DNA from: Verrucomicrobiota bacterium
Lineage (GTDB): Bacteria > Verrucomicrobiota > Verrucomicrobiia > Limisphaerales > J093
Direction: 5' to 3'
Length of the DNA stretch: 64,000 bases
Assembly (NCBI GenBank): GCA_022710935.1
Contig: JAKLFY010000026.1
Coordinates: 1-64,000 of the forward strand
Shown here piece after piece: positions 1 to 64,000 of this stretch (the stretch's first letter is position 1; the number at the start of each line of letters is the position of its first letter). The notes under the pieces were generated by a model, which was not told the DNA's origin, made no database searches, and worked only from the letters and a program-made list of their open reading frames with translations. A program made the position numbers and the translations under genes.

Positions 1-475
1 CCTGCAATCGCCGCCGCACCAACTCGACTCCCGGATCCACCGCTCCCCCGGCCCGGGACAGCCGCTGCTGGGCCTTGTCCAGCCCCAACCGCCCCACCCG
101 CACCGGATTCAGATGCACGTAGCGCGCCACCGCCACCACTCCGCGCTGATCCTCCACCACGATGGCACGGTAGCGCCCCTGAAAGACGTGCCCACACTGC
201 CCATGCGCCCAGTTGAAGCGACTGCTGTAGCTGACATGCAACCAGCGCATCGCATCGCTCAAGTTGGGCTCCGGCGTCCGCACCATCAGATGATAGTGGT
301 TGTCCATCAGCACGAACGCGTGCACCTCGATCCCGAATCGCTCCGGCAACTCCGCCACCAACCCCAGGAACCGTCGCCGATCCGCATCGGTCCGGTAAAT
401 CGCCTCGCGCCGGTTCCCTCGGCTCGTCACGTGATACCACCCGCCCGCCACCAGGATTCTCAATGGTCGCGCCAT
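1..475 (-). CDS. REP-associated tyrosine transposase (RAYT, Y1_Tnp), C-terminus outside window
   Basis: The start ATG is at 475 on the minus strand and the protein begins MARPLRILVAGGWYHVTSRG. The frame stays open to base 1, so at least 158 residues are coded and the C-terminal part lies beyond the window edge. It carries the HUH signature of IS200-like Y1 transposases (VLMDNHYHLMV) and the later ARYVHLNPVRVGRLGL block with the conserved tyrosine region. RAYT enzymes are single-strand DNA endonucleases that act on REP-type palindromes. A 25-bp motif (505-529) matching the ends of the second RAYT copy lies 30 bp upstream of the start, as expected for the element's right end. It is similar to, but clearly diverged from, the RAYT at 38110-39162. 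Confidence 0.9.
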   Translation of the reverse strand, partial: MARPLRILVAGGWYHVTSRGNRREAIYRTDADRRRFLGLVAELPERFGIEVHAFVLMDNHYHLMVRTPEPNLSDAMRWLHVSYSSRFNWAHGQCGHVFQGRYRAIVVEDQRGVVAVARYVHLNPVRVGRLGLDKAQQRLSRAGGAVDPGVELVRRRLQ

Positions 476-504
476 GCCCCGAAGCGTCTCCCACCCGACC
501 TCAT

Positions 505-529
505 TTGTCAACAATACGGATCTGACCCC
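505..529 (+). repeat. RAYT terminal motif, copy a (diverged right end)
   Basis: The motif starts TTGTCAACAATACGG and ends GGATCTGACCCC. It aligns without gaps, with six mismatches, to the 25-bp motif at 35637-35661. It lies just outside the RAYT at 1-475 in the same relative position as the motif at 39191-39214 has to the second RAYT, and it cuts off an AraC-like reading frame. Confidence 0.7.
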
Positions 530-531
530 AT

Positions 532-639
532 TGCTTTCTCGAGGAGTTGCTTGGCGCGGGCGAGCTGAAGATCATCCAGGTAGTGGTGGAACGTCCGGCC
601 GACAGTCTTGGAGAAGAGGTTGCACAGGTAGCAAGAGTT
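532..639 (-). pseudogene. AraC-family regulator remnant (end of the DNA-binding domain)
   Basis: On the minus strand about 36 codons read NSCYLCNLFSKTVGRTFH followed by HYLDDLQLARAKQLLEK. This matches the second helix-turn-helix of AraC/XylS regulators (a YLSRLFKxxxGxTFxxYL-type pattern, then RxxxAKxLL). Nothing recognisable as the rest of the protein lies upstream, where the oxidoreductase remnant begins. The fragment ends where the RAYT terminal motif starts (about 529-531), so the C-terminus was probably lost through that element. It is non-functional as seen. AraC regulators commonly control adjacent sugar genes, which would fit the fucosidase region, but that link is inference. Confidence 0.55.
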
Positions 640-662
640 CCGCCCCAGGTCCCGCCCCCTGA

Positions 663-1588
663 TCACGCCGTGCGCCGCGCGAATTGGGGAATCTTCAGGC
701 GCTCGCCGCCCCGCAACGCGGATGCGTGGGCGACGATCCCCGGGATGGTCATCGCCAGCGCCTCGTCGATATTCACCAAGGGCTCGCGGTCTTCCAGGAT
801 CGCGGTGATAAACTCGTGCATCAGCGGCCCGTGCGAACCGCCGTGCCCCCCCCGCCGGCACGCCGGGAGCGAGAGGCGGACGCGAGATGTCCGGCAGACT
901 CTCCTCCATTTCGCCCCAGTACTGCATGCCGGCCATGCGGCCCCGCTCGCCGAAGACGCGCCCCGTTTCGTTGATGAGCCTCGCGACCGACATGCTCATC
1001 AGCATCCGCGAAACGCCGCCTTCGCTCGTCTCGAACATGGCAATCTCGTCGGCAAACGGGTTCTGGTAAACGTTGCCGCCGGGCCCATGGACCGCCGAGG
1101 TGCCCTTGAACCCCATGCACGACACCGACGTGAACCGCTGTCCCGTCACGCCCACATCGAAAGCCGTCGAGTGCGTCGGATACCAAAGAGGCGGGCTTCC
1201 GATCCGCCACCCTTTGTACGAATCAATCGGCGCCGTGACATGATGGTAATACTCGCCTTCGGAATAGACCAGACGCCCGAAACCGCCCGCGCGATAGATC
1301 GTCCGCATCGCGTGGCACGACGCGTGGTAGCAACTGGTCTCCGCCATCGGCCCCGAACCGGCACACGCCGTACCCCACGATCCCCACGCGGACCTTGCGC
1401 TCGGACGCCGGCTCCCAGGCCTTGGGCGTCTCCCGCAAATCCGCAGCCCGGCCCGGCGCCGACCCTGCGCACCCGAAAGCGGCCGCCAGAGATCCAACAC
1501 CCAGCGTTTCGAGGAAGCCACGGCGCGGAAAGGCGCGGATTGTTGCGTTCCAGGCGGGTTGCTCCGGAAGAGGCGCGCTCTGTTTCAT
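663..1588 (-). pseudogene. Gfo/Idh/MocA-type oxidoreductase, decayed (internal deletion plus frameshifts)
   Basis: The reading starts MKQSAPLPEQPAWNATIRAF at 1588 with a Tat-like signal (PRRGFLETLGVGSLAAAFG) and reaches the Rossmann start VRVGIVGYGVCRFGA. The frame then changes and continues at MAETSCYHASCHAMRTIYRA, EGEYYHHVTAPIDSYKGWRI and ETSEGGVSRMLMS, the typical second half of secreted Gfo/Idh/MocA proteins. About 90 residues of the NAD-binding domain normally found between these blocks are missing. A second frameshift near the C-run at about 845-852 leads to GPLMHEFITAILEDREPLVN and a stop at 663. Three frames are therefore needed for one protein, so it is broken. It lies 120 bp downstream of the fucosidase on the same strand and may once have been co-transcribed with it. 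A sequencing or assembly error at the C-run could explain the second shift but not the missing core. Confidence 0.8.
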
Positions 1589-1707
1589 GGCACTGCATCG
1601 TGCCCCATGACCGCCGCAGGTCAAGAACGACCCATCCCACGAAGGCACCCCTCTTCGGGCTGCCAATCTCCGGCAGAAGACGCAGGCGCCAGAGCGGTGA
1701 GCGATCG

Positions 1708-3501
1708 TTATTTGGCAAACACCTGGAATTCCCAAATCGTGGGCGGGCGCGTCGCTTCGAGGATGTTCAGCCGCACGTGGCGCGCCTCGACGGGCGGGAA
1801 TGTGGTGGCGAAATCCGTGCCCGCCGTGGTGCCGGCGGTTGCGATCCTCCACGACTCGTCCGCCGTCATGCGATATTCCAATTGATATCGGGTCAGGCGC
1901 GGATCGAGCTCCCTGATTACCGCACGGGAGATGCTCGCGGGTTGGGCCAACTCGACCTCGATCCAGGCTTGCTGAACATCGTCCGCCGTCGCCCAGCGCG
2001 TCTCGGGATCGTCGTCCACCGCCTTGTCGGGACCAAACTGCGTGCCTCCGGGATGGACGTTCGACGCGGTGGCAGGCCGATGGGCCGTCAGCGCGCCGGA
2101 ACCAGCCGGAGCCAGGGGATTCCAGTGAAGACCGAATTCCGCGATGGCCGGCGGTGCGGCGGCCTGGCTGATCACCAGGCGCACCCGCTGGGCGGTCAGA
2201 GCCGGGAACCGGCGCAGTTGCTTGTGGCCGATGACCTGACCGGCAGTCACGCCACGCCACTGGGTGCCGTCGAGAACCTCGACTCGGTACTCCTGGACGC
2301 GTTCGCCAAGGGTGATGTCCTCCTGCAAACGCGCCACGTTGAACATGCGGGGATGACCCAGATCGAACTCGAGTTGGCCGTCGCGCGCGCCCCCAGCAGG
2401 CATCCAAAATGTGCCGAGGTCCCCGTCCAGCACGTTCTGCCCAGCGTGTGCGGAGTCACGGACGCTCGAAGTGGTCACCGCGGCCCCCGCAGCGAAGTTC
2501 GTCGCGCTCAACTGCCTCACGAACGCCCCGAATTCCCGCAGCCGAATGGCATCCGGGTCAGCGATCCGCCCCCGCCCATCGGGCGGCACGTTCAGGAGCA
2601 GCACCGAGTTCCGCCCCACGGATTTGAAGTAGATGTCGGCCAGCGTCGAAAGCGATTTGACCTTGGCATCCTCGGTCGAGTGGTAGAACCACCCGGGCCG
2701 GATCGAGACGTCGCACTCGGCCGGGTGCCACACCGACTGACCATCGCGTTCGACTACAGAAGACTCGTTTTCGCGCGCGACGCCTGATTCATTGCCGACC
2801 CAGCGGATGTCCGGGCCGCAGATCGCAATCAGGGCGTTGGGTTGAAGATCGCGAACAACCGCGTAAAAACCGGGCCAGTCGTATTCCTGGCGCTTGCCGT
2901 TGGGGCCTTCGCCGCAGGCGCCATCAAACCACACCTCGTCAATCGCTCCGTAATTCGTGAGCAACTCCCGCAACTGGTTGCGAAAATACTCGTTGTATCG
3001 GGGCGTATCGCCATAGACGGGCTGGTTCCGGTCCCAGGGCGAAAGATAGAGACCGACTCGCAAACCCCGCTCACGCAGGGCTTCGACCACTTCACGGACA
3101 ACATCGCCCCGGCCGTCGCGCCAGGGCGATCTCTTGACGCTGTGCCCGGTGAACTTCGATGGCCAGAGACAGAAACCATCGTGGTGTTTGGCGGTCAGGA
3201 TCAGAAGCCTCACCCCCGCATCATCCAGCACGGCGGCCCACTGGCGGGCGTCGAAATCGCTTGGGTTGAACAGCTTCGGATCTTCCTGGCCGTCGCCCCA
3301 CTCGCGGTCCGTGAATGTGTTCATCCCAAAGTGGGCGAACGCGATGAACTCGAGGCGCTGCCAGGCGAGTTGTTCGGGCGTGGGAACCGGGCCGGCGGCG
3401 AACGTGGCACTGGCGCACACAGCGAAGGCTGACAAACCGGCGATGCAGCTTCTGAAACGCGCACACGCGGACAACCATCGACAGCAGCAATCCAAGTTCA
3501 T
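1708..3501 (-). CDS. Alpha-L-fucosidase-like secreted glycoside hydrolase, family GH29, with discoidin-type C-terminal domain
   Basis: This 597-aa protein has an N-terminal signal-like segment (about residues 1-35). Family GH29 is recognisable from FIAFAHFGMNTFTDREWG (about 52-69), LTAKHHDGFCLWPS (about 102-115) and GLYLSPWDRNQPVYG. The block DEVWFDGACGEG carries the expected catalytic nucleophile Asp, about residue 193. The second half (about 330-597) holds F5/8-type-C-like segments such as SNVHPGGTQFGPDKAVDDDP and ETRWATADDVQQAWIEVEL, a carbohydrate-binding fold. The predicted role is removal of alpha-L-fucose from exported glycans in the periplasm or outside the cell. GH29 members with this short active-site domain can also be alpha-1,3/4-specific; substrate cannot be read from sequence. 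The oxidoreductase remnant follows 120 bp downstream. Confidence 0.9.
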   Translation of the reverse strand: MNLDCCCRWLSACARFRSCIAGLSAFAVCASATFAAGPVPTPEQLAWQRLEFIAFAHFGMNTFTDREWGDGQEDPKLFNPSDFDARQWAAVLDDAGVRLLILTAKHHDGFCLWPSKFTGHSVKRSPWRDGRGDVVREVVEALRERGLRVGLYLSPWDRNQPVYGDTPRYNEYFRNQLRELLTNYGAIDEVWFDGACGEGPNGKRQEYDWPGFYAVVRDLQPNALIAICGPDIRWVGNESGVARENESSVVERDGQSVWHPAECDVSIRPGWFYHSTEDAKVKSLSTLADIYFKSVGRNSVLLLNVPPDGRGRIADPDAIRLREFGAFVRQLSATNFAAGAAVTTSSVRDSAHAGQNVLDGDLGTFWMPAGGARDGQLEFDLGHPRMFNVARLQEDITLGERVQEYRVEVLDGTQWRGVTAGQVIGHKQLRRFPALTAQRVRLVISQAAAPPAIAEFGLHWNPLAPAGSGALTAHRPATASNVHPGGTQFGPDKAVDDDPETRWATADDVQQAWIEVELAQPASISRAVIRELDPRLTRYQLEYRMTADESWRIATAGTTAGTDFATTFPPVEARHVRLNILEATRPPTIWEFQVFAK

Positions 3502-3677
3502 CGGGGCACCATAGAGTTCTTAAACTGGAAATGCCATAGCGAACGAGTCCAGACGAGTCCAGTTCAGTCTCTCATTTTGGCTCCCATGAACCGCCTCGGT
3601 GTTCACACGTACGCCCCTTTCCGTGTTCACACGGATTCCCGGACGACGCGGCGCGGTGAAAGAATCCCCGTCCAGCA

Positions 3678-3752
3678 GTGCACAAGATCCTGATCGTGGA
3701 CGACGATGCGAGATTGCATGCGGCCGCCTTTGTAAAGAAACGTTTACTGTAA
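3678..3752 (+). pseudogene. Response-regulator receiver-domain scrap (first ~15 residues)
   Basis: A GTG at 3678 opens a short frame reading VHKILIVDDDARLHAAA and stopping at 3750-3752. The KILIVDDD block is the canonical first strand and acidic pocket of CheY-like receiver domains. Nothing of the rest of the domain follows, so this is at most a remnant, or a chance match. Confidence 0.35.
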
Positions 3753-3754
3753 AC
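3742..3754. promoter_or_regulatory. Short perfect palindrome upstream of the secreted-protein cluster
   Basis: GTTTAC-T-GTAAAC is a perfect 6-bp inverted repeat in an A/T-rich pocket of an otherwise GC-rich region, about 180 bp before the ATG at 3933. It could be an operator or a promoter-proximal site. No regulator is identified. Confidence 0.25.
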
Positions 3755-3932
3755 AAAACTTGACTTCAACGCTCGCACCAGTACCGTCGCCACCTCGCAC
3801 CCCTTAGGTCTCTGTGGGATGCCTTATGATACCATAGGCGGACCCGGATCGAGGGGATCGTATGACGAAAGAACGGCCAATAACCTCGTGCCGAAACGGC
3901 CTCTGGCAGGTGCCCCACAACGTTCTCACCAT

Positions 3933-5705
3933 ATGCAGAATTCCGCGCTCTGCCTCCTCATTGCGCTCCTGTTGCTGATCACGCCGAGCGCCCTGGGTCA
4001 ATGGCTCACCCAGCGAGTCGCGCTCCAACCTGGGTGGAACGCCGTCCATCTCGAGGTCAAGCCGGAACCCGGCGGGTGCGAACAGGTGTTCGCCGGCCAG
4101 CCGGTCCAGAGCGTCTGGAAATGGAATCGACGCTTCTCGACCATCCAGTTCACGGTTGACCCCGACACGCTGCTGCCCGAGAGCCCGGATTGGCTGGTCT
4201 GGTTGCCGCCGTCGGATCCGCGCGCCTTTCTGAGCCGCCTGGGAGCGCTGCAAGCCAACCAGGCTTACCTCATCAAGGTCGCCCCCAACGCCGCGCCGTT
4301 CACCCTGACCATCAAGGGACGGATTGTTCCGCCACGGATCGAGTGGTTTCCGAACGGCTTGAACCTGGTCGGTTTTCCCGTGCACCCCAACAACCCGCCG
4401 ACGTTTGCCGAGTTCTTCAAGTTCACGCCTGAGATCGACACGTCGAGGGGTTACGCCAACGAACTGTATCGCCTCGACACCCGGGGCATCGGTCAACGCA
4501 TTGTCCAACCGGCCCGTGACCGGATGCAGCGGGGCGTGGCGTACTGGATCGGTTGCGCCCAGGCGCCAACCCGCCTGTCCGCGCTGCACGTCACGCCCGG
4601 CAGCCCTGATGGACTGGACTTCGGCAGCTTGTTCACGCGCAAGGAATACACGGTGAAGAACACGCATCCAACCGAGAGCCGCACGGTCAGACTGCGCCAG
4701 CGGGCATCGGAAATCCCGCCTTTGGCCGGCGGATTTCCGGAGCTGGCCGGCCCGGTGCCGCTGGCCTATCTGGCCAGGAACGCCAGCAACCTCTGGGCAT
4801 GGGGCGAATTCCCCGAGGCGGGGCTCTCGCGTACCCTCGCGCCGGGAGACGAGTGGCGACTTTGGCTCGGCGTCCGGCGCCGCGATTTCGCGCCCTACGT
4901 GGCGCAGGGCACCAATGGCGCGACCTACCAGAGCCTACTCGAGATCACCGACGGGGCGGAGTCGTTGTTGGTCCGCGTGCCCGTCGTGGCGCGCAAGCCC
5001 GCCGCCATGGGCGCCGCACTGTTGAGCGGCGTGTCGGGCGAGCCGGCGGCTCACCACGAGGACGAGGGGCTCTGGGTCGGATCGGCGACACTCGACGAGG
5101 TGAATGTGCCGGCCTACCCCAGCGCCGACATGCAGGGCACGCCCGCCGCCGCGTCGTTCCGTCTGCTGGTGCATGTGGATGCCTACGGCCAGGCGCGATT
5201 GCTGCAACGCGTCGTTCTGGCATGGGACCCGACGCTGACCGATGCGCCTCATACCAACGGGACATACGCCGTCTACGCCGATGATCGGGCGGTGCCGACC
5301 GAAGCCACCGATGTGAAGCGCATCGATTCGGTGGCATTCCCGGTGATGGCGCCGGTGGCGTTGAGCGGAAGCCTCAGCAACGCGCTGACCGGCACCGTGA
5401 CTGTCGCGTTCGACGCCCCGACCAATCCCTTCCTGCATCGCTACCACCCGATGCACGACAACAAGAACTGGGACTTCGAGTCTTACACCAACGCCGTGGA
5501 AACGCGCACAATCGCGCGGAACCTCACGCTCACCTTTGACGCCGTCACCAACACCTCCGCCAGTCCTTACTATGGCGTCGACCAGTTGAGCGGCGTCTAC
5601 CAGGAAACCCTCACCGGATTGCGCGCCCAACCGGTTCTCGTCCGGGGCGCTTTCTCACTCGAACGCATCAGCCGGATCAATCAACTGCAAGGCATCATAC
5701 CATGA
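3933..5705 (+). CDS. Secreted protein of unknown function, first gene of the 3.9-17.4 kb cluster
   Basis: I chose the ATG at 3933 because it places a clean signal peptide first (MQNSALCLLIALLLLITPSA, cleavage near LGQ); the upstream frame has no signal features. The ~590-aa mature protein is rich in Trp, Pro and beta-type sequence (QRVALQPGWNAVHLEVKPEP; WFPNGLNLVGFPVHP; ITDGAESLLVRVPV). No catalytic motif was found. The repeated pattern of 'GWN/GLN plus hydrophobic plus P' suggests beta-sandwich modules. Its stop overlaps the next start (ATGA at 5702-5705), so it is translationally coupled to the tail-fibre-like gene. The family is not recognised; export is the only secure statement. Confidence 0.8.
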   Translation: MQNSALCLLIALLLLITPSALGQWLTQRVALQPGWNAVHLEVKPEPGGCEQVFAGQPVQSVWKWNRRFSTIQFTVDPDTLLPESPDWLVWLPPSDPRAFLSRLGALQANQAYLIKVAPNAAPFTLTIKGRIVPPRIEWFPNGLNLVGFPVHPNNPPTFAEFFKFTPEIDTSRGYANELYRLDTRGIGQRIVQPARDRMQRGVAYWIGCAQAPTRLSALHVTPGSPDGLDFGSLFTRKEYTVKNTHPTESRTVRLRQRASEIPPLAGGFPELAGPVPLAYLARNASNLWAWGEFPEAGLSRTLAPGDEWRLWLGVRRRDFAPYVAQGTNGATYQSLLEITDGAESLLVRVPVVARKPAAMGAALLSGVSGEPAAHHEDEGLWVGSATLDEVNVPAYPSADMQGTPAAASFRLLVHVDAYGQARLLQRVVLAWDPTLTDAPHTNGTYAVYADDRAVPTEATDVKRIDSVAFPVMAPVALSGSLSNALTGTVTVAFDAPTNPFLHRYHPMHDNKNWDFESYTNAVETRTIARNLTLTFDAVTNTSASPYYGVDQLSGVYQETLTGLRAQPVLVRGAFSLERISRINQLQGIIP

Positions 5706-7045
5706 CGGCACATCCAACTCCGAGATCTGCAGTGGCAGCCCTGTCACATCCGACACGATCACCCTCACCCGCTCTCCAGGCGCCCTCTCCCATCGGATGG
5801 GAGAGGGATGGGGTGAGGGGTCAGGCTCGCCTGCCCGCCGAACGCAGCAGGCAGCAACCGACCCAACACGGACGCCACCTACGGCACGGCGCGCGCGTGT
5901 TCTGGGTGGCAGCACTCGCCCTGGGCCTGCTGGCGGCGGCAGCAGTTCCCCTGATCGCGGGTGAGACCGTGCCCGCCGCGATCAACTACCAGGGCAAACT
6001 CACCGACAACCTGGGCAACGCCGTCAAGAGCGGGTACTACGAAATCCAGTTCCGCATCTGGAATGACGCGACCAAGAACGAAACCGCCAACTACATTTGG
6101 GGTCGGACATTCCCCTTGCACGTGGTCACGAACGGCATGTTCAATGTGCTGTTGACCAACGACGGCGACGTGCCGGGCAGCCCCGCGGTGAACAGCATCC
6201 TCGAGGCCTTCGCCGGGACAGACCGCTATTTGGGGCTGACCATCACGCGGAATCCCGACGGTGCCGTCACTTCGCCCGTGGAAATCAGCCCGCGCCAGAA
6301 GCTGGCCACGGCGCCCTATGCCATCCATGCCCATCAGGCCACTTGGGCGGACCACGCCACCACGGCCGACAACGCCACCCAGGCCGCCAGCGCCAGCTCG
6401 GCCTTGAAAGCCGACAACGCCACCAAGTTCGACAACATGTCCACCAGCGATTTTCTGATGGTCAAGCAGACTTCGCAGACGCTGGCCGGCAGCCTGACGA
6501 TTACCAACGGCGCTCTCACCGTTCGAGGCCAGACAACCGTGTCCGATACTTTCCACGCGGCTGCGGCCTCGGTTTTCGACGGGAGCATGATTGCGAACGG
6601 CAGCCTGTCGGTAGCCGGCAATGTGCTTGGCAGCAGCCAGGTCACCGCCACCGGCATGCTCAACGCCAACGGCGGTCTGAAGGTCACCGGCAACGTCCGT
6701 TTCGGCACTGACGCGCCAATTATCATTCGACGCTTTCATCTCGAGGACCAACCCAGCGGGGCTATTGAGAAGTGGTACAACACCGGGTATTCCACCACCA
6801 CGTGGTCGGCCGTGCTGGTCGGATTCAACTGCACCGGCGACTACTGGGAGAGCGGCACCAGTTCGCTGCTCCAGATGATGCTGTATCCGAACGGGAGCGG
6901 CGGCACCACCTGGCGCATTCTGTACACCGTCCGCCATCACTCAGACCCACTGAGTGCTATCTATGTGGACGTCATGTTCATCCGCAAGGAGCTCACTGCC
7001 GACGACCGGCCCACCCTGCACTACTTGCCCATGGAGAATCCCTAG
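5702..7045 (+). CDS. Exported tail-fibre-like / autotransporter-type repeat protein
   Basis: The frame opens at 5702 inside the upstream stop (ATGA). The first ~65 codons run through a palindromic repeat (5762-5819) and look non-native. An in-frame GTG at 5897 directly precedes a signal-like stretch (VFWVAALALGLLAAAAVPLI) and may be the original start. The mature part begins INYQGKLTDNLGNAVKSGYY, followed by FRIWNDATKN, WGRTFPLHVVTNGMFNVLL and a PYAIHAHQATWADHATTADN block. That arrangement is typical of bacterial proteins resembling phage tail collars or fibres. The middle is a low-complexity series of Ala/Asn/Thr/Gly repeats (about residues 215-330). The C-terminal ~110 residues (IIIRRFHLEDQPSGAIEKWY onward) look globular. 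Its role is probably surface or structural rather than enzymatic. Confidence 0.8.
   Translation: MTAHPTPRSAVAALSHPTRSPSPALQAPSPIGWERDGVRGQARLPAERSRQQPTQHGRHLRHGARVFWVAALALGLLAAAAVPLIAGETVPAAINYQGKLTDNLGNAVKSGYYEIQFRIWNDATKNETANYIWGRTFPLHVVTNGMFNVLLTNDGDVPGSPAVNSILEAFAGTDRYLGLTITRNPDGAVTSPVEISPRQKLATAPYAIHAHQATWADHATTADNATQAASASSALKADNATKFDNMSTSDFLMVKQTSQTLAGSLTITNGALTVRGQTTVSDTFHAAAASVFDGSMIANGSLSVAGNVLGSSQVTATGMLNANGGLKVTGNVRFGTDAPIIIRRFHLEDQPSGAIEKWYNTGYSTTTWSAVLVGFNCTGDYWESGTSSLLQMMLYPNGSGGTTWRILYTVRHHSDPLSAIYVDVMFIRKELTADDRPTLHYLPMENP
5762..5819. repeat. Nested palindromic repeat inside the 5' end of the tail-fibre-like gene
   Basis: Outer arms CCCTCACCC (5762-5770) and GGGTGAGGG (5811-5819) enclose inner perfect arms CCCTCTCCCATC (5783-5794) and GATGGGAGAGGG (5796-5807). 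This is the kind of REP sequence usually found between genes. Here it is read through as codons. Confidence 0.75.
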
Positions 7046-7324
7046 TCGCTCACTGCATTCCTGGCCCCGGAACGACAAACCTGCCGTCCAGTGAGGCGTT
7101 CCTCGAAAGCCGCCCAAACGACAACGGAGTTCAAATCCCAGATTCCTCGACTCATGAAACCTGCATTTGCTCGGCGCCGCGGGCGGAACTGGCCCCCTGA
7201 ACAACGGTTGAATGCGCACGGGGACCACGAACCGCTGCGGGCACGTCGCGCGCGGCAAGCCGCCTGCAAGCCGGCGCTCCGCGGCGCCTGGCGACCTCGC
7301 CTCCCGCGTGCGAAGGGGCGAAGC

Positions 7325-7356
7325 CTTTGGACTGCGTGCGCTTCAGCGCCGCTTTC
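7325..7356 (+). repeat. 32-bp repeat R3, copy a
   Basis: The core GGACTGCGTGCGCTTCAGCG followed by CCGCTTTCC is repeated in reverse complement at 42131-42162 with only a few differences (for example GTGTGC for GTGCGC). Both copies sit in non-coding repeat islands. Confidence 0.65.
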
Positions 7357-7436
7357 CATATCACGGTTCATGGCAAGCATGTTCGTGAAGACGGAACTCG
7401 GGCGTGCCGCCGTGACTGTTGACTTGGCTCGAATTG

Positions 7437-7526
7437 AACCGCGAGGTACGCGAAATGCGCGAATCCGGCGCTGTAGTCGAAAGGCATCCTGCCTTCTTTT
7501 TCGCGTGTTTGGCGTGGTTCGCGGTT
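7437..7526. repeat. Long imperfect inverted repeat (27-bp arms)
   Basis: The left arm 7437-7463 begins AACCGCGAGGTACGCGAAAT. The right arm 7500-7526 is its near reverse complement, ending TGGTTCGCGGTT. The loop is 36 bp. It lies immediately before the likely start of the giant gene and may act as a hairpin in the leader transcript. Confidence 0.65.
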
Positions 7527-7540
7527 GCCCTCCTGAACAG

Positions 7541-10500
7541 TTGCGTCCCGCCAAGGCCGCTCTGCTGCTGTTGATTCTCGGTCTTGCCAGCCTGTCCGCC
7601 CCGCTGGCGCGAGCGACGGATTACTACCTCCAAACCAGCTACCAGAACTACGCGTTCTCCCCAGGACCGCCCGGCGGCGCCTGCACGGATTATTTCAGCA
7701 CGACCGCCTCGACGCTCGTCTATTGCGGCCACATCCTCGGCAACACCAATACCGCCCGGCCATCGGGCGGCGGCTACGGCCTCGACGCGTCCGCGTTTGG
7801 ACAGCCGGTCGAAAGCCAGCAGGCCGACCTCGCGATCGGTGAAGTCATCAACCCGCCCCCCGGGGCCATCACGAGCGTGGCGCCGGCCAACTTTGTTCCG
7901 GTGAAATGGGGGGAGAACGAAGCGGCGTACTACGAATGCACCGAACCGCACGGCAGCGCGTTCTGGGTGCCCTCCACGGGCCAGATCATTGCGGCGCAAG
8001 CCAACAACATCGCGATCGTGTGGAACATGGAGGGCGGCACCACCTACCGCCAGGTGCTCAACATCAGTGCGGTTCCAGTCAAACGCCCGGCCCGGCTCTT
8101 CTGGACCGAGTCGCCCTACGACTCGCCGAAGGTCAACATGGGCGGCTTGTTCCCCGTTATCCACTACAACGCTTCAGTCTGGGCCCCCGTTCCGCAAGTG
8201 ACCACCTCCACCAACGGCGGCATCATTATCACGACCACCAATTACTCTTCGGGCGTTTGGCTGGACGACTCGAAGCAGCTTTGCGCCAAGGGTGTCTCCG
8301 GCTTGTTCGTCGTCGAGTACTACCAGGAAGGCAGCTACAAGCAGCAGGTCCAACCCGACGGCATCGAGGTGGTCGAGGTGCTCGAACCCAATCTCCAGTT
8401 GATCGAGGCCGATGTCGGGGCGCGGCTCAAGCCGGTCGACACCTATTGGGCCGATCTCGATGGCATCGACGGTCTGCTGCCCAATGTCACCCATGGCATC
8501 ACCGAAGGAACCGCCTACGTCCACAGCCAGACCGGTCCCAAGGACAACTGGGTCTTTGCCATCAAACGCACATGGAGCGAGCCGTGGACGCTCGAAATCT
8601 ACTGGCAACACAAGGGGCGCATGGGGGTACTGTGGCCCTACGAAGTCGACTGGTACTCGTGCGACTGGCCCCCCCACCCGCAACGCTACGTGCTTGGCGA
8701 CGATCCCCCCAACGACACCCCTCCCGCGTTGATCCCCACCACGCTGACGGCAACCCTGATGGAGGACATGGACCCCCCGTTGCACGCCGACCTCTCGAGC
8801 AGTGGCCGGTCGTTCACGGCCACCGAGCCCGGAATCTGCCTGCTCAAGTACACCACCGACGACAATATCTGGTTCGAGGTGGTCCAGACCATTCAGCACA
8901 CGAATGAGGACTACTACGACCTCGACCCCGCGGACTGGCCGATCGGGCAGGAACTGACGCCCGGGGACTACACAGCCCATGCCCTGCGCTTCGACGGCGT
9001 GGACGACTACGTGACGGTCAACCAGGGCTTCTTGAACGCGCTCACAAACTGGACAGTGGCGCTCTGGTTCCGCGCCGACCGGTTCGGCAAGGACCTCACC
9101 GTGCTCTACTCGGAGGGAGTTCCCTCCGTTACGTTCCAACTGGCCCTAACACCCAGCGGCCAGTTGAAGGCCCAGAGCTACAACAAAGTCAGCCGGACCT
9201 GGCATACGGCCACCACCACCAACGCCCCGGTGCAGACCAACCGCTGGCATCATGTGGCCGTGACCTACAGCGACGGCACGGACAGCGCCGGCACGGTGCG
9301 GTTCGACCTCGATGACTTCTCGTGGCAGACGAACCAGTTCCATCGCGTCAACCAGGACGGCACCAAACAGACCCTGTTCGCCGCCCAATCCGTGTCGGCG
9401 CCCACCCTGTTCTACAAAGGCAAGCTCAGTCACGTGCGCGTGTGGGACACCGCACTCACAAGCGACGAGGTGAAAACCAATCGGTTCATCATCTACCCCG
9501 ATACGGCGGATCACCTGATCGCCAACTTCCCGCTCAACGAGGGCGAGGGCGACGTGGTTAAGAACCTGGCCGGAGACCACAACGGCACCCTGAAGAACGG
9601 CCCCCTCTGGTCAAGCCGGGTTGTCCCCATCGGACAGTATTGGGCTGGTTTCCCCGGTTACATCCACGTGGCGGAAGGCGACCGCTACAACGCCAACCGC
9701 TACGAGTATCCGACCGAGGCAACGCCGGACGCGGCCTCGTATGTGTTCGGCGTGAACACCGGTCTCCTCGAAGTCTGGTGGGCCAACCGCAGCCGGCAGA
9801 CGGGCATGCCGGCGGTTTACTACCCCTCGCGGGTCCAGCGCTACAAGAACGTCTGGCCCACCGATCCGTCGGAAATCGTGATCGCCAGCGGCTTGGGCAG
9901 CGCCGGCAACTCGATCGACACAACCGCCGACGCCTTGCAGTTTCGGGGCATCTCATCCAGCTACGCGCGGGTGCCGGCCAACCCGCTCTTCAACGTGCGC
10001 AACCAGTTGACCGTCGAGACCTGGGTCAACCTCACCAACACGCAGAACAGTCAATTGCTCGTTCACAACAACGGCCAGTTCTACCTCGGTGTCGAATCGG
10101 GACAGGTCCTCGCCTTGGTCTATGTCACCTCAGGATACTACAGGAAGTACTTCGGAGTGATGCCCACCAACACCTGGGTGCACCTGGCACTCGTGTACAC
10201 CGGCTACGGGCTGGACGCGTACATGAACGGCCAGCACATCTACTACCTCAACACAGTTAACGAACCCCTCCGGGATACCGCCTCCGACCTCTACATCGGC
10301 CGCGCGGCCTGGGACGGCAATTACACCCTGGGCGCCATAGGCGAGGTGCGCGTCTGGAACAAGGCCAGGACCGCGGACGAAATCGCCGCCACCTGGCACA
10401 CCGCTTTGACGGGCCAGGAGCCCGGCCTCGTCGCCTGCTACCCGTTCGTTCAAACCGATGATCCCTATCACCTGCGCGACGCGGGGCCGTACGGCCTGCA

Positions 10501-13500
10501 CGGCATGATCCAGAACGCAGACTGGATCTCCTCGGCCCGGGTCATGACCGTGGCGGACCCTGTCCTTTTGAGTTCGCCTTCGATCTACTTTCAGAACGAC
10601 GCCTCCCTCCCCGGCTACAACCCCAACGAGGAGCATGCGCTCGTCCTCAGTGGCGTGGCCTACGCCCTGCGCAACGACCTCAACACGCCGACTTCGTCCG
10701 AACCGTACGTCCTGGTTGACTGCCTCGACCCCGCCACGGGGCGCCCGAGCATGGCCACCTTTCAAGTGCTGGCCACCAATGTATTCTACACATTCGATCG
10801 TTCGGGAATCGCCGGCAAGGCCATTACCCCCATCATGCCTTTGTCCGCCATGCCCCTGTGCGCCAACACCGACTCGCTGAACAAACCGCCCGCCTGGCGC
10901 GACCGGAAGTTGGGCTGGTGGGCGGTTTCGGCCGGCGACGACGACGGCCCCGCCGACGCCGTGATGCAGTTCTACTACCAGATGCAGCCAACGTTCTACT
11001 TCCCGGAACTGGCTGCGACCGCCCAGCCCGCCGTGGGCCAGGAACTCCCCTGGCTGCCCAACCCTTCCGAAAACGGCGGCACCACCGGCACGCCCGTCTC
11101 GGTCACGTATCACATCGTGTGGCCCGAGGAGGTGCCGGAATTGAAGCTCGGACAGACGCTCACCCTCCCCACGCACGGCTTGCCGGACATCTGGAACCAA
11201 CTCAGCGTGGACGTCGAGTACGACCAGTCGGAACGTAAGACTGAGCGCCCCAGCGTCACCCTCTTTGACCCGGTCGCCGACCGCGAGGTCAGCCTCTCGT
11301 ACGACGTCGTCAAAGAGATGATCGCCGCCGACCTCGCCCGGCAGGAAACCACAAGTTCCCGCATTCGCTTCCCCGACCTGCCGCCTTCGCTTTACCCGCG
11401 TCTGTTCTTCGACCACAACCGCGGCGATAAGCTGGTGCTCGAAGGCCAACGGGTCGAGACGCTCACGGGCGATGGCTACCTGTTGCTGAACCTGCTCGAG
11501 AACTTCGAGAAAGCCGCTGCCCGCGACATGGCCGGCGCCCTGGATACCACCCCGCGCAACGCCTGGAATACTGCCATCGAGGCCTTGCCCTCGAATCTGT
11601 TGCTGCTCGAGAAGGATACGGCCTACGTCAGGGCCGCCCTCACCGCCCGCCTCACCAACGGCGTGGGCTACGTCACCCTCGCTTTCAACAACAGCACCAA
11701 CCGAAATCAAGTCCCCACCGCGCAGCCGGTCAGCCTGAACGTGATCAAGGTCGTGCCCGAGCTCTATTCGGGCGAACTCGAAGTCATCTACCCGGACGAC
11801 GCGCTGGCCGAGCAACTCTCGATGCGTTACAGCGCCGACCTCGCGGGCATGATCGAGGAAGTCGAGTTTGAATGGCGCTGGGCCAACCCCGTCGGCGGGC
11901 TCGTGCCCAACGAGAACTTCGAGGGCAGCAACTGGATCGCCTACAACGCGACCAACGCCAACGAAGTCATGATTACCGGGGCGAGCGATTTCACCCTGAC
12001 GGACCACTATTTCGCTGTTCGATACCGCCCGCTCGACCAGCACGGCCTCACCGGCGACGCTTGGAGCGATTGGACCTATAACCTCGCGCCCGGCTGGGTC
12101 AAACGCGCCATGACCGGTATCAACCCCTTCGTCCAGATCTTCACCAACATGGTCGACAACGCGGTGGACACCCGGGTGAGCATGATCAGTCAGGCGGGCG
12201 GACCCTATGAAGGCGACATCGCCCTCAACCTGAACGCCGCCAGTTCGAGCGGGCTGATCGCCGTTTACCAGACCATCTTCAACCGCGCCAAGGCCTTTGG
12301 CTTTGCCACCGGCACAGATGACCCCAACCTCAATCAGACGCTGCTGTTCGCCGCAAGCCGTCTGCACGATCTCTACATGCTGTTGGGCAACGAGGCCTAT
12401 GCCGATGCCCAGGACCCGACCGTTGCCTTCCCGACCTCGTTGGCCCAGGACGAACACGGCGCTGAGGCCACCTCGATCTTCCCATTCATGAACCAGGTGC
12501 CCAACTTGCTCGAAGAGGAATTGGCCCTGCTCCGCGGGCGCGACGGCACGCTCGAACCCTCGGTCGAGACCTCGCCGATCTACAACCGCCTGATCTGGAA
12601 CTTCACGGCAGGCATCAACGGCGGCGAGCCAGCCTACGCCTACAACTACAACATCCGCGGCACCCCCACCAACAGCGTTGGCGCCATCCTCGCTGAGGAC
12701 GCCAAGCGCCTCTATCCGCAAGGCCATGGCGACGCCTGGGGCCATTACCTGAGCGCGATCAGCCCCTACTACGACCTGCTCTCCTTCGCCAACTTCCGCT
12801 GGCGAACCGATCCGGAGGCGATCCTGCTTGGCAATGCCCCGGTCAGTGTCGACTACCTCGATGAACAGAAGTTTGCGGAGACCGCCGCCGCCCGCGCCCG
12901 CACCGGAACCGAGATCGTCAAGCTGACGTTCCGCCAGTGTTATTCGGAGGATCCGGACGGCCGCCTGCCCGGCTACAGCGACACCGACTCCCAGCGCGCC
13001 TGGGGCCTGGGCGAGTGGGCCAGCCGCGCCGGCCAAGCGGCCTACTACGACTGGGCGGTCGCCAACTCGCTCATGATCGAGGACGTGACCCTGATGTCCC
13101 AGATCGGCGGGACGAATCTGCCGCCGGAAGGCATCCAGAAGATCGACCGCGTCTCGACGCCGGAGTTGCGCGAAATCGCCAGCGGTCTGCGCGACATCCA
13201 GAACCAGGTGGACAGCGCCAACGGCGGTGTCAATCCACTCGGACTGGCCCGCAACGTGGTTCCCTTCGATATCGACCCAACGGCCATTGACGCCGGGCAA
13301 ACCCACTTCGAACAGGTCTATGACCGCGCCCTCCAGGCGCTTTACAACGCGTGTGTCGCTTTCGACCACGCCCGCAACGCCTCACGCGAACTGCGCGCGC
13401 AGTCCGATTCGCTCTACGACCTCGAAGAATCGCTGGCCCAGAACGAAATCGACTATCACAACCGCCTGATCGAGCTCTATGGTTACCCGTACCCCGACGA

Positions 13501-15640
13501 CATCGGCGCGGGCAAGACCTACCCCCAGGGCTATGACGGCCCCGACCTCATCAACTGGCGCATCCTCGACCTCGAGAACCTTCTGGTCGATGTGCCCACG
13601 GCGGACGCGGACCCGATCGAAGTCGAGGTCCGCAACCTCATCTTCCTGCCGGGCAGCGACTTCGAGGGGCATGAATACGAGGATTACATCGAACTTGAAC
13701 ACCACACGGATACGTCGACCGATGTCGTGGGGACGATCCAGGTGTACGCCAACGAAGACGGTCTCCAGGTCAAAGACCCCGGCTGGACCGGCCACCGCCC
13801 CGCCCAAGGCGAACTCCAACTCGCACTCTCGGATTACGTCCAGACCTGGTACTCACTCGAAGCGAAGATGAGCGAGTACGAACAGGCCATGACCGAACTC
13901 GAGACGGAGATCGAGCACCGTTTGGCCGATTACGAGCGTTATCCCGAGGAATGGGAGGAAGACGAAGATGCCAAGAAATCCGAGAAGGCTACGATCATCG
14001 CAGTCACCTCTCTGAAAGGGGCCGCACGTGCGATTGATCTGGCCGCCAAGGCCATCAAGGAAACCGCTCATAAAGGGGCCGAGGGAATGCCCGCAATCGA
14101 AATGGGCGTCATTGCGCCTTTCCCCGTAGCCGAGACCGAAGTGGCCACCAAGCCGGCCGTGAGCGTGCCGGTCGAAATCGCTTATTGGGTGGCGCGAGTC
14201 AGCGCGGCCGTTCTCGAGGACGCCGCTGAGGCGACGGAGGCCGCTCAAAAGGTCAAGAACGTCAACCTCGAGACACTGCTGAAAAGCAACGAGTACTATG
14301 ACCTCTTGCGCTTCAACACGGCTGAGACGATGGACAAACTCAAGAGCCAGTATGTGAAGCAGGCGGAGCTCTTTGCCCAAGTCGAAGCCCTCTCCCAAAG
14401 CTATCAGCGCGTCGCCAAGCTTCTCGCCGAAGGCCAGCGCCTCCTCGCCGAACGTGGTCAGACCCGCGTCCGCGCCGCCCAACGCATCCAGTCGCAACGC
14501 TACGCGGACCTCTCCTTCCGCATCTTCCGCGACGATGCCCTGCGCCGCTACCAGAGCACGTTCGACCTCGCCGCCCGCTACACCTACCTCGCCGCCAAGG
14601 CCTACGACTATGAGACCGGCCTCCTCTACTCGGACACAGCAAAGACCGCGGGCAGTCGCTTTCTCGAAGACGTCGTCCGGGCGCGGCTCCCCGGACGGTT
14701 CTACGTCTGGCTGGGCACCCCAATGGCCGGCGGCCCCGCCGGCGAGCCCGGCCTGGCCGACATCCTGGCCCGGATGAAGGCGGATTGGGACGTTGTGAAA
14801 GGCCGCTTCGGCTTCAACAACCCGGATAATGAGACCAGCCGCTTCTCCCTGCGGAGCGAGCTGTTCCGCATCTCGCAATCCTCGAGCAGTGACGGCACGT
14901 GGATGCTGGCGCTCGAGAACTGCAAAGTGGCCGACCTGCATCAAGTCCCCGAGTTCCGCCGCTATTGCCGTCCGTTCACCGACACGACCAACGTCGAACC
15001 GGGCCTCGTCATCGAGTTCCCCACCTTCGTCATTGCGGGCAAGAACTACTTCGGCCAGGACCTCGCCGGCGGTGACAACGCCTACGATGCCAGCCATTTC
15101 GCCACAAAAATCCGCTCCGCCGGCGTCTGGTTCAGGAGCTACAATATCACCTTCAACACAAACCTCACCGGCGCCGGACTGGCCAACGAACCGCGCGTCT
15201 ACCTTGTGCCCGCGGGCGAGGATGTGATGCGCTCCCCAACCGGAGGCGCCGGAGCGACGCGCCATTGGACGGTTCTGAACCAGGCGATGCCGCTGCCCTA
15301 CAATGTGGGCGAGGCCGACCTGGACGATCCGGATTGGATTCCCGTCATCGACTCGCTCCGTGAACCGCTGGCGCGCATCCGCCGATTCGCCTCCTTCCGC
15401 GCTTACCACGACCGCGGACAGTTCGACGAGGCGGAGACCCACAACAACGGGCGCCTGGTTGGGCGCTCGGTCTGGAACACGCGCTGGCTGCTGATCATCC
15501 CCGGTCGAACGCTGCTCGCCGACCCGGTCGAGGGCATCGAACGGTTCATCCATGGAGCGCTTGTCAGCGGTAACCGCGACGGCAATGGCGTCGATGACAT
15601 CCTGATCTTCTTCCAGACCTACTCGATCGGAGGAGACTGA
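7541..15640 (+). CDS. Giant secreted LamG-domain protein with C-terminal coiled coil (~2,700 aa), function unknown
   Basis: The frame is open from 7091, but a hydrophobic signal (AKAALLLLILGLASLSAPLA, cleaved near ARAT) starts about 7553, just after a repeat. I therefore use an in-frame TTG at 7541; an upstream ATG at 7381 is the main alternative. Two concanavalin/LamG modules are visible. The first spans about residues 480-690 (LRFDGVDDYVTVNQGFLNAL; WTVALWFRADRF; GKLSHVRVWDTALTSDEV). The second spans about 790-990 (LQFRGISSSYARVPANPLFN; LTVETWVNLTN; GAIGEVRVWNKARTADEIAA). The remainder is large beta-rich and helical sequence without a known catalytic motif. Around residues 2080-2370 a charged helical region (for example MSEYEQAMTELETEIEHRL) should form coiled coils. 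The final ~300 residues look globular again. The protein is exported and probably cell-surface or extracellular. Its size, LamG pair and helical shaft suggest adhesion or a structural fibre, which is inference. Confidence 0.8.
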   Translation: MRPAKAALLLLILGLASLSAPLARATDYYLQTSYQNYAFSPGPPGGACTDYFSTTASTLVYCGHILGNTNTARPSGGGYGLDASAFGQPVESQQADLAIGEVINPPPGAITSVAPANFVPVKWGENEAAYYECTEPHGSAFWVPSTGQIIAAQANNIAIVWNMEGGTTYRQVLNISAVPVKRPARLFWTESPYDSPKVNMGGLFPVIHYNASVWAPVPQVTTSTNGGIIITTTNYSSGVWLDDSKQLCAKGVSGLFVVEYYQEGSYKQQVQPDGIEVVEVLEPNLQLIEADVGARLKPVDTYWADLDGIDGLLPNVTHGITEGTAYVHSQTGPKDNWVFAIKRTWSEPWTLEIYWQHKGRMGVLWPYEVDWYSCDWPPHPQRYVLGDDPPNDTPPALIPTTLTATLMEDMDPPLHADLSSSGRSFTATEPGICLLKYTTDDNIWFEVVQTIQHTNEDYYDLDPADWPIGQELTPGDYTAHALRFDGVDDYVTVNQGFLNALTNWTVALWFRADRFGKDLTVLYSEGVPSVTFQLALTPSGQLKAQSYNKVSRTWHTATTTNAPVQTNRWHHVAVTYSDGTDSAGTVRFDLDDFSWQTNQFHRVNQDGTKQTLFAAQSVSAPTLFYKGKLSHVRVWDTALTSDEVKTNRFIIYPDTADHLIANFPLNEGEGDVVKNLAGDHNGTLKNGPLWSSRVVPIGQYWAGFPGYIHVAEGDRYNANRYEYPTEATPDAASYVFGVNTGLLEVWWANRSRQTGMPAVYYPSRVQRYKNVWPTDPSEIVIASGLGSAGNSIDTTADALQFRGISSSYARVPANPLFNVRNQLTVETWVNLTNTQNSQLLVHNNGQFYLGVESGQVLALVYVTSGYYRKYFGVMPTNTWVHLALVYTGYGLDAYMNGQHIYYLNTVNEPLRDTASDLYIGRAAWDGNYTLGAIGEVRVWNKARTADEIAATWHTALTGQEPGLVACYPFVQTDDPYHLRDAGPYGLHGMIQNADWISSARVMTVADPVLLSSPSIYFQNDASLPGYNPNEEHALVLSGVAYALRNDLNTPTSSEPYVLVDCLDPATGRPSMATFQVLATNVFYTFDRSGIAGKAITPIMPLSAMPLCANTDSLNKPPAWRDRKLGWWAVSAGDDDGPADAVMQFYYQMQPTFYFPELAATAQPAVGQELPWLPNPSENGGTTGTPVSVTYHIVWPEEVPELKLGQTLTLPTHGLPDIWNQLSVDVEYDQSERKTERPSVTLFDPVADREVSLSYDVVKEMIAADLARQETTSSRIRFPDLPPSLYPRLFFDHNRGDKLVLEGQRVETLTGDGYLLLNLLENFEKAAARDMAGALDTTPRNAWNTAIEALPSNLLLLEKDTAYVRAALTARLTNGVGYVTLAFNNSTNRNQVPTAQPVSLNVIKVVPELYSGELEVIYPDDALAEQLSMRYSADLAGMIEEVEFEWRWANPVGGLVPNENFEGSNWIAYNATNANEVMITGASDFTLTDHYFAVRYRPLDQHGLTGDAWSDWTYNLAPGWVKRAMTGINPFVQIFTNMVDNAVDTRVSMISQAGGPYEGDIALNLNAASSSGLIAVYQTIFNRAKAFGFATGTDDPNLNQTLLFAASRLHDLYMLLGNEAYADAQDPTVAFPTSLAQDEHGAEATSIFPFMNQVPNLLEEELALLRGRDGTLEPSVETSPIYNRLIWNFTAGINGGEPAYAYNYNIRGTPTNSVGAILAEDAKRLYPQGHGDAWGHYLSAISPYYDLLSFANFRWRTDPEAILLGNAPVSVDYLDEQKFAETAAARARTGTEIVKLTFRQCYSEDPDGRLPGYSDTDSQRAWGLGEWASRAGQAAYYDWAVANSLMIEDVTLMSQIGGTNLPPEGIQKIDRVSTPELREIASGLRDIQNQVDSANGGVNPLGLARNVVPFDIDPTAIDAGQTHFEQVYDRALQALYNACVAFDHARNASRELRAQSDSLYDLEESLAQNEIDYHNRLIELYGYPYPDDIGAGKTYPQGYDGPDLINWRILDLENLLVDVPTADADPIEVEVRNLIFLPGSDFEGHEYEDYIELEHHTDTSTDVVGTIQVYANEDGLQVKDPGWTGHRPAQGELQLALSDYVQTWYSLEAKMSEYEQAMTELETEIEHRLADYERYPEEWEEDEDAKKSEKATIIAVTSLKGAARAIDLAAKAIKETAHKGAEGMPAIEMGVIAPFPVAETEVATKPAVSVPVEIAYWVARVSAAVLEDAAEATEAAQKVKNVNLETLLKSNEYYDLLRFNTAETMDKLKSQYVKQAELFAQVEALSQSYQRVAKLLAEGQRLLAERGQTRVRAAQRIQSQRYADLSFRIFRDDALRRYQSTFDLAARYTYLAAKAYDYETGLLYSDTAKTAGSRFLEDVVRARLPGRFYVWLGTPMAGGPAGEPGLADILARMKADWDVVKGRFGFNNPDNETSRFSLRSELFRISQSSSSDGTWMLALENCKVADLHQVPEFRRYCRPFTDTTNVEPGLVIEFPTFVIAGKNYFGQDLAGGDNAYDASHFATKIRSAGVWFRSYNITFNTNLTGAGLANEPRVYLVPAGEDVMRSPTGGAGATRHWTVLNQAMPLPYNVGEADLDDPDWIPVIDSLREPLARIRRFASFRAYHDRGQFDEAETHNNGRLVGRSVWNTRWLLIIPGRTLLADPVEGIERFIHGALVSGNRDGNGVDDILIFFQTYSIGGD

Positions 15641-15702
15641 GCGGAAGTGAAGAGTGGAGAGTGGAGAGTAAAGAGTGAGAAATGGTCTTCCAGGAGCCTG
15701 AC

Positions 15703-16545
15703 ATGAAACGCTTCTTCTTGAATCCCGCGCTGCCGCTGCTTGGCCTGGGCCTGGCGTTGAGCGCGCCGCCCTCCCACGCCGGCCTGCCTCAGCCCTTGTG
15801 CGTCTTCTACGGCCAGGCGCGCGATGGTTACGGACTCCCGTACCGCGCAGACGCCGACGTGATCCTCTTGCGCGGGACCAACGAAATTGCCCGCCAGACG
15901 ATCAGTCGTTCGCTCGCGCCCGGCGTCAACTTCGCCTTGTATGTCCACCTGGATGATGGTCGCGGAACCAAACCCTACTCTCCCCGCGCCGTTCGGACCG
16001 GCGACTCGGTGTCGATCCTCGTCCGGGACAAGGATGGGGTGAAGCCAATCATGGAGAGGCAACTGGTTCCGCCCGTGGGTTCGCCGGGCGACATGCTGCT
16101 ACTCAACGTCACCGCGGCCGAGGACAGCGATGGCGACGGCCTGTCCGATCTGTGGGAATGGGAGCTGATCGCCTGGTCCGAGGGCGCGCTGACAGGCCTT
16201 TGGGACGTTGATGGCAAAGACGATTTCGACGGCGATGGCATGTCCAACCGCCAGGAATACCAGGCCGGCACGTTCGCCTTCCTCGATTACGATGCCCTCT
16301 TCATCGAGGAGTTGATCCCCGCCGGCTACGGACGGCTGCGCCTCACCTTCCTCAGCGTCCCTGGCAAGACCTACAGCGTGTCCTGCGCCACCGACCTCGG
16401 CCAGCCCGCCTGGCAGCCGTGTGCCTTCTCCCTGACTGACACCGGCGTGCTCCAAACCGTGCCCGCCGAGGGTCCCGGCGATTGGTTCTCCCTGTACATC
16501 CCGATCGAAGAACCGGTACGCTACTTCCGATTGATCGCCGAATGA
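15703..16545 (+). CDS. Secreted protein with DxDGDG calcium-binding repeats
   Basis: I chose the ATG at 15703 because it gives MKRFFLNPALPLLGLGLALS, a clear signal peptide; a start 21 bp upstream is possible. The ~280-aa protein has an Ig/CNA-like front half and two thrombospondin-type-3/EF-like calcium loops, DSDGDGLSDLWEWE and DFDGDGMSNRQEYQAGT (about residues 143-185). After them comes a short C-terminal beta module (LRLTFLSVPGKTYSVSCATD) of the kind often found at the ends of verrucomicrobial secreted proteins. A run of 'gagagtggagagtaaagagt' tandem sequence lies just upstream (15650-15680). Its stop overlaps the next start (ATGA at 16542-16545), which supports co-translation with the PEP-CTERM protein. 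Confidence 0.85.
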   Translation: MKRFFLNPALPLLGLGLALSAPPSHAGLPQPLCVFYGQARDGYGLPYRADADVILLRGTNEIARQTISRSLAPGVNFALYVHLDDGRGTKPYSPRAVRTGDSVSILVRDKDGVKPIMERQLVPPVGSPGDMLLLNVTAAEDSDGDGLSDLWEWELIAWSEGALTGLWDVDGKDDFDGDGMSNRQEYQAGTFAFLDYDALFIEELIPAGYGRLRLTFLSVPGKTYSVSCATDLGQPAWQPCAFSLTDTGVLQTVPAEGPGDWFSLYIPIEEPVRYFRLIAE

Positions 16546-17363
16546 ACACCAAGTACTACGTCCCGTTGCTCGTCGCAGCCGCCATCTTCGCCCGCCCCGC
16601 CTCAGCCGCCTTCTGCTGGGACGATGCGGATCAAGACGCTTACGCCCAGCAATTCGCCCCCGGACTGAATGGAGGTGTTGGATTTCTGAAATGGGAGGAT
16701 CTTAACCCAGGCGACGGGACGACCTTCGGAGGCCCTTTCTTGGTCCCGGATTCATTCCATCCCGACGAACAGGCGCTGCGTGGACCCGATCATCGTTCCT
16801 GGGCCATATACGGCACCTCCGCGGTGGGGCGGGAGTTGGTAGATGAGCTTAGCAGCGGGACGTGGACATTCCTCGCGGCACACCATGTTAAGAATACCTT
16901 CAATATGGGATTCTCCGGCTTCAATCTGACTTCGGTGAAGTCTTCAGAGTATGCCGATTTCGCCGAGGGTGAACTCATTCGCTTTGGCTACGACGATTGG
17001 GATTCCGCCAACAAACAGGAGGGTGGCATCTGCTATTCCGTCAACTCCGGTCTCACTTACACCTTCTTGGGCGGTGCCGACTGGAAGGGATGCAGATTGC
17101 AGTACTCAGTCAGTTGGAACGGACAGGGCACGTACACATTGATCGTCGAGAACCTGGACTCGGAGGATGAGCCCATCAGGAAGACGATTCACACAGCCCT
17201 CCAGTCCGGGCCTGTCGCCATGCTCGGCACGGCAATCTACGGTGACGATCTCAACGCAGGGAGCATTGTATTTGACGCTTACGAAGTCATCCCGGAACCA
17301 GCCGGGGCGATGCCCGTTCTCGCGCTTACGGTGTTCGCGATGGCGCTGCGGCGGAGCCGTTAG
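16542..17363 (+). CDS. PEP-CTERM sorting-domain protein
   Basis: The start ATG at 16542 overlaps the upstream stop. The protein begins MNTKYYVPLLVAAAIFARPA, a signal peptide. It ends with a classic PEP-CTERM tail: VIPEPAGAMPVLALTVFAMA followed by LRRSR. Such tails direct exopolysaccharide-linked export through exosortase (family knowledge; no exosortase is in this window). The ~250-residue body is beta-rich (FGGPFLVPDSFHPDEQ; GYDDWDSANKQEGGICY; LIVENLDSEDEPIRKT) and not otherwise recognised. The stop codon TAG (17361-17363) lies within the first bases of the palindromic element at 17360-17599, so the native C-terminus may once have been slightly different. It closes the five-gene cluster. Confidence 0.85.
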   Translation: MNTKYYVPLLVAAAIFARPASAAFCWDDADQDAYAQQFAPGLNGGVGFLKWEDLNPGDGTTFGGPFLVPDSFHPDEQALRGPDHRSWAIYGTSAVGRELVDELSSGTWTFLAAHHVKNTFNMGFSGFNLTSVKSSEYADFAEGELIRFGYDDWDSANKQEGGICYSVNSGLTYTFLGGADWKGCRLQYSVSWNGQGTYTLIVENLDSEDEPIRKTIHTALQSGPVAMLGTAIYGDDLNAGSIVFDAYEVIPEPAGAMPVLALTVFAMALRRSR

Positions 17364-17599
17364 CGGGCATTTCTCACCAGGTTGTGTGCAACGCGAAACA
17401 GATGCCATGCGGAGGGGTAGCCATGCGCGCTAGAAAGGCAACACCGCGCCCGAGTCGAGGGATGGAACCGGGCAACAGAGTGTCGCCCCACTCGCGAGGT
17501 TTCGGAAACGCTCCGAACCTCGCTTTTGCCTGTGCGGGCGCGGTTTTGCCACAGCCCGGATTTCGTTGTCATCTTCCCGGTGGTGAGAAATGCGGGCTG
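17360..17599 (+). repeat. 240-bp palindromic element, copy A
   Basis: The terminal inverted repeats are TTAGCGGGCATTTCTCACC (17360-17378) and GGTGAGAAATGCGGGCT (17582-17598). Inside are an ATGCGCGCTAGAAAGGC block, ACACCGCGCCC and, near the right end, GGGCGCGGTTTTGCC, giving a second inner palindrome. Length and layout match the copy at 52767-53006. One frame is open throughout and reads MRARKATPRPSRGMEPGN and later [18 protein letters not shown], parallel to the peptide coded by copy B. The element provides the TAG stop of the preceding gene. Confidence 0.8.
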
Positions 17600-17616
17600 G
17601 GGCAACATCTCGCTGA

Positions 17617-18087
17617 ATGACCGCCCTCGCGTTCGACGAGGATTTCAACAACGACGTCCTGACCCGGAAATCTCACCAGTGGGGCGATCGCGGCATTCCG
17701 GACGGTCCGCGGGTGAGATTTCCGGGTCAATGAAACCCGCGCCCAGCAAGGAGAGTTGGCTCATCGGTTCAGCAATGCAGGGACGCGCCCCAACCGCTTG
17801 GGCGCCCCGGGTACGCCGACACAGTGTGGTCGAGACCGGGTCCAACTGTTTGGGGCGCGGGTTTCTGATAGGCCCGCATTTCAGGTGAAATGTGACGGTG
17901 ACCGGTCAGATGACATCAACAGTTGGTGAGAAATGCGGGCTAAGGGAACTTCTCCGGCGCAAGCCTGCGCTGGATGTGGTTCGGGTGCAGGACGCCGGTC
18001 TCACCAGTCTGGATGATCCCGCGGTACTGGCTTGGGCCGCGGCAGAAGACCGGGTGCTTGTCAGTCACGATGTCGCCACGCTCCTCT
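17617..18087 (+). pseudogene. DUF5615 (PIN-like toxin) gene split by a palindromic element
   Basis: Two pieces make one protein. Piece 1 (17617-17658) reads MTALAFDEDFNNDV. Piece 2 (from about 17941) reads LRELLRRKPALDVVRVQDAG, then LTSLDDPAVLAWAAAEDRVL and VSHDVATL. Joined, they match the front of DUF5615 proteins (a DExFNxDIxRGLLRR, RVQDVGL, DDPxVLxWAA, VLLTHDV type pattern), PIN-like predicted nucleases usually found as toxins. The element at 17660-17943 separates the pieces and shifts the frame. The C-terminal ~40 residues after HDVAT are also missing, where the GH2 gene's 3' end begins. The gene is broken twice. No antitoxin gene (usually a DUF433 partner) is seen next to it. Confidence 0.7.
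17660..17943 (+). repeat. Palindromic element, copy E (~284 bp), inserted in the DUF5615 gene
   Basis: The left part is a perfect 18-bp inverted repeat: TGACCCGGAAATCTCACC (17660-17677) against 17712-17729. It is followed by an inner pair AAACCCGCGCCC / GGGGCGCGGGTTT (about 17733-17864). The right end GGTGAGAAATGCGGGCTAA (17925-17943) is the same as the right ends of copies A and B. Removing the element restores DVLRELLRR across the junction. Confidence 0.7.
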
Positions 18088-18100
18088 CCGGGTTCGCGCT

Positions 18101-21100
18101 CTATTCATACCCGATCTCCTTCAAGTGGGCATCAAAGTCAGCCGGCAACGACGCCAGCGGTTCTTCGATGTTGCGCGCCGCGAAGCGCAGCATGTTGCGA
18201 AGCAGCCGTTCCGCCTGGGGAACCTCCCCGAGATGTTCGCGGATCAGCAGGGAATTCAGGATGAACTCGCCGGCTCCCAATCGATACACAGCCACCAGCA
18301 GTCCGGACTGGTAACCCTGCGAGGCATGGATGCCGCCGGCAACCGGATCCGCGGCAGGATCGATCCCGGCAAAGACAACATCGGGAATCAGCTCGCGGTA
18401 GTAGCCGTAATCCATCAGGCCGCCGGCTTGGAGTCCGTCGAAGATGGGATGCCGTTTGGCCCACTCATCAGAATGGTAAAGCCATCGGGCAATACCGCTC
18501 ACGCTGCCCTTGGTCTTGAGCGGCAGCCAACCGGTGGACTGGTTGCCTCTCGCGAAGGTGTCGGTCGTCAAGAAGATGACAGTCGAACCGCGAGCGATCC
18601 GCTGCGCCAGATCCTTGAACATGACGGCCGGGTCCACGGTGGGCGTGCCGGAAGCCAGGATCACTTCGCGCCCGGTCGGCTGGCCCGGAGAGTAGGCTCG
18701 GTGCCTGATGCCGCGCTCGGTGAGCCACTGGGCCAACGCAATGTCGTGAGTCATCAGGATGATCTCGGCTGCGACCTCCGGCATGTCCTCCGGGGCGACA
18801 TCCACGAAGAACTGCACCTCTTCACCACAGGCGGCTGCGCCTCTCTCGAACGTGGCAAGGAACCGGTACGCGCCCGGCGGTCCGTCGATGATAACCTCCT
18901 CGGAGAAGACTGGCTGGACCATCGGCGGCTCGGGCTTGCCCTTCGGATCGGCAATGTTGACAGTGATCGTCTTTGCGAAAACTCGAGTGAGGTTCGGTCC
19001 GATGACTTCGAGGCGGACTGGGTATTCGCCTGGGGACAGGACGTCTTCGTTGGCAAGCACTGCTTCGAGTCGCACCGGCATTTTGCGGTAAACATTCACC
19101 GGCTCGACAAACAAGCACCAGCGCAGCGGCGCCCACGCGTCAAACATCGCGTCGGTCGCGCCTGGCTTCAGTTCGCGGAACGTCGTCCAGACGCCCTCGG
19201 CGGTCATACCCTGGTCCAGAGTGCCGGTGAGGCTGTGGCCGATGACGTTCGGGTTGGCGCGGATGGCATTGATGCCGAGCAACCGCTGGCCAGCCATGCG
19301 GGCAAGCGATTGACTGAAGAAATCTTCCGGTCGGCCAAAGACTTCGTTCAGGCGATACCGCTGCCAGTCGGCGAGGTACTGATCACGCCAGCTCTGATAG
19401 AGGCGGGCGTCCTCGACCTCGGTCTTGCCAGCCTGCTCGTACCATCGGCAGACACGCAAAAGGTCGATGGCGCTGCCGATGCCATACTCCGAAAGCCACA
19501 CCGGCTTGCCGTTGCCGCCCAGGGTGCGCAACGTGCGGATGACTTGGGCCGTGTGTGGCACGCGCTGGTAAGGATGCTGATCGCTCAGGATGTCCTCCCA
19601 GACTGTCGATCCCGGATTGCTGATGCTGCCAATGGCCCTCTCGGTCATCCCGCTGGGAAACTGCACGAACGCCGCGCGGTCGGGTCTGGCGGCCGGCCTC
19701 ATCAGGCCGTAGCTCCACTGGCCGTTGGGATTGCGCTCGATCGCAAAGTCCTTTTCAGCGTCCCAGGTTTTGCCCGACGCGGACGTCACCTTCACCGAGA
19801 ACGCCGTGGTATCGGCGCCGTAGTTGCCGTTGCCCCAGCCACAGACCGAATCGATGGTATCACCGGCCTTGACTTCGATCGTTGCCGAGTACTTCGTTTC
19901 GGGCCCCCTCCCCTCGAGATTGATGACGCCGTCGAAGAGCGAGTCCCCGTTGTGGATCACGTGCAGGTCGGTCGTGGCAGCCTCGGCGATGCTCCGGAAG
20001 ATGGCCGAATACTCGACCTTGTCATCCGAAGGCGCGGTCCAGCGGACGACGGCATACTCGCCGTCGCGGCCCGGGTGAAAGGCGATCTGACCGGGCTGCC
20101 AGGTGATGCCGAGAGCCCGAATCACGTGGTCCGTGCTGTTCCGCGTCACGCAAGGATCGATTCGGTCCACGGGCCGCCAGACCTCGATACCCGCCGTGCC
20201 GCCGGCGTGGTCGAACCTCCCGCTGTTGAGCAGCACGACGCGGGAATCATCCAGCTTGCGGACGTCTGGCAGAACGCTGACCGCGTGGCGGAAGACGGCC
20301 CCGTCAGAGGTCTCATTCAACAGGCCCCAGATCGCGATGCACGGGTGGTTCCGATCCCGGCGGATCATGCCAAAGACCGATTCGTTGTAGCGTTCCTTCA
20401 TCCGTGGTGAATCGGCGAGGCACCAGCCGGCGTATGACTCCGCGTAAACCATCAATCCAAGCTCATCCGCAAGGTCGAGCTGATAGCGCTTGGGAACGCC
20501 AGCAATGAACCGGATGGCGTTGTAACGCATCATCTTCTGGTTGATCAGATCCCGTCGCAGATAGTCGGCGTCGTGCGGCATTTCGAGGCCGATCGGACAG
20601 CAGTTGCCCGTGTGCGAGCAGCGCAGGTAAATCCGTTTCCCATTGAGGCGAAAGGCGCCGCCCTCGATTCGGAAATCCCGGAACCCGCACCGGACGGAGT
20701 GCTCGTGGAACCCTCCGCCAACTGACGGGGCGCCGGACGAACCGGCGCTCACCCTGGCCGTCACGCGATAGAGAAACGGATCGTCCAGATTCCACAGGTG
20801 CGCGTCGTCCACGGACAGCGCGGTCTCGACAAGCGTGTCGCCGACCTTGAATTCGGAACGGAGGTCCGTGGTCGCCAACGTTTGACCCGTGGCTGCCGGA
20901 GCAACGGCAAGGTGAAGGCTTCCGCACACCGCTGAGTCTCCGGCGTTGCGTATGTTCAACTGCACACGGATCTGGCCGGTCCTCCAGTCCGGCCGCACAA
21001 AGAGGTCCTCGACGCGAACCGCGGGCACGGTCAGCACCTCGACCGAATCCCAGATGCCGCCTTGGTTCCACGCGCTGCCGGAGGAATAGGGCAGGGCTTT

Positions 21101-21601
21101 GTTGCGGTGCGGCGTTTCATTGAGCACGATGCCGTCGATGGCTTGGTGCGTGGGGTTCAGCACCCGAACGGCGAGACGGTTCTTCGCGCCGGGTTTGATG
21201 AGGTCCGTCACGTCGAACAGGAACGGCGACTCACCGCCCTCGTGCGTGCCCACGAACTTCCCGTTCAGCCACACGTCTGCCTTGTAGTCCACCTGCCAGA
21301 AACGCAGCAGACTTCGGCCGCCAGGGATGGCATTGACCGGCGCCTCGAAGTCCCTCCAATACCAAGCGACACCGTGGTAGCCGGGAAAGGCATCTTGAAT
21401 AACCCACGGAACCTTCGTCCATCTGGCCTCGGGGCGCGGAGCCGTCCACCATCGACCGTCACGGCCGATGTCTTTCGGGTCGGTGGCGAGCTGCCACGGG
21501 CCGTCGAGGGAAAGGACTGTTGCGCCGCTTGCCTCGAGGGCCTGGGCGCACATCACGATCGCCGCGACCCCGACACCGAACATCTTCATCGGTTCATTCA
21601 T
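18101..21601 (-). CDS. Glycoside hydrolase family 2 protein (beta-galactosidase/glucuronidase-like), secreted, ~1,166 aa
   Basis: The ATG at 21601 gives a signal-like N-terminus (MNEPMKMFGVGVAAIVMCAQ). GH2 modules run in order. The sugar-binding jelly roll spans about 30-195 (LSLDGPWQLATDPKDIGRDG; FWQVDYKADVWLNGKFVGTH). An Ig-like domain covers about 196-310, and the TIM barrel starts about 315 (FRLNGKRIYLRCSHTG). The acid/base Glu is in AIWGLLNET (E430) and the nucleophile is probably in PVWLSEYGIGS (E705). About 150 extra residues (490-640, for example YSATIEVKAGDTIDSVCGWG) lie between them, an unusual insertion. The C-terminal third (about 820-1166) resembles Ig-like and glutamine-amidotransferase-like modules. 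The substrate is not determinable. It is divergent from the sugar isomerase gene at 21883. Confidence 0.85.
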   Translation of the reverse strand: MNEPMKMFGVGVAAIVMCAQALEASGATVLSLDGPWQLATDPKDIGRDGRWWTAPRPEARWTKVPWVIQDAFPGYHGVAWYWRDFEAPVNAIPGGRSLLRFWQVDYKADVWLNGKFVGTHEGGESPFLFDVTDLIKPGAKNRLAVRVLNPTHQAIDGIVLNETPHRNKALPYSSGSAWNQGGIWDSVEVLTVPAVRVEDLFVRPDWRTGQIRVQLNIRNAGDSAVCGSLHLAVAPAATGQTLATTDLRSEFKVGDTLVETALSVDDAHLWNLDDPFLYRVTARVSAGSSGAPSVGGGFHEHSVRCGFRDFRIEGGAFRLNGKRIYLRCSHTGNCCPIGLEMPHDADYLRRDLINQKMMRYNAIRFIAGVPKRYQLDLADELGLMVYAESYAGWCLADSPRMKERYNESVFGMIRRDRNHPCIAIWGLLNETSDGAVFRHAVSVLPDVRKLDDSRVVLLNSGRFDHAGGTAGIEVWRPVDRIDPCVTRNSTDHVIRALGITWQPGQIAFHPGRDGEYAVVRWTAPSDDKVEYSAIFRSIAEAATTDLHVIHNGDSLFDGVINLEGRGPETKYSATIEVKAGDTIDSVCGWGNGNYGADTTAFSVKVTSASGKTWDAEKDFAIERNPNGQWSYGLMRPAARPDRAAFVQFPSGMTERAIGSISNPGSTVWEDILSDQHPYQRVPHTAQVIRTLRTLGGNGKPVWLSEYGIGSAIDLLRVCRWYEQAGKTEVEDARLYQSWRDQYLADWQRYRLNEVFGRPEDFFSQSLARMAGQRLLGINAIRANPNVIGHSLTGTLDQGMTAEGVWTTFRELKPGATDAMFDAWAPLRWCLFVEPVNVYRKMPVRLEAVLANEDVLSPGEYPVRLEVIGPNLTRVFAKTITVNIADPKGKPEPPMVQPVFSEEVIIDGPPGAYRFLATFERGAAACGEEVQFFVDVAPEDMPEVAAEIILMTHDIALAQWLTERGIRHRAYSPGQPTGREVILASGTPTVDPAVMFKDLAQRIARGSTVIFLTTDTFARGNQSTGWLPLKTKGSVSGIARWLYHSDEWAKRHPIFDGLQAGGLMDYGYYRELIPDVVFAGIDPAADPVAGGIHASQGYQSGLLVAVYRLGAGEFILNSLLIREHLGEVPQAERLLRNMLRFAARNIEEPLASLPADFDAHLKEIGYE

Positions 21602-21882
21602 AGGGCTTTCTGCGCGAGTGTAACGAACGCGCGCTGAGGATGCCAATGCCAACTCGACACAACACGTGACGGCGATCACTCGACTCCACAGACGTGCAAT
21701 GGGGAATGGAGTCGGTCATCGAACGTGACCACGTCAACGCGGTGCGAATTCGGTGCGTGTCCGAGTCTCGCTGCCGAGGCTGGCTGCGTTGCATCTTTCC
21801 AGAGAAGGCGGTCCAATCCCGCTCTTTTCGATCGCCTTTTCTCTCCAATCGGCCTTGAGTCACCGGCGAACAGCAAACGAAA

Positions 21883-22788
21883 ATGAAAACGAACATGGGC
21901 ATGGGGCGGCGGCAGTTTCTAATACGCAGCGGCGTGGTGGCAGCGGGCCTGGCATCCTGGAAGGGCAGGCCAGCATCAGCGCCTCAGGTCAAGCTCAGCA
22001 CACCCAACATGGAGAAACTGGGTTGGCAACTGAGCGTCCAGCTTTACACCTACCGGCGGTTCCCGCTGTTTGAAGCCTTGGACATGGTGGCTGCGCTGGG
22101 CATCCGCCACATCGAACCGCTCTCGGGGCTGAAAGTGGACAGCAAGCAACCGGAGGTGCGAGCGAACGAGGACATGCCCACGGAGGTGCGGAAGGAACTC
22201 AAGGCGATGCTGGCGGAGCGCGGCATGTTTCTCTCGAGCATCTTCGCCAACTTCAGCGGCAAGCCGGACCAGGCCAGGCGGCTCTTTGACTTCTGCCAGG
22301 AGATGGGCACCGGCGTCATCGTCGCGGAACCCCCGGCGGACGCCCTCGATATGATCGAAAAGCTGTGTATTGAGTACCGGATCGGCCTGGCCTTTCACAA
22401 TCACGCCCGGGGCCAGTCCGCTTATTGGCAGCCCGAACAGGTACTGACCGCCTGCCAAAACCGGACCGAGCGCATGGGCGCTTGTGCGGACGCTGGGCAA
22501 TGGGCGCGCTCGGGCCTGGACCCGGTCGAGTCGCTCCGGAAGGTGCGAGGCCGGATAGTCAGTTTCCATCTCAAAGACATCGCCAGGAAGAACGACCCCA
22601 GCTCTCGCAACACGGTATTCGGCGAGGGCGAGGGCGATTTCGCACTTGTGCTCAAGGAACTCAAGCGTCTGGGCTATCGCGGTCTGACAACGATCGACTT
22701 TGAGCACGACACACCGGCTTTGCAGGAGGACATGGCCCGAAACGTGGCGTTCGTCGAGGAGCAGGCCAGGCGACTCCTCAACGCGTGA
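21883..22788 (+). CDS. Sugar phosphate isomerase/epimerase family protein (xylose-isomerase-like TIM barrel), Tat-exported
   Basis: This 301-aa protein starts MKTNMGMGRRQFLIRSGVVA, a twin-arginine signal (RRQFLI). The AP-endonuclease-2/xylose-isomerase-like barrel follows: LSVQLYTYRRFPLFEALDMV, GIRHIEPLSGLKVDSKQPEV, then metal-ligand blocks GLAFHNHARGQ, CADAGQWARSGLDPVESL, SFHLKDIARKN and TIDFEHD. The His, Asp and Glu residues expected to hold a divalent metal are all present. Members act on keto-sugars or inositol derivatives; Tat-exported ones are common in Verrucomicrobiota and Planctomycetota with no fixed substrate. It is divergently placed from the GH2 gene with a 280-bp shared upstream region, suggesting joint control. 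Confidence 0.9.
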   Translation: MKTNMGMGRRQFLIRSGVVAAGLASWKGRPASAPQVKLSTPNMEKLGWQLSVQLYTYRRFPLFEALDMVAALGIRHIEPLSGLKVDSKQPEVRANEDMPTEVRKELKAMLAERGMFLSSIFANFSGKPDQARRLFDFCQEMGTGVIVAEPPADALDMIEKLCIEYRIGLAFHNHARGQSAYWQPEQVLTACQNRTERMGACADAGQWARSGLDPVESLRKVRGRIVSFHLKDIARKNDPSSRNTVFGEGEGDFALVLKELKRLGYRGLTTIDFEHDTPALQEDMARNVAFVEEQARRLLNA

Positions 22789-22968
22789 GGAGCCCCGCCG
22801 CGATTCCTCGGTTACGTCGGCGGCCTTCCCCTTGCCGGCGGGGTCGAAGTCGTACCCATGACTGAGAGCCCACTGACAGACTCGGTCCCACAGAGCTCAG
22901 GCCACATCGCAACAGGCTGGTCAAGCCATCGCTTTGGAGCTTACTCTCCCGGCCTGGGGTCATCAGCC

Positions 22969-23145
22969 GGTGACCGCGCGGAGCCGATCCTGCGCAGTGA
23001 CTTCGCCGGCAATCCCAAGGACCCCAACTACGACCCGCTCAGCCAGCAAAACCACGTCTATGGGCTCAGCTTCTGGATGCCCTATCACGGCTCGGGCCTC
23101 GAGCATGTCGATACCTACTGGACGCGCAGTCTGATGGGGCCGATT
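22969..23145 (+). pseudogene. Alpha-galactosidase (GH36-like) fragment
   Basis: About 58 codons read GDRAEPILRSDFAGNPKDPN, then YDPLSQQNHVYGLSFWMPYH and GSGLEHVDTYWTRSLMGP. The 'LLRSD ... QxHTYGLSFWxPYHGxG' pattern is characteristic of the GH36/melibiase catalytic barrel. Neither the front of the barrel nor the C-terminal domain is present. The surrounding frame (22858-23238) has no other family similarity and runs into the convergent HzsA-like gene. It is a scrap of a once larger gene. Confidence 0.6.
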
Positions 23146-23201
23146 TCAAGCCCAAGCGTGCCTGAAAAGACGAGCCGGATCGTGATCCGCCCGGCCGGCT
23201 T

Positions 23202-26200
23202 TTACGGCAGCACCACCATCAGATTGTGCGTCCCTTGAGCGCCGGTCGCACCTTGCCGCTTGGCCACAGACCGGGAACTGCCGGCTTCCGACGCTACCGC
23301 CGGCACCGGCTGACGGAAAACAACGCGAAATCCCACGTTGAACACGCGCTGATACGGCCGATAGGCATAGCGATACGTCGCAGTCGCACGACAGGGCCGG
23401 TCCCGCCACGACCCGCCCCGCGCGACGCTACGCGCGTCCCCGTCAGAGCGGTTGCGTCCGTCGTTCTCCAGATACGGATACGGCCGATATTCCGAACGCG
23501 TCCACTCGGCGACGTTGCCGTGCAGGTCGTGGAACCCCCAGGGATTCGCCTGGTACCGGCCCACGACCGCCGATACGAGCGCGCCATCGTTGAAACGCGT
23601 GTCCTTCGGCAACCAGTCGTCCGCCTCGGTCGGCTCGCTCAGCGGCACCCACGTGTCGTGGAGGTAGGTGTCCGTCGCAAGCTCGCGGGTCGTGACATCC
23701 GCCAGGTTGGCGTGCTTCGAGAAATCGGTGCCCAGGTCCCCAAACGAAAAGGGCGTCCCCGCGCCGCCCCGACACGCATATTCCCACTGCGCCTCGGTCG
23801 GCAACGCCACATCGAGCCCGGTGCGCGCGGAAAGCCACGCGCAGAACGCCATCGCCTGGCGCCAGGAAACCCGCACGACCGGCTGGCCCGGCTCGCCCAT
23901 CGGGTAGCCTTCCATCCCGAACTGGTAGCCCTGGACATCCTCACGGCGGCTGTCATGACGCGGGTCGAACCGGCCGTACTGCTCGTTACTCGTTTCGGTC
24001 ACCGCCATCCAAAACGGCTCCGACACCGCCACCCGATGGCTCGGGCGCTCGTCCGGCGCGCCCTCCTCCGTGCCCATGAAGAACTCGCCGGCGGGGACGT
24101 GGGCGAACGTCATCTCGACGCCCTCGCCCAGATCGAGACGGCGCGTGACCACCCGGTGCGGCGCCAACACCCCGCCGTCGGCGAAAGGGGGTCGACGAGG
24201 GGGGAGCGGAGTCTTGACCTCCGCGCCGGCGCGGTCCGGCGAAACCGTTGGCGAGGCCAGATCCTCGCCACTCCCGATCCCGGCGCTTTCTCCCGGGTCG
24301 GCCGCCGGCGCGCGAGGCGGCGGCGGCGGGTCCAGGTGGTACTCATCCACATTCGCGTACCGGCGGCGCAATTCCGCCCGGCGCGACTCGCAGGCCTCAG
24401 CCCGCTCGGGCGCGATCGATCCCCAATCGCCGTGAAACGGCGCGTTCAGATCGATCCACGTGACCAGCCGGTCCCACTCCTCGTCCGTCAACGTGACCCC
24501 CTGATGCCCTTTGCGGAGCATCTGCACCAGCTCGGTGGTGTCGGCATGGAAATCCATCGGCACCAGCACGCCCAGGTCGCTCTCGATGCCTGGATGCCGA
24601 ACAAAGCGGTGGAGGCTCGCATACCCGGCCGTGAACTTGCCCCCCCACTCGCGGTTCTGCATGCCGGGCAACTTCGAGTTCCACGGCGGCATCGGCACAT
24701 CGCCCCGCAGATCCAGCGCCGACTTCTGCGGCGCGTCTCGCGCGCCGTCGTGACACCGCACGCATCTCGCATCGAGCAGCGGCTGCACCTCGCGCGCGAA
24801 CGCAAACCCGCGCGCCGGCGCGCGCCAGGGGGCGATCTCGGCAGGCGGCTTCCGCAGGGCCACCGCCCGACGCCCCGGAGGCGAACTGTTCTGGGGCTCG
24901 TGACATCCCACGCACGCCAGGGTCTCTCCGGGCATGCCCGTGAACCAACTGCGCATCAACTGCAACGCTTTCCCCTCGTCATCCAGCGGTTGAACGGACA
25001 CGGGCGTGTTGGCCGGGATCCTGAAGAAGGCCGAACCATCCTGCTCGACCGGCACGGTGCCGAGAACACGCCGCGCATCCCAGGGGCCATCCATGCCGAT
25101 GGTGCCGTAGAGCCCGCCCATGCCGCGGTAGCCGTAGATGTACGTGAACACCCGCAGCGCTTTCACCTCCCCCCGCGGGATCCCATCGAGACCCGGCCCG
25201 GCGTAGATGTCGGCCAGGAACACCAACGCATCCCTCCGCCCGGGCTGCGTCCGATCGGGAACGACCGGCGGGCGTGGCCGGCGCTGCACCGGCACCGGCT
25301 CGAACAACGCGCACCCCGGCTCCTCTCTCAACAGCAGCATGTTGTCGAAGACGTCGACAAGATAGATCCCCCAGGCCGCATCCCGCGCCGGCCAGGCGGC
25401 CACGAGAAAATACTTGCCTGAGCCCGTGCCGTCCGGTCGCCCCAGCGGATGGGGATGCAGGAACTTGGGCCACGAGGCGTCCGCCAGGGCGTCCTTCACC
25501 ACCCGCTCGACTCTCCGGCCGAACCCGGGGATGCGCTGCACCGCACCCTCGGCCTCGGAGCGACCCAGCCGTGTGTCGAACAGGACCAACTCGCCCATGC
25601 GCGGCACGCCGTGATGGCCGGTGACAATCCCGATCATCTGCGTGGGACGGCCGGGGATGGGGCGGGCGAAAAACACGCTGTTTGGCCAATAGGAGCTGGT
25701 TCCATAGCAGGCCATCTGGGCCGTCCCGTCCGGATTCATCGTGAACAGCCGCCGCGAATTCGAGTGGGGCAGATCCGTGTATTCCCAGCGCAGGTACAGC
25801 AGGCGCCCGTCCTCCATCACCGTCGGGCACCAGTTGTGCTCCTGGTCGAAACAGAGCTGCCGCACCGTCCGGCCGTCCGCCGACACCCGATACAGATTGG
25901 CCACATTCGCCCCGCCGTTGACGCACGGCACCGCCACCATCGTGGCTGTCGACGTGAACGACACGTCGCCGTCGGGCAGATAACACCCGTCATAGTTGTC
26001 CACATCCGCACCCATGTCGGGGGTGATCTGGCGCACATCCGCCCCTTCAAGTCCGATCTCGTAAACCTGCCAGGGCCGCTGCGGGTCGGACTTGGAAAAC
26101 ATCACCCGATCCCCGTCCCAGTGGAGTTCGAGGTCGCCCACAAACGCGTCGTCTGGCGGTCGATAGACCGTCTCGATCCGGCTGTCCGGGGACACCGTCT

Positions 26201-26681
26201 CGATCCGGGCGATGTCGTTCCCGAAGCCGGCGCGCGGCAGAATGCAGTTGCTCTCCCAGTTCGCCGGCAGCCCCAGCCGCGGCGCGTCCGCCTTTCGCCG
26301 CACGACCAGGATCGCGTCGAAGTCGCCCAGCAGCGGATTCGCCATCAAGATGCGCCGCTGGAGGGCCTTGGCCTCGCCCGCCAGCGCCTCGAGCTCGGCT
26401 TCCGCTGCACCCGGATTCCTCCCCCGCATGTTCCATTGCGCCTCGACACGGTCCAGTGCCTCCTTCCAGGATGCGCCCCGCCGGCCGCCGCACTCCTCCG
26501 GCCACGTCGTCGCCAGATCCTCCGCGGCACGCCTCAGCGCGGCCAGGTTCACGCCCCCCGGCCCGCCCCGATTGGCCGTTGCCGGCGACCCCGCCTCCGC
26601 TCCGCCAAGCAGGGACGCCAGCGTGATCACCGGCAAGACAGCCCGGCACCACTCCCAGACGAAATGCTCCTGCAGCTTCAT
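23202..26681 (-). CDS. HzsA-like di-haem cytochrome c fused to a formylglycine-generating-enzyme-like (SUMF1) domain
   Basis: I use the ATG at 26681 because it gives a compact signal peptide (MKLQEHFVWEWCRAVLPVIT, then LASLLGGAEA); an ATG at 26750 is possible. Residues ~60-540 form a TolB/PD40-like propeller (FTSTATMVAVPCVNGGANVA; WCPTVMEDGRLLYLRWEYTD; YGTSSYWPNSVFF). Two CxxCH haem sites follow: LACVGCHEPQ and ARCVRCHDG. This order is that of the hydrazine-synthase-alpha-related proteins widespread in Planctomycetota and Verrucomicrobiota. From about residue 850 a complete FGE-sulfatase domain follows: VEMTFAHVPAGEFFMGTEEG, ALPTEAQWEYACRGG, DLHGNVAEWTRSEYR, VARGGSWRDRPCRATATYRY. FGE domains activate sulfatases or have other fold-only roles. 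The catalytic Cys pair is not clearly present. It is convergent with the GH36 scrap. Confidence 0.85.
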   Translation of the reverse strand: MKLQEHFVWEWCRAVLPVITLASLLGGAEAGSPATANRGGPGGVNLAALRRAAEDLATTWPEECGGRRGASWKEALDRVEAQWNMRGRNPGAAEAELEALAGEAKALQRRILMANPLLGDFDAILVVRRKADAPRLGLPANWESNCILPRAGFGNDIARIETVSPDSRIETVYRPPDDAFVGDLELHWDGDRVMFSKSDPQRPWQVYEIGLEGADVRQITPDMGADVDNYDGCYLPDGDVSFTSTATMVAVPCVNGGANVANLYRVSADGRTVRQLCFDQEHNWCPTVMEDGRLLYLRWEYTDLPHSNSRRLFTMNPDGTAQMACYGTSSYWPNSVFFARPIPGRPTQMIGIVTGHHGVPRMGELVLFDTRLGRSEAEGAVQRIPGFGRRVERVVKDALADASWPKFLHPHPLGRPDGTGSGKYFLVAAWPARDAAWGIYLVDVFDNMLLLREEPGCALFEPVPVQRRPRPPVVPDRTQPGRRDALVFLADIYAGPGLDGIPRGEVKALRVFTYIYGYRGMGGLYGTIGMDGPWDARRVLGTVPVEQDGSAFFRIPANTPVSVQPLDDEGKALQLMRSWFTGMPGETLACVGCHEPQNSSPPGRRAVALRKPPAEIAPWRAPARGFAFAREVQPLLDARCVRCHDGARDAPQKSALDLRGDVPMPPWNSKLPGMQNREWGGKFTAGYASLHRFVRHPGIESDLGVLVPMDFHADTTELVQMLRKGHQGVTLTDEEWDRLVTWIDLNAPFHGDWGSIAPERAEACESRRAELRRRYANVDEYHLDPPPPPRAPAADPGESAGIGSGEDLASPTVSPDRAGAEVKTPLPPRRPPFADGGVLAPHRVVTRRLDLGEGVEMTFAHVPAGEFFMGTEEGAPDERPSHRVAVSEPFWMAVTETSNEQYGRFDPRHDSRREDVQGYQFGMEGYPMGEPGQPVVRVSWRQAMAFCAWLSARTGLDVALPTEAQWEYACRGGAGTPFSFGDLGTDFSKHANLADVTTRELATDTYLHDTWVPLSEPTEADDWLPKDTRFNDGALVSAVVGRYQANPWGFHDLHGNVAEWTRSEYRPYPYLENDGRNRSDGDARSVARGGSWRDRPCRATATYRYAYRPYQRVFNVGFRVVFRQPVPAVASEAGSSRSVAKRQGATGAQGTHNLMVVLP

Positions 26682-27079
26682 GGCGGCCGCAGTTGCGCCA
26701 CAGTTCTCGAAGAAAGAACGGTGCGGGATCGCAAACGTCTTGGCAGTCATCCCCCGATTCACACCACCCGCCACCCGCGCCGTCAAGCGCAGAGGACCCC
26801 GATTGCACGGACTCTCTGTACTGCAATCGGTGACAGTCTTGCATTTCTGGCAAGATTTCCGCACTTCTATTCTCCAGCGCTGCGCAGCAGCGCCGGCGCA
26901 GCGCGGCGACCGGCGCGTGCGTCGCCGCCGGACGTGCGTGAGGTTCCCGTTGCGTTGGTTGCGGCTTTGCCGCGCTGCGACCTCCATTTCCCCAGAGTTG
27001 TCAAATGCCGCCCTGAGAGGCGGCGGATCTTCGTGGTCACATCGCAGGACGCAACACCATCGCGGAGCACAACCCCTCT
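26682..27079. other. Upstream region of the HzsA-FGE gene containing a repeat
   Basis: This ~400-bp stretch between two minus-strand genes contains the 161-bp repeat R2a (26818-26979). No gene is seen. Promoter elements are not recognisable. Confidence 0.55.
26818..26979 (+). repeat. 161-bp repeat R2, copy a
   Basis: It begins GTACTGCAATCGGTGACAG and ends near GGCTTTGCCGCGCTGCG. The reverse complement of 63615-63775 matches along its length, including GTCTTGCATTTC, AAGATTTCCGC and the hairpin GCGCTGCGCAGCAGCGC, with some divergence in the middle. Confidence 0.8.
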
Positions 27080-29488
27080 TCAATCATATTCGAACTGCGC
27101 CGTGGCCGTCGTGTCCGCGGACGCCGCGACCCGCAGCCAATACGCCCCAAAGGCCGCGGGGAATGTGTGCTCCACCCTGGCGCCCCGCTTCACTTCGATC
27201 GCGGCCACCTCGCTCCATGTTCCGGTCCCCGTGAAATCGGCTTCGACCATGAAGGTCACGGTGCTTTGACCGCGGTGGGAGAGCGTCAGGCGCTTGTGGT
27301 CATAGCCGGTGGCCAGGTAGGCATCGCTCGGTCGGCCCGCCACGACCTCCGTGTCGAGCCATGGGCCGCCGCGCCCACGGGGCTTCCCAAACTGCCAGAG
27401 GTCATCCACCGCACCGACCCAGAGCGCGCACCGGCCATCGTCGCTGCGAATGATGCGGTCGCCGCCGGAATGATGGGCAATGCCGCTCAAGACCAGCAAC
27501 CCCCGGTAGCTGGCGAAATCGTGGATGCGGCGGTTGTGCGTGGCGATGGGGCGGATTTTGATGAAGCCGCCGGCATTCTGGGCAGGCAGTTCATAGAAGG
27601 TCCCGCCGACATTGAGCAGGTTGCGCTCGGTGCAGACCTCCCGGCACAGCCGCACGAGCCCGAGCGGGCCGGGCTGGTCAAGGGCCGGATCGCCCTTGGG
27701 CAGCCTCCAGCGCTGACCGTGTTCATCGACGTAAAGGTACGATGCACGATCCGCCACGATGAGCGGCGTGGGGATGGCCACCGCTTTGGCCGTCCACGCC
27801 ACACCGTCCGCGTCGTTGGCGCGCCTGAGCTCCAGGTCACCGTCCAGATCGTAGCCGCCCAGTTCGCCGTTGCGGTTGCGCGCGACGAAGCGAAGCGTCC
27901 TGTGCTCACCCCCGCGCGCGTGGAGTACTCCTCCACTGGCATCCGGCTCTTCCGGCTTGGCAATCCCCTCGAAAATGACGCTGGGTCTCCCCATCCGTTT
28001 GTCTTCGGCCCGGTAGTGAAAGAACGCTGTAACGCCCGCCGCATCCTGATTCGGGATCAGGCGAACCCAGGCTCCCGCTTCACGCGTGTCAAATTCGATC
28101 CAGAAACCGCTCCGGGCGGGAACGACCACGTCGCGCAGGATCTTCCATCGCCCGTCGCCCCGGACGTCCACTTCGATGGTGAAGCCAACCGGGTGTGCCC
28201 CCGCATGGGTCAGGTGCAATGAGCGTCTGGCAAAGCCGGAAAACAAGAACGGCTCACTGGCCACACCCGCCTCTGCGTCGTCATGCAGCCAGAGTGCGCC
28301 ACGCCCAAGCGCGGGGCCGAGGCCATCCAGTCGCCGCGGTTCGACAAACCAGAGATTCGACTGCGATTTGCCCGGGCCGGCGAGATCGCCCTTGAGTCGG
28401 TCCCTGTTCAGGAACTCACTCTGCGCGGTGTCGTCGCAACCGAAGACCAAACGGTCATTCCAACAACAGAAGTCACCGATGACCTTCAGATAGGTGGAGC
28501 GGGGCGCGATCCCGGCGGAGTTGGCGGCCGAGAAGGTTCGGGGAAAGCGCCAGAAACTGCCGTGCATCGTCATCAGGAGCGCCTCCTCGCCGATGTCCCG
28601 AATGCGCGGCCATTCGGTGTTCCAGCCGTGCGCGCCGTCGTAGCAGTGCGACGCCTTGGGCAGACGGTAAGAGCGCCACTGGCCATCCTCCAACGACATC
28701 AGAATCAGCGAGCGGTTGTCCCAGCCAATACTCCAGAGGCGGTCGGCGCCGGGGGGGTTGCCCTCGATGCCGCCCGGACCGGTCACGTCGGTGAATTGGT
28801 TGCGGCGGACGACCGACCATTGGTCCGCCTTGCCATCCCACGCGGCGAGGCAGCCGCTGGGCACATTGGGATCTTTGCGCGCCTCGGCGGCGTGATCGCC
28901 GTTGTTGGCGTAGACGTAACGTCCTTGCGCCGAGTAGAACCCTTTGCCGTGGTAGCCGGGGAGGTCCGCCTTGCGACCGGTTTTCACCTGCTCGTCCGCC
29001 CAGAGTTCGGTCACCGCCAGCGTGTGCACATCCACTGCGTACAAACCCTCTTCCATCGTCGCGAACACGATCGTGTTGGCCGGATCAGTGAGATGGCGCG
29101 CAAGTCCCGTGTGACGGCCAAACATGGTTTCGCAGGGAATCGCGCGTACGGAGCGATCGGCCCGGATGGCATACGGTCCGATGAACAACTGCTCCGACTC
29201 GCGGTGAATCATGCGGTTCGCCGGTGTGCCGCCAATGCTCTCACGACGGATGATCTGTTCCAGGCTGGGCGTAATCTCGTAGAGCCTGTCTGACGAGCCC
29301 AGCGGTTTATGCGGCGCGTAGGTGACGACCCAGAGCCGATCCGCCCAGGGCACGACTGCCCCGGTCCCGCACTCGGCCTCGTTGTTGAACATCGCGAGAT
29401 GCGGGTAGATGCCCGAGACGCTGCGGGGCTCGGCGGAGGCAACCAATGCAGCGAAGGCGATTATAACCATGAAGACCAGGCGACTCAT
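27080..29488 (-). CDS. Large secreted protein of unknown function (~802 aa)
   Basis: I place the start at the ATG at 29488: a Shine-Dalgarno AAAGGAG lies 8 bp upstream, and the protein opens MSRLVFMVIIAFAALVASAE, a signal peptide. The longer upstream frame runs through a repeat motif and is not coding. The first half looks like a beta-propeller with blades such as CGTGAVVPWADRLWVVTYAP, TIVFATMEEGLYAVDVHTLA and LWSIGWDNRSLILMSLEDGQ. The second half has jelly-roll-like repeats (FTIEVDVRGDGRWKILRDVV; FMVEADFTGTGTWSEVAAIE) that are related to each other. No catalytic residue set was identified. It is located between the HzsA-FGE gene and the truncated sigma factor, on the same strand, with 400- to 500-bp gaps on each side. 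Confidence 0.8.
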   Translation of the reverse strand: MSRLVFMVIIAFAALVASAEPRSVSGIYPHLAMFNNEAECGTGAVVPWADRLWVVTYAPHKPLGSSDRLYEITPSLEQIIRRESIGGTPANRMIHRESEQLFIGPYAIRADRSVRAIPCETMFGRHTGLARHLTDPANTIVFATMEEGLYAVDVHTLAVTELWADEQVKTGRKADLPGYHGKGFYSAQGRYVYANNGDHAAEARKDPNVPSGCLAAWDGKADQWSVVRRNQFTDVTGPGGIEGNPPGADRLWSIGWDNRSLILMSLEDGQWRSYRLPKASHCYDGAHGWNTEWPRIRDIGEEALLMTMHGSFWRFPRTFSAANSAGIAPRSTYLKVIGDFCCWNDRLVFGCDDTAQSEFLNRDRLKGDLAGPGKSQSNLWFVEPRRLDGLGPALGRGALWLHDDAEAGVASEPFLFSGFARRSLHLTHAGAHPVGFTIEVDVRGDGRWKILRDVVVPARSGFWIEFDTREAGAWVRLIPNQDAAGVTAFFHYRAEDKRMGRPSVIFEGIAKPEEPDASGGVLHARGGEHRTLRFVARNRNGELGGYDLDGDLELRRANDADGVAWTAKAVAIPTPLIVADRASYLYVDEHGQRWRLPKGDPALDQPGPLGLVRLCREVCTERNLLNVGGTFYELPAQNAGGFIKIRPIATHNRRIHDFASYRGLLVLSGIAHHSGGDRIIRSDDGRCALWVGAVDDLWQFGKPRGRGGPWLDTEVVAGRPSDAYLATGYDHKRLTLSHRGQSTVTFMVEADFTGTGTWSEVAAIEVKRGARVEHTFPAAFGAYWLRVAASADTTATAQFEYD

Positions 29489-29993
29489 ATCAGCAACTCC
29501 TTTGCCCGGCAATGCATGCCACCGCACTTGAGTTGAAGGCCGAACCCCCGGATGTGCCGGGGACACCACCAAAGTGTGAGATCTCCGGGAACCCATCGAG
29601 CATCCGCTTTGTGAACCGCTCAAGGTCAACAACGGGTGGCTCACATCACGAATCACTCCAGGAGTCTGAATCACACGAAATGGGAATGCAAATCCCATGT
29701 GGCAATCCCACGTGGTCTTCATCCCGAAACAGTGGTTCGAGGTGCTCACCGCGTCACCGCGGCAATTCGCCAACGCAGGTCGCACTGTCCCATGAGGGCG
29801 AGGCCGCCTCGAGGACGCGGAAACAACCGTTCGCGCCGCCAGCCCGAGCCCTGGCGACGCTTGGAACACGGGCGGTGGGCGGGTTGAACGAGGACGTGCG
29901 AGTGGCACGCGCGGACGGGGAGTGCCTTCGATGCCGACGCCACCCCCCGTCCGCATCGCCGAGGCCGCCGCCCGCGTCGGCTCGGCACCATGA
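29489..29993. other. Intergenic region without recognisable gene
   Basis: About 500 bp between the secreted-protein start and the RAYT motif at 29994. Only the RBS of the downstream gene (about 29496-29502) is recognisable. The sigma-factor region 4 that should lie here on the minus strand is absent. Confidence 0.5.
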
Positions 29994-30017
29994 TTGTCAA
30001 TTATGAAGATGTGACCC
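29994..30017 (+). repeat. RAYT terminal motif, solo copy b
   Basis: It starts TTGTCAATTATGAAGATG and ends GTGACCC, the same as the right end of the RAYT at 39191-39214. No transposase adjoins. On the minus strand it codes the last residues (RVTSS) and the TAA stop of the truncated sigma factor. Confidence 0.8.
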
Positions 30018-30465
30018 TCCGTTTTTGGGAATGCCATTCCTCGTCCCACGCCGCGTCGAGTTCGGCCCCGGCGGCAGGGTCCGGCACCCGTTCGACGGTC
30101 GGCGTACGCTGCGAATCGGCACCGCCCTCAGGCGGCTGATGGAAAGCCGGTTGACGACGGCGCAACTGGTCCATGATGCGCAACCGGGTGACGTGCATGA
30201 GCCAGCCTTTGAACGAGCACTTCGCTGGGTCATACACGAACTCCGGCATCTTCTTCGCCACCGAGAGCACGGTCTCCTGGACGACGTCCTCGGCCTCGAA
30301 ATCGCTCAAGCCTGAGCGGATGGCCACGCCGTAGATGAACTTCCAGTAGGTGTTGAAGAAATCGCGCCAGCTCGACTGATCCTCCCAGTCACGCAGACGT
30401 TCGATCAGACTGCGCCGGGTGGGCAGCAGTTCGCTTTCTGAGGGGTGCATCGGCACAATCATCAT
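30001..30465 (-). pseudogene. Sigma-70 family (ECF-type) sigma factor, truncated after region 2
   Basis: The 154-codon frame starts MMIVPMHPSESELLPTRRSL. It contains a full sigma region 2: DWEDQSSWRDFFNTYWKFIY, GLSDFEAEDVVQETVLSVAK, and FKGWLMHVTRLRIMDQLRRR, as in the planctomycete/verrucomicrobial ECF group. Family members then continue with a linker and region 4 (about 60 more residues recognising the -35 element). Here the frame ends WDEEWHSQKRRVTSS, where VTSS plus stop come from the repeat at 29994-30017. Region 4 is not found in the flanking 500 bp. Without it the product should not initiate transcription normally, though a region-2-only protein could still bind core polymerase. A divergent PEP-CTERM remnant lies just upstream. 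Confidence 0.75.
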
Positions 30466-30502
30466 TAGACATCATCGGACGACGGCCCGCAATTCTTACA
30501 GG

Positions 30503-30800
30503 AATCTGAGTCAAACCATCCAGTGGCTGCAGTTGGTCCACAGGCGGGGCAACAGTGTCTGGGGTTGGAAGACCTCCGAACAGCACTGGAACGACGATGC
30601 CACGTGGGTCGACAACGATTCGCGGCCCAACTGGAAAGAGCTGCGCGATCCGCTCAACCCCAGCCAGTCCCTCGACATGGCGTTCGTGCTGACCGTGGCG
30701 GTCCCCGAGCCGCGGGCCTGGGGCATGCTGGCGGGCTTGGTCTGGCAGGCTTCGCCCTGTGCCGCCGTGTCCGCGGCCGACGCGGTCGCGAATACCTGAG
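30503..30800 (+). pseudogene. PEP-CTERM protein remnant (C-terminal third, frameshifted)
   Basis: The plus-strand frame reads SQTIQWLQLVHRRGNSVWGW, then WKELRDPLNPSQSLDMAFVL and TVAVPEPRAWGMLAGL. After that the sequence matches a sorting tail only if the frame shifts by one: LAGFALCRRVRGRRGREYL. So the transmembrane/RR tail of the PEP-CTERM signal is out of frame with the body. There is no N-terminal part or signal peptide; upstream is the sigma-factor start on the other strand. It is a decayed end of a secreted protein gene. Confidence 0.6.
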
Positions 30801-30918
30801 ATGCGCCCCGGTGCGCAATTCCACCCGGTTCGGGCTTGAACCGCCTCTTCCGATGGGGCAGATTTCAGGAGCCCTGAAAGAGCAAATCCCCATCGGTCGC
30901 TCAATGCGACGACAACCT

Positions 30919-32376
30919 ATGAAACCACATCGACGATTCACTCGGGAAAGATGTCACCATCCCGTCGGAGCCGCGTTGACCGCGCTTGCGGTCCTGTTCG
31001 GTCTCAGCGGCTGGTGCGCCCAAAGCGAACCCGAGGTCCTCAAACTCCGCCTGCAGATGGCGCCCCAACCGGCCGGCGTCTATCGCGACGTGCCGATCGA
31101 GGCCTACCAGATCCGGGACGGCCAGGTCCATCTGCTGGGCGACCGTCCCCAAGGTTTCTTTCGGCTTGTCGTGGACGATGCTCTCCCCTCGGGCGATTAC
31201 GACAAAGATGGCGTCCCAAACTCAGTGGACAATTGTCCCCTCACGCCCAATCCCGACCAAGCTGACGCCAACAAGAACGGCATCGGCGACGTCTGCGAAG
31301 CGCAGCAGAGCGGGCCGGGACCCGAGACCGGGCCGGTCTTTCCGGATCCCAACCTGCCGCCAGAAGTGCTGCACGAGCGCGGCCTGGTCGCCGTTGTTCT
31401 GGAGAAGTTCCCCGACTTCCGCTACGATCCTGCCTCTGGGCCCGACTATGTTCCGCCCGACCACGGCAAGATCGGGCCGGGCGTTGCTCCGGCCAGTGCC
31501 ACCGGCCAGAGCGACGTCACCTACGACGATTATCCGTCCGGGCTGGAGGGCGATGAGAGGTCAGACGCCTGTGAGCTCGACAACTACTTGGCGATCGAAC
31601 TGGGCAGCCACGCGAACGCCGGCAGCACCGTCGCTTACATCAAGCTCCACCTGGGCGACTTCACGGTCTATCTGATGGCGCCGGCCAGCGGGTTCGCGCC
31701 CAATCAGATCCTCAACTACAACTTCAACAAGAGCAGTTGTCCCAGTTGCTGGAACACGATGGACGCCGACGACTGGGACACCGTGATCCTGGAGAACGGC
31801 AGCGGCGACGGCGTGCAGATTGAGCGGGTGGAAATGGTGCATAGCGGCATGCTGGTGCTCGACTCCAGCCCAAACGCGTGGCTCGACCGCTATTACGGCA
31901 GCAAGATGGATTTCTCGCTCGAGACCGGCCTGACCCGTTGGCAGCAAATCCTGGAAACACGCGTCACAGCCCTCTACTACGCCGCCCAGGATCTGGGTCA
32001 GACAGGCGCGAAGAAATACGTCAACGTCGACACCGCCTGGTGCAGCGAGTTCGCGGCCTGGGCAATGCGGCAAAACGGCTTGGACACGCCCACCGGCAGC
32101 ATCGGCACTACCAACCTGGCCACGTATTTCATTGGCAAAGGCCGCTTTTATACGAAGGCACAAGTCGAGGCCGGATCCTATCTGCCCCAGTCGGGCGACT
32201 ACTTCAGCATCAACAGCGGCGGACACAGCGTGCTGTTCGTCGGTTGGCAAAGTGCGATCGGCGCCGCACCCAAGAGTGGAGACCTCTACCTCACGATTGA
32301 GGGGAACACGTGCAACGCCGTGCGCATGAAGACTCGGGATTGGGCCGACGTGTACTTCGTCGGGCGCGCGCAATGA
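30919..32376 (+). CDS. Secreted CHAP/NlpC-like protein with thrombospondin type-3 calcium repeat
   Basis: The ATG at 30919 gives MKPHRRFTRERCHHPVGAAL followed by a hydrophobic signal (TALAVLFGLSGWCA); ATG 30904 is an equal alternative. Near residue 100 it has a type-3 repeat, DYDKDGVPNSVDNCPLTPNP then DQADANKNGIGDVCE, a calcium-binding element. The C-terminal ~170 residues carry a cysteine-peptidase/amidase-like core: VNVDTAWCSEFAAWAMRQNG (candidate nucleophile Cys) and GDYFSINSGGHSVLFVGWQS (candidate His). This order is that of CHAP and related NlpC/P60-superfamily domains, which cleave peptidoglycan peptides or act as amidases. The first ~270 residues beyond the repeat are unassigned. Activity is inferred from the Cys-His spacing only. 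Confidence 0.75.
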   Translation: MKPHRRFTRERCHHPVGAALTALAVLFGLSGWCAQSEPEVLKLRLQMAPQPAGVYRDVPIEAYQIRDGQVHLLGDRPQGFFRLVVDDALPSGDYDKDGVPNSVDNCPLTPNPDQADANKNGIGDVCEAQQSGPGPETGPVFPDPNLPPEVLHERGLVAVVLEKFPDFRYDPASGPDYVPPDHGKIGPGVAPASATGQSDVTYDDYPSGLEGDERSDACELDNYLAIELGSHANAGSTVAYIKLHLGDFTVYLMAPASGFAPNQILNYNFNKSSCPSCWNTMDADDWDTVILENGSGDGVQIERVEMVHSGMLVLDSSPNAWLDRYYGSKMDFSLETGLTRWQQILETRVTALYYAAQDLGQTGAKKYVNVDTAWCSEFAAWAMRQNGLDTPTGSIGTTNLATYFIGKGRFYTKAQVEAGSYLPQSGDYFSINSGGHSVLFVGWQSAIGAAPKSGDLYLTIEGNTCNAVRMKTRDWADVYFVGRAQ

Positions 32377-32566
32377 GCGGGCGGCGCCAGCAAGACGGGT
32401 TTTCGGCCGCATGGGCATGGTTGGGAGTGGCCCGGACGACAGACTTCTGGGGATGACAGAAGCTGGACGGGGGTAACGCGGCGGTTGCGTGCGGACCCTG
32501 GCACATCGAGCATGTGGGTCTGTCGGCAGTCACCACCCTCTGGTGTTGCACGCCCGGAAGGACCTC
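32377..32566. other. Short gap, nothing recognised
   Basis: These 190 bp lie between convergent genes. No clear terminator or repeat was found. Confidence 0.5.
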
Positions 32567-32902
32567 TCATAGCAAGGCGCCGGCGAGTCCGGTTCGGGCA
32601 TAGGGTTGCCCGCCGCCGATCAAGCCAGCGGAGTCGGTCGATGGCGTCAGATCCCGACCATTGAGTTCCGCGCCTGTGAGGCTGTGACACCCCGAGCACA
32701 TGACCGAAAAACGTCCGGCGATCGCGTCCGCTCTCGGGGCATCCAGGGGGGCAGGCGCGCCCGTTGCGGTGATGACCGTTCCCGTTGATACCGGAGACGG
32801 GCCAAGAGACACATTGGTTGCGCCGGAATGCGGCTGGGCGCCGCAACTCAGGAACGCACTGCAGGCGAAGATCATTCCACGAATGATCTGGCCGTGAGTC
32901 AT
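32567..32902 (-). CDS. Small exported c-type cytochrome-like protein (111 aa), possibly partial
   Basis: The ATG at 32902 gives MTHGQIIRGMIFACSAFLSC, a signal that could be a lipoprotein type (LSCGAQ). A single haem-binding site follows, FSVMCSGCHSLTGAELNGRD. The protein ends about 30 residues after the haem site without an obvious distal Met ligand segment, so it is shorter than usual class I cytochromes and may be truncated. The frame remains open upstream to 33028. It is on the same strand as the apiosidase-like gene 190 bp upstream. Coding potential is moderate; the signal plus CxxCH combination is the main support. Confidence 0.45.
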   Translation of the reverse strand: MTHGQIIRGMIFACSAFLSCGAQPHSGATNVSLGPSPVSTGTVITATGAPAPLDAPRADAIAGRFSVMCSGCHSLTGAELNGRDLTPSTDSAGLIGGGQPYARTGLAGALL

Positions 32903-33094
32903 CGCGCGCCAGGCTACGGGTTGCCATGACCATCCGCTTTGACTCAGGTCAAACAACGCCCCGGACCATGGAACACGACCTTCACCTCCTGGCGGACTGC
33001 TGAATGCCGCGGAACTGCCCTGGGTCACCCCGCCCGATCACTCGGTCCCCTCCCCCATCCTCGTGCCGCGCCGCCCACCGCTCCCAAGGATACC

Positions 33095-35596
33095 CTATGG
33101 ATGCGCCCCCATTGACCGTCGAATGGTCTCCAAGTCTTGCGCGCCCCGCCCGGCCACCCGGCTGCCGAAGATCCGCAGACCCATAATCTCGCCGCGAAAC
33201 TGCCGGTCGAGGCCGTGGCCCTGCATCGTGCGGTTGAAGTTGCCGATGGCCAGGCCCTCCACTTCGTCCCCCAAGGCTCCGTTGCGATAGTCGGTCTTGA
33301 GGTCCAAAGCGATCTCGGCCTTGCCGGGCGTCTCCTGAGGCGCGCTGAAATACCAGGCAACGTTCTCCCCCGCCGCCTCGGCGTCATAGGTGACCGCAAA
33401 GCAAGTCCACCTGCCCACCGCCAACACACCCAGCGAGCTGTCATTGCGCACGCCGTCCGGCCATTGGTTGACCGCCAACCGCAACCGCCCGTCGGCCAGG
33501 CAAACCAGGTCCACACCATCGGAGTCCGCTTTCAGGCAGTGAACAATCCGGTTGCCACCGGAGCCGATGGTCAGACTGCTCGGCCGCAGCCAACCGCTGA
33601 TGGTGAAGGAGCGCAGGCCGCGCAGTTCCTCCAGCGGGCTGTCGCCAGCCTGCACCCAGCCCCACGGCGCCGCGTCGGTGAATGCCAACGCGCCGTTGGC
33701 GCCGCGTTTGGCCGAGCCGTGAAGTTGCAGCGCCGGCGTCTCGTCCACCGCAAACCCGATCCGCACGATCGGTTGCTCCGATGCCCGGTCGGCCACCGCC
33801 CGCCCATACGCCACCGCCGCGACCTTGCCGGACGCGTCAGTCAGGCTGGCTTTGACCAGGTACACCCCCGGCTTTTGGTATGTGTGCCGCGCCCCGACGC
33901 CGGTGGCCTTCGCGCCGTCGCCAAGGTCCCATTCCACCTGCCCCGCAGCCCCCGCCGCCTTGAAAGAGGCTGTCAGTGGCGCCAGGCCCTCGATGCTGGC
34001 CGGCTCGATGCGCAGCTCCGGGCGCAGCGCCTCCCCCGGCGCATAGGGAGTCAGGCGAAAGACCGTGTCCGAAGCCGGCGGCATCAGGATAAAGGCTCCC
34101 GGCCGCGCGGTGCCGGCGGGCGCGATGGTCATGTCCCAAGGGTCAAGCAAGTCCACCTTGTAAGGATGCGCGCCAATCAGTTCGATCGCCTCCGGTTTGC
34201 GCTGCGCACAATAGACGAGGTAATACGCGCCGGGCTTGGCCAGCACAAACCGCCCCTTGCCATCACCCAGCGGCTGCAGCTCGTGGAACGGCGGCGCCTG
34301 GGCCATGAGGTCCTTGAGCCACTGAATGCGTTGGGGACTCCCGCCATGCAACACCCCCCCTTTGGCCCACCAAAGGATGTCCTCCGGATGCTTGTAGGTC
34401 TCGCCGTGGCCCACGTAACAGCCGTTGAGCGTCCCCATCCAGAACTTCTGCGCCATCTCGCGCGCCGTGAGGTTGCCCCAGCCCTGCGGGATGTTGCCCT
34501 CGTAGCGGCACTCGTCGTAGACCACGGGCTTCTGATACTGATGGCGAAAACGAATGCCGGCGTTCATGTCGGAGGTTTGCAGGCTGGCGTGCGTGACCCA
34601 GCCTTTGGTGTGATCGTACCACTTGCTGCCGTTGTGGATGCCGCGCAACCGCTGGTGAGGGTCCTCCTGTTGCAGAATCTCGAAGAAACGGTCCCAGTCC
34701 TCCCACTGCTTGTTGCCTCGGTGGCCGGCGGGCCGGTCGGTCATGAAGTCATACTCATTGGCCAGCGACCACCAGACGTTGCGGAAGCCGCTTAACCGCG
34801 CGATGCAATACCGCAGATAACGCTCGTCCTCCGCCTTGCTCATGTCGGCAAAGCCCCAGCGGTCGTACGGATGCCACAGGATGAGGTCCGCCTCGATGCC
34901 GAGCGTCCGCAAGTCCAGGATGCGGTGCTCGAAGTGCCGCCAGAACGCCGGGTCGGGCCGGCTGAAATCGAACTTGCCGTTCGCGCCTCTTTGGAAAGCA
35001 AAGAACTCGGGCTCGTTCTTGTTATAGGCGTAGCTCTTGGGAAAGACGCAGAAGCGGATTTTGTTGAAGGGCGAAGCCGCCAACGTCTTGAGCGTTTGCT
35101 CCTGCATCTCGCGCGTCTGATGCGTCCACGCGTAACAGGTCGTGCCGAACTGATGATACGGCGTGCCGTCGGCGTAGCGAAGGTAGAACGTGTCGAAGAC
35201 CTCGACCGGGCCGTGGTTATCGCCGGTGGGCCTGGTGGCGGTGAACGCGCCCTCCCTGCCGTTCAGCTCCGGCGTGGCACTGCGAGTCTCGTACCGCCAT
35301 TCGCCGATGTTCGGCGGGCTGAAACGGGCCTTGTATGTGCCGCCGCCGTCCCAGAAGCCCGGCACGGTGATGCGGCGCTCACCCTGGGTGAACGTCGCGG
35401 ACCACTGCACGTCGAGGAAGGGATTGCCGGCGGTAGGCCCCGACAGGGCGAGTTCGAAGACGCCCCAGCGTTCGGCGACCTGGGCGGCCTGCGCATGGCC
35501 GGCAAACAAAAGCAGTGCGGCGGTGACGACCGGTGTCAGAGCCTGCAACGGCAGGCATCGCCCGCGAGCCACAGGCGGAATACGAGAGTGATTCAT
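33095..35596 (-). CDS. DUF4038 (apiosidase-like) glycoside hydrolase with DUF5060, PKD and LamG domains, secreted
   Basis: I place the start at 35596 (MNHSRIPPVARGRCLPLQAL, then a signal TPVVTAALLLFAGHAQA); the longer frame upstream crosses a repeat. Domains in order are: DUF5060 at about 35-125 (VAERWGVFELALSG; VQWSATFTQGERRITVPGFW) and a DUF4038-type barrel at about 130-430 (RYADGTPYHQFGTTCYAWTH; FNKIRFCVFPKSYAYNKNEP; NVWWSLANEYDFM; QKPVVYDECRYEGNIPQ). A DUF5605-like C-terminal module follows, then PKD (PLTASFKAAGAAGQVEWDLG) and LamG (LRSFTISGWLRPSSLTIGSG). Glu in ANEYD and in DECRYEG fit the acid/base and nucleophile of this clan. DUF4038 enzymes cleave apiose or related side chains from pectin; the exact substrate is not assigned. 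Confidence 0.85.
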   Translation of the reverse strand: MNHSRIPPVARGRCLPLQALTPVVTAALLLFAGHAQAAQVAERWGVFELALSGPTAGNPFLDVQWSATFTQGERRITVPGFWDGGGTYKARFSPPNIGEWRYETRSATPELNGREGAFTATRPTGDNHGPVEVFDTFYLRYADGTPYHQFGTTCYAWTHQTREMQEQTLKTLAASPFNKIRFCVFPKSYAYNKNEPEFFAFQRGANGKFDFSRPDPAFWRHFEHRILDLRTLGIEADLILWHPYDRWGFADMSKAEDERYLRYCIARLSGFRNVWWSLANEYDFMTDRPAGHRGNKQWEDWDRFFEILQQEDPHQRLRGIHNGSKWYDHTKGWVTHASLQTSDMNAGIRFRHQYQKPVVYDECRYEGNIPQGWGNLTAREMAQKFWMGTLNGCYVGHGETYKHPEDILWWAKGGVLHGGSPQRIQWLKDLMAQAPPFHELQPLGDGKGRFVLAKPGAYYLVYCAQRKPEAIELIGAHPYKVDLLDPWDMTIAPAGTARPGAFILMPPASDTVFRLTPYAPGEALRPELRIEPASIEGLAPLTASFKAAGAAGQVEWDLGDGAKATGVGARHTYQKPGVYLVKASLTDASGKVAAVAYGRAVADRASEQPIVRIGFAVDETPALQLHGSAKRGANGALAFTDAAPWGWVQAGDSPLEELRGLRSFTISGWLRPSSLTIGSGGNRIVHCLKADSDGVDLVCLADGRLRLAVNQWPDGVRNDSSLGVLAVGRWTCFAVTYDAEAAGENVAWYFSAPQETPGKAEIALDLKTDYRNGALGDEVEGLAIGNFNRTMQGHGLDRQFRGEIMGLRIFGSRVAGRGAQDLETIRRSMGAHP

Positions 35597-35636
35597 GGCT
35601 GATCCTGGGGGATCTTGGGGTTGGTTTGAGCTGGAA

Positions 35637-35661
35637 TTGTCAATTATGAAGATGTGACCCC
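35637..35661 (+). repeat. RAYT terminal motif, solo copy c
   Basis: It starts TTGTCAATTATGAAGATG and ends GTGACCCC, identical in its core to 39191-39214. It sits 24 bp beyond the stop of the HzsA-like gene and 41 bp upstream of the apiosidase-like gene. Confidence 0.8.
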
Positions 35662-35685
35662 CAGTAGAGTGGCCTTGGAGCGGCG

Positions 35686-38094
35686 CTATTGCAACGGTGG
35701 CGGCGCAATGGACCGGGCGATTTTCTGCGCGGCCAGGTCCTCTTCCTCGTAGGTCCCAAAGAACGGCACCTGGGCATCCAGCCACAGATAGAAGACCCGC
35801 AGATCCTCGTCCGGCACGCTCACGTACTGGCGGTGTTTCTCGCCCACCAGCAGTGCGGAGAGGGGACTGATGTCGGCGCCTGCCTGGCCGGGCCGCGAAG
35901 CCGGCGCATCGTAGGACGGCCAGCGCAGAAAAGACTTCAGGTTCTCGTAGGAAACACTGAACGGGCTCTCCGACGCCGGTCCGCCCGTCAGCGCGAGCGC
36001 GCTCTTGTCGGGTCCGGTCGAACCGTCATGGCAGCGCACGCAATGGCGGTCGAGCAGCGGCTGAATGAGCCGCGGATAGCCGAAGGGATGCGATCCGTCG
36101 GGTCCTGGCCGCAGGGAGGAAGCGGACCGGCGGAATGCGATCACGGGTCGGGATGCGGGTGCGGCGCCAGGCGGCTCATGGCATCCGGTGCAACTCCGAC
36201 GCTCTCCCGGCTGCAGATACACGATGGTCCGCATGCCTTGAACGGCGCGCCCGGATTCGTCCACGGCTTGAAAGTAAAGCGGCTTCCGCGCGGGCCCTCG
36301 GAAGTAGGCCGAGCCGTCCTGCTCGACAGGGACCGTGCCGAGCAGCAGGCGGGCATTGGACTCCGGCGGATGCCCGATGCGGGGATCATTGGCGCTGTCG
36401 GTCCGGGACTTGGGAAGAAGCTGGAAGACGCGCAAATGATCGATCCGTCGCCCGGCTGGCAAAGGCAGCAGGCTGCGGTACACGTCCGAGAGAAGGAACT
36501 CACCTTCCGCACCCGAGCTGGGTGGAATGTGGCTGCTCGCGACCGGAGGCTTCGGGCGCGGAGCGAGGGGTATCGGATAGACCGCCGAGATGCCCGGGCG
36601 ACGGTAGAGGAGCTCGAGGTTGCCAAACCGATCGAAATAGTAGAGGCCCGTCTCGCTTTCCCGGGGGCGTCCGGTGTAGCCGCCCGACAGGGGCTCGTGA
36701 CTGAACGCCACCAGGTAGTAGTTCTCCGCCAGCGGCCAGGGACTGTAAAAGTAGCTCTTCGGCCAGCCTTGGGCCTCCGGGAAGCAGACCTCGGGTGTCA
36801 GCCATTCCAACGCCTCGAACCGGTCCTCGCCAGTCTCCGGGTCCAGGCCCGCGCTCGAGGGTTCGAACAGGACCAGTGTGCCGCCGACATTGGCGTGGTG
36901 GCCGCCCGCCACGAAAAGCACGCGGTCCGACCCCGGGATCGCCTTCGCCTGATAGCAGGCCCACGGCCGCGTGGTGTAGTTGCCAAAGAAGTTCGCCGGG
37001 TTGGTGCCGTCCGGGTTGCAGGTCCAGAGACCGTGAAACTTGGCCGCGTTGCGATCCACGTAGTCCCACCGCGTGTAGACCAGACGGCCGTCGTTGAGCA
37101 CCGACGGATGCCACTCGTGCGTTTCGTGAAACGAGAGCGTTCGGAGGTTGCCGCCGTCCGCGTCCATGCGATGCAGCGTGTAGGCGTGCTCCGGACTGCC
37201 CCCGCCGCAGCGCAACTTGCACCCGCGTCGCGTCGACTGAAACGCCAGCCCGCCGTCCGGGAGCGGACACGGGTCGAAGTCGTCGTACGGACCGTCGGTG
37301 ATCTGCCGGAGGTGCGAGCCATCCGCGTTCATGGCCCACAGGTGAAACGTATTGTACTTCACTCCGGCCTGGCCGGGTTCCCGAGCATAGCCCGGTCGCG
37401 CGTAGGGATCCCGGCCTGCGGGATCGGCGAACGCGAAGTAGATCGTCCGGGCGTCGAAGGAAAGCGCCAGCGTGACGAAGTGACCCCGCCACTCGGGGCC
37501 GGGAATGACCGGTCGGGTTCTCAACGTCCGGCCGGGCTGTTCGAGCACGTGAATTCCACCGCCGGGAACCGGAGTCGGGACCTGCGGGTTGCGGGCGCCG
37601 TTGTCCGGGTTGTTGCCGTGGGCGTAGTACCAGCCGAGGTACTCGTACAACATGTACCCCACGGCCCGGCGACGCTCCATGAAGAGCAGCGGTCGCGAAG
37701 TCACCAGCGGGTTCCTCAGCGCCACCTCCCGAGCAAGGCTCCGGATTCGCCGGTAGAGGTCGAGGCGACTTGGTTCATCGAGGCCGCCGCTGTTCTCCGC
37801 GTGGGCACGCAGGCGCTCGAATTTGGCCCGCTCGACCGCCAGGTCCCCGATCGCCGGCAGACCGCGCAGGTCATGCAGCAGCAGGGCGGCCCGGCGCGCG
37901 GCAGCGCGGATCGCTTCGGGTGAATGCGGGGAACGGCCCAGCCGCTGCTCTTGCAGATCCCAATCAGCCAGCACGGCGGCTCGCAATGCGGCGTCGGCAA
38001 CGGCATCGGTCGAGGCGCCCTCGCCGGCGGTCGCGCGGAGGGAACCGAGCACCAGGAGGCCGGCAAGCGTGCCGGTCGCAACGAGCGCTTTCAT
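35686..38094 (-). CDS. HzsA-like di-haem cytochrome c with TolB/PD40 propeller, secreted
   Basis: This 802-aa protein starts MKALVATGTLAGLLVLGSLR, a signal peptide. The N-terminal helical part (to about 150) and propeller match the HzsA-related architecture: LALSFDARTIYFAFADPAGR, HLWAMNADGSHLRQITDGPY, FDPCPLPDGGLAFQSTRRGC and TLHRMDADGGNLRTLSFHET. Two haem sites follow, RRSCTGCHEPPG and RHCVRCHDG, in the same order as in the fusion protein at 23202. It lacks the FGE domain. No RBS is evident: the RAYT element ends only 11 bp upstream of the ATG, so native promoter sequence has been displaced. Related proteins are annotated as hydrazine synthase alpha-like in non-anammox bacteria; hydrazine synthesis is not implied. 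Electron transfer or substrate oxidation in the periplasm is a reasonable guess. Confidence 0.85.
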   Translation of the reverse strand: MKALVATGTLAGLLVLGSLRATAGEGASTDAVADAALRAAVLADWDLQEQRLGRSPHSPEAIRAAARRAALLLHDLRGLPAIGDLAVERAKFERLRAHAENSGGLDEPSRLDLYRRIRSLAREVALRNPLVTSRPLLFMERRRAVGYMLYEYLGWYYAHGNNPDNGARNPQVPTPVPGGGIHVLEQPGRTLRTRPVIPGPEWRGHFVTLALSFDARTIYFAFADPAGRDPYARPGYAREPGQAGVKYNTFHLWAMNADGSHLRQITDGPYDDFDPCPLPDGGLAFQSTRRGCKLRCGGGSPEHAYTLHRMDADGGNLRTLSFHETHEWHPSVLNDGRLVYTRWDYVDRNAAKFHGLWTCNPDGTNPANFFGNYTTRPWACYQAKAIPGSDRVLFVAGGHHANVGGTLVLFEPSSAGLDPETGEDRFEALEWLTPEVCFPEAQGWPKSYFYSPWPLAENYYLVAFSHEPLSGGYTGRPRESETGLYYFDRFGNLELLYRRPGISAVYPIPLAPRPKPPVASSHIPPSSGAEGEFLLSDVYRSLLPLPAGRRIDHLRVFQLLPKSRTDSANDPRIGHPPESNARLLLGTVPVEQDGSAYFRGPARKPLYFQAVDESGRAVQGMRTIVYLQPGERRSCTGCHEPPGAAPASRPVIAFRRSASSLRPGPDGSHPFGYPRLIQPLLDRHCVRCHDGSTGPDKSALALTGGPASESPFSVSYENLKSFLRWPSYDAPASRPGQAGADISPLSALLVGEKHRQYVSVPDEDLRVFYLWLDAQVPFFGTYEEEDLAAQKIARSIAPPPLQ

Positions 38095-38105
38095 TTTGCT
38101 AAATT

Positions 38106-39214
38106 GGGGTCACATCTTCATTTTTGACAATTGCTCGCTGACTGCGTCGATCCGCCGGCGCCATGCTTTGTCTCCCTGAATCTGTTGTCGCACCCGCCGG
38201 ATCGCCTGCGCCACCGCCGTGTACCCCACCCCACCCGATAACTCCGCCAGTTCCTCAAGCTTGAGCCGACCTCGCTGCCGGCCCAGGTACAGCGCCGCGT
38301 CCCGCCCCCAGTCGCCATGCCGGTCCCGGAACTCCGTCCACCGCCCCCCGTGAACCGCTTCGACCGCGCCAACCACGCTCTCCCAGGGAACCCCGCCGGA
38401 CAAATCCCGGCTGTGAACCTCCTCGGCGGATCGACGCTTCCAGGCAGCTCGCACCTCGACCACGAAACGCTCGCTTCCAAGCACCGCCCCCGCAACCACT
38501 CGATCCCACACCCGTTCCAGTCTTCCCTCCCGCAGCGGCGCCTCGTGATACGCCTCGAACGCCCTTCGCTGCTCCCCCGCCGTTCGCCCTCCACAGGCGC
38601 CCAACAGCGCCTGGCGCGTCAGCCAGGCCGGACTGGCCCTCAATCCCACATACGCCCCATAGGAGCTCCAGCGGTAATCCCGCAGGACCCGAAGGCGCTC
38701 CCCCACCCGCCGGGCGCCGGGATCCCGCGCCCCCGCCGTTTTCTGCAGTTGCTGGTCTTGTTTCGAGAGCCCCAACCGGGCCACCCGCACGGGATTCAAA
38801 TGGACATATCGAGCCACTTCCAGCCACTCGCCTTCGTCCCCCACCAGCACCGCGCCAAACCGCCCCTGAAACAGGTGCCCGCTCCGCTGATGCCGCCGAT
38901 TGAACCACACGCTATAGGACACATTCAGCCACTGCCCGGTCCGGCTCAGGTTGGCCTCGGGCGTTTCCAACAGCAGATGGAAATGATTGTCCATGAGAAC
39001 CCACCCGTGCAATCGGGTCCCAAATCGCTCCGGCAGTTCGCCCAAAAGCTCGAGGAAATGCAGACGGTCCCGGTCGTCGCGGAAGATTGCCCGGCGCTCG
39101 TTGCCGCGCGCTGTCACATGATACCGTCCTCCGGCACGTTGGATTCGCAATGGGCGAGCCATGAGTGAAGAGTGGGCGGTCCGCCGCAAATGTCAATTAT
39201 GAAGATGTGACCCC
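38106..39214 (-). mobile_element. Complete RAYT element with inverted terminal motifs
   Basis: The left end (38106-38130) reads GGGGTCACATCTTCATTT and then TTGACAA. The right end (39191-39214) starts TGTCAATTATGAAGATG and ends GTGACCCC, its reverse complement with two or three differences. The transposase gene fills the space, and its stop codon lies inside the left motif. It sits between the HzsA-like gene and the GH32 gene. Confidence 0.75.
38110..39162 (-). CDS. REP-associated tyrosine transposase (RAYT)
   Basis: The start at 39162 gives MARPLRIQRAGGRYHVTARG, the same opening as the copy at 1-475; a 9-codon longer start has no support. The HUH motif is in GWVLMDNHFHLLLETPE and the downstream block is VARYVHLNPVRVARLGLSKQ with the conserved tyrosine region. 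The C-terminal ~180 residues hold a helical, DnaA/HTH-like part (LKLEELAELSGGVGYTAVAQ, then AIRRVRQQI) typical of the longer RAYT class that binds REP DNA. The last codons (KMKM, stop) are encoded by the element's left terminal motif, so gene and terminus overlap. The protein is complete and presumably active on the short palindromic motifs found elsewhere in the window. Confidence 0.9.
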   Translation of the reverse strand: MARPLRIQRAGGRYHVTARGNERRAIFRDDRDRLHFLELLGELPERFGTRLHGWVLMDNHFHLLLETPEANLSRTGQWLNVSYSVWFNRRHQRSGHLFQGRFGAVLVGDEGEWLEVARYVHLNPVRVARLGLSKQDQQLQKTAGARDPGARRVGERLRVLRDYRWSSYGAYVGLRASPAWLTRQALLGACGGRTAGEQRRAFEAYHEAPLREGRLERVWDRVVAGAVLGSERFVVEVRAAWKRRSAEEVHSRDLSGGVPWESVVGAVEAVHGGRWTEFRDRHGDWGRDAALYLGRQRGRLKLEELAELSGGVGYTAVAQAIRRVRQQIQGDKAWRRRIDAVSEQLSKMKM

Positions 39215-39228
39215 AGGTCGAGGCTGGT

Positions 39229-41502
39229 TCAATACGGATTGGCCGGCATCATCTCCCAGGTTTGGACGCTTCGGAACTGCGCCACGCCGCCGTGGGTGAA
39301 AAGGGACACGCCCAGGCTGTCGGGGCGCGCGGGATAGACGCGGCGGGCGATGGCCTGGCGGTCGTTGGCGTAGAGTTCCACCACCGACTTGTCCACGAAC
39401 ACACGCAGCTTGAGCGGTTCGCCCGGCTTCAGCGCGAAAGGAGCGCGCTCGACGACCTTGCGGCCTTCGCGTCCGCCGCGGGTGGAGTCGAAGACGAGTT
39501 CCCTTGCGGCTGTATCGTAGTAGAGGAGCGTCTGTTCCTCGCCGCCGCCAGATGAACGGACTTTCAGGCCGCAGCGCCGGGCGGCGCCCGGTTCGATCTC
39601 GAGCGCCAGTTCGCAGGAATCGCCAACCACGCCCGCGATCGGCGTCGTCTCGCCGTCGGCGAGCGCGAGGTCGCGCGTCGACTTCCCGTGGCGACGCAGC
39701 GTTTCGAGTTCCTTCACCGGAGCCATGCGCAAGGTGCCATCGTCGCCAAGCCAGAGTGAGCGGGGCAGGCCGTAGACGCCGGACCATCCTTTCTCCTCTT
39801 CGCCGGAGGGATTGTCGGTAAGCCAGGCCCACATGATATGGCGGCCCTGGGCGTCCATCAGGGCCTCGGGGGCGAAGAAGGTGTTGTCCACCCAGGTCAT
39901 GCGCCCGTGGTTATCGGGAAAGAAGCGATCTTCGCGATAGTCGCCGACGTAGTACTGGCACCCTTTGTTGTGGCTGATGAAGAGGAGCAGGTGCTTGCCG
40001 CTCGGCGGGCCGCCGTCGGGACTCGATGGCAGAGGGAGGAAGCTCGGGCACATGTTGTCCTCACTGCGGTCGGTCCACTCCGCTCTGCGCTCGTAGAACA
40101 CGTCGAGGTAGTTCCAGGTCTTCAAGTCGTCCGAGGCAAACAGGTAGAGGCGGTCGCCTTGCTCGGAGAGCGGCGCATTGGCGGCGCGGCCCACCTTGTC
40201 CAACACCAGCAGATTGCCGGTGAGCATAAAGTAGCGGCCATCCTTCTTCCAGATGTTCGACGGGTCGGCGGAGCCGATGTAAGACGATCTGCCGGCGGCG
40301 TCCTTGAACTCCGTGATGCCCCACTCGGTGGATTGGATGACCGGGTTGGCATCGAGCTTGGTCCAGGTGTCGAAGCCGGGACCGGCGCTCTTCGCCAGGC
40401 CGATGCCCTTGGCGCCCCACAGCATCCAGTAGGAGAGATACGCGGCGCCGTCATCATCCACGAACGCGCCGCCACTGAAACACCCTTCGTCGCCGTGGCC
40501 GGGCCCGATGGCGTCGGGATGATGCCGCCAGTGGACCAGGTCCGCGCTCGAGACGTGGCCCCAGCAGAAACCCGACCCGGTGCGGTTGTAGAGATACATG
40601 AGATGGTAGCGTCCATTGTGATAAAACGCGCCGTTGGGGTCGCCGGGCATCCCCATGTCCTCCGGCACGCAGAAATGCCACGCGGGACGATACGGGTCGG
40701 CCAGGAAACGCTCGCGCAGGAGGCGCGTCGAGCGCAGCACTTCATCGGGCACCGGCCCAGTCGGGGACCACACCTTCGGCACCGGCAGGAGCCGGCCATC
40801 GTCGGCGCTGTGAGCGGTCGAGAGGACGCCCGCGCCCTTCCCGCCGAGGACGAGGCAGCCCTCTTCGATGCGCACGTCGCCGTGCAGCCGGATGTCGGTG
40901 AAGCGTCCGGTCTTCTCGCGCAAGCCCTCGTCGGCAAACGACCACCAGGCCCAGGGCTCGAGGCCGGGGGCAGGCTTGCCGGGTTCGAGTGCGGCGATGG
41001 CTTCGCGACTGAGCGGCTGGTCGTAGATGCGAGCGTCCTTGATCCGGCCTGTGAAGGAATTTTCCCTGTCACCCGCATCGAGATGCCGCGGCCCGAAGAC
41101 CACGACCGCGGCCGGCCCGAACGACTGCGGCGGATGCGGCATGGTGTGGCGGGCATAGAGCGCGCCGTTCCGATAGATCGTCACCGCGCGCTCCTGATAG
41201 ACGATGGCGATCTGTACGAAGGACCGCCCGGCGCAGGTTTCCTCCGGCCAGGTCGCCTGCTCCCTGTCCGTGCGGCGGAAGCCGTCGCTGCCGGCCATCC
41301 ACTTCCTTGGCGCGATCTCGCCGAAGACGATCGCGTCGAAGTGCGTCTGCCCATCTTTGATCGTCAGCGCGCTGCCCGCCCGCTGCGTCAGATTGGAGGG
41401 CGCGGCCCAGACGACGAGGGTCTTGTCCTGAAGCGGTTCGAGTTGGGCAAGCTCGGCCAGCGGCGCGAGCAGGAGGATGGCAAGGATGACGGGGTGGTTC
41501 AT
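39229..41502 (-). CDS. GH32 glycoside hydrolase (fructan/sucrose hydrolase-like) with N-terminal LamG domain, secreted
   Basis: This 757-aa protein begins MNHPVILAILLLAPLAELAQ, a signal peptide. Residues about 25-175 form a LamG-type lectin domain (VQIAIVYQERAVTIYRNGAL; FTGRIKDARIYDQPLSREAI). The GH32 five-blade propeller starts about 265: MGMPGDPNGAFYHNGRYHLM carries the nucleophile Asp (D288, in GDPNG in place of the usual NDPNG). YIGSADPSNIWKKDGRYFML is the RDP-equivalent block, and SEDNMCPSFLPL the EC block with the acid/base Glu. A C-terminal beta-sandwich (LKLRVFVDKSVVELYANDRQ) completes the fold. The RDP arginine is replaced by Ala, so the transition-state stabiliser region is atypical. 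The expected role is beta-fructoside cleavage outside the cell. The RAYT element lies just downstream. Confidence 0.9.
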   Translation of the reverse strand: MNHPVILAILLLAPLAELAQLEPLQDKTLVVWAAPSNLTQRAGSALTIKDGQTHFDAIVFGEIAPRKWMAGSDGFRRTDREQATWPEETCAGRSFVQIAIVYQERAVTIYRNGALYARHTMPHPPQSFGPAAVVVFGPRHLDAGDRENSFTGRIKDARIYDQPLSREAIAALEPGKPAPGLEPWAWWSFADEGLREKTGRFTDIRLHGDVRIEEGCLVLGGKGAGVLSTAHSADDGRLLPVPKVWSPTGPVPDEVLRSTRLLRERFLADPYRPAWHFCVPEDMGMPGDPNGAFYHNGRYHLMYLYNRTGSGFCWGHVSSADLVHWRHHPDAIGPGHGDEGCFSGGAFVDDDGAAYLSYWMLWGAKGIGLAKSAGPGFDTWTKLDANPVIQSTEWGITEFKDAAGRSSYIGSADPSNIWKKDGRYFMLTGNLLVLDKVGRAANAPLSEQGDRLYLFASDDLKTWNYLDVFYERRAEWTDRSEDNMCPSFLPLPSSPDGGPPSGKHLLLFISHNKGCQYYVGDYREDRFFPDNHGRMTWVDNTFFAPEALMDAQGRHIMWAWLTDNPSGEEEKGWSGVYGLPRSLWLGDDGTLRMAPVKELETLRRHGKSTRDLALADGETTPIAGVVGDSCELALEIEPGAARRCGLKVRSSGGGEEQTLLYYDTAARELVFDSTRGGREGRKVVERAPFALKPGEPLKLRVFVDKSVVELYANDRQAIARRVYPARPDSLGVSLFTHGGVAQFRSVQTWEMMPANPY

Positions 41503-41638
41503 TGGGTCAGGGATGTTCAGCCACGGCGCGCGACAGCGTCAAGGCTGGAGCGGCCAGCTTTCGTGGGCCGCGTCACTGCCTTGTACTCAGGTACACCCCG
41601 TCGGTGCACATGGCGGTCAGATCTCGCAGGATGATTGC

Positions 41639-41780
41639 TATGCGGGTTAGAAAAGCAAAACCGCGCCAGGTTCGAGAGATAGGGAATTGCGGCACACTGT
41701 TCCCATGACAGAACGGCTCCAGAACAGACAGGATGCCCCTGGATCCCTTTCTGGGCGCGGTTTTGCTTTCTAGCCCGCAG
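41639..41780 (+). repeat. Palindromic element, copy D (~142 bp)
   Basis: Arms CTATGCGGGTTAGAAAAGC plus AAAACCGCGCC (41639-41668) and GGGCGCGGTTTTGC plus TTTCTAGCCCGCAG (41753-41780) are inverted. The first arm and its peptide frame (MRVRKAKPRQVRE) match the inner part of copies A and B, but the outer TTTCTCACC arms are missing. Confidence 0.7.
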
Positions 41781-41863
41781 CGGTCCGCCTCTTGGAGTTT
41801 TCGGCTTCGCCGTGGTCACAAGTCCAGGAAACATGCGGGCAAGGTGTTCGGGAAGGACTGGAA

Positions 41864-42469
41864 TTCACCACGAAGAGCCGAAGAACGCGAAGGAGCGGCG
41901 CAACGGCAACAAACCGTCGGAGGGTCGATCCCGCGGCTGCGCATACGCGTCAACCTAAGCAAAGCTCCTGAGTGGTTTCTCGGAGCAGCGCTGTCGGGGG
42001 CGTCTAACTCCTTGGGCCGGTGTTCGTTGTGGCATTCGCCTCTGCTCAGTTCGGCTCCGAGGTCGCGAAGCGTCTGGAGTGCGGCGGTTGACTGCCGCTT
42101 TCCGAGGACCGTCCTCCGTACGTTCCCATTCCAAAGCGGTGCTGAAGCACACGCACTCCAAGCGCTCCGCGGTACTGAACACGCTCCTGCCCGGGCGGCT
42201 TCCGTGCAAGGTCCGCATCTTAGCCGGCCTAAGGTTGACGCGTATGCGCGGCTGGGGGAGAGCCCCTGGATTGCTGACTGCGCGATTCCCAGACAAAGCC
42301 TCGTGGAACTCGGCCCTGCGAGATTCGTCGGCGGCTGGGCAGGTTCTGGGGCATGGTGACACGAAGGAGCGACGATGAGCGGAATCGAGGCTTTTCCATA
42401 CAGAACAGTCGAAACGCCTCTCCTGACTTCGGCGCTTTCCTTCGTGCTCTTCGTGCTCTTCGTGGTGAG
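41864..42469. repeat. Outer inverted repeat of the island (CACCACGAAG type)
   Basis: TTCACCACGAAGAGC (41864-41878), continuing CGAAGAACGCGAAGG, is mirrored by CCTTCGTGCTCTTCG and GTGCTCTTCGTGGTGAG ending at 42469. The ~600 bp between them are non-coding and hold R3b. Confidence 0.55.
42131..42162 (-). repeat. 32-bp repeat R3, copy b (inverted)
   Basis: CCAAAGCGGTGCTGAAGCAC followed by ACGCACTCCAAG is the reverse complement of the motif at 7325-7356, with few mismatches. Confidence 0.65.
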
Positions 42470-42697
42470 CTTGGGCGAGGCTTCGAGCCGGACGGCCAGC
42501 CTTGATTTGCAGGCTGCCGGTTCACCATCCAGCGGGCAGGTGGGGACGACGAATTCGCCATAGAGCCAACAAGGCTCGAAACGTTTCCGGTTGTGCGGTG
42601 TCTGATAGCGATGAGGATGTCGCCTGAGCGCAGGCCGTGGCGGGGGGCGAATGTTTGTCCGCCCACCGCGTTGCACGGAAGAACCCGGGAGTGAACG

Positions 42698-43828
42698 ATG
42701 AGCAAGAGAATGAACGGAGCTTGGAGGGTTGGCCTGCATGGACTGGCGGGGCTGGCCTTGGCGGTGGGGCTGGCGGGATGTGATCGCAGCCAGCAGGGAT
42801 CCGCCGATTACGAGAGCCAACTTCGGGCGGAGGCCACCGCGCGCGCCAACGACCCTGCCTGGAAACCCACCCTCACTCAGACCGCCGTGATCCGGGTGGG
42901 GGGCCCCACCGGGCGCAACCTGGTGCAGAGCTTTTGCGTCGGCAAGGACGGCAACCTGCTGGTCTGTTGGGGGGACCGGACGCAGCCCGCCGGCAGCGCC
43001 GACACCGGGATGGAGCCTGCCGCCGTCAAAGTGGTGAACCCGGAGGGTAAGCTACTGCACACCTGGCCGCTGGAGTTCAGACCGCAGGCGATCTGTGTCG
43101 AGACGGACGGCCAGGTGATCGTCGGCGGCGATGGCAAGTTGGCGCGCCTGAACGCGGAGGGCAAGGTTGTGACCAGGGGCAGTTCGCCCACGCTGGCCCA
43201 GCCGGCGATGTCCGACGAAGAAATCAAGGAGCTGCTGAAGGGCCGCGATCCTTCCGAGGCCGATGTGGCCCAATACAGGAGCATGTTGGATGGGCGGAGG
43301 GCGGACATCACCGGCCTGGCCGTGTTGGGTGAGGACGTCTTTGTGGCGTGCGCCGCGCCCAAGGGCTTCGGTTACGTGGTCGAGCGCGTCGATCGCGAGT
43401 TCAAGAACTCCAAGCGCATTGTGGACAAACTCTCCGGCTGTTGTGGTCAGATGGACATTTCCGCCCGCGACGGCAAGCTGTGGGTAGCCCACAACGGGCG
43501 GCATCGGGTCGAGGCCTTTGACCGCGAAGGCACGAAGCTCGCCAGCTTCGGGAAGCGCGATCGCCAAGCCGCCGATGGCTTTGGCGGTTGCTGCGAACCC
43601 AAGAACGTCCGCTTGACCGCCAACGGCGACGTGCTGGCCGCCGAATCGGGTCCGCCCGTCGCGATCAAGCGCTTTTCGAGCGACGGCAAGTTTCTTGAGG
43701 TCCTCGCCGCGCCCACGTACGACAGCGGATGTGTGCGGGCCACGGTGGATGTCAGTCCGGACGGGCAACGGTTCTACCTGCTCAATGCGGGAGACGACGC
43801 GATTCACGTCTTTGCGGCGGCCAAGTGA
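42698..43828 (+). CDS. Lipoprotein with NHL-like beta-propeller and paired-cysteine motifs
   Basis: This 376-aa protein has a lipoprotein signal (GLHGLAGLALAVGLAGC; the Cys is the lipidation site). A six-bladed NHL/SMP-30-like propeller follows: QSFCVGKDGNLLVCWGDRT, QAICVETDGQVIVGGDGKLA, ITGLAVLGEDVFVACAAPKG, MDISARDGKLWVAHNGRHRV and VDVSPDGQRFYLLNAGDDAI. Two vicinal-cysteine motifs, SGCCGQMDIS and GFGGCCEPKN, recur at equivalent blade positions. Their conserved placement suggests metal or disulfide function, but the role is unknown. It is followed 93 bp later by the PhnD-PQQ lipoprotein on the same strand, so the two probably form an operon and may both sit on the periplasmic face of a membrane. 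Confidence 0.8.
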   Translation: MSKRMNGAWRVGLHGLAGLALAVGLAGCDRSQQGSADYESQLRAEATARANDPAWKPTLTQTAVIRVGGPTGRNLVQSFCVGKDGNLLVCWGDRTQPAGSADTGMEPAAVKVVNPEGKLLHTWPLEFRPQAICVETDGQVIVGGDGKLARLNAEGKVVTRGSSPTLAQPAMSDEEIKELLKGRDPSEADVAQYRSMLDGRRADITGLAVLGEDVFVACAAPKGFGYVVERVDREFKNSKRIVDKLSGCCGQMDISARDGKLWVAHNGRHRVEAFDREGTKLASFGKRDRQAADGFGGCCEPKNVRLTANGDVLAAESGPPVAIKRFSSDGKFLEVLAAPTYDSGCVRATVDVSPDGQRFYLLNAGDDAIHVFAAAK

Positions 43829-43921
43829 CGGGCGGCGGGATCTGCCGTGGCTGCCTTCTCAAAGCCAATCGTGGACCGGCGTCCCGGCCAAGCGGTTCGT
43901 GGGACGAAGGGGCGAGCCTCG

Positions 43922-45916
43922 ATGGGGCTTTTTCTTCCGACAATTCTTCGGGCAGTGCTTGCTTTGGGGCTTGGCTTCTTGGCCGGCTGCGGTGTCAGTC
44001 CCGATCGAAGCGCGCTTACGGTCGTGGTCATGGACCCCTTGGCGCGTGAGTTGGCTTGCGAGTGTGTGGGCGGCTATGCCCAACGGGATTACCCGAAACT
44101 CGCGGGCTGGTTGAGCGGGCAGTTGCGGCGGCCTGTCCAAGTGGTTTTCGCGGAGAGCCTGGACAAAGGTCTTCGCCAGGCCGGGCGGCTCGGGCCGGGC
44201 CTGGTGATCGGCAAGGAGTCGCTCGTGCGGGCCGATGCCGTGGCCATGCAGATCCCATTGCGGCCCTTGGCCCGGCTGACCGACATCGAGGGCCGAACCA
44301 CATTGACTGGCTTCTTTGTGGTGCGGGCGAAGGACCCGGCCAAGTCGCTTTCTGACCTCGGGACACGACGGATTCTGTTTGGGCTGCCGGAGGCGGAGGA
44401 AAAACACGCCGCCGCCATGGCCGCTCTCGTCGAGCATAGGGTTCCCATTCCGGACCGACTGGAAACGCGCAGCGGCTGTGCGGAGGCTGCTTTGGAGGTG
44501 CAGGACAGCGAGGCAAGCCCGGCGCCGGTGGCCGTGATTTCCAGTTACGCGTTCCCCTTGCTCGAAGGGTGCGGCAACGTGGAACCCGGCGCCTTGCGCG
44601 TGCTGGGCCACACGCGGCCCGTGCCGTTTGTCACCGTATTCGCCATGCCGGCCCTCAGCCAAGCCGCGGCGGAGCGCGTGCGGAGCGCTTTACTCGCGTT
44701 GCGCGACGATGCGGCCCTTTTGCGCGTCATGGAATCCAAGAGCGGCTTCGTGCCGTGGATTGGCGCCGACTGGCCGGACTGGCGCGGCCCGGGACGCGAT
44801 GCGCGGGTGGAGCGTCTGCCCGCGAGATTGCCCGCCCAACCGCGGGTTCTGTGGCGACAGCCCGCCCAAGGTCCGGGCCTGGCCGGCTTGGCCGCCACCA
44901 GCGATTTCCTGGTCGTGGCCGAGCGCGACGTGGCGGATGCGCGCGATGTCTTCCGCTGTTTGCGCACGGCGGATGGCCGGCTCCTCTGGACGCTCGATTA
45001 CCCGGCGGCGGGCGAACTCGACTACGGACAGTCGCCGCGCGCCACGCCCGTCCTGCTCGGGGGGCGGGCGTACTTGCTGGGCGCATTCGGCCACTTGCAT
45101 TGCGTCAAGCTCGAAACCGGCGAAGTCGTCTGGAGATTGCATCTGGCGGACGACCTCGGGGGCAAACTGCCGGGGTGGGGCTACTGCGGCACGCCACTGG
45201 TCGTGGACCACCTGCTCGTGGTCAATCCGGGCGGCCCGGGGGCCTCGATCGTGGCGCTGAATCGTCACACCGGGACGGTGGTTTGGCGGACGCCGGGGGC
45301 TGAGGCGGCCTACTCCTCGTTCATCGTTGGCGAGTTCGGCGGGCGGCGGCAAATCGTGGGTTACGATGCCCAGTCTCTGGGCGGCTGGGACGCGCGCACG
45401 GGACGGCGGCTCTGGACACTTGTTCCGCCCCGGAGCGGCGACTTCAACGTGCCGACACCGCTGGCTGTGGATGGACAGCTCCTCGTGGCCACGGAAAACA
45501 ACGGCACGCGCCTTTATGGTTTCCGCGCGAATGGCCGCATCGACCCGCGCCCTGTCGCGTCCAGCGACGCATTGTCGCCGGAGACCACCACCCCTGTCGT
45601 AGCGGCGGGCCGGGTCATCGGCTTGGGCAGCGGACTGGTTTGCCTGGGCCTTACCAACGGTCTCGCTCAGAATTGGGCGGTGGAAGACGAAGGGCTGGCG
45701 ATGCATGCCTCGCTCATCGCGGCCGACAGCCGGTTGCTGGTGCTAACCCACGGCGGCGAACTCCTGCTGCTTGACCCGGCCGCACCGGGGGGCGAGATAC
45801 TCTCGCGCTGCCGCGTGGCCGCGTCCCCGGCGGAACTGTATGCTCACCCGGCCTGGGTGGCCGGACGCCTGTTCCTGCGCGACGCCCAGAGCGTGGCCTG
45901 TCTGGCACTCGACTAA
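43922..45916 (+). CDS. Lipoprotein fusing a PhnD-like substrate-binding domain to a PQQ-type beta-propeller
   Basis: I choose the ATG at 43922: AAGGGG lies 9 bp upstream, and the product begins MGLFLPTILRAVLALGLGFL with lipobox LAGC. Residues about 28-285 look like a phosphate/phosphonate-type periplasmic binding protein (LTVVVMDPLARELACECVGG; YAQRDYPKLAGWLSGQLRRP; GTRRILFGLPEAEEKHAAAM). From about 290 a quinoprotein-like propeller starts at DWPDWRGPGRDARVERLPAR and runs through repeated blades (CLRTADGRLLWTLDYPA; CVKLETGEVVWRLHLAD; ALNRHTGTVVWRTPGAEAAY) to the end. PQQ-propellers of this class often bind no cofactor and act as scaffolds. The combination suggests a ligand-sensing or delivery role in the periplasm; which ligand is unknown. 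Confidence 0.8.
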   Translation: MGLFLPTILRAVLALGLGFLAGCGVSPDRSALTVVVMDPLARELACECVGGYAQRDYPKLAGWLSGQLRRPVQVVFAESLDKGLRQAGRLGPGLVIGKESLVRADAVAMQIPLRPLARLTDIEGRTTLTGFFVVRAKDPAKSLSDLGTRRILFGLPEAEEKHAAAMAALVEHRVPIPDRLETRSGCAEAALEVQDSEASPAPVAVISSYAFPLLEGCGNVEPGALRVLGHTRPVPFVTVFAMPALSQAAAERVRSALLALRDDAALLRVMESKSGFVPWIGADWPDWRGPGRDARVERLPARLPAQPRVLWRQPAQGPGLAGLAATSDFLVVAERDVADARDVFRCLRTADGRLLWTLDYPAAGELDYGQSPRATPVLLGGRAYLLGAFGHLHCVKLETGEVVWRLHLADDLGGKLPGWGYCGTPLVVDHLLVVNPGGPGASIVALNRHTGTVVWRTPGAEAAYSSFIVGEFGGRRQIVGYDAQSLGGWDARTGRRLWTLVPPRSGDFNVPTPLAVDGQLLVATENNGTRLYGFRANGRIDPRPVASSDALSPETTTPVVAAGRVIGLGSGLVCLGLTNGLAQNWAVEDEGLAMHASLIAADSRLLVLTHGGELLLLDPAAPGGEILSRCRVAASPAELYAHPAWVAGRLFLRDAQSVACLALD

Positions 45917-45972
45917 GCGCCGTTGAACCGCGGGTGGGGCTGGATGGGACTCAACCCCGCGGAAATGTTGGG

Positions 45973-46047
45973 CTAGCGCGCATAGCTGCCTCTTTCGATG
46001 TCATCGGCTTCGCCCCTGTCCAGAACCTGCTGAGAAATGCGCGCTAG
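45973..46047 (-). repeat. Palindromic element, copy C (75-bp half unit)
   Basis: It is bounded by CTAGCGCGCAT on the left and ATGCGCGCTAG on the right. Its reverse complement matches the first third of copy B (CTAGCGCGCATTTCTCA, GATG..ATCGAAAGAGGCA, ATGCGCGCTAG). The CTAG at 46044-46047 provides the TAG stop of the ABC permease gene. Confidence 0.8.
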
Positions 46048-47654
46048 GATGCGAGGGTGTGCAGGGTCGCGAGGCCCGCCGCCAGGATGATCCCACCCGC
46101 AACGATGCAGGCGGCCAGGACGCCCATGTGCCACAGCACGCGCCCGACGCTCGCATCCAGGCGTCGGTAATGGCCGTAGCCGCAGGCCAGCACCGCCAGG
46201 AGCAGTCCTGCCAGGACAAGACCGATCAGGGCGAATGCAGCAAGGTTCACCGGCTCCGCCCACACTCCCAAGGCTCCGCCCCTGACGGGTACGATCAGAT
46301 CGAGGAGATCCGGATGTACGCTTGCTCTTTCCGTGAGGATCGCCGTGACTACGACGATGAGGATCGCAACCGGGAGCGCCCACAGCACCGCACGCAGTCC
46401 GCTGGGCGCCATCGAGGACATGTAGAGGCCGACGCAGCACACGCAGAGGGTCTGAACCGCCAATGCGGCGTAGAACGCGCTGCCGTAGCGCTCGAAGATG
46501 GGCGAGACGCCCGCGGCCGCCTGGACTGCACTCACCAGCCAAGGAAGGCCGACTGCCAGGCCCAGGCTCAAGACAATGGCCACACCCGCCTTGGCCGCCC
46601 ATTGTTTGGCGGCGCTTGCCGGCAACACCAGGTGCCAGAGCATCGTTCCCGTCTGTCGATCCTCGGCACATGCCAGGGCCCCAACCAGCAGTGCGACAGA
46701 GAACATGTAGAAAGCACTGACCATTTCGAGCCACTCGATTGTGCCCCTGGCCTCGGGCCACGCCAAACGGGCGCCCAACACCGTTCCGCTCACCAACACC
46801 AGGATCCCCGCCAGAATCAGGCTGGGCGTCTGCAATCGCAGCTCCTTGGCCACCGTGCGGCGCCACCAGCCGGAACCGGCCCGTCCCGGACGTGCCGGCG
46901 ATTCCCGCCGGACGGACCAGAGCGGCAGATGCAAAGCCGGACCGCTCGTGTCGATCCCCTCGAGCCGGCCGAACCACCGGAAGGCCAGGAACGGCCCCGC
47001 CAAACACTGCGCGGCCATCAGCAGCAGGCAGACCAGCATCCGGAATTCAAGGGCAACCGGCTGCCATTCGCTCTCCGACCCGTACCGGGCGAGCGACACG
47101 AGAAAGCCGATGAGAAAGGCGGCCGCCGGCATCGACAAGGTGAACACCGTTCCGGCCAGGGTGCTCCGACACGCCAGCGTGTACCATGGCGCCACGAGCA
47201 TGCCACCCACGGCTCCCCCCAGCCCGATGATCGCCAGCGGAACCGCGAGTTCTCGACGCTGGTCAAATGAGACGAGCGCGGCGCCGATCAGCAAGACCGC
47301 CAGCACCGTGCCCACCGCCACAGCCAAGACCGCCATCTTGCGCCGCCACAACACCGCGCGCGGCACCGGCTGAACCAGCAACAGGGAGACGGTCCGATAG
47401 GCGAACTCGTGTCCGAACACGGCGGCGCCCATGATGATCATCAGAACCCCGCTCAGGAGCGTGCCGAGAAGGACAATGCCCTCCGCGTTGCCCAGCGCGC
47501 CCGCCACCACCGCCGCGGCGCTGAACATCGCGAGCAGCCACGAACCAGCCACTTCGCGCGCTTCCTTGCCCACGGACATTCCCAGGCACGGAATCGGCGC
47601 CTGCACCCAATCCGGCAGCAGCGACAACAACGACAGTGAAGCGGTTGTCTTCAT
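46044..47654 (-). CDS. ABC-2 type transporter permease (~12 membrane segments)
   Basis: This 536-aa hydrophobic protein has two ABC-2-like halves. The N-terminal half includes SWLLAMFSAAAVVAGALGNA, GIVLLGTLLSGVLMIIMGAA and FGHEFAYRTVSLLLVQPVPR (the cytosolic loop typical of ABC-2 permeases). The second half starts about 290 (LRLQTPSLILAGILVLVSGT) and ends with LAACIVAGGIILAAGLATLH. It is encoded last in a three-gene operon GntR-ATPase-permease; its start overlaps the ATPase stop (ATGA at 47651-47654). The expected role is export of a small molecule, antibiotic or lipid as a YtrBC-like half-exporter; substrate unknown. The stop codon is provided by the CTAG end of a repeat element, so the last residues may not be native. 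Confidence 0.88.
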   Translation of the reverse strand: MKTTASLSLLSLLPDWVQAPIPCLGMSVGKEAREVAGSWLLAMFSAAAVVAGALGNAEGIVLLGTLLSGVLMIIMGAAVFGHEFAYRTVSLLLVQPVPRAVLWRRKMAVLAVAVGTVLAVLLIGAALVSFDQRRELAVPLAIIGLGGAVGGMLVAPWYTLACRSTLAGTVFTLSMPAAAFLIGFLVSLARYGSESEWQPVALEFRMLVCLLLMAAQCLAGPFLAFRWFGRLEGIDTSGPALHLPLWSVRRESPARPGRAGSGWWRRTVAKELRLQTPSLILAGILVLVSGTVLGARLAWPEARGTIEWLEMVSAFYMFSVALLVGALACAEDRQTGTMLWHLVLPASAAKQWAAKAGVAIVLSLGLAVGLPWLVSAVQAAAGVSPIFERYGSAFYAALAVQTLCVCCVGLYMSSMAPSGLRAVLWALPVAILIVVVTAILTERASVHPDLLDLIVPVRGGALGVWAEPVNLAAFALIGLVLAGLLLAVLACGYGHYRRLDASVGRVLWHMGVLAACIVAGGIILAAGLATLHTLAS

Positions 47655-48559
47655 GCGGCACCCTCGCCCGCTTGCAGAGAAGCGACGAAAATCTCCTCGA
47701 GCGACAGCGGCTCCGTCTCGATCGCTTCGGGCGATAAGGACCGCAGCCGCTCGATCACCCGCGCGGCGTCGCCATTGACGCCCACCTCGAGTTCACGCCC
47801 CTCCCGACGCAGCACCCGCAGACCAGCAAGCGCCGATTCCGGCAGCTCGCCTGGGAACCGGGCATGGATGCGTTTGTAGCGGTCGCGGGCCGTGTCAGCG
47901 GCCAGGGTGACCACCTGGCGACCACGGTCGAGGATGGTGAACTCGTCAATCAGGCCTTCGAACTCCGCGATCAGATGGGTCGACACAAAGACCGTCCGCC
48001 GGTCGGGGTCCCCCTCCTGGTACGCCCCGATGACCGTCCGGATGAACTCCCGGCGCACGATCGGGTCCAGGCCGGAGGTTGGCTCGTCCAACACCAGAAG
48101 TTCCGGTTCCGGGCAGAGCGCCGCCACCAACGCCAGTTGCGTGCGCTGACCGCGCGACAGATGGCTGGTCCGCATTCCCGGATCGATCTGGAACCGTTCG
48201 ACCAACTCCTGCTCGACGGCGCCATTCCAGCGAGTTCGAAAGGACGCCACATAATCGAGTGTTTCCCGCACGGTCATCCACGGGTAGAACGCCACCTGGT
48301 CCGGCACGTACGCCACCCGCGACTTCACCGCCACCTCGTGCTGCGCGGGGTCCAGGCCAAACACGGCGATTTCGCCCTGTGAAGGCCGCAGCAGGTTCAG
48401 GAGACACTTGATCGTGGTTGTCTTGCCTGCCCCATTGCGACCAAAGAAGCCGTAGCAACGGCCGGCGGCGACATCGAGATCGAGCCCGTTGACTGCCTCG
48501 GTCCGGCCGAAGCGGCGGACCAGTCCGCGAATTCGGATGACAGGAGTATCGGTGTTCAT
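47651..48559 (-). CDS. ABC transporter ATP-binding protein
   Basis: This 302-aa protein contains all ABC motifs: Walker A (YGFFGRNGAGKTTTIKCLLN), Q-loop region (VAYVPDQVAFYPWMTVRETL), signature HLSRGQRTQLALVAALCPEP, Walker B (ELLVLDEPTSGLDP) and the switch His (VFVSTHLIAEFEG). The signature starts SRGQ instead of the usual SGGQ. The C-terminal ~80 residues form an extra domain seen in this exporter class. Start and stop overlap the neighbours (ATGA on both sides), indicating translational coupling with the GntR regulator and the permease. It powers the permease encoded next. Confidence 0.93.
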   Translation of the reverse strand: MNTDTPVIRIRGLVRRFGRTEAVNGLDLDVAAGRCYGFFGRNGAGKTTTIKCLLNLLRPSQGEIAVFGLDPAQHEVAVKSRVAYVPDQVAFYPWMTVRETLDYVASFRTRWNGAVEQELVERFQIDPGMRTSHLSRGQRTQLALVAALCPEPELLVLDEPTSGLDPIVRREFIRTVIGAYQEGDPDRRTVFVSTHLIAEFEGLIDEFTILDRGRQVVTLAADTARDRYKRIHARFPGELPESALAGLRVLRREGRELEVGVNGDAARVIERLRSLSPEAIETEPLSLEEIFVASLQAGEGAA

Positions 48560-48975
48560 GCTGGGACTCCGGATGCTTGTTTGGCTTGGGCGCGTTGGTG
48601 TTCGAAATAGTCGAGGCGCTGGTGGACCAGCTTGAGAAAGGCCTCGCGGCCGATTTGCAGGTGGTGCGCCTGCACCACCGCCGCGTCGATATCCGCGGTC
48701 ACCAGGCGCTCGCGGACCTCCTGCTTGAAGGGGGTGTTGTTGGCTTTGAGGAAGCAGCCTTTGCCCGCGACGGTCTCGATGACACCCTGCGCTTCGAGCT
48801 CGGAGTATGCTTTGGCCACGGTGTTGCGATTGAGCCGGAGCTGCTCGGCCAGCGGGCGGATGGACGGAAGCGGTTCTCCGGCCTGGAGTGCGCCCGAGGC
48901 CGCGGCGGCCTTGACCTGGTCAGCGAGCTGGAGGTACGGGGGCTTACCCGACTTAAAATTGACCTGAAAGACCAT
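48556..48975 (-). CDS. GntR-family transcriptional regulator, YtrA subfamily
   Basis: At 139 aa this is the length of YtrA-type GntR regulators, which have a winged helix and a short dimerisation helix but no ligand domain. The DNA-binding part is PPYLQLADQVKAAAASGALQ, AGEPLPSIRPLAEQLRLNRN and TVAKAYSELEAQGVIETVAG. It is the first gene of the GntR-ABC-permease operon; YtrA relatives repress their own operon and respond to cell-wall antibiotics or related stress. A perfect 9-bp inverted repeat (48989-49010) lies 14 bp upstream of the start, as expected for its own operator. This subfamily is well conserved, so the call is firm; the inducer is unknown. Confidence 0.92.
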   Translation of the reverse strand: MVFQVNFKSGKPPYLQLADQVKAAAASGALQAGEPLPSIRPLAEQLRLNRNTVAKAYSELEAQGVIETVAGKGCFLKANNTPFKQEVRERLVTADIDAAVVQAHHLQIGREAFLKLVHQRLDYFEHQRAQAKQASGVPA

Positions 48976-48988
48976 GATGTGAACCTAT

Positions 48989-49010
48989 CTGTCATAGGAC
49001 ACTATGACAG
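48989..49010. promoter_or_regulatory. Probable GntR/YtrA operator
   Basis: CTGTCATAG and CTATGACAG form a perfect 9-bp inverted repeat with a 4-bp spacer, immediately upstream of the regulator start at 48975. Location and symmetry fit autoregulation. Confidence 0.7.
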
Positions 49011-49146
49011 ATGATCTGTTGTGTCAAGTGATTTCTGCGGGAACAGGGGCGGGCAGATTCAACCGCTTCATCAGCGCAGCGGGGTCGTGTGCGTGCACCC
49101 AACTCGCCCGGTCACGGTTCCTCGCGAAGCGTGTGGAATAACCGGG

Positions 49147-51381
49147 CTAGCGAGGCGCCTGTGTCCGCTTGTAGCGGAGGCGCGCGCAGTTTGGGTTCTC
49201 TCCACCAAACCGTGTGATCTGGAGCAAACCGCGGGTGCCGGTGGCCGTTTGGAACGCGAACGTCAGGGGCGGTTGGGCGTTTGTCGGGAGGACATAGACG
49301 GTCCACGACGGGTGTTGTTTGATTTCCATGCCCGACGGCTCGGCGGCCAGCGCCTGTGACAAATCGCGTTCGGTGGGCATTTCCCACTTTTCCTCTGGCA
49401 GCAGCGCGAGTTTCAGTTCGTTGGACGCAGGAGTCAGCAATCCCCAACGGCCGCCGACGTGATCGAGGAGGACGTCTGCACTGTTGTCCTTGATCCATTG
49501 CAGCGGCCCGTTCGTGGTCCGCTCGATGTCCTTCGGCAGATCCAGCAGTTTGCCGCTGTCGAAATCCAGCGCCTCGCCGCCGCGGTAATCATCCATGTCA
49601 TTGAGCGTCACCTCGGCCACCAGCCCAAAAGAGGCCGCCGGCGTTGCAGAAGGAGGCACATCTTCGCGCTCCGCTCCCAGGGCCGCCGGCGTACTCACCG
49701 AGAAGCGCAACGACTCGAACTCGTACTGGCCACGAACCAGCCAGAGGCCGTCCCCCTCTGGTTCGATGTGAATCGCGGCATGCAAGGGTGGCTCTTGCCT
49801 GAGGCCGTTCCTCCAAATCTTGCGCCAGCGACACTCGGCGCGTTTCAAATCGGGCGTAACGCTGACGTTCAGGCCCTCGAGTCTCCAGCCGTCTTCGGCC
49901 AGCCTTTGCTGGATGGCCTCACGCAACTTGTCCTCGACGCGGACCACAGCGTCGGCGCCGACCTGGGGTTGCTTCGCTCGAGAGGGCCAATACGCAGACA
50001 GCGCCAGCAGCGCCACGACGATGCCGAGCAGCGCCACGGCGGCTGCGTGCACGAGTCTCCTTGATCCCGCGTGGGCGCGCGGCGACGGAGCATCCAGCAG
50101 CCGCAGCTTGTCTGCTGGAGTCAACCAAGCCCACAGAACCCAGATCCCCAGGCCGGCTGTTGTGGGAAAGAGCATCAAAACGCAGCTCTCGGGAAATCCG
50201 AATCCAAGTCCCGACACCTGGCTGACGAGGAAGAAACCGAGTGCGGCCAGCGCGCTGATGAGCGCCCATTCTCGGACGACCCCCACCCAATGAACAGCCC
50301 GCAGGCCGTTGCGCGTGCCGACCAGGACGCCGCTGAGCCCCATTCCTGCGCGTGAACGCCGCCCACTGCCTGTTGCAGCGCCGCGACGATCTCGATGGGC
50401 GGCGGCCAGACCTTCGACATCCGTCTTGACCTCGCTGGCATGCTGGTAGCGCCGCTCGGGCTCCTTCTCGAGTGCATGGAGCACGATCTCGTCGAGGCGC
50501 ACATCCACCCGCACTATCTTGGATGGCGGCGCGAACTTGCCCAGCGGCAATTCGCCGGTGAGCATTTCGTAGAAGAGCACGCCCAGCGAATAGATGTCGG
50601 CCCGATGATCCACCTGCCGCGGATGTTCGACCTGCTCCGGGGCCATGTAGTGGGGCGTGCCGACAACATCCCGGCCGCCGGTCAGGGACAGGTCCTGCGC
50701 GTCCGAGGCCAGGATTTTTGCGATGCCGAAGTCGGCCATCTTCACCTGGCCGTCCTTGTCCAGAAGGATGTTCTCCGGTTTGACGTCGCGATGCACGATG
50801 CCCCGCTGATGGGCGAATTGGAGCGCCTCGCAGATCTTCGGCACGATGGCGAGCGCTTGCTCGGCGGGGAGCTTTCCGCGCCGAAGCCGTTGGCGCAACG
50901 TCAGCCCGTCCACGTATTCCATGAGGAGGAACGGATAGCCTCCCGCCTCGCCGTATTCGTAGACTGCAACAATCGCCGGATGGTTCAGCCGCGCGAGGGC
51001 GCGGGCTTCGCGCGCGAACCGTTCGCCGAACGCGGGGTCTGCCGTGCCGTCGTCGCGCCGTCGCAGGAGCACTTTCAGTGCAACCAGCCGGTCGAGCTTC
51101 GGCTGGCGCGCCTTGTAGACCGCCCCCATGCCGCCCTGGCCGAGCAACCCGAGGATCTCGAGGTGGGGAAAGAGTTTGGCGATTTCCTCCAAGGGTGGGG
51201 CGGGTGGAGGCGCAGGTTTGACGACTTCCGTGCCGTGGGCGCCGACGTCCTCGCCGATCACATCGGTCTGGGTAGCCAGGCTGAGCGCGACCAGGCAGCG
51301 CGGGCACAGCCCGTCGGGCGCGTCCGCCGTCGCGGGCGCGCCACAGCGCGGACACTTGGGCGTTGGACTGTTTTCGTTCAT
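49147..51381 (-). CDS. Ser/Thr protein kinase with N-terminal zinc ribbon and membrane anchors
   Basis: I choose the ATG at 51381; a GTG one codon upstream is possible. A zinc-ribbon-like pair opens the protein (CPRCGAPATADAPDGLCPRC, residues 11-30). The Pkn2-type kinase domain spans about 75-335: GQGGMGAVYKA (82-92), catalytic Lys104 in LVALKVL, HRDVKPENILL (198-208), DFGIAK (218-223), and TPHYMAPEQ in the activation segment. Two or three transmembrane segments follow (about 370-420 and 440-465), then an external C-terminal domain. This is a complete kinase. It is encoded 45 bp downstream of the ECF sigma factor on the same strand, so the pair probably forms one signalling operon in which the kinase controls sigma activity or vice versa. 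The linkage is common in this phylum. Confidence 0.92.
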   Translation of the reverse strand: MNENSPTPKCPRCGAPATADAPDGLCPRCLVALSLATQTDVIGEDVGAHGTEVVKPAPPPAPPLEEIAKLFPHLEILGLLGQGGMGAVYKARQPKLDRLVALKVLLRRRDDGTADPAFGERFAREARALARLNHPAIVAVYEYGEAGGYPFLLMEYVDGLTLRQRLRRGKLPAEQALAIVPKICEALQFAHQRGIVHRDVKPENILLDKDGQVKMADFGIAKILASDAQDLSLTGGRDVVGTPHYMAPEQVEHPRQVDHRADIYSLGVLFYEMLTGELPLGKFAPPSKIVRVDVRLDEIVLHALEKEPERRYQHASEVKTDVEGLAAAHRDRRGAATGSGRRSRAGMGLSGVLVGTRNGLRAVHWVGVVREWALISALAALGFFLVSQVSGLGFGFPESCVLMLFPTTAGLGIWVLWAWLTPADKLRLLDAPSPRAHAGSRRLVHAAAVALLGIVVALLALSAYWPSRAKQPQVGADAVVRVEDKLREAIQQRLAEDGWRLEGLNVSVTPDLKRAECRWRKIWRNGLRQEPPLHAAIHIEPEGDGLWLVRGQYEFESLRFSVSTPAALGAEREDVPPSATPAASFGLVAEVTLNDMDDYRGGEALDFDSGKLLDLPKDIERTTNGPLQWIKDNSADVLLDHVGGRWGLLTPASNELKLALLPEEKWEMPTERDLSQALAAEPSGMEIKQHPSWTVYVLPTNAQPPLTFAFQTATGTRGLLQITRFGGENPNCARLRYKRTQAPR

Positions 51382-51428
51382 CACCCTTTACTTAAGCACG
51401 TCGGGCACCGCGTTACAGGAAAGGCCAA

Positions 51429-52220
51429 TTACTCTGCGAGCGCGAGGAGGAGATGACGCAGTTCGTCCTCCACATCTTCGGCGGCGGCCATCGTCTGGGC
51501 GGTTTCCTCGCGGAAGACCTCCCGGAAACGCCGCCGGAGACGATGCACGGCCACCCGCGCGGCGCCTTCGGTCGTGTCCAGGTCGCGCGCGATGCCGGCG
51601 TAGGCGATGGCGGATTTGTCCGCTGTGAGAAACCTCTTGAGGAGCTGGAACTCGGCAGCCTTTCCGGCGCGTCCGTACTCGTCGCGCAACAGGTCCATCG
51701 TCCGTTCCAGCAGAGTCAGCGCCCAGCGGCGCTCGTAGAGACGATCGGCGGGCAACCGCTGCGCCGGTTCGGCCTGATAGCAGCGTTCGGCGATTGCGGT
51801 ATCGAGGGGCAGGTGCGCAGCGCCCCCTCCGCGCTTCCGGCGTGCGGCGCGTTTCCATTCGTTGGCGAGGAAGCGCTTGAGCGCCACCAACAGGAACGTC
51901 CGGAAACGCCCTTTCTGGCGATCCACGCCGGCCAGCCAGTCCTTTTCGAGCAGTCTGCGGAAGAACTCCTGCGTGAGGTCCTTCGCATCGTCCGGCGTGT
52001 GGCCCAGGCGACGCACGTAGGCATAGAGCGGATGCCAGGAGGCGCGGCAGAGGGTCTCGAGGGCTTCGCGGGATTGGGGCGAGTTCCCGTCCTGCGCCGT
52101 TAACACCACCGACCAGCGCGTCGGGAGAAAACCGGCCAGCCCGCTGCCTTCCGCGGCGCTGTCTCGGTTCCAGTTCGCCGTGGATGGGTCTGATGTGGTC
52201 ATCGGCGTCGTGGCGGACAT
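51429..52220 (-). CDS. ECF-type RNA polymerase sigma factor, kinase-linked
   Basis: This 263-aa protein has sigma region 2 (LCRASWHPLYAYVRRLGHTP; DDAKDLTQEFFRRLLEKDWL; RFRTFLLVALKRFLANEWKR) and a later region 4-like helix-turn-helix (YAGIARDLDTTEGAARVAVH, then RLRRRFREVFREETA). It is longer than most ECF factors because of inserts between the regions, as usual for the ECF groups that sit next to Ser/Thr kinases in Planctomycetota and Verrucomicrobiota. Unlike the truncated factor at 30001, region 4 is intact. It is the first gene of the two-gene unit with the kinase at 49147-51381. Regulated genes are unknown. Confidence 0.9.
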   Translation of the reverse strand: MSATTPMTTSDPSTANWNRDSAAEGSGLAGFLPTRWSVVLTAQDGNSPQSREALETLCRASWHPLYAYVRRLGHTPDDAKDLTQEFFRRLLEKDWLAGVDRQKGRFRTFLLVALKRFLANEWKRAARRKRGGGAAHLPLDTAIAERCYQAEPAQRLPADRLYERRWALTLLERTMDLLRDEYGRAGKAAEFQLLKRFLTADKSAIAYAGIARDLDTTEGAARVAVHRLRRRFREVFREETAQTMAAAEDVEDELRHLLLALAE

Positions 52221-52742
52221 CCGGCATCAAGTCCGTCGGCGGAAGAGTAATGGCGGAAACGAGCCTCACCGAAAAGCACATTCATCTGCTCCTCGCGGGC
52301 GATTCTTCAGAGTTAGGGCGGATGGCCGCTTATCACCAGGGACTGAAGAAAGGATTTGCCGGATGGGAGACGTCGCGCCAAGAGCATGCGTGATTTGATC
52401 CTGTTCATCCTGTTCATCCTGTCTCTTTCCTCCGCCGAATGTTGGCATGCGCACAGGCGGGCTGACGCCCGGCGCGGCAGACCACCCGCTTCCGGCAGGC
52501 AGGCGTCGCCGCTCCACTTCGTGAATTGGTGCTGTGGCCCTGCCGTGCCCATCCGATCAGACTGTCCATCCGATCAGACTTGACTCAGTCAGGGGTTAGT
52601 GAATAAACGCCTACAGCCCCAACGAGCGTCGGCCATCCTCACGCCATGCATCGCTTGGTGCGGGAGGACTCACGTAGGAATTGCGTGTATCCGGGCGTGC
52701 CTACGCGGCTGAGGAGGAGAACTCGGGTCCGGGAGGGTGTGA
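52221..52742. other. Intergenic region with short tandem repeats
   Basis: It contains GATCCTGTTCATCCTGTTC-type 9-bp repeats (about 52397-52421) and two 15-bp copies of CCATCCGATCAGACT (52549-52563 and 52566-52580). A 47-codon frame from ATG 52250 has a purine-rich upstream sequence, but no support as a gene. Confidence 0.55.
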
Positions 52743-53828
52743 ATGAAAACGAGACGCCACACGGTCCTAGCGCGCATTTCTCACCGCGTTCTGAACATCG
52801 CGAAGCTGATGTCATCGAAAGAGGCACCCATGCGCGCTAGAGAAGCAAAACCGCGCCCCAGTCGAGAGAGGCATGCGCGCGACACAGTGTCGGCCCACAA
52901 GCGGACTGTCCCGCAGGAACGCATCCTCTTCTTCCCTCGTCTGGGCGCGGTTTTGCCACAGCCCGGATTTCGGATTCATCTTCCCGGTGGTGAGAAATCC
53001 GGGCTAAAGAGCTGGGCCGCCATTGGCTCGGCCTTCACGTTGATCGAATTGCTGGTGGTCGTGGCCATCATCGCCATTCTCGCCGGCATGCTCCTGCCCG
53101 CGCTCGCGCGTGCGAAGGCCTCCGGGCACACAGCCGCTTGTCTCAACAACCTGCGGCAGTTCTCCATCGCCAACACCCTGTATGCCGTCGACCAACAGGA
53201 CTTTTGTGTGCCGTTGCTCGAACTGCGCGGCAGCGGCGACCTTCAGCTCTGGATGGCGAACCCCACGTTCCGCGGCTACATCGGCTACCGAAACAACGCG
53301 AACTCGGTCGTCCAGACGCCCGTCGAATTCCGTTGCCCCGCGGATCAGGCCATCTTCAACCCCCGCCTCTACGCGTACGCGAACAACCCGAACCTCCCCA
53401 ACGAGCAGAACACCGGCACGCTCACCAGCTACAGCTACAATTTCGAGGACTGGTTTCCATCCGCCGGACGGAGCTGGGCGATAGCCAGCACCAGCCATGC
53501 GGGACACAAGTTTGCCGACGTGGAGAGTCCCACCGAGAAACTCATCTTCCATGACGGCCACGACTGGTGGTCGCAATGGAAGGGGGCCAACTACAAATCG
53601 GGCTGGGATCGCCTGCGCCAGAAAGGGAGCGTGCAAGCCTACAAGGACGCGGGCTGCGGCGGACCCACGTTGTACCGCCACGCCGAAGGCGCGGGTCTGG
53701 CATTCTACGACGGTCACGCCCAGCGCCTGCGCAAAGAAAAGGTCTGGATCGCCGCGGACTACAACGCGAACCCCAAGCGGCCCGGGATGTGGGTCGCAAA
53801 CGTCCAGACCTGGAAGCGCAACCACTAG
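52743..53828 (+). CDS. Prepilin-like protein (type II/IV pilin N-terminus) carrying an in-frame repeat element
   Basis: The ATG at 52743 follows a good RBS (GGGAGGG). The first eight codons (MKTRRHTV) fit a prepilin leader. The next 80 codons are entirely the repeat element at 52767-53006. Then KSWAAIGS leads to [20 protein letters not shown] and LLPALARAK, the conserved prepilin helix cleaved after the short leader. The body (to residue 361) has a DUF1559-like pattern: [60 protein letters not shown]. Pseudopilins of this class are exported and occur in many copies in Verrucomicrobiota. The insertion lengthens the leader by 80 residues, which the prepilin peptidase might not accept. Whether it is still functional is unknown. 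Confidence 0.8.
52767..53006 (+). repeat. 240-bp palindromic element, copy B, in frame within the prepilin gene
   Basis: The terminal inverted repeats are CTAGCGCGCATTTCTCACC (52767-52785) and GGTGAGAAATCCGGGCTA (52989-53006). The length is exactly 240 bp (80 codons) with no stop in the host frame. It reads [32 protein letters not shown] and [18 protein letters not shown]. The inner blocks ATGCGCGCTAGAG and GGGCGCGGTTTTGCC match copy A. Confidence 0.85.
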
Positions 53829-53897
53829 AATCCTTGACCGGTGAAAAATGTAGTAAGCAAGTGAAGTTTCTGTGCTGTGTTGAAGGGGGCAAGGATT

Positions 53898-53942
53898 CTC
53901 CGGAGCGAGGACTTCGGCGAGCTCAGCCGAGCCGCTCCGGAG
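53898..53942. repeat. Nested hairpin downstream of the prepilin gene
   Basis: CTCCGGAGCG (53898-53907) and CGCTCCGGAG (53933-53942) form perfect 10-bp arms around a second small hairpin (CTTCGGC / GCCGAG). It is 70 bp past the stop. It could terminate transcription, but no T-run follows. Confidence 0.5.
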
Positions 53943-54010
53943 AGAGGGGCGGGAAAACATGGGGACTCTTCATGGAAATGAGGACTGGGTTTGCTCGGAG
54001 ACGCGCCTCG

Positions 54011-54047
54011 CTATACGGATTTCTCACAAGACTGGTGAGAAATGCGC
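54011..54047 (+). repeat. Palindromic element remnant, copy F
   Basis: CTATACGGATTTCTCAC, a 6-bp spacer, and GGTGAGAAATGCGCG. Only the two ends of the element family remain, joined as a hairpin, upstream of the M60 gene. Confidence 0.6.
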
Positions 54048-54242
54048 GTTCGCGCACTCATTTGGGGCGCCTGCCTGGCCGCCCATGCCGAAGACGCGGC
54101 CTGGCGTGCCGCAGGGAGCGGCGTCCGGGCCCACGCAAGCATCAGCGCGGCGATCCGCGGGTCGCCGATCGCCGGCGAGGAGCACCCTGATGGGTGTGTC
54201 CGGACATTTGACACCGCCGATTCGACAGGACATGAAGAGGAC

Positions 54243-55844
54243 ATGAAAAGACAGATCTGGATTCTCCCGCCCTTGCTGGCCTGCATGTTGCATGGCGTCG
54301 TGCCCACCGCGAAGCCGGAGACTGCAGAATACGAATCCATGCCGGCTAGGGCGGAGGTTGCGTGTGGGGGCACGAACGACGTGGGCGCCGTGAGGTCGGA
54401 TCTGGCGTTCTTCACGGATTGTGCCGCCACCCAGTTGAGGGCGGGGGTGTCGTCCAATGACCTCGATAGCTTCAAGACCGAACTGCTCAGGACGGTGGCG
54501 GCCGGGCTGTTGAGCGGGACCTACGACAAGACATACCGCGCGGCCGGATACCAGGCCTATCCGACGCCGCGGGAGCTGGCGAAGACCCTGAAGCTGGGGG
54601 ATGGCTTCAGCCGGTACGAGAACATCACGGGTATCGTTCTCGATCCGGGCGAGCACGTTGTGCTGGTCGGCCCGACCGGGGGCAAGGACCTTTCACTGCT
54701 CATCCCGGACTGGATGCGCAAGCCGCCCGAAGGGATCGAGCCGTCGAAGGACCCAGCCGGCTGGGGTTTGCAGAAGCAGCGGATCGAGCTTCAGGAGGGT
54801 GTGAACCTGATCGAGGTCAGGAAGGGCGGCAACGCCTATGTGAGTTACTTCGACGACGACTCCGAGCGCGCGCCGCAGGTGACCGTGCATTTTCCCACGG
54901 GGAACGTGAATGGTTTCTTCGATGCTTCGAAGCACAGCAACGAGGACTGGGACCGCATGATCGACCAGGCGGTCAGCCCGATCCTGGACGCGCGCGGCGA
55001 GCACGTGCAGGTGGCCTATCCCGTTGAGTGGTTCAAGGTCTATACCCGCGGGAAGGGGCTCGAACTGATCCGCAACTACGACGCGCTGCTCCGCAGTCAC
55101 TACACACTGATGGGGCTGGTCAAGCACCGGAAAGTGCCGAAGAACCGGATCCTGGCCCGGGTCAACTTCAACTACTACATGTTCCGCGATGGCGACGGCG
55201 TGGCCTATCTCGGGAACAAGGGCACCATGCGGATGGTGGCGGACCCGAGTGTTGTCATCAAGGGCGACCCGTGCTGGGGCTTCTGCCACGAGACGGGGCA
55301 TGTGCTGCAAATGCGGCCGCAGATCACGTGGGGCGGCATGACCGAGGTGAGCTGCAACATTTTCTCGATGTACACCGTCACCGGCATGGGCAACCCGAGC
55401 CGGCTCCAGGCCCAGGACAACTACCGGAAGGCGCGCAAGGCGATCGTCGAAGCCAATCCCAGGATCTCGTATCTCGCCGAAGGGGATGTCTTCAACCGGC
55501 TGGTGCCGTTCTGGCAGCTCCACCTCTACTTCAGCCGGCACGGCAAGCCGGATTTCTATGCCGATGTGATGGAGGAGATGCGCCGTCGTCCTGATGCGGG
55601 CCGGCGAAACGAATCCATTCTCAATCAGTTCGAGTTTGTGACGATCTGCTGCGATGTCGGCCGGGTGGACCTGACGGATTTCTTCGACAAGTGGGGATTC
55701 TTCTGGGTGGGAGAACTCGACGTGAGCGACTACGGCCGGTTCCACTTCTCGATCACGCAACAGGTGGTGGACGACACCAAGGCCGCGATCGCCGCGAAAG
55801 CGTACCCGAAGCCATCGGAAGACCTCACGTTGATCGAGGACTGA
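54243..55844 (+). CDS. M60-family metallopeptidase (enhancin-like), secreted
   Basis: I place the start at ATG 54243 (MKRQIWILPPLLACMLHGVV, a signal peptide) behind a purine-rich GAAGAGG; the 67-codon longer frame reads through repeat sequence. The mature part has the M60 pattern: an N-terminal beta module (VLDPGEHVVLVGPTGGKDLS; VTVHFPTGNVNGFF), then the zinc site GFCHETGHVLQM (HETGH, residues 349-353), with GGMTEVSCNIFSMYT downstream supplying the third ligand Glu. The C-terminal region (LVPFWQLHLYFSRHGKPDFY; DLTDFFDKWGFFW) matches the helical part of the family. M60 enzymes cleave mucin-like O-glycoproteins; here the natural substrate is unknown. The beta-helix pseudogene follows 8 bp later, so the two were once an operon. 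Confidence 0.88.
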   Translation: MKRQIWILPPLLACMLHGVVPTAKPETAEYESMPARAEVACGGTNDVGAVRSDLAFFTDCAATQLRAGVSSNDLDSFKTELLRTVAAGLLSGTYDKTYRAAGYQAYPTPRELAKTLKLGDGFSRYENITGIVLDPGEHVVLVGPTGGKDLSLLIPDWMRKPPEGIEPSKDPAGWGLQKQRIELQEGVNLIEVRKGGNAYVSYFDDDSERAPQVTVHFPTGNVNGFFDASKHSNEDWDRMIDQAVSPILDARGEHVQVAYPVEWFKVYTRGKGLELIRNYDALLRSHYTLMGLVKHRKVPKNRILARVNFNYYMFRDGDGVAYLGNKGTMRMVADPSVVIKGDPCWGFCHETGHVLQMRPQITWGGMTEVSCNIFSMYTVTGMGNPSRLQAQDNYRKARKAIVEANPRISYLAEGDVFNRLVPFWQLHLYFSRHGKPDFYADVMEEMRRRPDAGRRNESILNQFEFVTICCDVGRVDLTDFFDKWGFFWVGELDVSDYGRFHFSITQQVVDDTKAAIAAKAYPKPSEDLTLIED

Positions 55845-55851
55845 CCGAGCC

Positions 55852-56786
55852 ATGAAGCCTCGCATCTTTTCCGAGCTGATCCTGACCGCGCTGTGCGCGG
55901 CGCCCGCCGAATTCCACGTCAGTCCCGGCGGCGATGATGCCAATGCCTGCACGAGGGACAAGCCGTTCGCCACGCCGGCCCGGGCGCAGCAGGCGGCGCG
56001 CGCGGCTGCCGGCAAGGAACCGGTGACCGTCTGGCTGCGAGGCGGAACCTACGCCCTCCCGTCCCCACTGGTCTTCACGCCGGCGGATTTGGGCACTCCG
56101 GATGCGCCGGTTGTGGGGCAGGCGTTTGCCGGCGAATCACCGGTGCTCAGCGGCGGGCTGAAGCTGGACCTCGAGTGGGAGCCGCATCGCGATGGCATCC
56201 TGAAGGCCAGGGTGCCCGCGGGATTGATCTCCGATCAGCTCTTCGTCAACGGCCGGCGCCAGATCATGGCGCGGTACCGGAACTACGAGGCGAGCGTCCG
56301 CCCCTACGGCGGCTACGCCGCGGAGGCGTTCGGCGCGGAGCGCGCCGCCTGGTGGACTGACCCCGCCGGCGGCTACATCCATGCGATGCACTCGGCGCAC
56401 TGGGGCGGCTACCACTACCGCATCACCGGCAGGAACGAGAAGGGCGAAATCACCTACGAAGGCGGCTGGCAGAACAATCGCCAGATGGGCATGCACGGGC
56501 AGCATCGGCACGTCGAGAACATCTTCGAGGAACTCGATGCGCCGGGATCAATATCAGCGAAGGCACATGCGGCGGACACGTCATCGAGTTCTGCGACGTG
56601 TTCGACACCGTGCGCGAGACCGGCGACCACGGCAGCGTCAACTCGTGGGGCCGCGATCGGTACTGGGGGTTGACGGACGCGCCTCCCGGCGCATTGCCCG
56701 GGCTCGCGCGTCTCGACGCGGTGAAGCCGACCTTCCTCCGCAACAACCGCTGGCGCTGCGACCACGGCTGGGACGTGGATCTCGAC
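55852..56786 (+). pseudogene. Beta-helix (pectate-lyase-like) secreted protein, deleted and frameshifted
   Basis: The ATG at 55852 opens with a signal-like segment, then FHVSPGGDDANACTRDKPFA, TPARAQQAARAAAGKEPVTV and RGGTYALPSPLVFTPADLG, the classic start of DUF1565/beta-helix proteins. It continues to HRHVENIFEELDAPG. There the frame changes, and only the far end of the fold reappears in another frame: INISEGTCGGHVIEFCDVFD, TVRETGDHGSVNSWGRDRYW and FLRNNRWRCDHGWDVDLDE. Roughly 250 residues between are missing, and the C-terminus is cut where the convergent GH172 gene ends. The deletion junction has the 8-bp sequence GCGCCGGG that could be read from either side. It was probably an exported polysaccharide-acting protein; now inactive. 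Confidence 0.75.
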
Positions 56787-56791
56787 GAGGC

Positions 56792-58897
56792 TCATCGAAC
56801 GTGGGCGCGATAGAACGCCCCCCCGCTCGGCGGCGATGCGTCGGACAGATCAAGTTGGCCGTCGAAGTCCATCACACGGCTTGCCACGGGCGACCAACCC
56901 GCGGGCGACAACCGCGGAGTGCGCGAGAGCGTGTGCAGACAACTGGGCGTGCCCGTCACGTAGTAGCGACTGTTGGTGCCGCTGAATCGCATCGAGAGCG
57001 TGCTGCCGCCCGCAGGGACGCTGGCGCTGTAGGCGGGTGCGCCGAATCTCGTCAGGTCGTTGCCGCCCAGCGCGTCCTTGCTGGTCGCCGCGCCCGTGCT
57101 GCCCGCGCCGGCACCCGCGTCGTCCTCGCCGAGATTCCACCGTGAGCCCGGCGATGTGCCGGGCTGGCTGTTGGTGCCGTAACGAATCCGATCCGAGATG
57201 GCCTGGAGTTGCGCCATGCTCAGGAGCGGCTTGGATGCTCCCGCCGGATCCGGGGGCCGGTTGTCCGTGGCGCCCGGAATCGCATACCAGAAGACCGTGG
57301 ACGAGTAGCCAAGGACGTTCCAGGGATTGCGCATGTCGGTGCCGAACGACGATTCCATGTCGAATCGCAACCGCCGCGTGAAGGGGATGGCGTCGAGGGC
57401 GCGGATGCGCGTGTTGATGTTGTAACCCTTGGTTCCACCGTCCAGGCCGCCGACCCGCACGTTCGCGAGATACGGCGCGCTGAATTCATCGGTCCGCGTC
57501 GGCACCACCCCCCCGGCCCAACCATAGTAATCCTCGGTCCCGGTGCCGAACAGGCCCGGGGATTTCGCCACCTCGTAGTCGTCATCCACGTAGATCTTCT
57601 CGTCACCCTCCCCCCACCAACTGCCGTGGATGTTCCCGACGGTCCAGGCATCGCCGACGAGCACGCCCTTGCCGAGCGCGTCCACGAAGTTCCAGTCCGA
57701 TGGCGGGGTGCCAGGAACAACGTCGTCCGGACGCCAGCTCGCGTGGAAGTGCATCGAATTGTCGTTCCATGTCCAGTCACCGGTCCGCGCTGTCAGCGTC
57801 GCGTCAACGGCGTTGGCGCCGAAGTTGGCGAGCGTGAGACTGGCGCTGGTCCGGTAGGGCTTCACCCAGCGGCAGATCATCCGGCCGTCAGCCGTCACGC
57901 TGCGGGTCCACGTGTCGAACGGATGAATCGAGTCCGCGCTGCAGAAGTAATCGCCCAGCGGGCACCACACCGTTTGGCCGCCATCGAAGGTCATGATCAG
58001 AACCGTGGAACGAAGCGCTGCGGGGGCGGCTGCGATCTGCGCGGCGTCCAACCGGACCTCGAGATGGCGGACGGCAGCGGCGCCGGCATTCAAATGCAGT
58101 GTCATGGCCGCGCCCGCCGCAAGGCTCCGGTTGGTCTGGTGCAGCGTTCCGCCGTCGAAGTTCGTCGCGCTGCCGATCTGCCGGGCCGTGAGGTTGAGGC
58201 GCGCCTGGTTCGAGGCGGCGGCGTAGAGCGCCATCGAGAAATTCTCGACGGCCGCGCCGGGATCGTAGGCGCGGTAGCTGACGATGTCGTAGAAGGGCAA
58301 ATCGGACATCGTGACCTTGCAGCTCGCGGAGAATGGGATGGGCAGGTAGCAGTTCCCGGCGCGGGCCGTAAAGGCCGCGATGGGATGCGGCACGGTGAAG
58401 CTGTTCCGCGAGGCGGTTTTGGACCCGTAGTCGGACGTGTTCCATTCCAGACGGGTGACGAGTTCGATCAGGTGCTCGTCAATCACCGGCACGTTCGACC
58501 CGTTGAGGTAAATGCGAATCCTGGCGCCGATGCGGTTGCCATAGTCACGGTAAAAGAAAGGCGTCCACAGCTTTGTGATCGCCCCCGGTCCGGTGTGCTC
58601 CATGACAACATGCTCGGTTGCGCCCCCGGACGGGGATGGCTCCTGGCGAATCGAAAAAACGCCGTCGCTGTCGGCGAACCAGCCGCTGAAGGTCTGGTCC
58701 GGCTGATCCCGCGCCACGGAGGCGCGGTTGTAGGTGCTCCCCTGCAATTGACGGTAGGCGGGACTTGGAAACCGGGCCAGCGCGTCACGGTCGGCCATCT
58801 CCTCGAGCAGCCCGCTGTAGGTGACGGTCTGGGCCGAGGCGATGCAGGAACTCAGCGCCGCCAGCACACTGATCGTCTGTGTTCGGATGTTCAGCAC
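56792..58897 (-). CDS. DUF2961/GH172 family glycoside hydrolase-like protein, secreted
   Basis: I choose the GTG at 58897: a GGAG lies about 10 bp upstream and the product opens LNIRTQTISVLAALSSCIAS, a signal peptide. No ATG start exists near that position in this frame. The DUF2961 body runs from LLEEMADRDALARFPSPAYR to the C-terminus. Characteristic blocks are HVVMEHTGPGAITKLWTPFF, IGARIRIYLNGSNVPVIDEH, MHFHASWRPDDV, HGSWWGEGDEKIYVDDDYEV and GLFGTGTEDYYGWAGG. The two Glu in GEGDE and GTEDY are the conserved acidic pair of GH172, a family founded on a difructose-dianhydride/alpha-D-fructofuranosidase. After the catalytic part comes a C-terminal module ending FSGTNSRYYVTGTPSCLHTL and an autonomous tail. 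The substrate is probably a fructo-oligosaccharide or arabinan-type glycan. Confidence 0.85.
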   Translation of the reverse strand: MLNIRTQTISVLAALSSCIASAQTVTYSGLLEEMADRDALARFPSPAYRQLQGSTYNRASVARDQPDQTFSGWFADSDGVFSIRQEPSPSGGATEHVVMEHTGPGAITKLWTPFFYRDYGNRIGARIRIYLNGSNVPVIDEHLIELVTRLEWNTSDYGSKTASRNSFTVPHPIAAFTARAGNCYLPIPFSASCKVTMSDLPFYDIVSYRAYDPGAAVENFSMALYAAASNQARLNLTARQIGSATNFDGGTLHQTNRSLAAGAAMTLHLNAGAAAVRHLEVRLDAAQIAAAPAALRSTVLIMTFDGGQTVWCPLGDYFCSADSIHPFDTWTRSVTADGRMICRWVKPYRTSASLTLANFGANAVDATLTARTGDWTWNDNSMHFHASWRPDDVVPGTPPSDWNFVDALGKGVLVGDAWTVGNIHGSWWGEGDEKIYVDDDYEVAKSPGLFGTGTEDYYGWAGGVVPTRTDEFSAPYLANVRVGGLDGGTKGYNINTRIRALDAIPFTRRLRFDMESSFGTDMRNPWNVLGYSSTVFWYAIPGATDNRPPDPAGASKPLLSMAQLQAISDRIRYGTNSQPGTSPGSRWNLGEDDAGAGAGSTGAATSKDALGGNDLTRFGAPAYSASVPAGGSTLSMRFSGTNSRYYVTGTPSCLHTLSRTPRLSPAGWSPVASRVMDFDGQLDLSDASPPSGGAFYRAHVR

Positions 58898-59060
58898 GTG
58901 TCTGTTTCTCCGGTGTACCTGCACCCGGCGGGTGCGCCGCAGCCGACCGCCGCGACGCACACGCCATCCTCTGTCATTCTCTCCCGCGCAATCCGAAGCC
59001 CCATTTCCGCTGGTGGCGGAGTGCGGTGGCGACCGTGCCGCCGCACGCGGATTGCGCCAA

Positions 59061-59350
59061 TTAGCGGGCAACGACCCGATAAAACGCCTGCCCGGCGGGC
59101 GGGGCGCTGTCGGTCAACTGAACCGTGCCGCCGGCATCCGTGAACTGGGCATCCAAGTCCCCAGACCAGGAGTCCGGTGATGATGTTGCCCACACCGTTC
59201 TTGTGAACGTACCAATTCCCGCCCGCATGATAAGCAAATGCCGCTCCGGAACCGTATCGGCCCAGGCACACCGCCGTCGGGAACGGACCGTCGGCCGTCG
59301 GTTTCGCGTCGAACTGCAGCGAGAATTGTCGAAATCCAAGGTGCTCATCG
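59061..59350 (-). pseudogene. Remnant of a LamG-type secreted protein C-terminus
   Basis: In one minus frame LQFDAKPTADGPFPTAVCLG and RYGSGAAFAYHAGGNWYVHK are visible, a LamG/concanavalin-like pattern. The C-terminal tail FTDAGGTVQLTDSAPPAGQA followed by FYRVVAR is in a different frame. That tail resembles the end of the GH172 gene downstream (ASPPSGGAFYRAHVR), a conserved end module in these secreted proteins. No start or full domain is present, so it is a scrap. Confidence 0.5.
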
Positions 59351-59386
59351 CCGCAATGGCGGCGCTCAGAATGCCGGACCCGGCCG

Positions 59387-60760
59387 TCACCGGGCACTGC
59401 CGGCTTTGTCCCAGACCTTGTCCCGCATGTCCTGCACGCGGCGCGCCGCCGGCGCAAGCGCAGGCAGACCGTTTTCTGGACGGTCCAGGTAGAAATAGAC
59501 CGTCGCCGAGACATCGTCGCGGCGGTAGAAGTTGCAGCCGCCCTGCGGATGCTTGGGATCGTCGAACGGGGGCAGCTCGGTGCGGTCGAGCAGGAGATGG
59601 ACATCGGGCGCCCGACCGGTGAGGTTCAAGACGTCATCGCCGTGCGCGTCCAGCACCCAGACGGCCTGCAACTCCACGCCCTTGGCCAGCATCTGGCGGA
59701 CGCGCTCGGTGCTCGTGTTGCCCATTTGCTGGATCGTGACACGGCAGTCCCGGTGGAAAAACACCGGGTCGTCCAGGTGGAAGCGGTAGAAGGCGTAGAG
59801 ATCATTCTGGTCGTCGGAGATGAGCGAACCGTGGAGGCGTCCGTGATACCGGCCCTGCCCCCAGCCGGAGCCGATGTAATCCTCAGTGCCTGTGCCGACG
59901 AGCGTGGGCAGCGTCGTGTCACCATCGAGATAGACCTTCACCTCGCCTTCGCCGAACCAGGTGCCACGATACTCCGGGCTGCCAATCACTCCGAGGTTCG
60001 CGCCGACATAACGCCCTTTGCCGCGAACCTTGGGCAGAATCTCAAAGTCCTTGCCGAGTTCGGTTCTTGGCTCGCGCCGCCATGCGGCGTGGAAGTACAT
60101 CGTGTCGGCCGCATGCCGGCGGACCTCGGTGTAGTTGATGTCGTACCAAACGAGGGCGTGCGCCTTCGACTCATTCACCAGCCGGATTCGGGCGCCCTTC
60201 CGATAGGGCATGGGGATGGTGCAGTTGTAGGAGCGGCCTTCGGGGCTGGAGAACAGCGCGCTCTCGAACGGCACCAACAGGCCAAGCCCGACACCGAAAA
60301 AGTCGCCGATGGGCGCGGCGACGGCGGGGGTGCGAGCGCCATCCCAGTACATCTCGAGCCGCACGAGGCGGCGCTGCTCCTCGTTGCGCGGGATGGTGCC
60401 ACTCAGCCACAGGCGGTGGATGATGCCGGCGCCCGGGATGTTCGCCAGCACCGCTGTCTCGCCGGGCGGGATCACGATGAAGGCCATGCCTTTGGCTCCG
60501 CGATTGAGCTTGCCGCCTTCGCCCTTGGCGCCTCTTGGGTTCTCGGGGCTGACCCAGCGCGTGTGCGCGCCGGGCGGCGGGGCCTGGTAGAGCTCGCCGG
60601 CGCCCGCTGGCAGACACAGACCGGCCAGCAAGGCGATTGTGGCGACCCGCGGCTTGATGGTGTGGGCCGGAGGATCCATGACGGGTTTGGAGGCGGCGAG
60701 CGCCTGAGCGGAATCAACCGCTTGCGCCGCGCGAACTGGATCGGTGTGCGTTGCGTTCAT
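59387..60760 (-). CDS. DUF2961/GH172 family glycoside hydrolase-like protein
   Basis: This 457-aa protein may start at 60760 or at an internal ATG (60679), which would give MDPPAHTIKPRVATIALLAG, a better signal peptide. Blocks of the family are present: FIVIPPGETAVLANIPGAGI, RLVRLEMYWDGARTPAVAAP, IGDFFGVGLG, YFHAAWRREPRT, GTWFGEGEVKVYLDGDTTLP and GTGTEDYIGSGWGQGRYHG. Both conserved Glu (GEGE and GTEDY) are present. It is the second GH172 member within 4 kb, on the same strand as the one at 56792 but of a clearly different subgroup (shorter and without the C-terminal module). Together with the GH32 gene it suggests fructan or similar glycan use. Confidence 0.88.
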   Translation of the reverse strand: MNATHTDPVRAAQAVDSAQALAASKPVMDPPAHTIKPRVATIALLAGLCLPAGAGELYQAPPPGAHTRWVSPENPRGAKGEGGKLNRGAKGMAFIVIPPGETAVLANIPGAGIIHRLWLSGTIPRNEEQRRLVRLEMYWDGARTPAVAAPIGDFFGVGLGLLVPFESALFSSPEGRSYNCTIPMPYRKGARIRLVNESKAHALVWYDINYTEVRRHAADTMYFHAAWRREPRTELGKDFEILPKVRGKGRYVGANLGVIGSPEYRGTWFGEGEVKVYLDGDTTLPTLVGTGTEDYIGSGWGQGRYHGRLHGSLISDDQNDLYAFYRFHLDDPVFFHRDCRVTIQQMGNTSTERVRQMLAKGVELQAVWVLDAHGDDVLNLTGRAPDVHLLLDRTELPPFDDPKHPQGGCNFYRRDDVSATVYFYLDRPENGLPALAPAARRVQDMRDKVWDKAGSAR

Positions 60761-60790
60761 GTGCGAGGCTGAGAATGCCCAAACGAGGGC

Positions 60791-60853
60791 TCAGCGTCCA
60801 AGGAACTTCAGAATCGCCTCGGTGCGGGAATGGACATGGAGCTTCTCGCAAAA
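60791..60853 (-). pseudogene. LuxR/NarL-type response regulator C-terminal scrap
   Basis: The last 20 codons of such a gene are visible: FCEKLHVHSRTEAILKFLGR then stop. The 'YEKLHVHSRTEAVxKxL' ending is characteristic of NarL-type helix-turn-helix domains. Nothing upstream matches. It is a fragment directly beyond the GH172 start. Confidence 0.55.
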
Positions 60854-61002
60854 TCACCGGCGCTGGCGGCGAGACAGCCAGTCAGCAATGGCAGCGCGGA
60901 AGCCGCCAACTTCGAGAATCGCAATCGGACGCGCACGGACAGCACCAGTTGAACCGAACACTAAACCCGGCCCGGCAGGCCGCCGGCCTGCAACACCACG
61001 GG

Positions 61003-61476
61003 TCAGGGCTTGCGCTTGCTTTTCCAGTAATCTCGGAAACCACGCAACCGGTCCAGGGACTCGCGGTCTTTGGCCCGATTGGCCGCGGCCTTGCTCGCGA
61101 TGATGTCGTCGGGGTGGCAAACGGGAAATCCGTCCACGACCACACGCCGTTGCCACGCGTCGGCGAATCGCTCGATCCCGTCCGGGGCAAACACCAAGTC
61201 CAAATCGAACGGACCATTCTTCAACTGGACAAAATCCTTGCCGCGCTCGATTTCGGCGGCCTCAGTGTCGGTGAGCGCGAAGCCCAACTGGCGCAATCCC
61301 GCCACCAGCGCCCGCCCGTTGGCTGGGGTGCGCTCGGGAAAAATGTCGGCGTCCTGCGTCGTGTCGGGATACCCGAGGATGATGGCGCCCGACTTGCCGA
61401 GGAAGAGATAGCGCACACCGTGCCGCGCGAAGACGTCGCGGATTTCCTCCGCCTGCCGATATTCAAACGCGCCCAT
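61003..61476 (-). CDS. Nucleotidyltransferase-fold protein (toxin-antitoxin/DUF6036-like)
   Basis: The ATG at 61476 gives a 157-aa protein MGAFEYRQAEEIRDVFARHG, then VRYLFLGKSGAIILGYPDTT and QDADIFPERTPANGRALVAG, the nucleotidyltransferase signature (G[KG]SGA...DxD). It continues KDFVQLKNGPFDLDLVFAPD, with the third acidic strand, and CHPDDIIASKAAANRAKDRE, SLDRLRGFRDYW, typical of small nucleotidyltransferases of the DUF6036/AbiEii-like type. Its start overlaps the 70-aa upstream gene by 14 bp, so the two form a unit. Such pairs often act as toxin-antitoxin or defence modules, but that function is inference here. Confidence 0.78.
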   Translation of the reverse strand: MGAFEYRQAEEIRDVFARHGVRYLFLGKSGAIILGYPDTTQDADIFPERTPANGRALVAGLRQLGFALTDTEAAEIERGKDFVQLKNGPFDLDLVFAPDGIERFADAWQRRVVVDGFPVCHPDDIIASKAAANRAKDRESLDRLRGFRDYWKSKRKP

Positions 61477-61675
61477 AGCCGAGCCAATCCGGGAGGTTCT
61501 GCTCACACCAGCGGCGGTATTCAGCCATGCTGTCGAACGAACGATAGCGGGCGTCGTCGAGCACCGGCTTGTAGGTGCGGACAAAGGCGTAGCGAAAGCG
61601 CTGTGCCAGGGGGCGCCGTGCCGCCGCTTCGAAGTCCGCCAGCCAGTCAGGCGGGATTTCATCCGCAACATTCAC
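61463..61675 (-). CDS. Small protein upstream of the nucleotidyltransferase, unknown
   Basis: This 70-aa protein (MNVADEIPPDWLADFEAAAR to DWLGYGRV) overlaps the nucleotidyltransferase start by 14 bp on the same strand. It is charged and helical with a Trp-rich pattern (YRSFDSMAEYRRWCEQNLPD). No family is recognised. Its position makes it the likely partner, antitoxin-like or adaptor, of the nucleotidyltransferase. Confidence 0.6.
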   Translation of the reverse strand: MNVADEIPPDWLADFEAAARRPLAQRFRYAFVRTYKPVLDDARYRSFDSMAEYRRWCEQNLPDWLGYGRV

Positions 61676-62264
61676 GGGCTCATGCTACGGACTGGATCGC
61701 TTTCCCGCAAGGGGGCGTCACACCGCTATGAAAACTCTCCTCCGATGGTCGCCCCTGGACTTGATGGGCCTCAAACAGCCTCCGGTCTGGGGGCAGTCCT
61801 CAAAAGAAGACCCGAAGGGAGTCCCGCACGTGTGGCACGTGGACGACATCGGCCACGACGCGGCCCACTGGAGAAAGAGCCTATGCCTGTTTGCGCAACA
61901 CGTCTTCAAGCAGAGTCTTCATTTCCACCTGGCTGCCGCGGAACGAAATGCCCGCCAGTCATGGCCGGCGGGTGACGATGATTGACGCCCGGGAGATCAC
62001 GGATTGAATCCGGCATTGCCCGGTCAGGTGGCACGGATTACCCTGGCGCCATGACGACGATTCCACTCAAGATGCCGAACAAATGAAGCCACGAGGCCGT
62101 CCACCCCGATCCGACGAGACCATGATCCGGCTGACACCGAAATCAGGCCCCAGATCAAACACCTCGTGGAGAGCGTCGGCATCACCGCCCCTGACCACAT
62201 TGCTTTCAACCGCAGCACCTATTTCAGCTTCCCCGAACACACTAGACTGTGAGCTGGCACATCT
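61676..62264. other. Intergenic region with possible gene remnants
   Basis: A plus-strand frame 61728-61985 (85 aa, MKTLLRWSPLDLMGLKQPPV) has no recognised similarity. A short segment reading IRPQIKHLVESVGITAPDHI then AFNRSTYFSFPEHTRL (about 62140-62250) looks protein-like but stands alone. Neither is a convincing gene. Confidence 0.4.
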
Positions 62265-63554
62265 ATGGTGAAATCCCACAACCCAAATCGACACTCAATT
62301 CGCAACGTGCGAATCGCCTCGTTCGCGGCAGCCCTCCTGGCCATTGGCGGCACCGCCTGGTCCGCCGAAACGTCCGCGCTCAAGGATGTCTTTAAAGACC
62401 ACTTCCTGGTGGGGACAGCCGTCAACCGCGCCATCACGATGGGCGCAGGGTTCCGCCGAAGCCCTGAGCAGGTGAAGCAGGACATCGCTCTGGTGAAGGC
62501 GCAGTTCAACCAGCTCGTTGCCGAGAACGAAATGAAATGGGCGCTCCTTCACCCGCGGCCGGGTGCGGACGGCTATGACTTCAGGGCTGCCGACGCCTTC
62601 GTGAGCTTCGGGCTGAGCAACACGATGGACCTGGCTGGGCATACGCTCGTCTGGCATTCGCAGACGCCCCACTGGGTGTTTGCCGGCACGAATCCGCCGC
62701 CGCCAGGAGTCACCAACGCCGCGCCCAACCCCTTCGCCAGCGCGAATGCGCCCGGGACAGACCAGTTCGACCGTGGGCGATTCGGTCGTGGATTTGGCGG
62801 CGGACCCTTCGGCCGCTACACGGGGCCGCGCGCATCGCGCGACGAACTGCTCGATCGGATGCGCGATCACATCCACACCGTCGTCGGTCGCTACAAGGGC
62901 AGGATCAGGGTTTGGGACGTTGTCAACGAGGCGCTCGCCGACGGCGGCACCGACATCCTGCGGGACTCGCTCTGGCTGGAAATCATCGGTCCGGACTTCA
63001 TCGCCAAGGCCTTCCACTACGCCCATGAAGCGGACCCCGCGGCGATCCTCCGCTACAACGACTACGGCCTGGAGAATCCGTCGAAACGCCGGAAGCTCAT
63101 CGCGCTGATCAGGTCGTTGCAGGAACAGAAGGTCCCGGTGCATGCGATCGGCTCTCAGGCCCACGTCAACGTCTCGACCACCTTCGAGACCATGGATCAG
63201 GCGCTGGCGGACATGGCGATGCTCGGCTTGCCCATTCACATCACGGAACTGGATGTCAACAGCGCAGAGGGCGGCCAACGCAGTTTGGGAGCGGACATCG
63301 CCGACAACGCCGCGACCACCCGGGGCGGCCTGGTGAGCGACGCCGACCGCAGATTGGCCGACGCCTACGCGGGCCTCTTCCGGGCCTTCCTCAAGCACGA
63401 TCAGCACGTCGAGATGGTCACGTTCTGGGGGCCGAACGACGCGAACTCCTGGCGCGCCAGCGGCAAACCGCTGCTTTTTGACGCCAACTCTCAGCCCAAG
63501 CCCGCCTTCCACGCCGTCATCGCGGAGGCGAAGAAGGCGCGCGCGAAGTGGTAG
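62265..63554 (+). CDS. GH10 endo-beta-1,4-xylanase, secreted
   Basis: This 429-aa protein has a signal region (VRIASFAAALLAIGGTAWSA, about 15-34). The GH10 barrel runs from FLVGTAVNRAITMGAG through FNQLVAENEMKWALLHPRPG, LAGHTLVWHSQTPHWVF, RIRVWDVVNEALADGG (acid/base E222), YNDYGLENPSKR, and PIHITELDVNS (nucleophile E328) to VEMVTFWGPNDANSWR. A Gly/Pro/Phe-rich insertion (about residues 140-190, for example NPPPPGVTNAAPNPF and GRFGRGFGGGPFGR) lies in the loop after HWVF. It is a surface loop of low complexity, unusual for this family. The enzyme hydrolyses xylan backbone. It is near, but not clearly co-transcribed with, the nucleotidyltransferase pair. Confidence 0.93.
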   Translation: MVKSHNPNRHSIRNVRIASFAAALLAIGGTAWSAETSALKDVFKDHFLVGTAVNRAITMGAGFRRSPEQVKQDIALVKAQFNQLVAENEMKWALLHPRPGADGYDFRAADAFVSFGLSNTMDLAGHTLVWHSQTPHWVFAGTNPPPPGVTNAAPNPFASANAPGTDQFDRGRFGRGFGGGPFGRYTGPRASRDELLDRMRDHIHTVVGRYKGRIRVWDVVNEALADGGTDILRDSLWLEIIGPDFIAKAFHYAHEADPAAILRYNDYGLENPSKRRKLIALIRSLQEQKVPVHAIGSQAHVNVSTTFETMDQALADMAMLGLPIHITELDVNSAEGGQRSLGADIADNAATTRGGLVSDADRRLADAYAGLFRAFLKHDQHVEMVTFWGPNDANSWRASGKPLLFDANSQPKPAFHAVIAEAKKARAKW

Positions 63555-63614
63555 GAGTGCTGCCGGATTCACGCCAACATCTTGCTCGACGCGTCCAACA
63601 AGGAGTCGCCAAGC

Positions 63615-63775
63615 CGCAGCGCGGCAAAGCCGTAACCAAAGCAACGGGTACTCTTGCACCGGCCGTGCCCACGAACGCCCTGGTCGCCGCGCTGCGCCGG
63701 CGCTGCTGCGCAGCGCTGGTGAATAGAAGCGCGGAAATCTTGCTGGAAATGCAAGACTGTGACCGATTGCAGTAC
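63615..63775 (-). repeat. 161-bp repeat R2, copy b (inverted)
   Basis: It begins CGCAGCGCGGCAAAGCC and ends CCGATTGCAGTAC, the reverse complement of copy a at 26818-26979. It lies 60 bp downstream of the xylanase stop. Confidence 0.8.
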
Positions 63776-64000
63776 GGGGCGGCTTAAGGCCAGCTCACAT
63801 CGATCCGGCACGACGAGGACGTGGCGAGTTCCGAATCAGAAGGCATGGAATCCAATAGCGGACTGGTGAAACCGAGACTCAGGCAGGTCTCTCCACCACT
63901 TTGCACTTCTGCCACACAACGACAGGCAGACCGAGGGCGCGATGCTGAGCTTTTACGCCACGAGCAGGTAGTCCCTTCCCTCGCGCCAGCCTTGGCGACG
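63776..64000. other. Window end, nothing recognised
   Basis: No gene or repeat was identified in the last 225 bp. Confidence 0.5.

What the first reader, a model, noticed from the sequence alone, without database searches (positions are those of the whole stretch)
3933..17363. Five-gene secreted cluster with a ~2,700-aa LamG/coiled-coil protein
A co-directional set of exported proteins (unknown 590-aa, tail-fibre-like, giant LamG/coiled-coil, Ca-repeat, PEP-CTERM) with ATGA couplings looks like one extracellular assembly. Tail-fibre-like plus PEP-CTERM plus giant shaft-like protein is not a system I recognise. It is the best candidate here for an undescribed surface structure.
Basis: inference. 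Interest (0 to 1): 0.7.

Follow-up and report, generated by a model that had tools for sequence, protein, structure and literature searches.

The report
Exported relative of toxin-injecting syringe
This gene cluster from an uncultured Verrucomicrobiota bacterium encodes an exported, adhesin-tipped relative of the shaft of the bacterial "Tc" toxin syringe, in a gene set found in many bacterial phyla that I could not find described.

Summary
In detail: five co-directional, signal-peptide-like ORFs lie at 3933-17363, two junctions overlapping as ATGA. An AlphaFold2 model of its C-terminal 1,200 residues matches only Tc-toxin A subunits in the PDB: 18 hits, E 5e-7 to 1e-2, the next hit E 2. The match covers the long-helix channel and the TcB-binding domain. 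Sequence searches barely see this.

P3 relatives occur in Verrucomicrobiota, Lentisphaerae, Hydrogenedentes, Nitrospirae, Geobacteraceae, Acidobacteria, Gammaproteobacteria and Bacteroidota. P1 lies upstream in 55 of 59 testable loci. The gene directly downstream carries the N-terminal domain of P4 (51/66) or is a TcB/TcC-type protein (7/66). In one P3 clade, 14 of 15 members have TcB/C nearby. The window's genome has no TcB. P3 N-termini are swapped adhesive modules (LamG, PA14, Calx-beta).

Best reading: a Sec-exported, TcA-like translocation or display device with partners P1 and a downstream cap or cargo. P2 (25/59) is optional; the PEP-CTERM-like protein (4/100) is a local add-on. Pore formation, pentamer and cargo are untested. 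It is TcA-like, not a Tc toxin: a new variant of a known kind.

The parts
3933..5705 (+). P1, 590 aa, signal-like N-terminus, conserved all-beta partner of P3; conserved NPFxHxYHPDHDN motif; PapD/ASH-like Ig domain at residues 213-358 (window 4569-5006)
   Evidence: 55/59 upstream of P3; pLDDT 83.8; best rows Z ~8.8, rmsd 2.3-3, ~100 residues; near background level
5702..7045 (+). P2, signal-like N-terminus, putative trimeric fibre; weak likeness to Bdellovibrio mosaic adhesive trimer N-domain at 5957-6211; optional member
   Evidence: 25/59
7541..15640 (+). P3, ~2,700 aa, signal-like N-terminus, TcA-like protein (open frame from 7091; likely start TTG 7541)
8975..10387 (+). P3 adhesive part: two LamG domains (about 8975-9481 and 9956-10387); swapped for PA14, Calx-beta, FG-GAP, propeller or Ig modules in relatives
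10568..15637 (+). P3 core shared across the family (residues 1160-2849)
13304..14617 (+). P3 channel-like long helices (13304-13480, 13811-14065, 14168-14617), with a hydrophobic hairpin tip PxxxxG around 14066-14167
14819..15628 (+). P3 C-terminal domain that matches the TcB-binding domain of TcdA1 (6l7i_A, 147/179 residues, 3.8 A, Z 8.1)
15682..16545 (+). P4, signal-like N-terminus, P4N domain (15778-16107), TSP3 calcium repeats (about 16222-16272) and C-terminal beta module
16542..17363 (+). P5, exported PEP-CTERM-like protein; local accessory
   Evidence: (4/100)

Best explanation
The cluster encodes a Sec-exported device built on a distant relative of the Tc-toxin A subunit. P3 is the shaft: its swappable N-terminal lectin/adhesin modules bind a target surface, its long-helix region forms the channel, and its C-terminal domain docks a partner. 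P1 is a conserved exported assembly or anchoring partner. The gene directly downstream of P3 supplies what sits on the docking end: a TcB/TcC cocoon in one clade, a P4N-domain protein in the others, including this window. P2 and P5 are accessory fibre and surface-anchoring proteins. Shown: TcA-like predicted fold, conserved neighbourhood, signal-like N-termini, slot sharing between P4N proteins and TcB. Inferred: oligomeric channel, membrane insertion, docking of P4 on P3, role of P1, and whether cargo is translocated or only displayed.
For: AF2 model of P3 1650-2849, pLDDT 77.7. The top 18 Foldseek PDB hits are all TcA entries, E 4.7e-7 to 1e-2, next hit E 2.0. VIA aligns model 400-1197 to TcdA1 2008-2516, and the isolated TcB-binding domain 6l7i_A at Z 8.1, 3.8 A, 147/179 residues. 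hhalign to canonical Verrucomicrobiota TcAs is collinear at the same place, P 0.001-0.002; P1 control P 0.78. Subthreshold PF18276 hits lie inside two P3 homologue ORFs. The hydropathy maximum of the helical hairpin is at its tip, as in TcA. TcB/TcC-type neighbours (SpvB, TcdB_midN, RHS) in 14/100 loci, usually within 60 bp, and in 14 of 15 members of one clade, SH 0.999. Most of these proteins keep the PxxxxDxxG motif and have variable C-ends. P4N domain in 51/66 immediate downstream genes against 4/399 other ORFs. Signal-like N-termini: P3 70/88 against 2/88 internal control, P1 50/66, P4 38/41, P2 31/33; also on TcB.
Against: No TcB in this genome, so any cargo here is unidentified. Canonical TcA shell and neuraminidase domains were not detected by sequence, and PF18276 does not reach its cut-off. 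VIA Z of 8-10 lies within the range that unrelated helical folds reach. Many P4N C-terminal parts are propellers, Ig, cadherin or RTX modules, which look more like display than toxin. The P1 fold match is generic.
Confidence: 0.6

Rival explanations
1. TcA-derived surface adhesion or display scaffold without translocation: the ancestral syringe has been turned into an anchored stalk whose ends carry lectin and other beta modules; only the TcB clade still injects.
For: No TcB in this genome; P4N proteins carry propellers, Ig, cadherin, RTX or TSP3 modules; P1 of Lewinella has a T9SS sorting tail; PEP-CTERM-like P5 and exosortases.
Against: The channel tip stays hydrophobic and the TcB-binding-like domain stays conserved in clades without TcB.
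Confidence: 0.3
2. Unrelated protein whose long coiled coils mimic TcA; the cluster is an adhesive fibre with no evolutionary tie to Tc toxins.
For: Weak sequence similarity; VIA also lists unrelated long-helix proteins at similar Z.
Against: Foldseek separates TcA from every other coiled coil by more than two orders of magnitude; the TcB-binding domain matches by itself; TcB/C neighbours in one clade.
Confidence: 0.08
3. Ordinary set of separately acting secreted polysaccharide-binding proteins that happen to sit together.
For: LamG domains, carbohydrate-active enzyme genes nearby such as the GH2-type protein at 18101-21679, patchy occurrence in the order (41 of 97 genomes at E<1e-100).
Against: The P1-P3-P4 order is kept across phyla at about 20-45% identity.
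Confidence: 0.02

Closest known systems
Tc (ABC) toxin A subunit, TcA (TcdA1, XptA2, YenTcA)
   Same: Predicted fold of the long-helix channel and C-terminal TcB-binding domain; giant size; target-binding modules outside the channel; TcB/TcC neighbours in one clade
   Different: Almost no sequence identity; signal-like N-termini (secreted Y. entomophaga toxins including YenTc nearly all lack signal sequences, PMC10847048); LamG, PA14 or Calx-beta modules at the N-terminus; constant partner P1; mostly no TcB/TcC; P4N partner instead
TcB/TcC (SpvB, TcdB_midN, RHS) polymorphic toxins
   Same: Downstream neighbour of P3 in one clade, with RHS motif and variable C-terminus
   Different: Fused B-C of about 2,300 aa with a signal-like N-terminus; absent from the window's genome
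Bdellovibrio mosaic adhesive trimer (MAT) fibres
   Same: P2 N-domain weakly similar
   Different: Well below the family cut-off; optional in the cluster
Chaperone-usher PapD chaperones
   Same: One PapD-like Ig domain predicted in P1
   Different: No usher or pilins seen in the cluster; P1 has other beta domains; match near background

Membership tests
Tc toxin A subunit (TcA) | Alpha-pore-forming domain of long antiparallel helices followed by a C-terminal TcB-binding domain | tested here: met
   Predicted structure only:
Tc toxin A subunit (TcA) | Hydrophobic loops at the channel tip | tested here: met
   Family-averaged hydropathy maximum at the hairpin tip, weaker than in TcA
Tc toxin A subunit (TcA) | PF18276 (TcA_TcB_BD) above the curated cut-off | tested here: not met
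   No hit in G000; subthreshold in two P3 homologues
Tc toxin A subunit (TcA) | Alpha-helical shell and neuraminidase-like domain | tested here: inconclusive
   No Pfam hit in P3; residues 1-1649 not folded
Tc toxin A subunit (TcA) | Homopentamer forming a translocation channel | not testable with these tools
   No multimer prediction or biochemistry available
Complete Tc toxin (A+B+C) | TcB and TcC genes in the locus or genome | tested here: not met
   PF12256 and PF03534 absent from G000; present next to P3 in a sister clade
Bdellovibrio MAT fibre (P2) | NF053851 above cut-off | tested here: not met
   24.3 bits against 60
PEP-CTERM/exosortase (P5) | PEP-CTERM sorting-signal HMM | tested here: not met
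   No NCBIfam hit, motif by eye; exosortases present
Chaperone-usher pilus (P1) | PapD-like chaperone with usher and pilin genes | tested here: inconclusive
   PapD-like domain at Z ~8.5; usher not searched for

The most novel reading that the evidence does not exclude
A widespread, undescribed class of exported TcA-descended nanomachines in which a constant partner (P1) and interchangeable downstream proteins tagged by a P4N docking domain, or a TcB/C cocoon, replace the classical toxin logic, so that one shaft serves as a general delivery or display platform with swappable aiming and payload ends.
Probability: 0.4. Interest if true: 0.88.

Novelty: new variant of a known kind. Interest (0 to 1): 0.76.

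Why it matters
The largest Tc survey I found reports the C subunits almost only in Proteobacteria (96.4%) and Firmicutes (3.2%) (PMC7861908), and its A-subunit search relied on sequence profiles. A structurally TcA-like family hidden from those profiles, with hundreds of candidates across several phyla, apparently Sec-exported and mostly without toxin partners, bears on where the Tc syringe came from, what it did before or besides insect toxicity, and how such giant proteins leave the cell. The P1 and P4N families and the TcB/P4N slot sharing give direct tests.

Tried and rejected
Single-sequence and profile searches of P3 against the PDB gave only LamG hits or generic coiled coils. Pfam on 35 family members named nothing for the core. 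PHROGs and the viral fold library gave LamG/tail matches and one Mimivirus protein (1.3e-5), not followed. The PF18276 search over 387 genomes of the phylum found clear canonical TcAs in only one genome, so P3 is not a known TcA missed by annotation. P1 profile: no PDB or NCBIfam family. RHS proteins exist in the genome, but without SpvB/TcdB domains and unlinked, so they were not taken as the partner. Considered and set aside: phage tail (no other phage genes seen in the cluster), S-layer, chaperone-usher pilus.

Full report
Observation. The five ORFs are present and co-directional at 3933-17363. The P3 frame opens at GTG 7091, but its first ~150 codons translate an intergenic repeat with 46 matches in this 7.5-Mb draft genome. 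Homology begins near residue 153 and the signal-like stretch follows TTG 7541. ATGA overlaps exist at P1/P2 and P4/P5 only. LamG and TSP3 domains are confirmed; tail-fibre and PEP-CTERM labels are weak by HMM.

Neighbourhood. In 97 genomes (own and order relatives), 41 have a P3 core match at E<1e-100 (my count). Regions around 40 of these matches show P1-P2-P3-P4 recurring in order and orientation. The best 80 come from Verrucomicrobiota, Lentisphaerae, Hydrogenedentes, Nitrospirae, Geobacteraceae, Acidobacteria, Gammaproteobacteria including named isolates, and a Lewinella MAG. Some MAG labels there are doubtful. Counting only loci with enough flank, P1 is upstream in 55/59, P2 in 25/59, P4 downstream in 39/100, TcB/TcC-type in 14/100 and P5-like in 4/100. 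An HMM of the ~105-residue P4 N-terminal domain finds it in 51 of 66 genes directly downstream of P3 and in 4 of 399 other ORFs nearby; TcB fills 7 of the other 15 places. The HMM was iterated on the same set, so the fraction is slightly favourable, but the contrast is large. In 17 loci a shared gene family lies in the flanks, typically upstream of P1; its tested member is a PPIC-type prolyl isomerase, which fits folding of exported giants.

What P3 is. The AF2 model of residues 1650-2849, built on 71 sequences, has mean pLDDT 77.7 with helices of 59, 85 and 150 residues and a C-terminal beta-rich domain. Foldseek against the PDB returns 18 TcA entries first, the next E-value being 2.0. VIA-align places model 400-1197 on TcdA1 2008-2516, and the isolated TcB-binding domain at 3.8 A over 147 of 179 residues; global rmsd is large, as long helices and domain angles differ. 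Z values are middling, so the weight rests on Foldseek specificity, the single-domain match, collinear hhalign to canonical TcAs from the same phylum (P about 0.001; P1 control 0.78), subthreshold PF18276 hits inside two homologues, and the hydrophobic hairpin tip.

Genomic support for function. In one P3 clade (SH 0.999; 14 of 15 members) a TcB/TcC-type protein lies downstream, in most cases directly next to P3. It has SpvB, TcdB_midN and RHS repeats, in most members a PxxxxDxxG motif near position 2,100, and poorly conserved C-ends; the Lewinella one ends in a VanY-like peptidase. The window's P3 is in a different clade and its genome lacks TcB. Here P4 takes that place.

Export. Signal-like N-termini, judged by a simple rule and not by SignalP, occur in most P1-P4 members against almost none in internal control segments, and on the TcB-type proteins. 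In Yersinia entomophaga nearly all co-secreted toxins, YenTc included, lack signal sequences and leave by lysis (PMC10847048). This family therefore probably uses another route out.

P1 and P4. P1 is an all-beta protein with conserved NPFxHxYHPDHDN, a good model (pLDDT 83.8) and a PapD/ASH-like domain near background. The Lewinella member ends in a T9SS sorting domain, so P1 is probably outside the cell. P4N proteins range from 189 to 1,879 aa with variable C-terminal modules (propeller, Calx-beta, Ig, cadherin, RTX, TSP3).

Judgement. That P3 is TcA-like in fold: about 0.88. That the cluster is one exported device with P1, P3 and P4 as core: about 0.8. That it translocates cargo in this organism rather than displaying or adhering: about even. 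Literature searches found no description, but only open-access papers are held. It is not filed as a Tc toxin, since the PF18276 cut-off and the presence of TcB/TcC were tested and not met here.

Noticed in passing
window 7154-7520: Dispersed intergenic repeat family (at least two sub-elements, about 50-150 bp each) with 46 matches in the genome at 74-94% identity, sitting between P2 and P3 and giving the P3 frame a false N-terminal extension.
   Followed up: partly
L063 (G000:C34), 5244-15757: A second locus in the same genome: 367-aa gene, P1, P3 in two overlapping frames lacking the middle part seen in its relative L151, then a P4 homologue; the P3 copy looks disrupted or misassembled.
   Followed up: partly
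L122 2972-3991 and 16 other loci: A shared gene family in the flanks, typically upstream of P1; the member tested is a PPIC-type prolyl isomerase.
   Followed up: partly
L159 13978-20121: TcB/TcC-type protein of a Lewinella MAG ends in a VanY-like D-Ala-D-Ala carboxypeptidase domain, hinting at a bacterial target.
   Followed up: no
L084, L085, L172, L175, L176: Canonical TcA (PF18276 far above cut-off) occurs, rarely, in Verrucomicrobiota (G081, G003, G415).
   Followed up: partly
G000:C185, C186, C79, C39, C15, C60, C257: Several RHS-repeat ORFs of 1,300-4,300 aa in the window's genome without SpvB/TcdB domains.
   Followed up: no
window 54042-55844: M60/enhancin-like metallopeptidase (1.4e-45), a family known for mucin-type glycoproteins.
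   Followed up: no
window 35686-38094: Protein with a hydrazine synthase alpha middle-domain match (3.1e-22), probably not an anammox enzyme.
   Followed up: no
model of P3 1650-2849: One viral structure hit, Mimivirus LCMiAC02 A0A481Z1I0 (E 1.3e-5).
   Followed up: no
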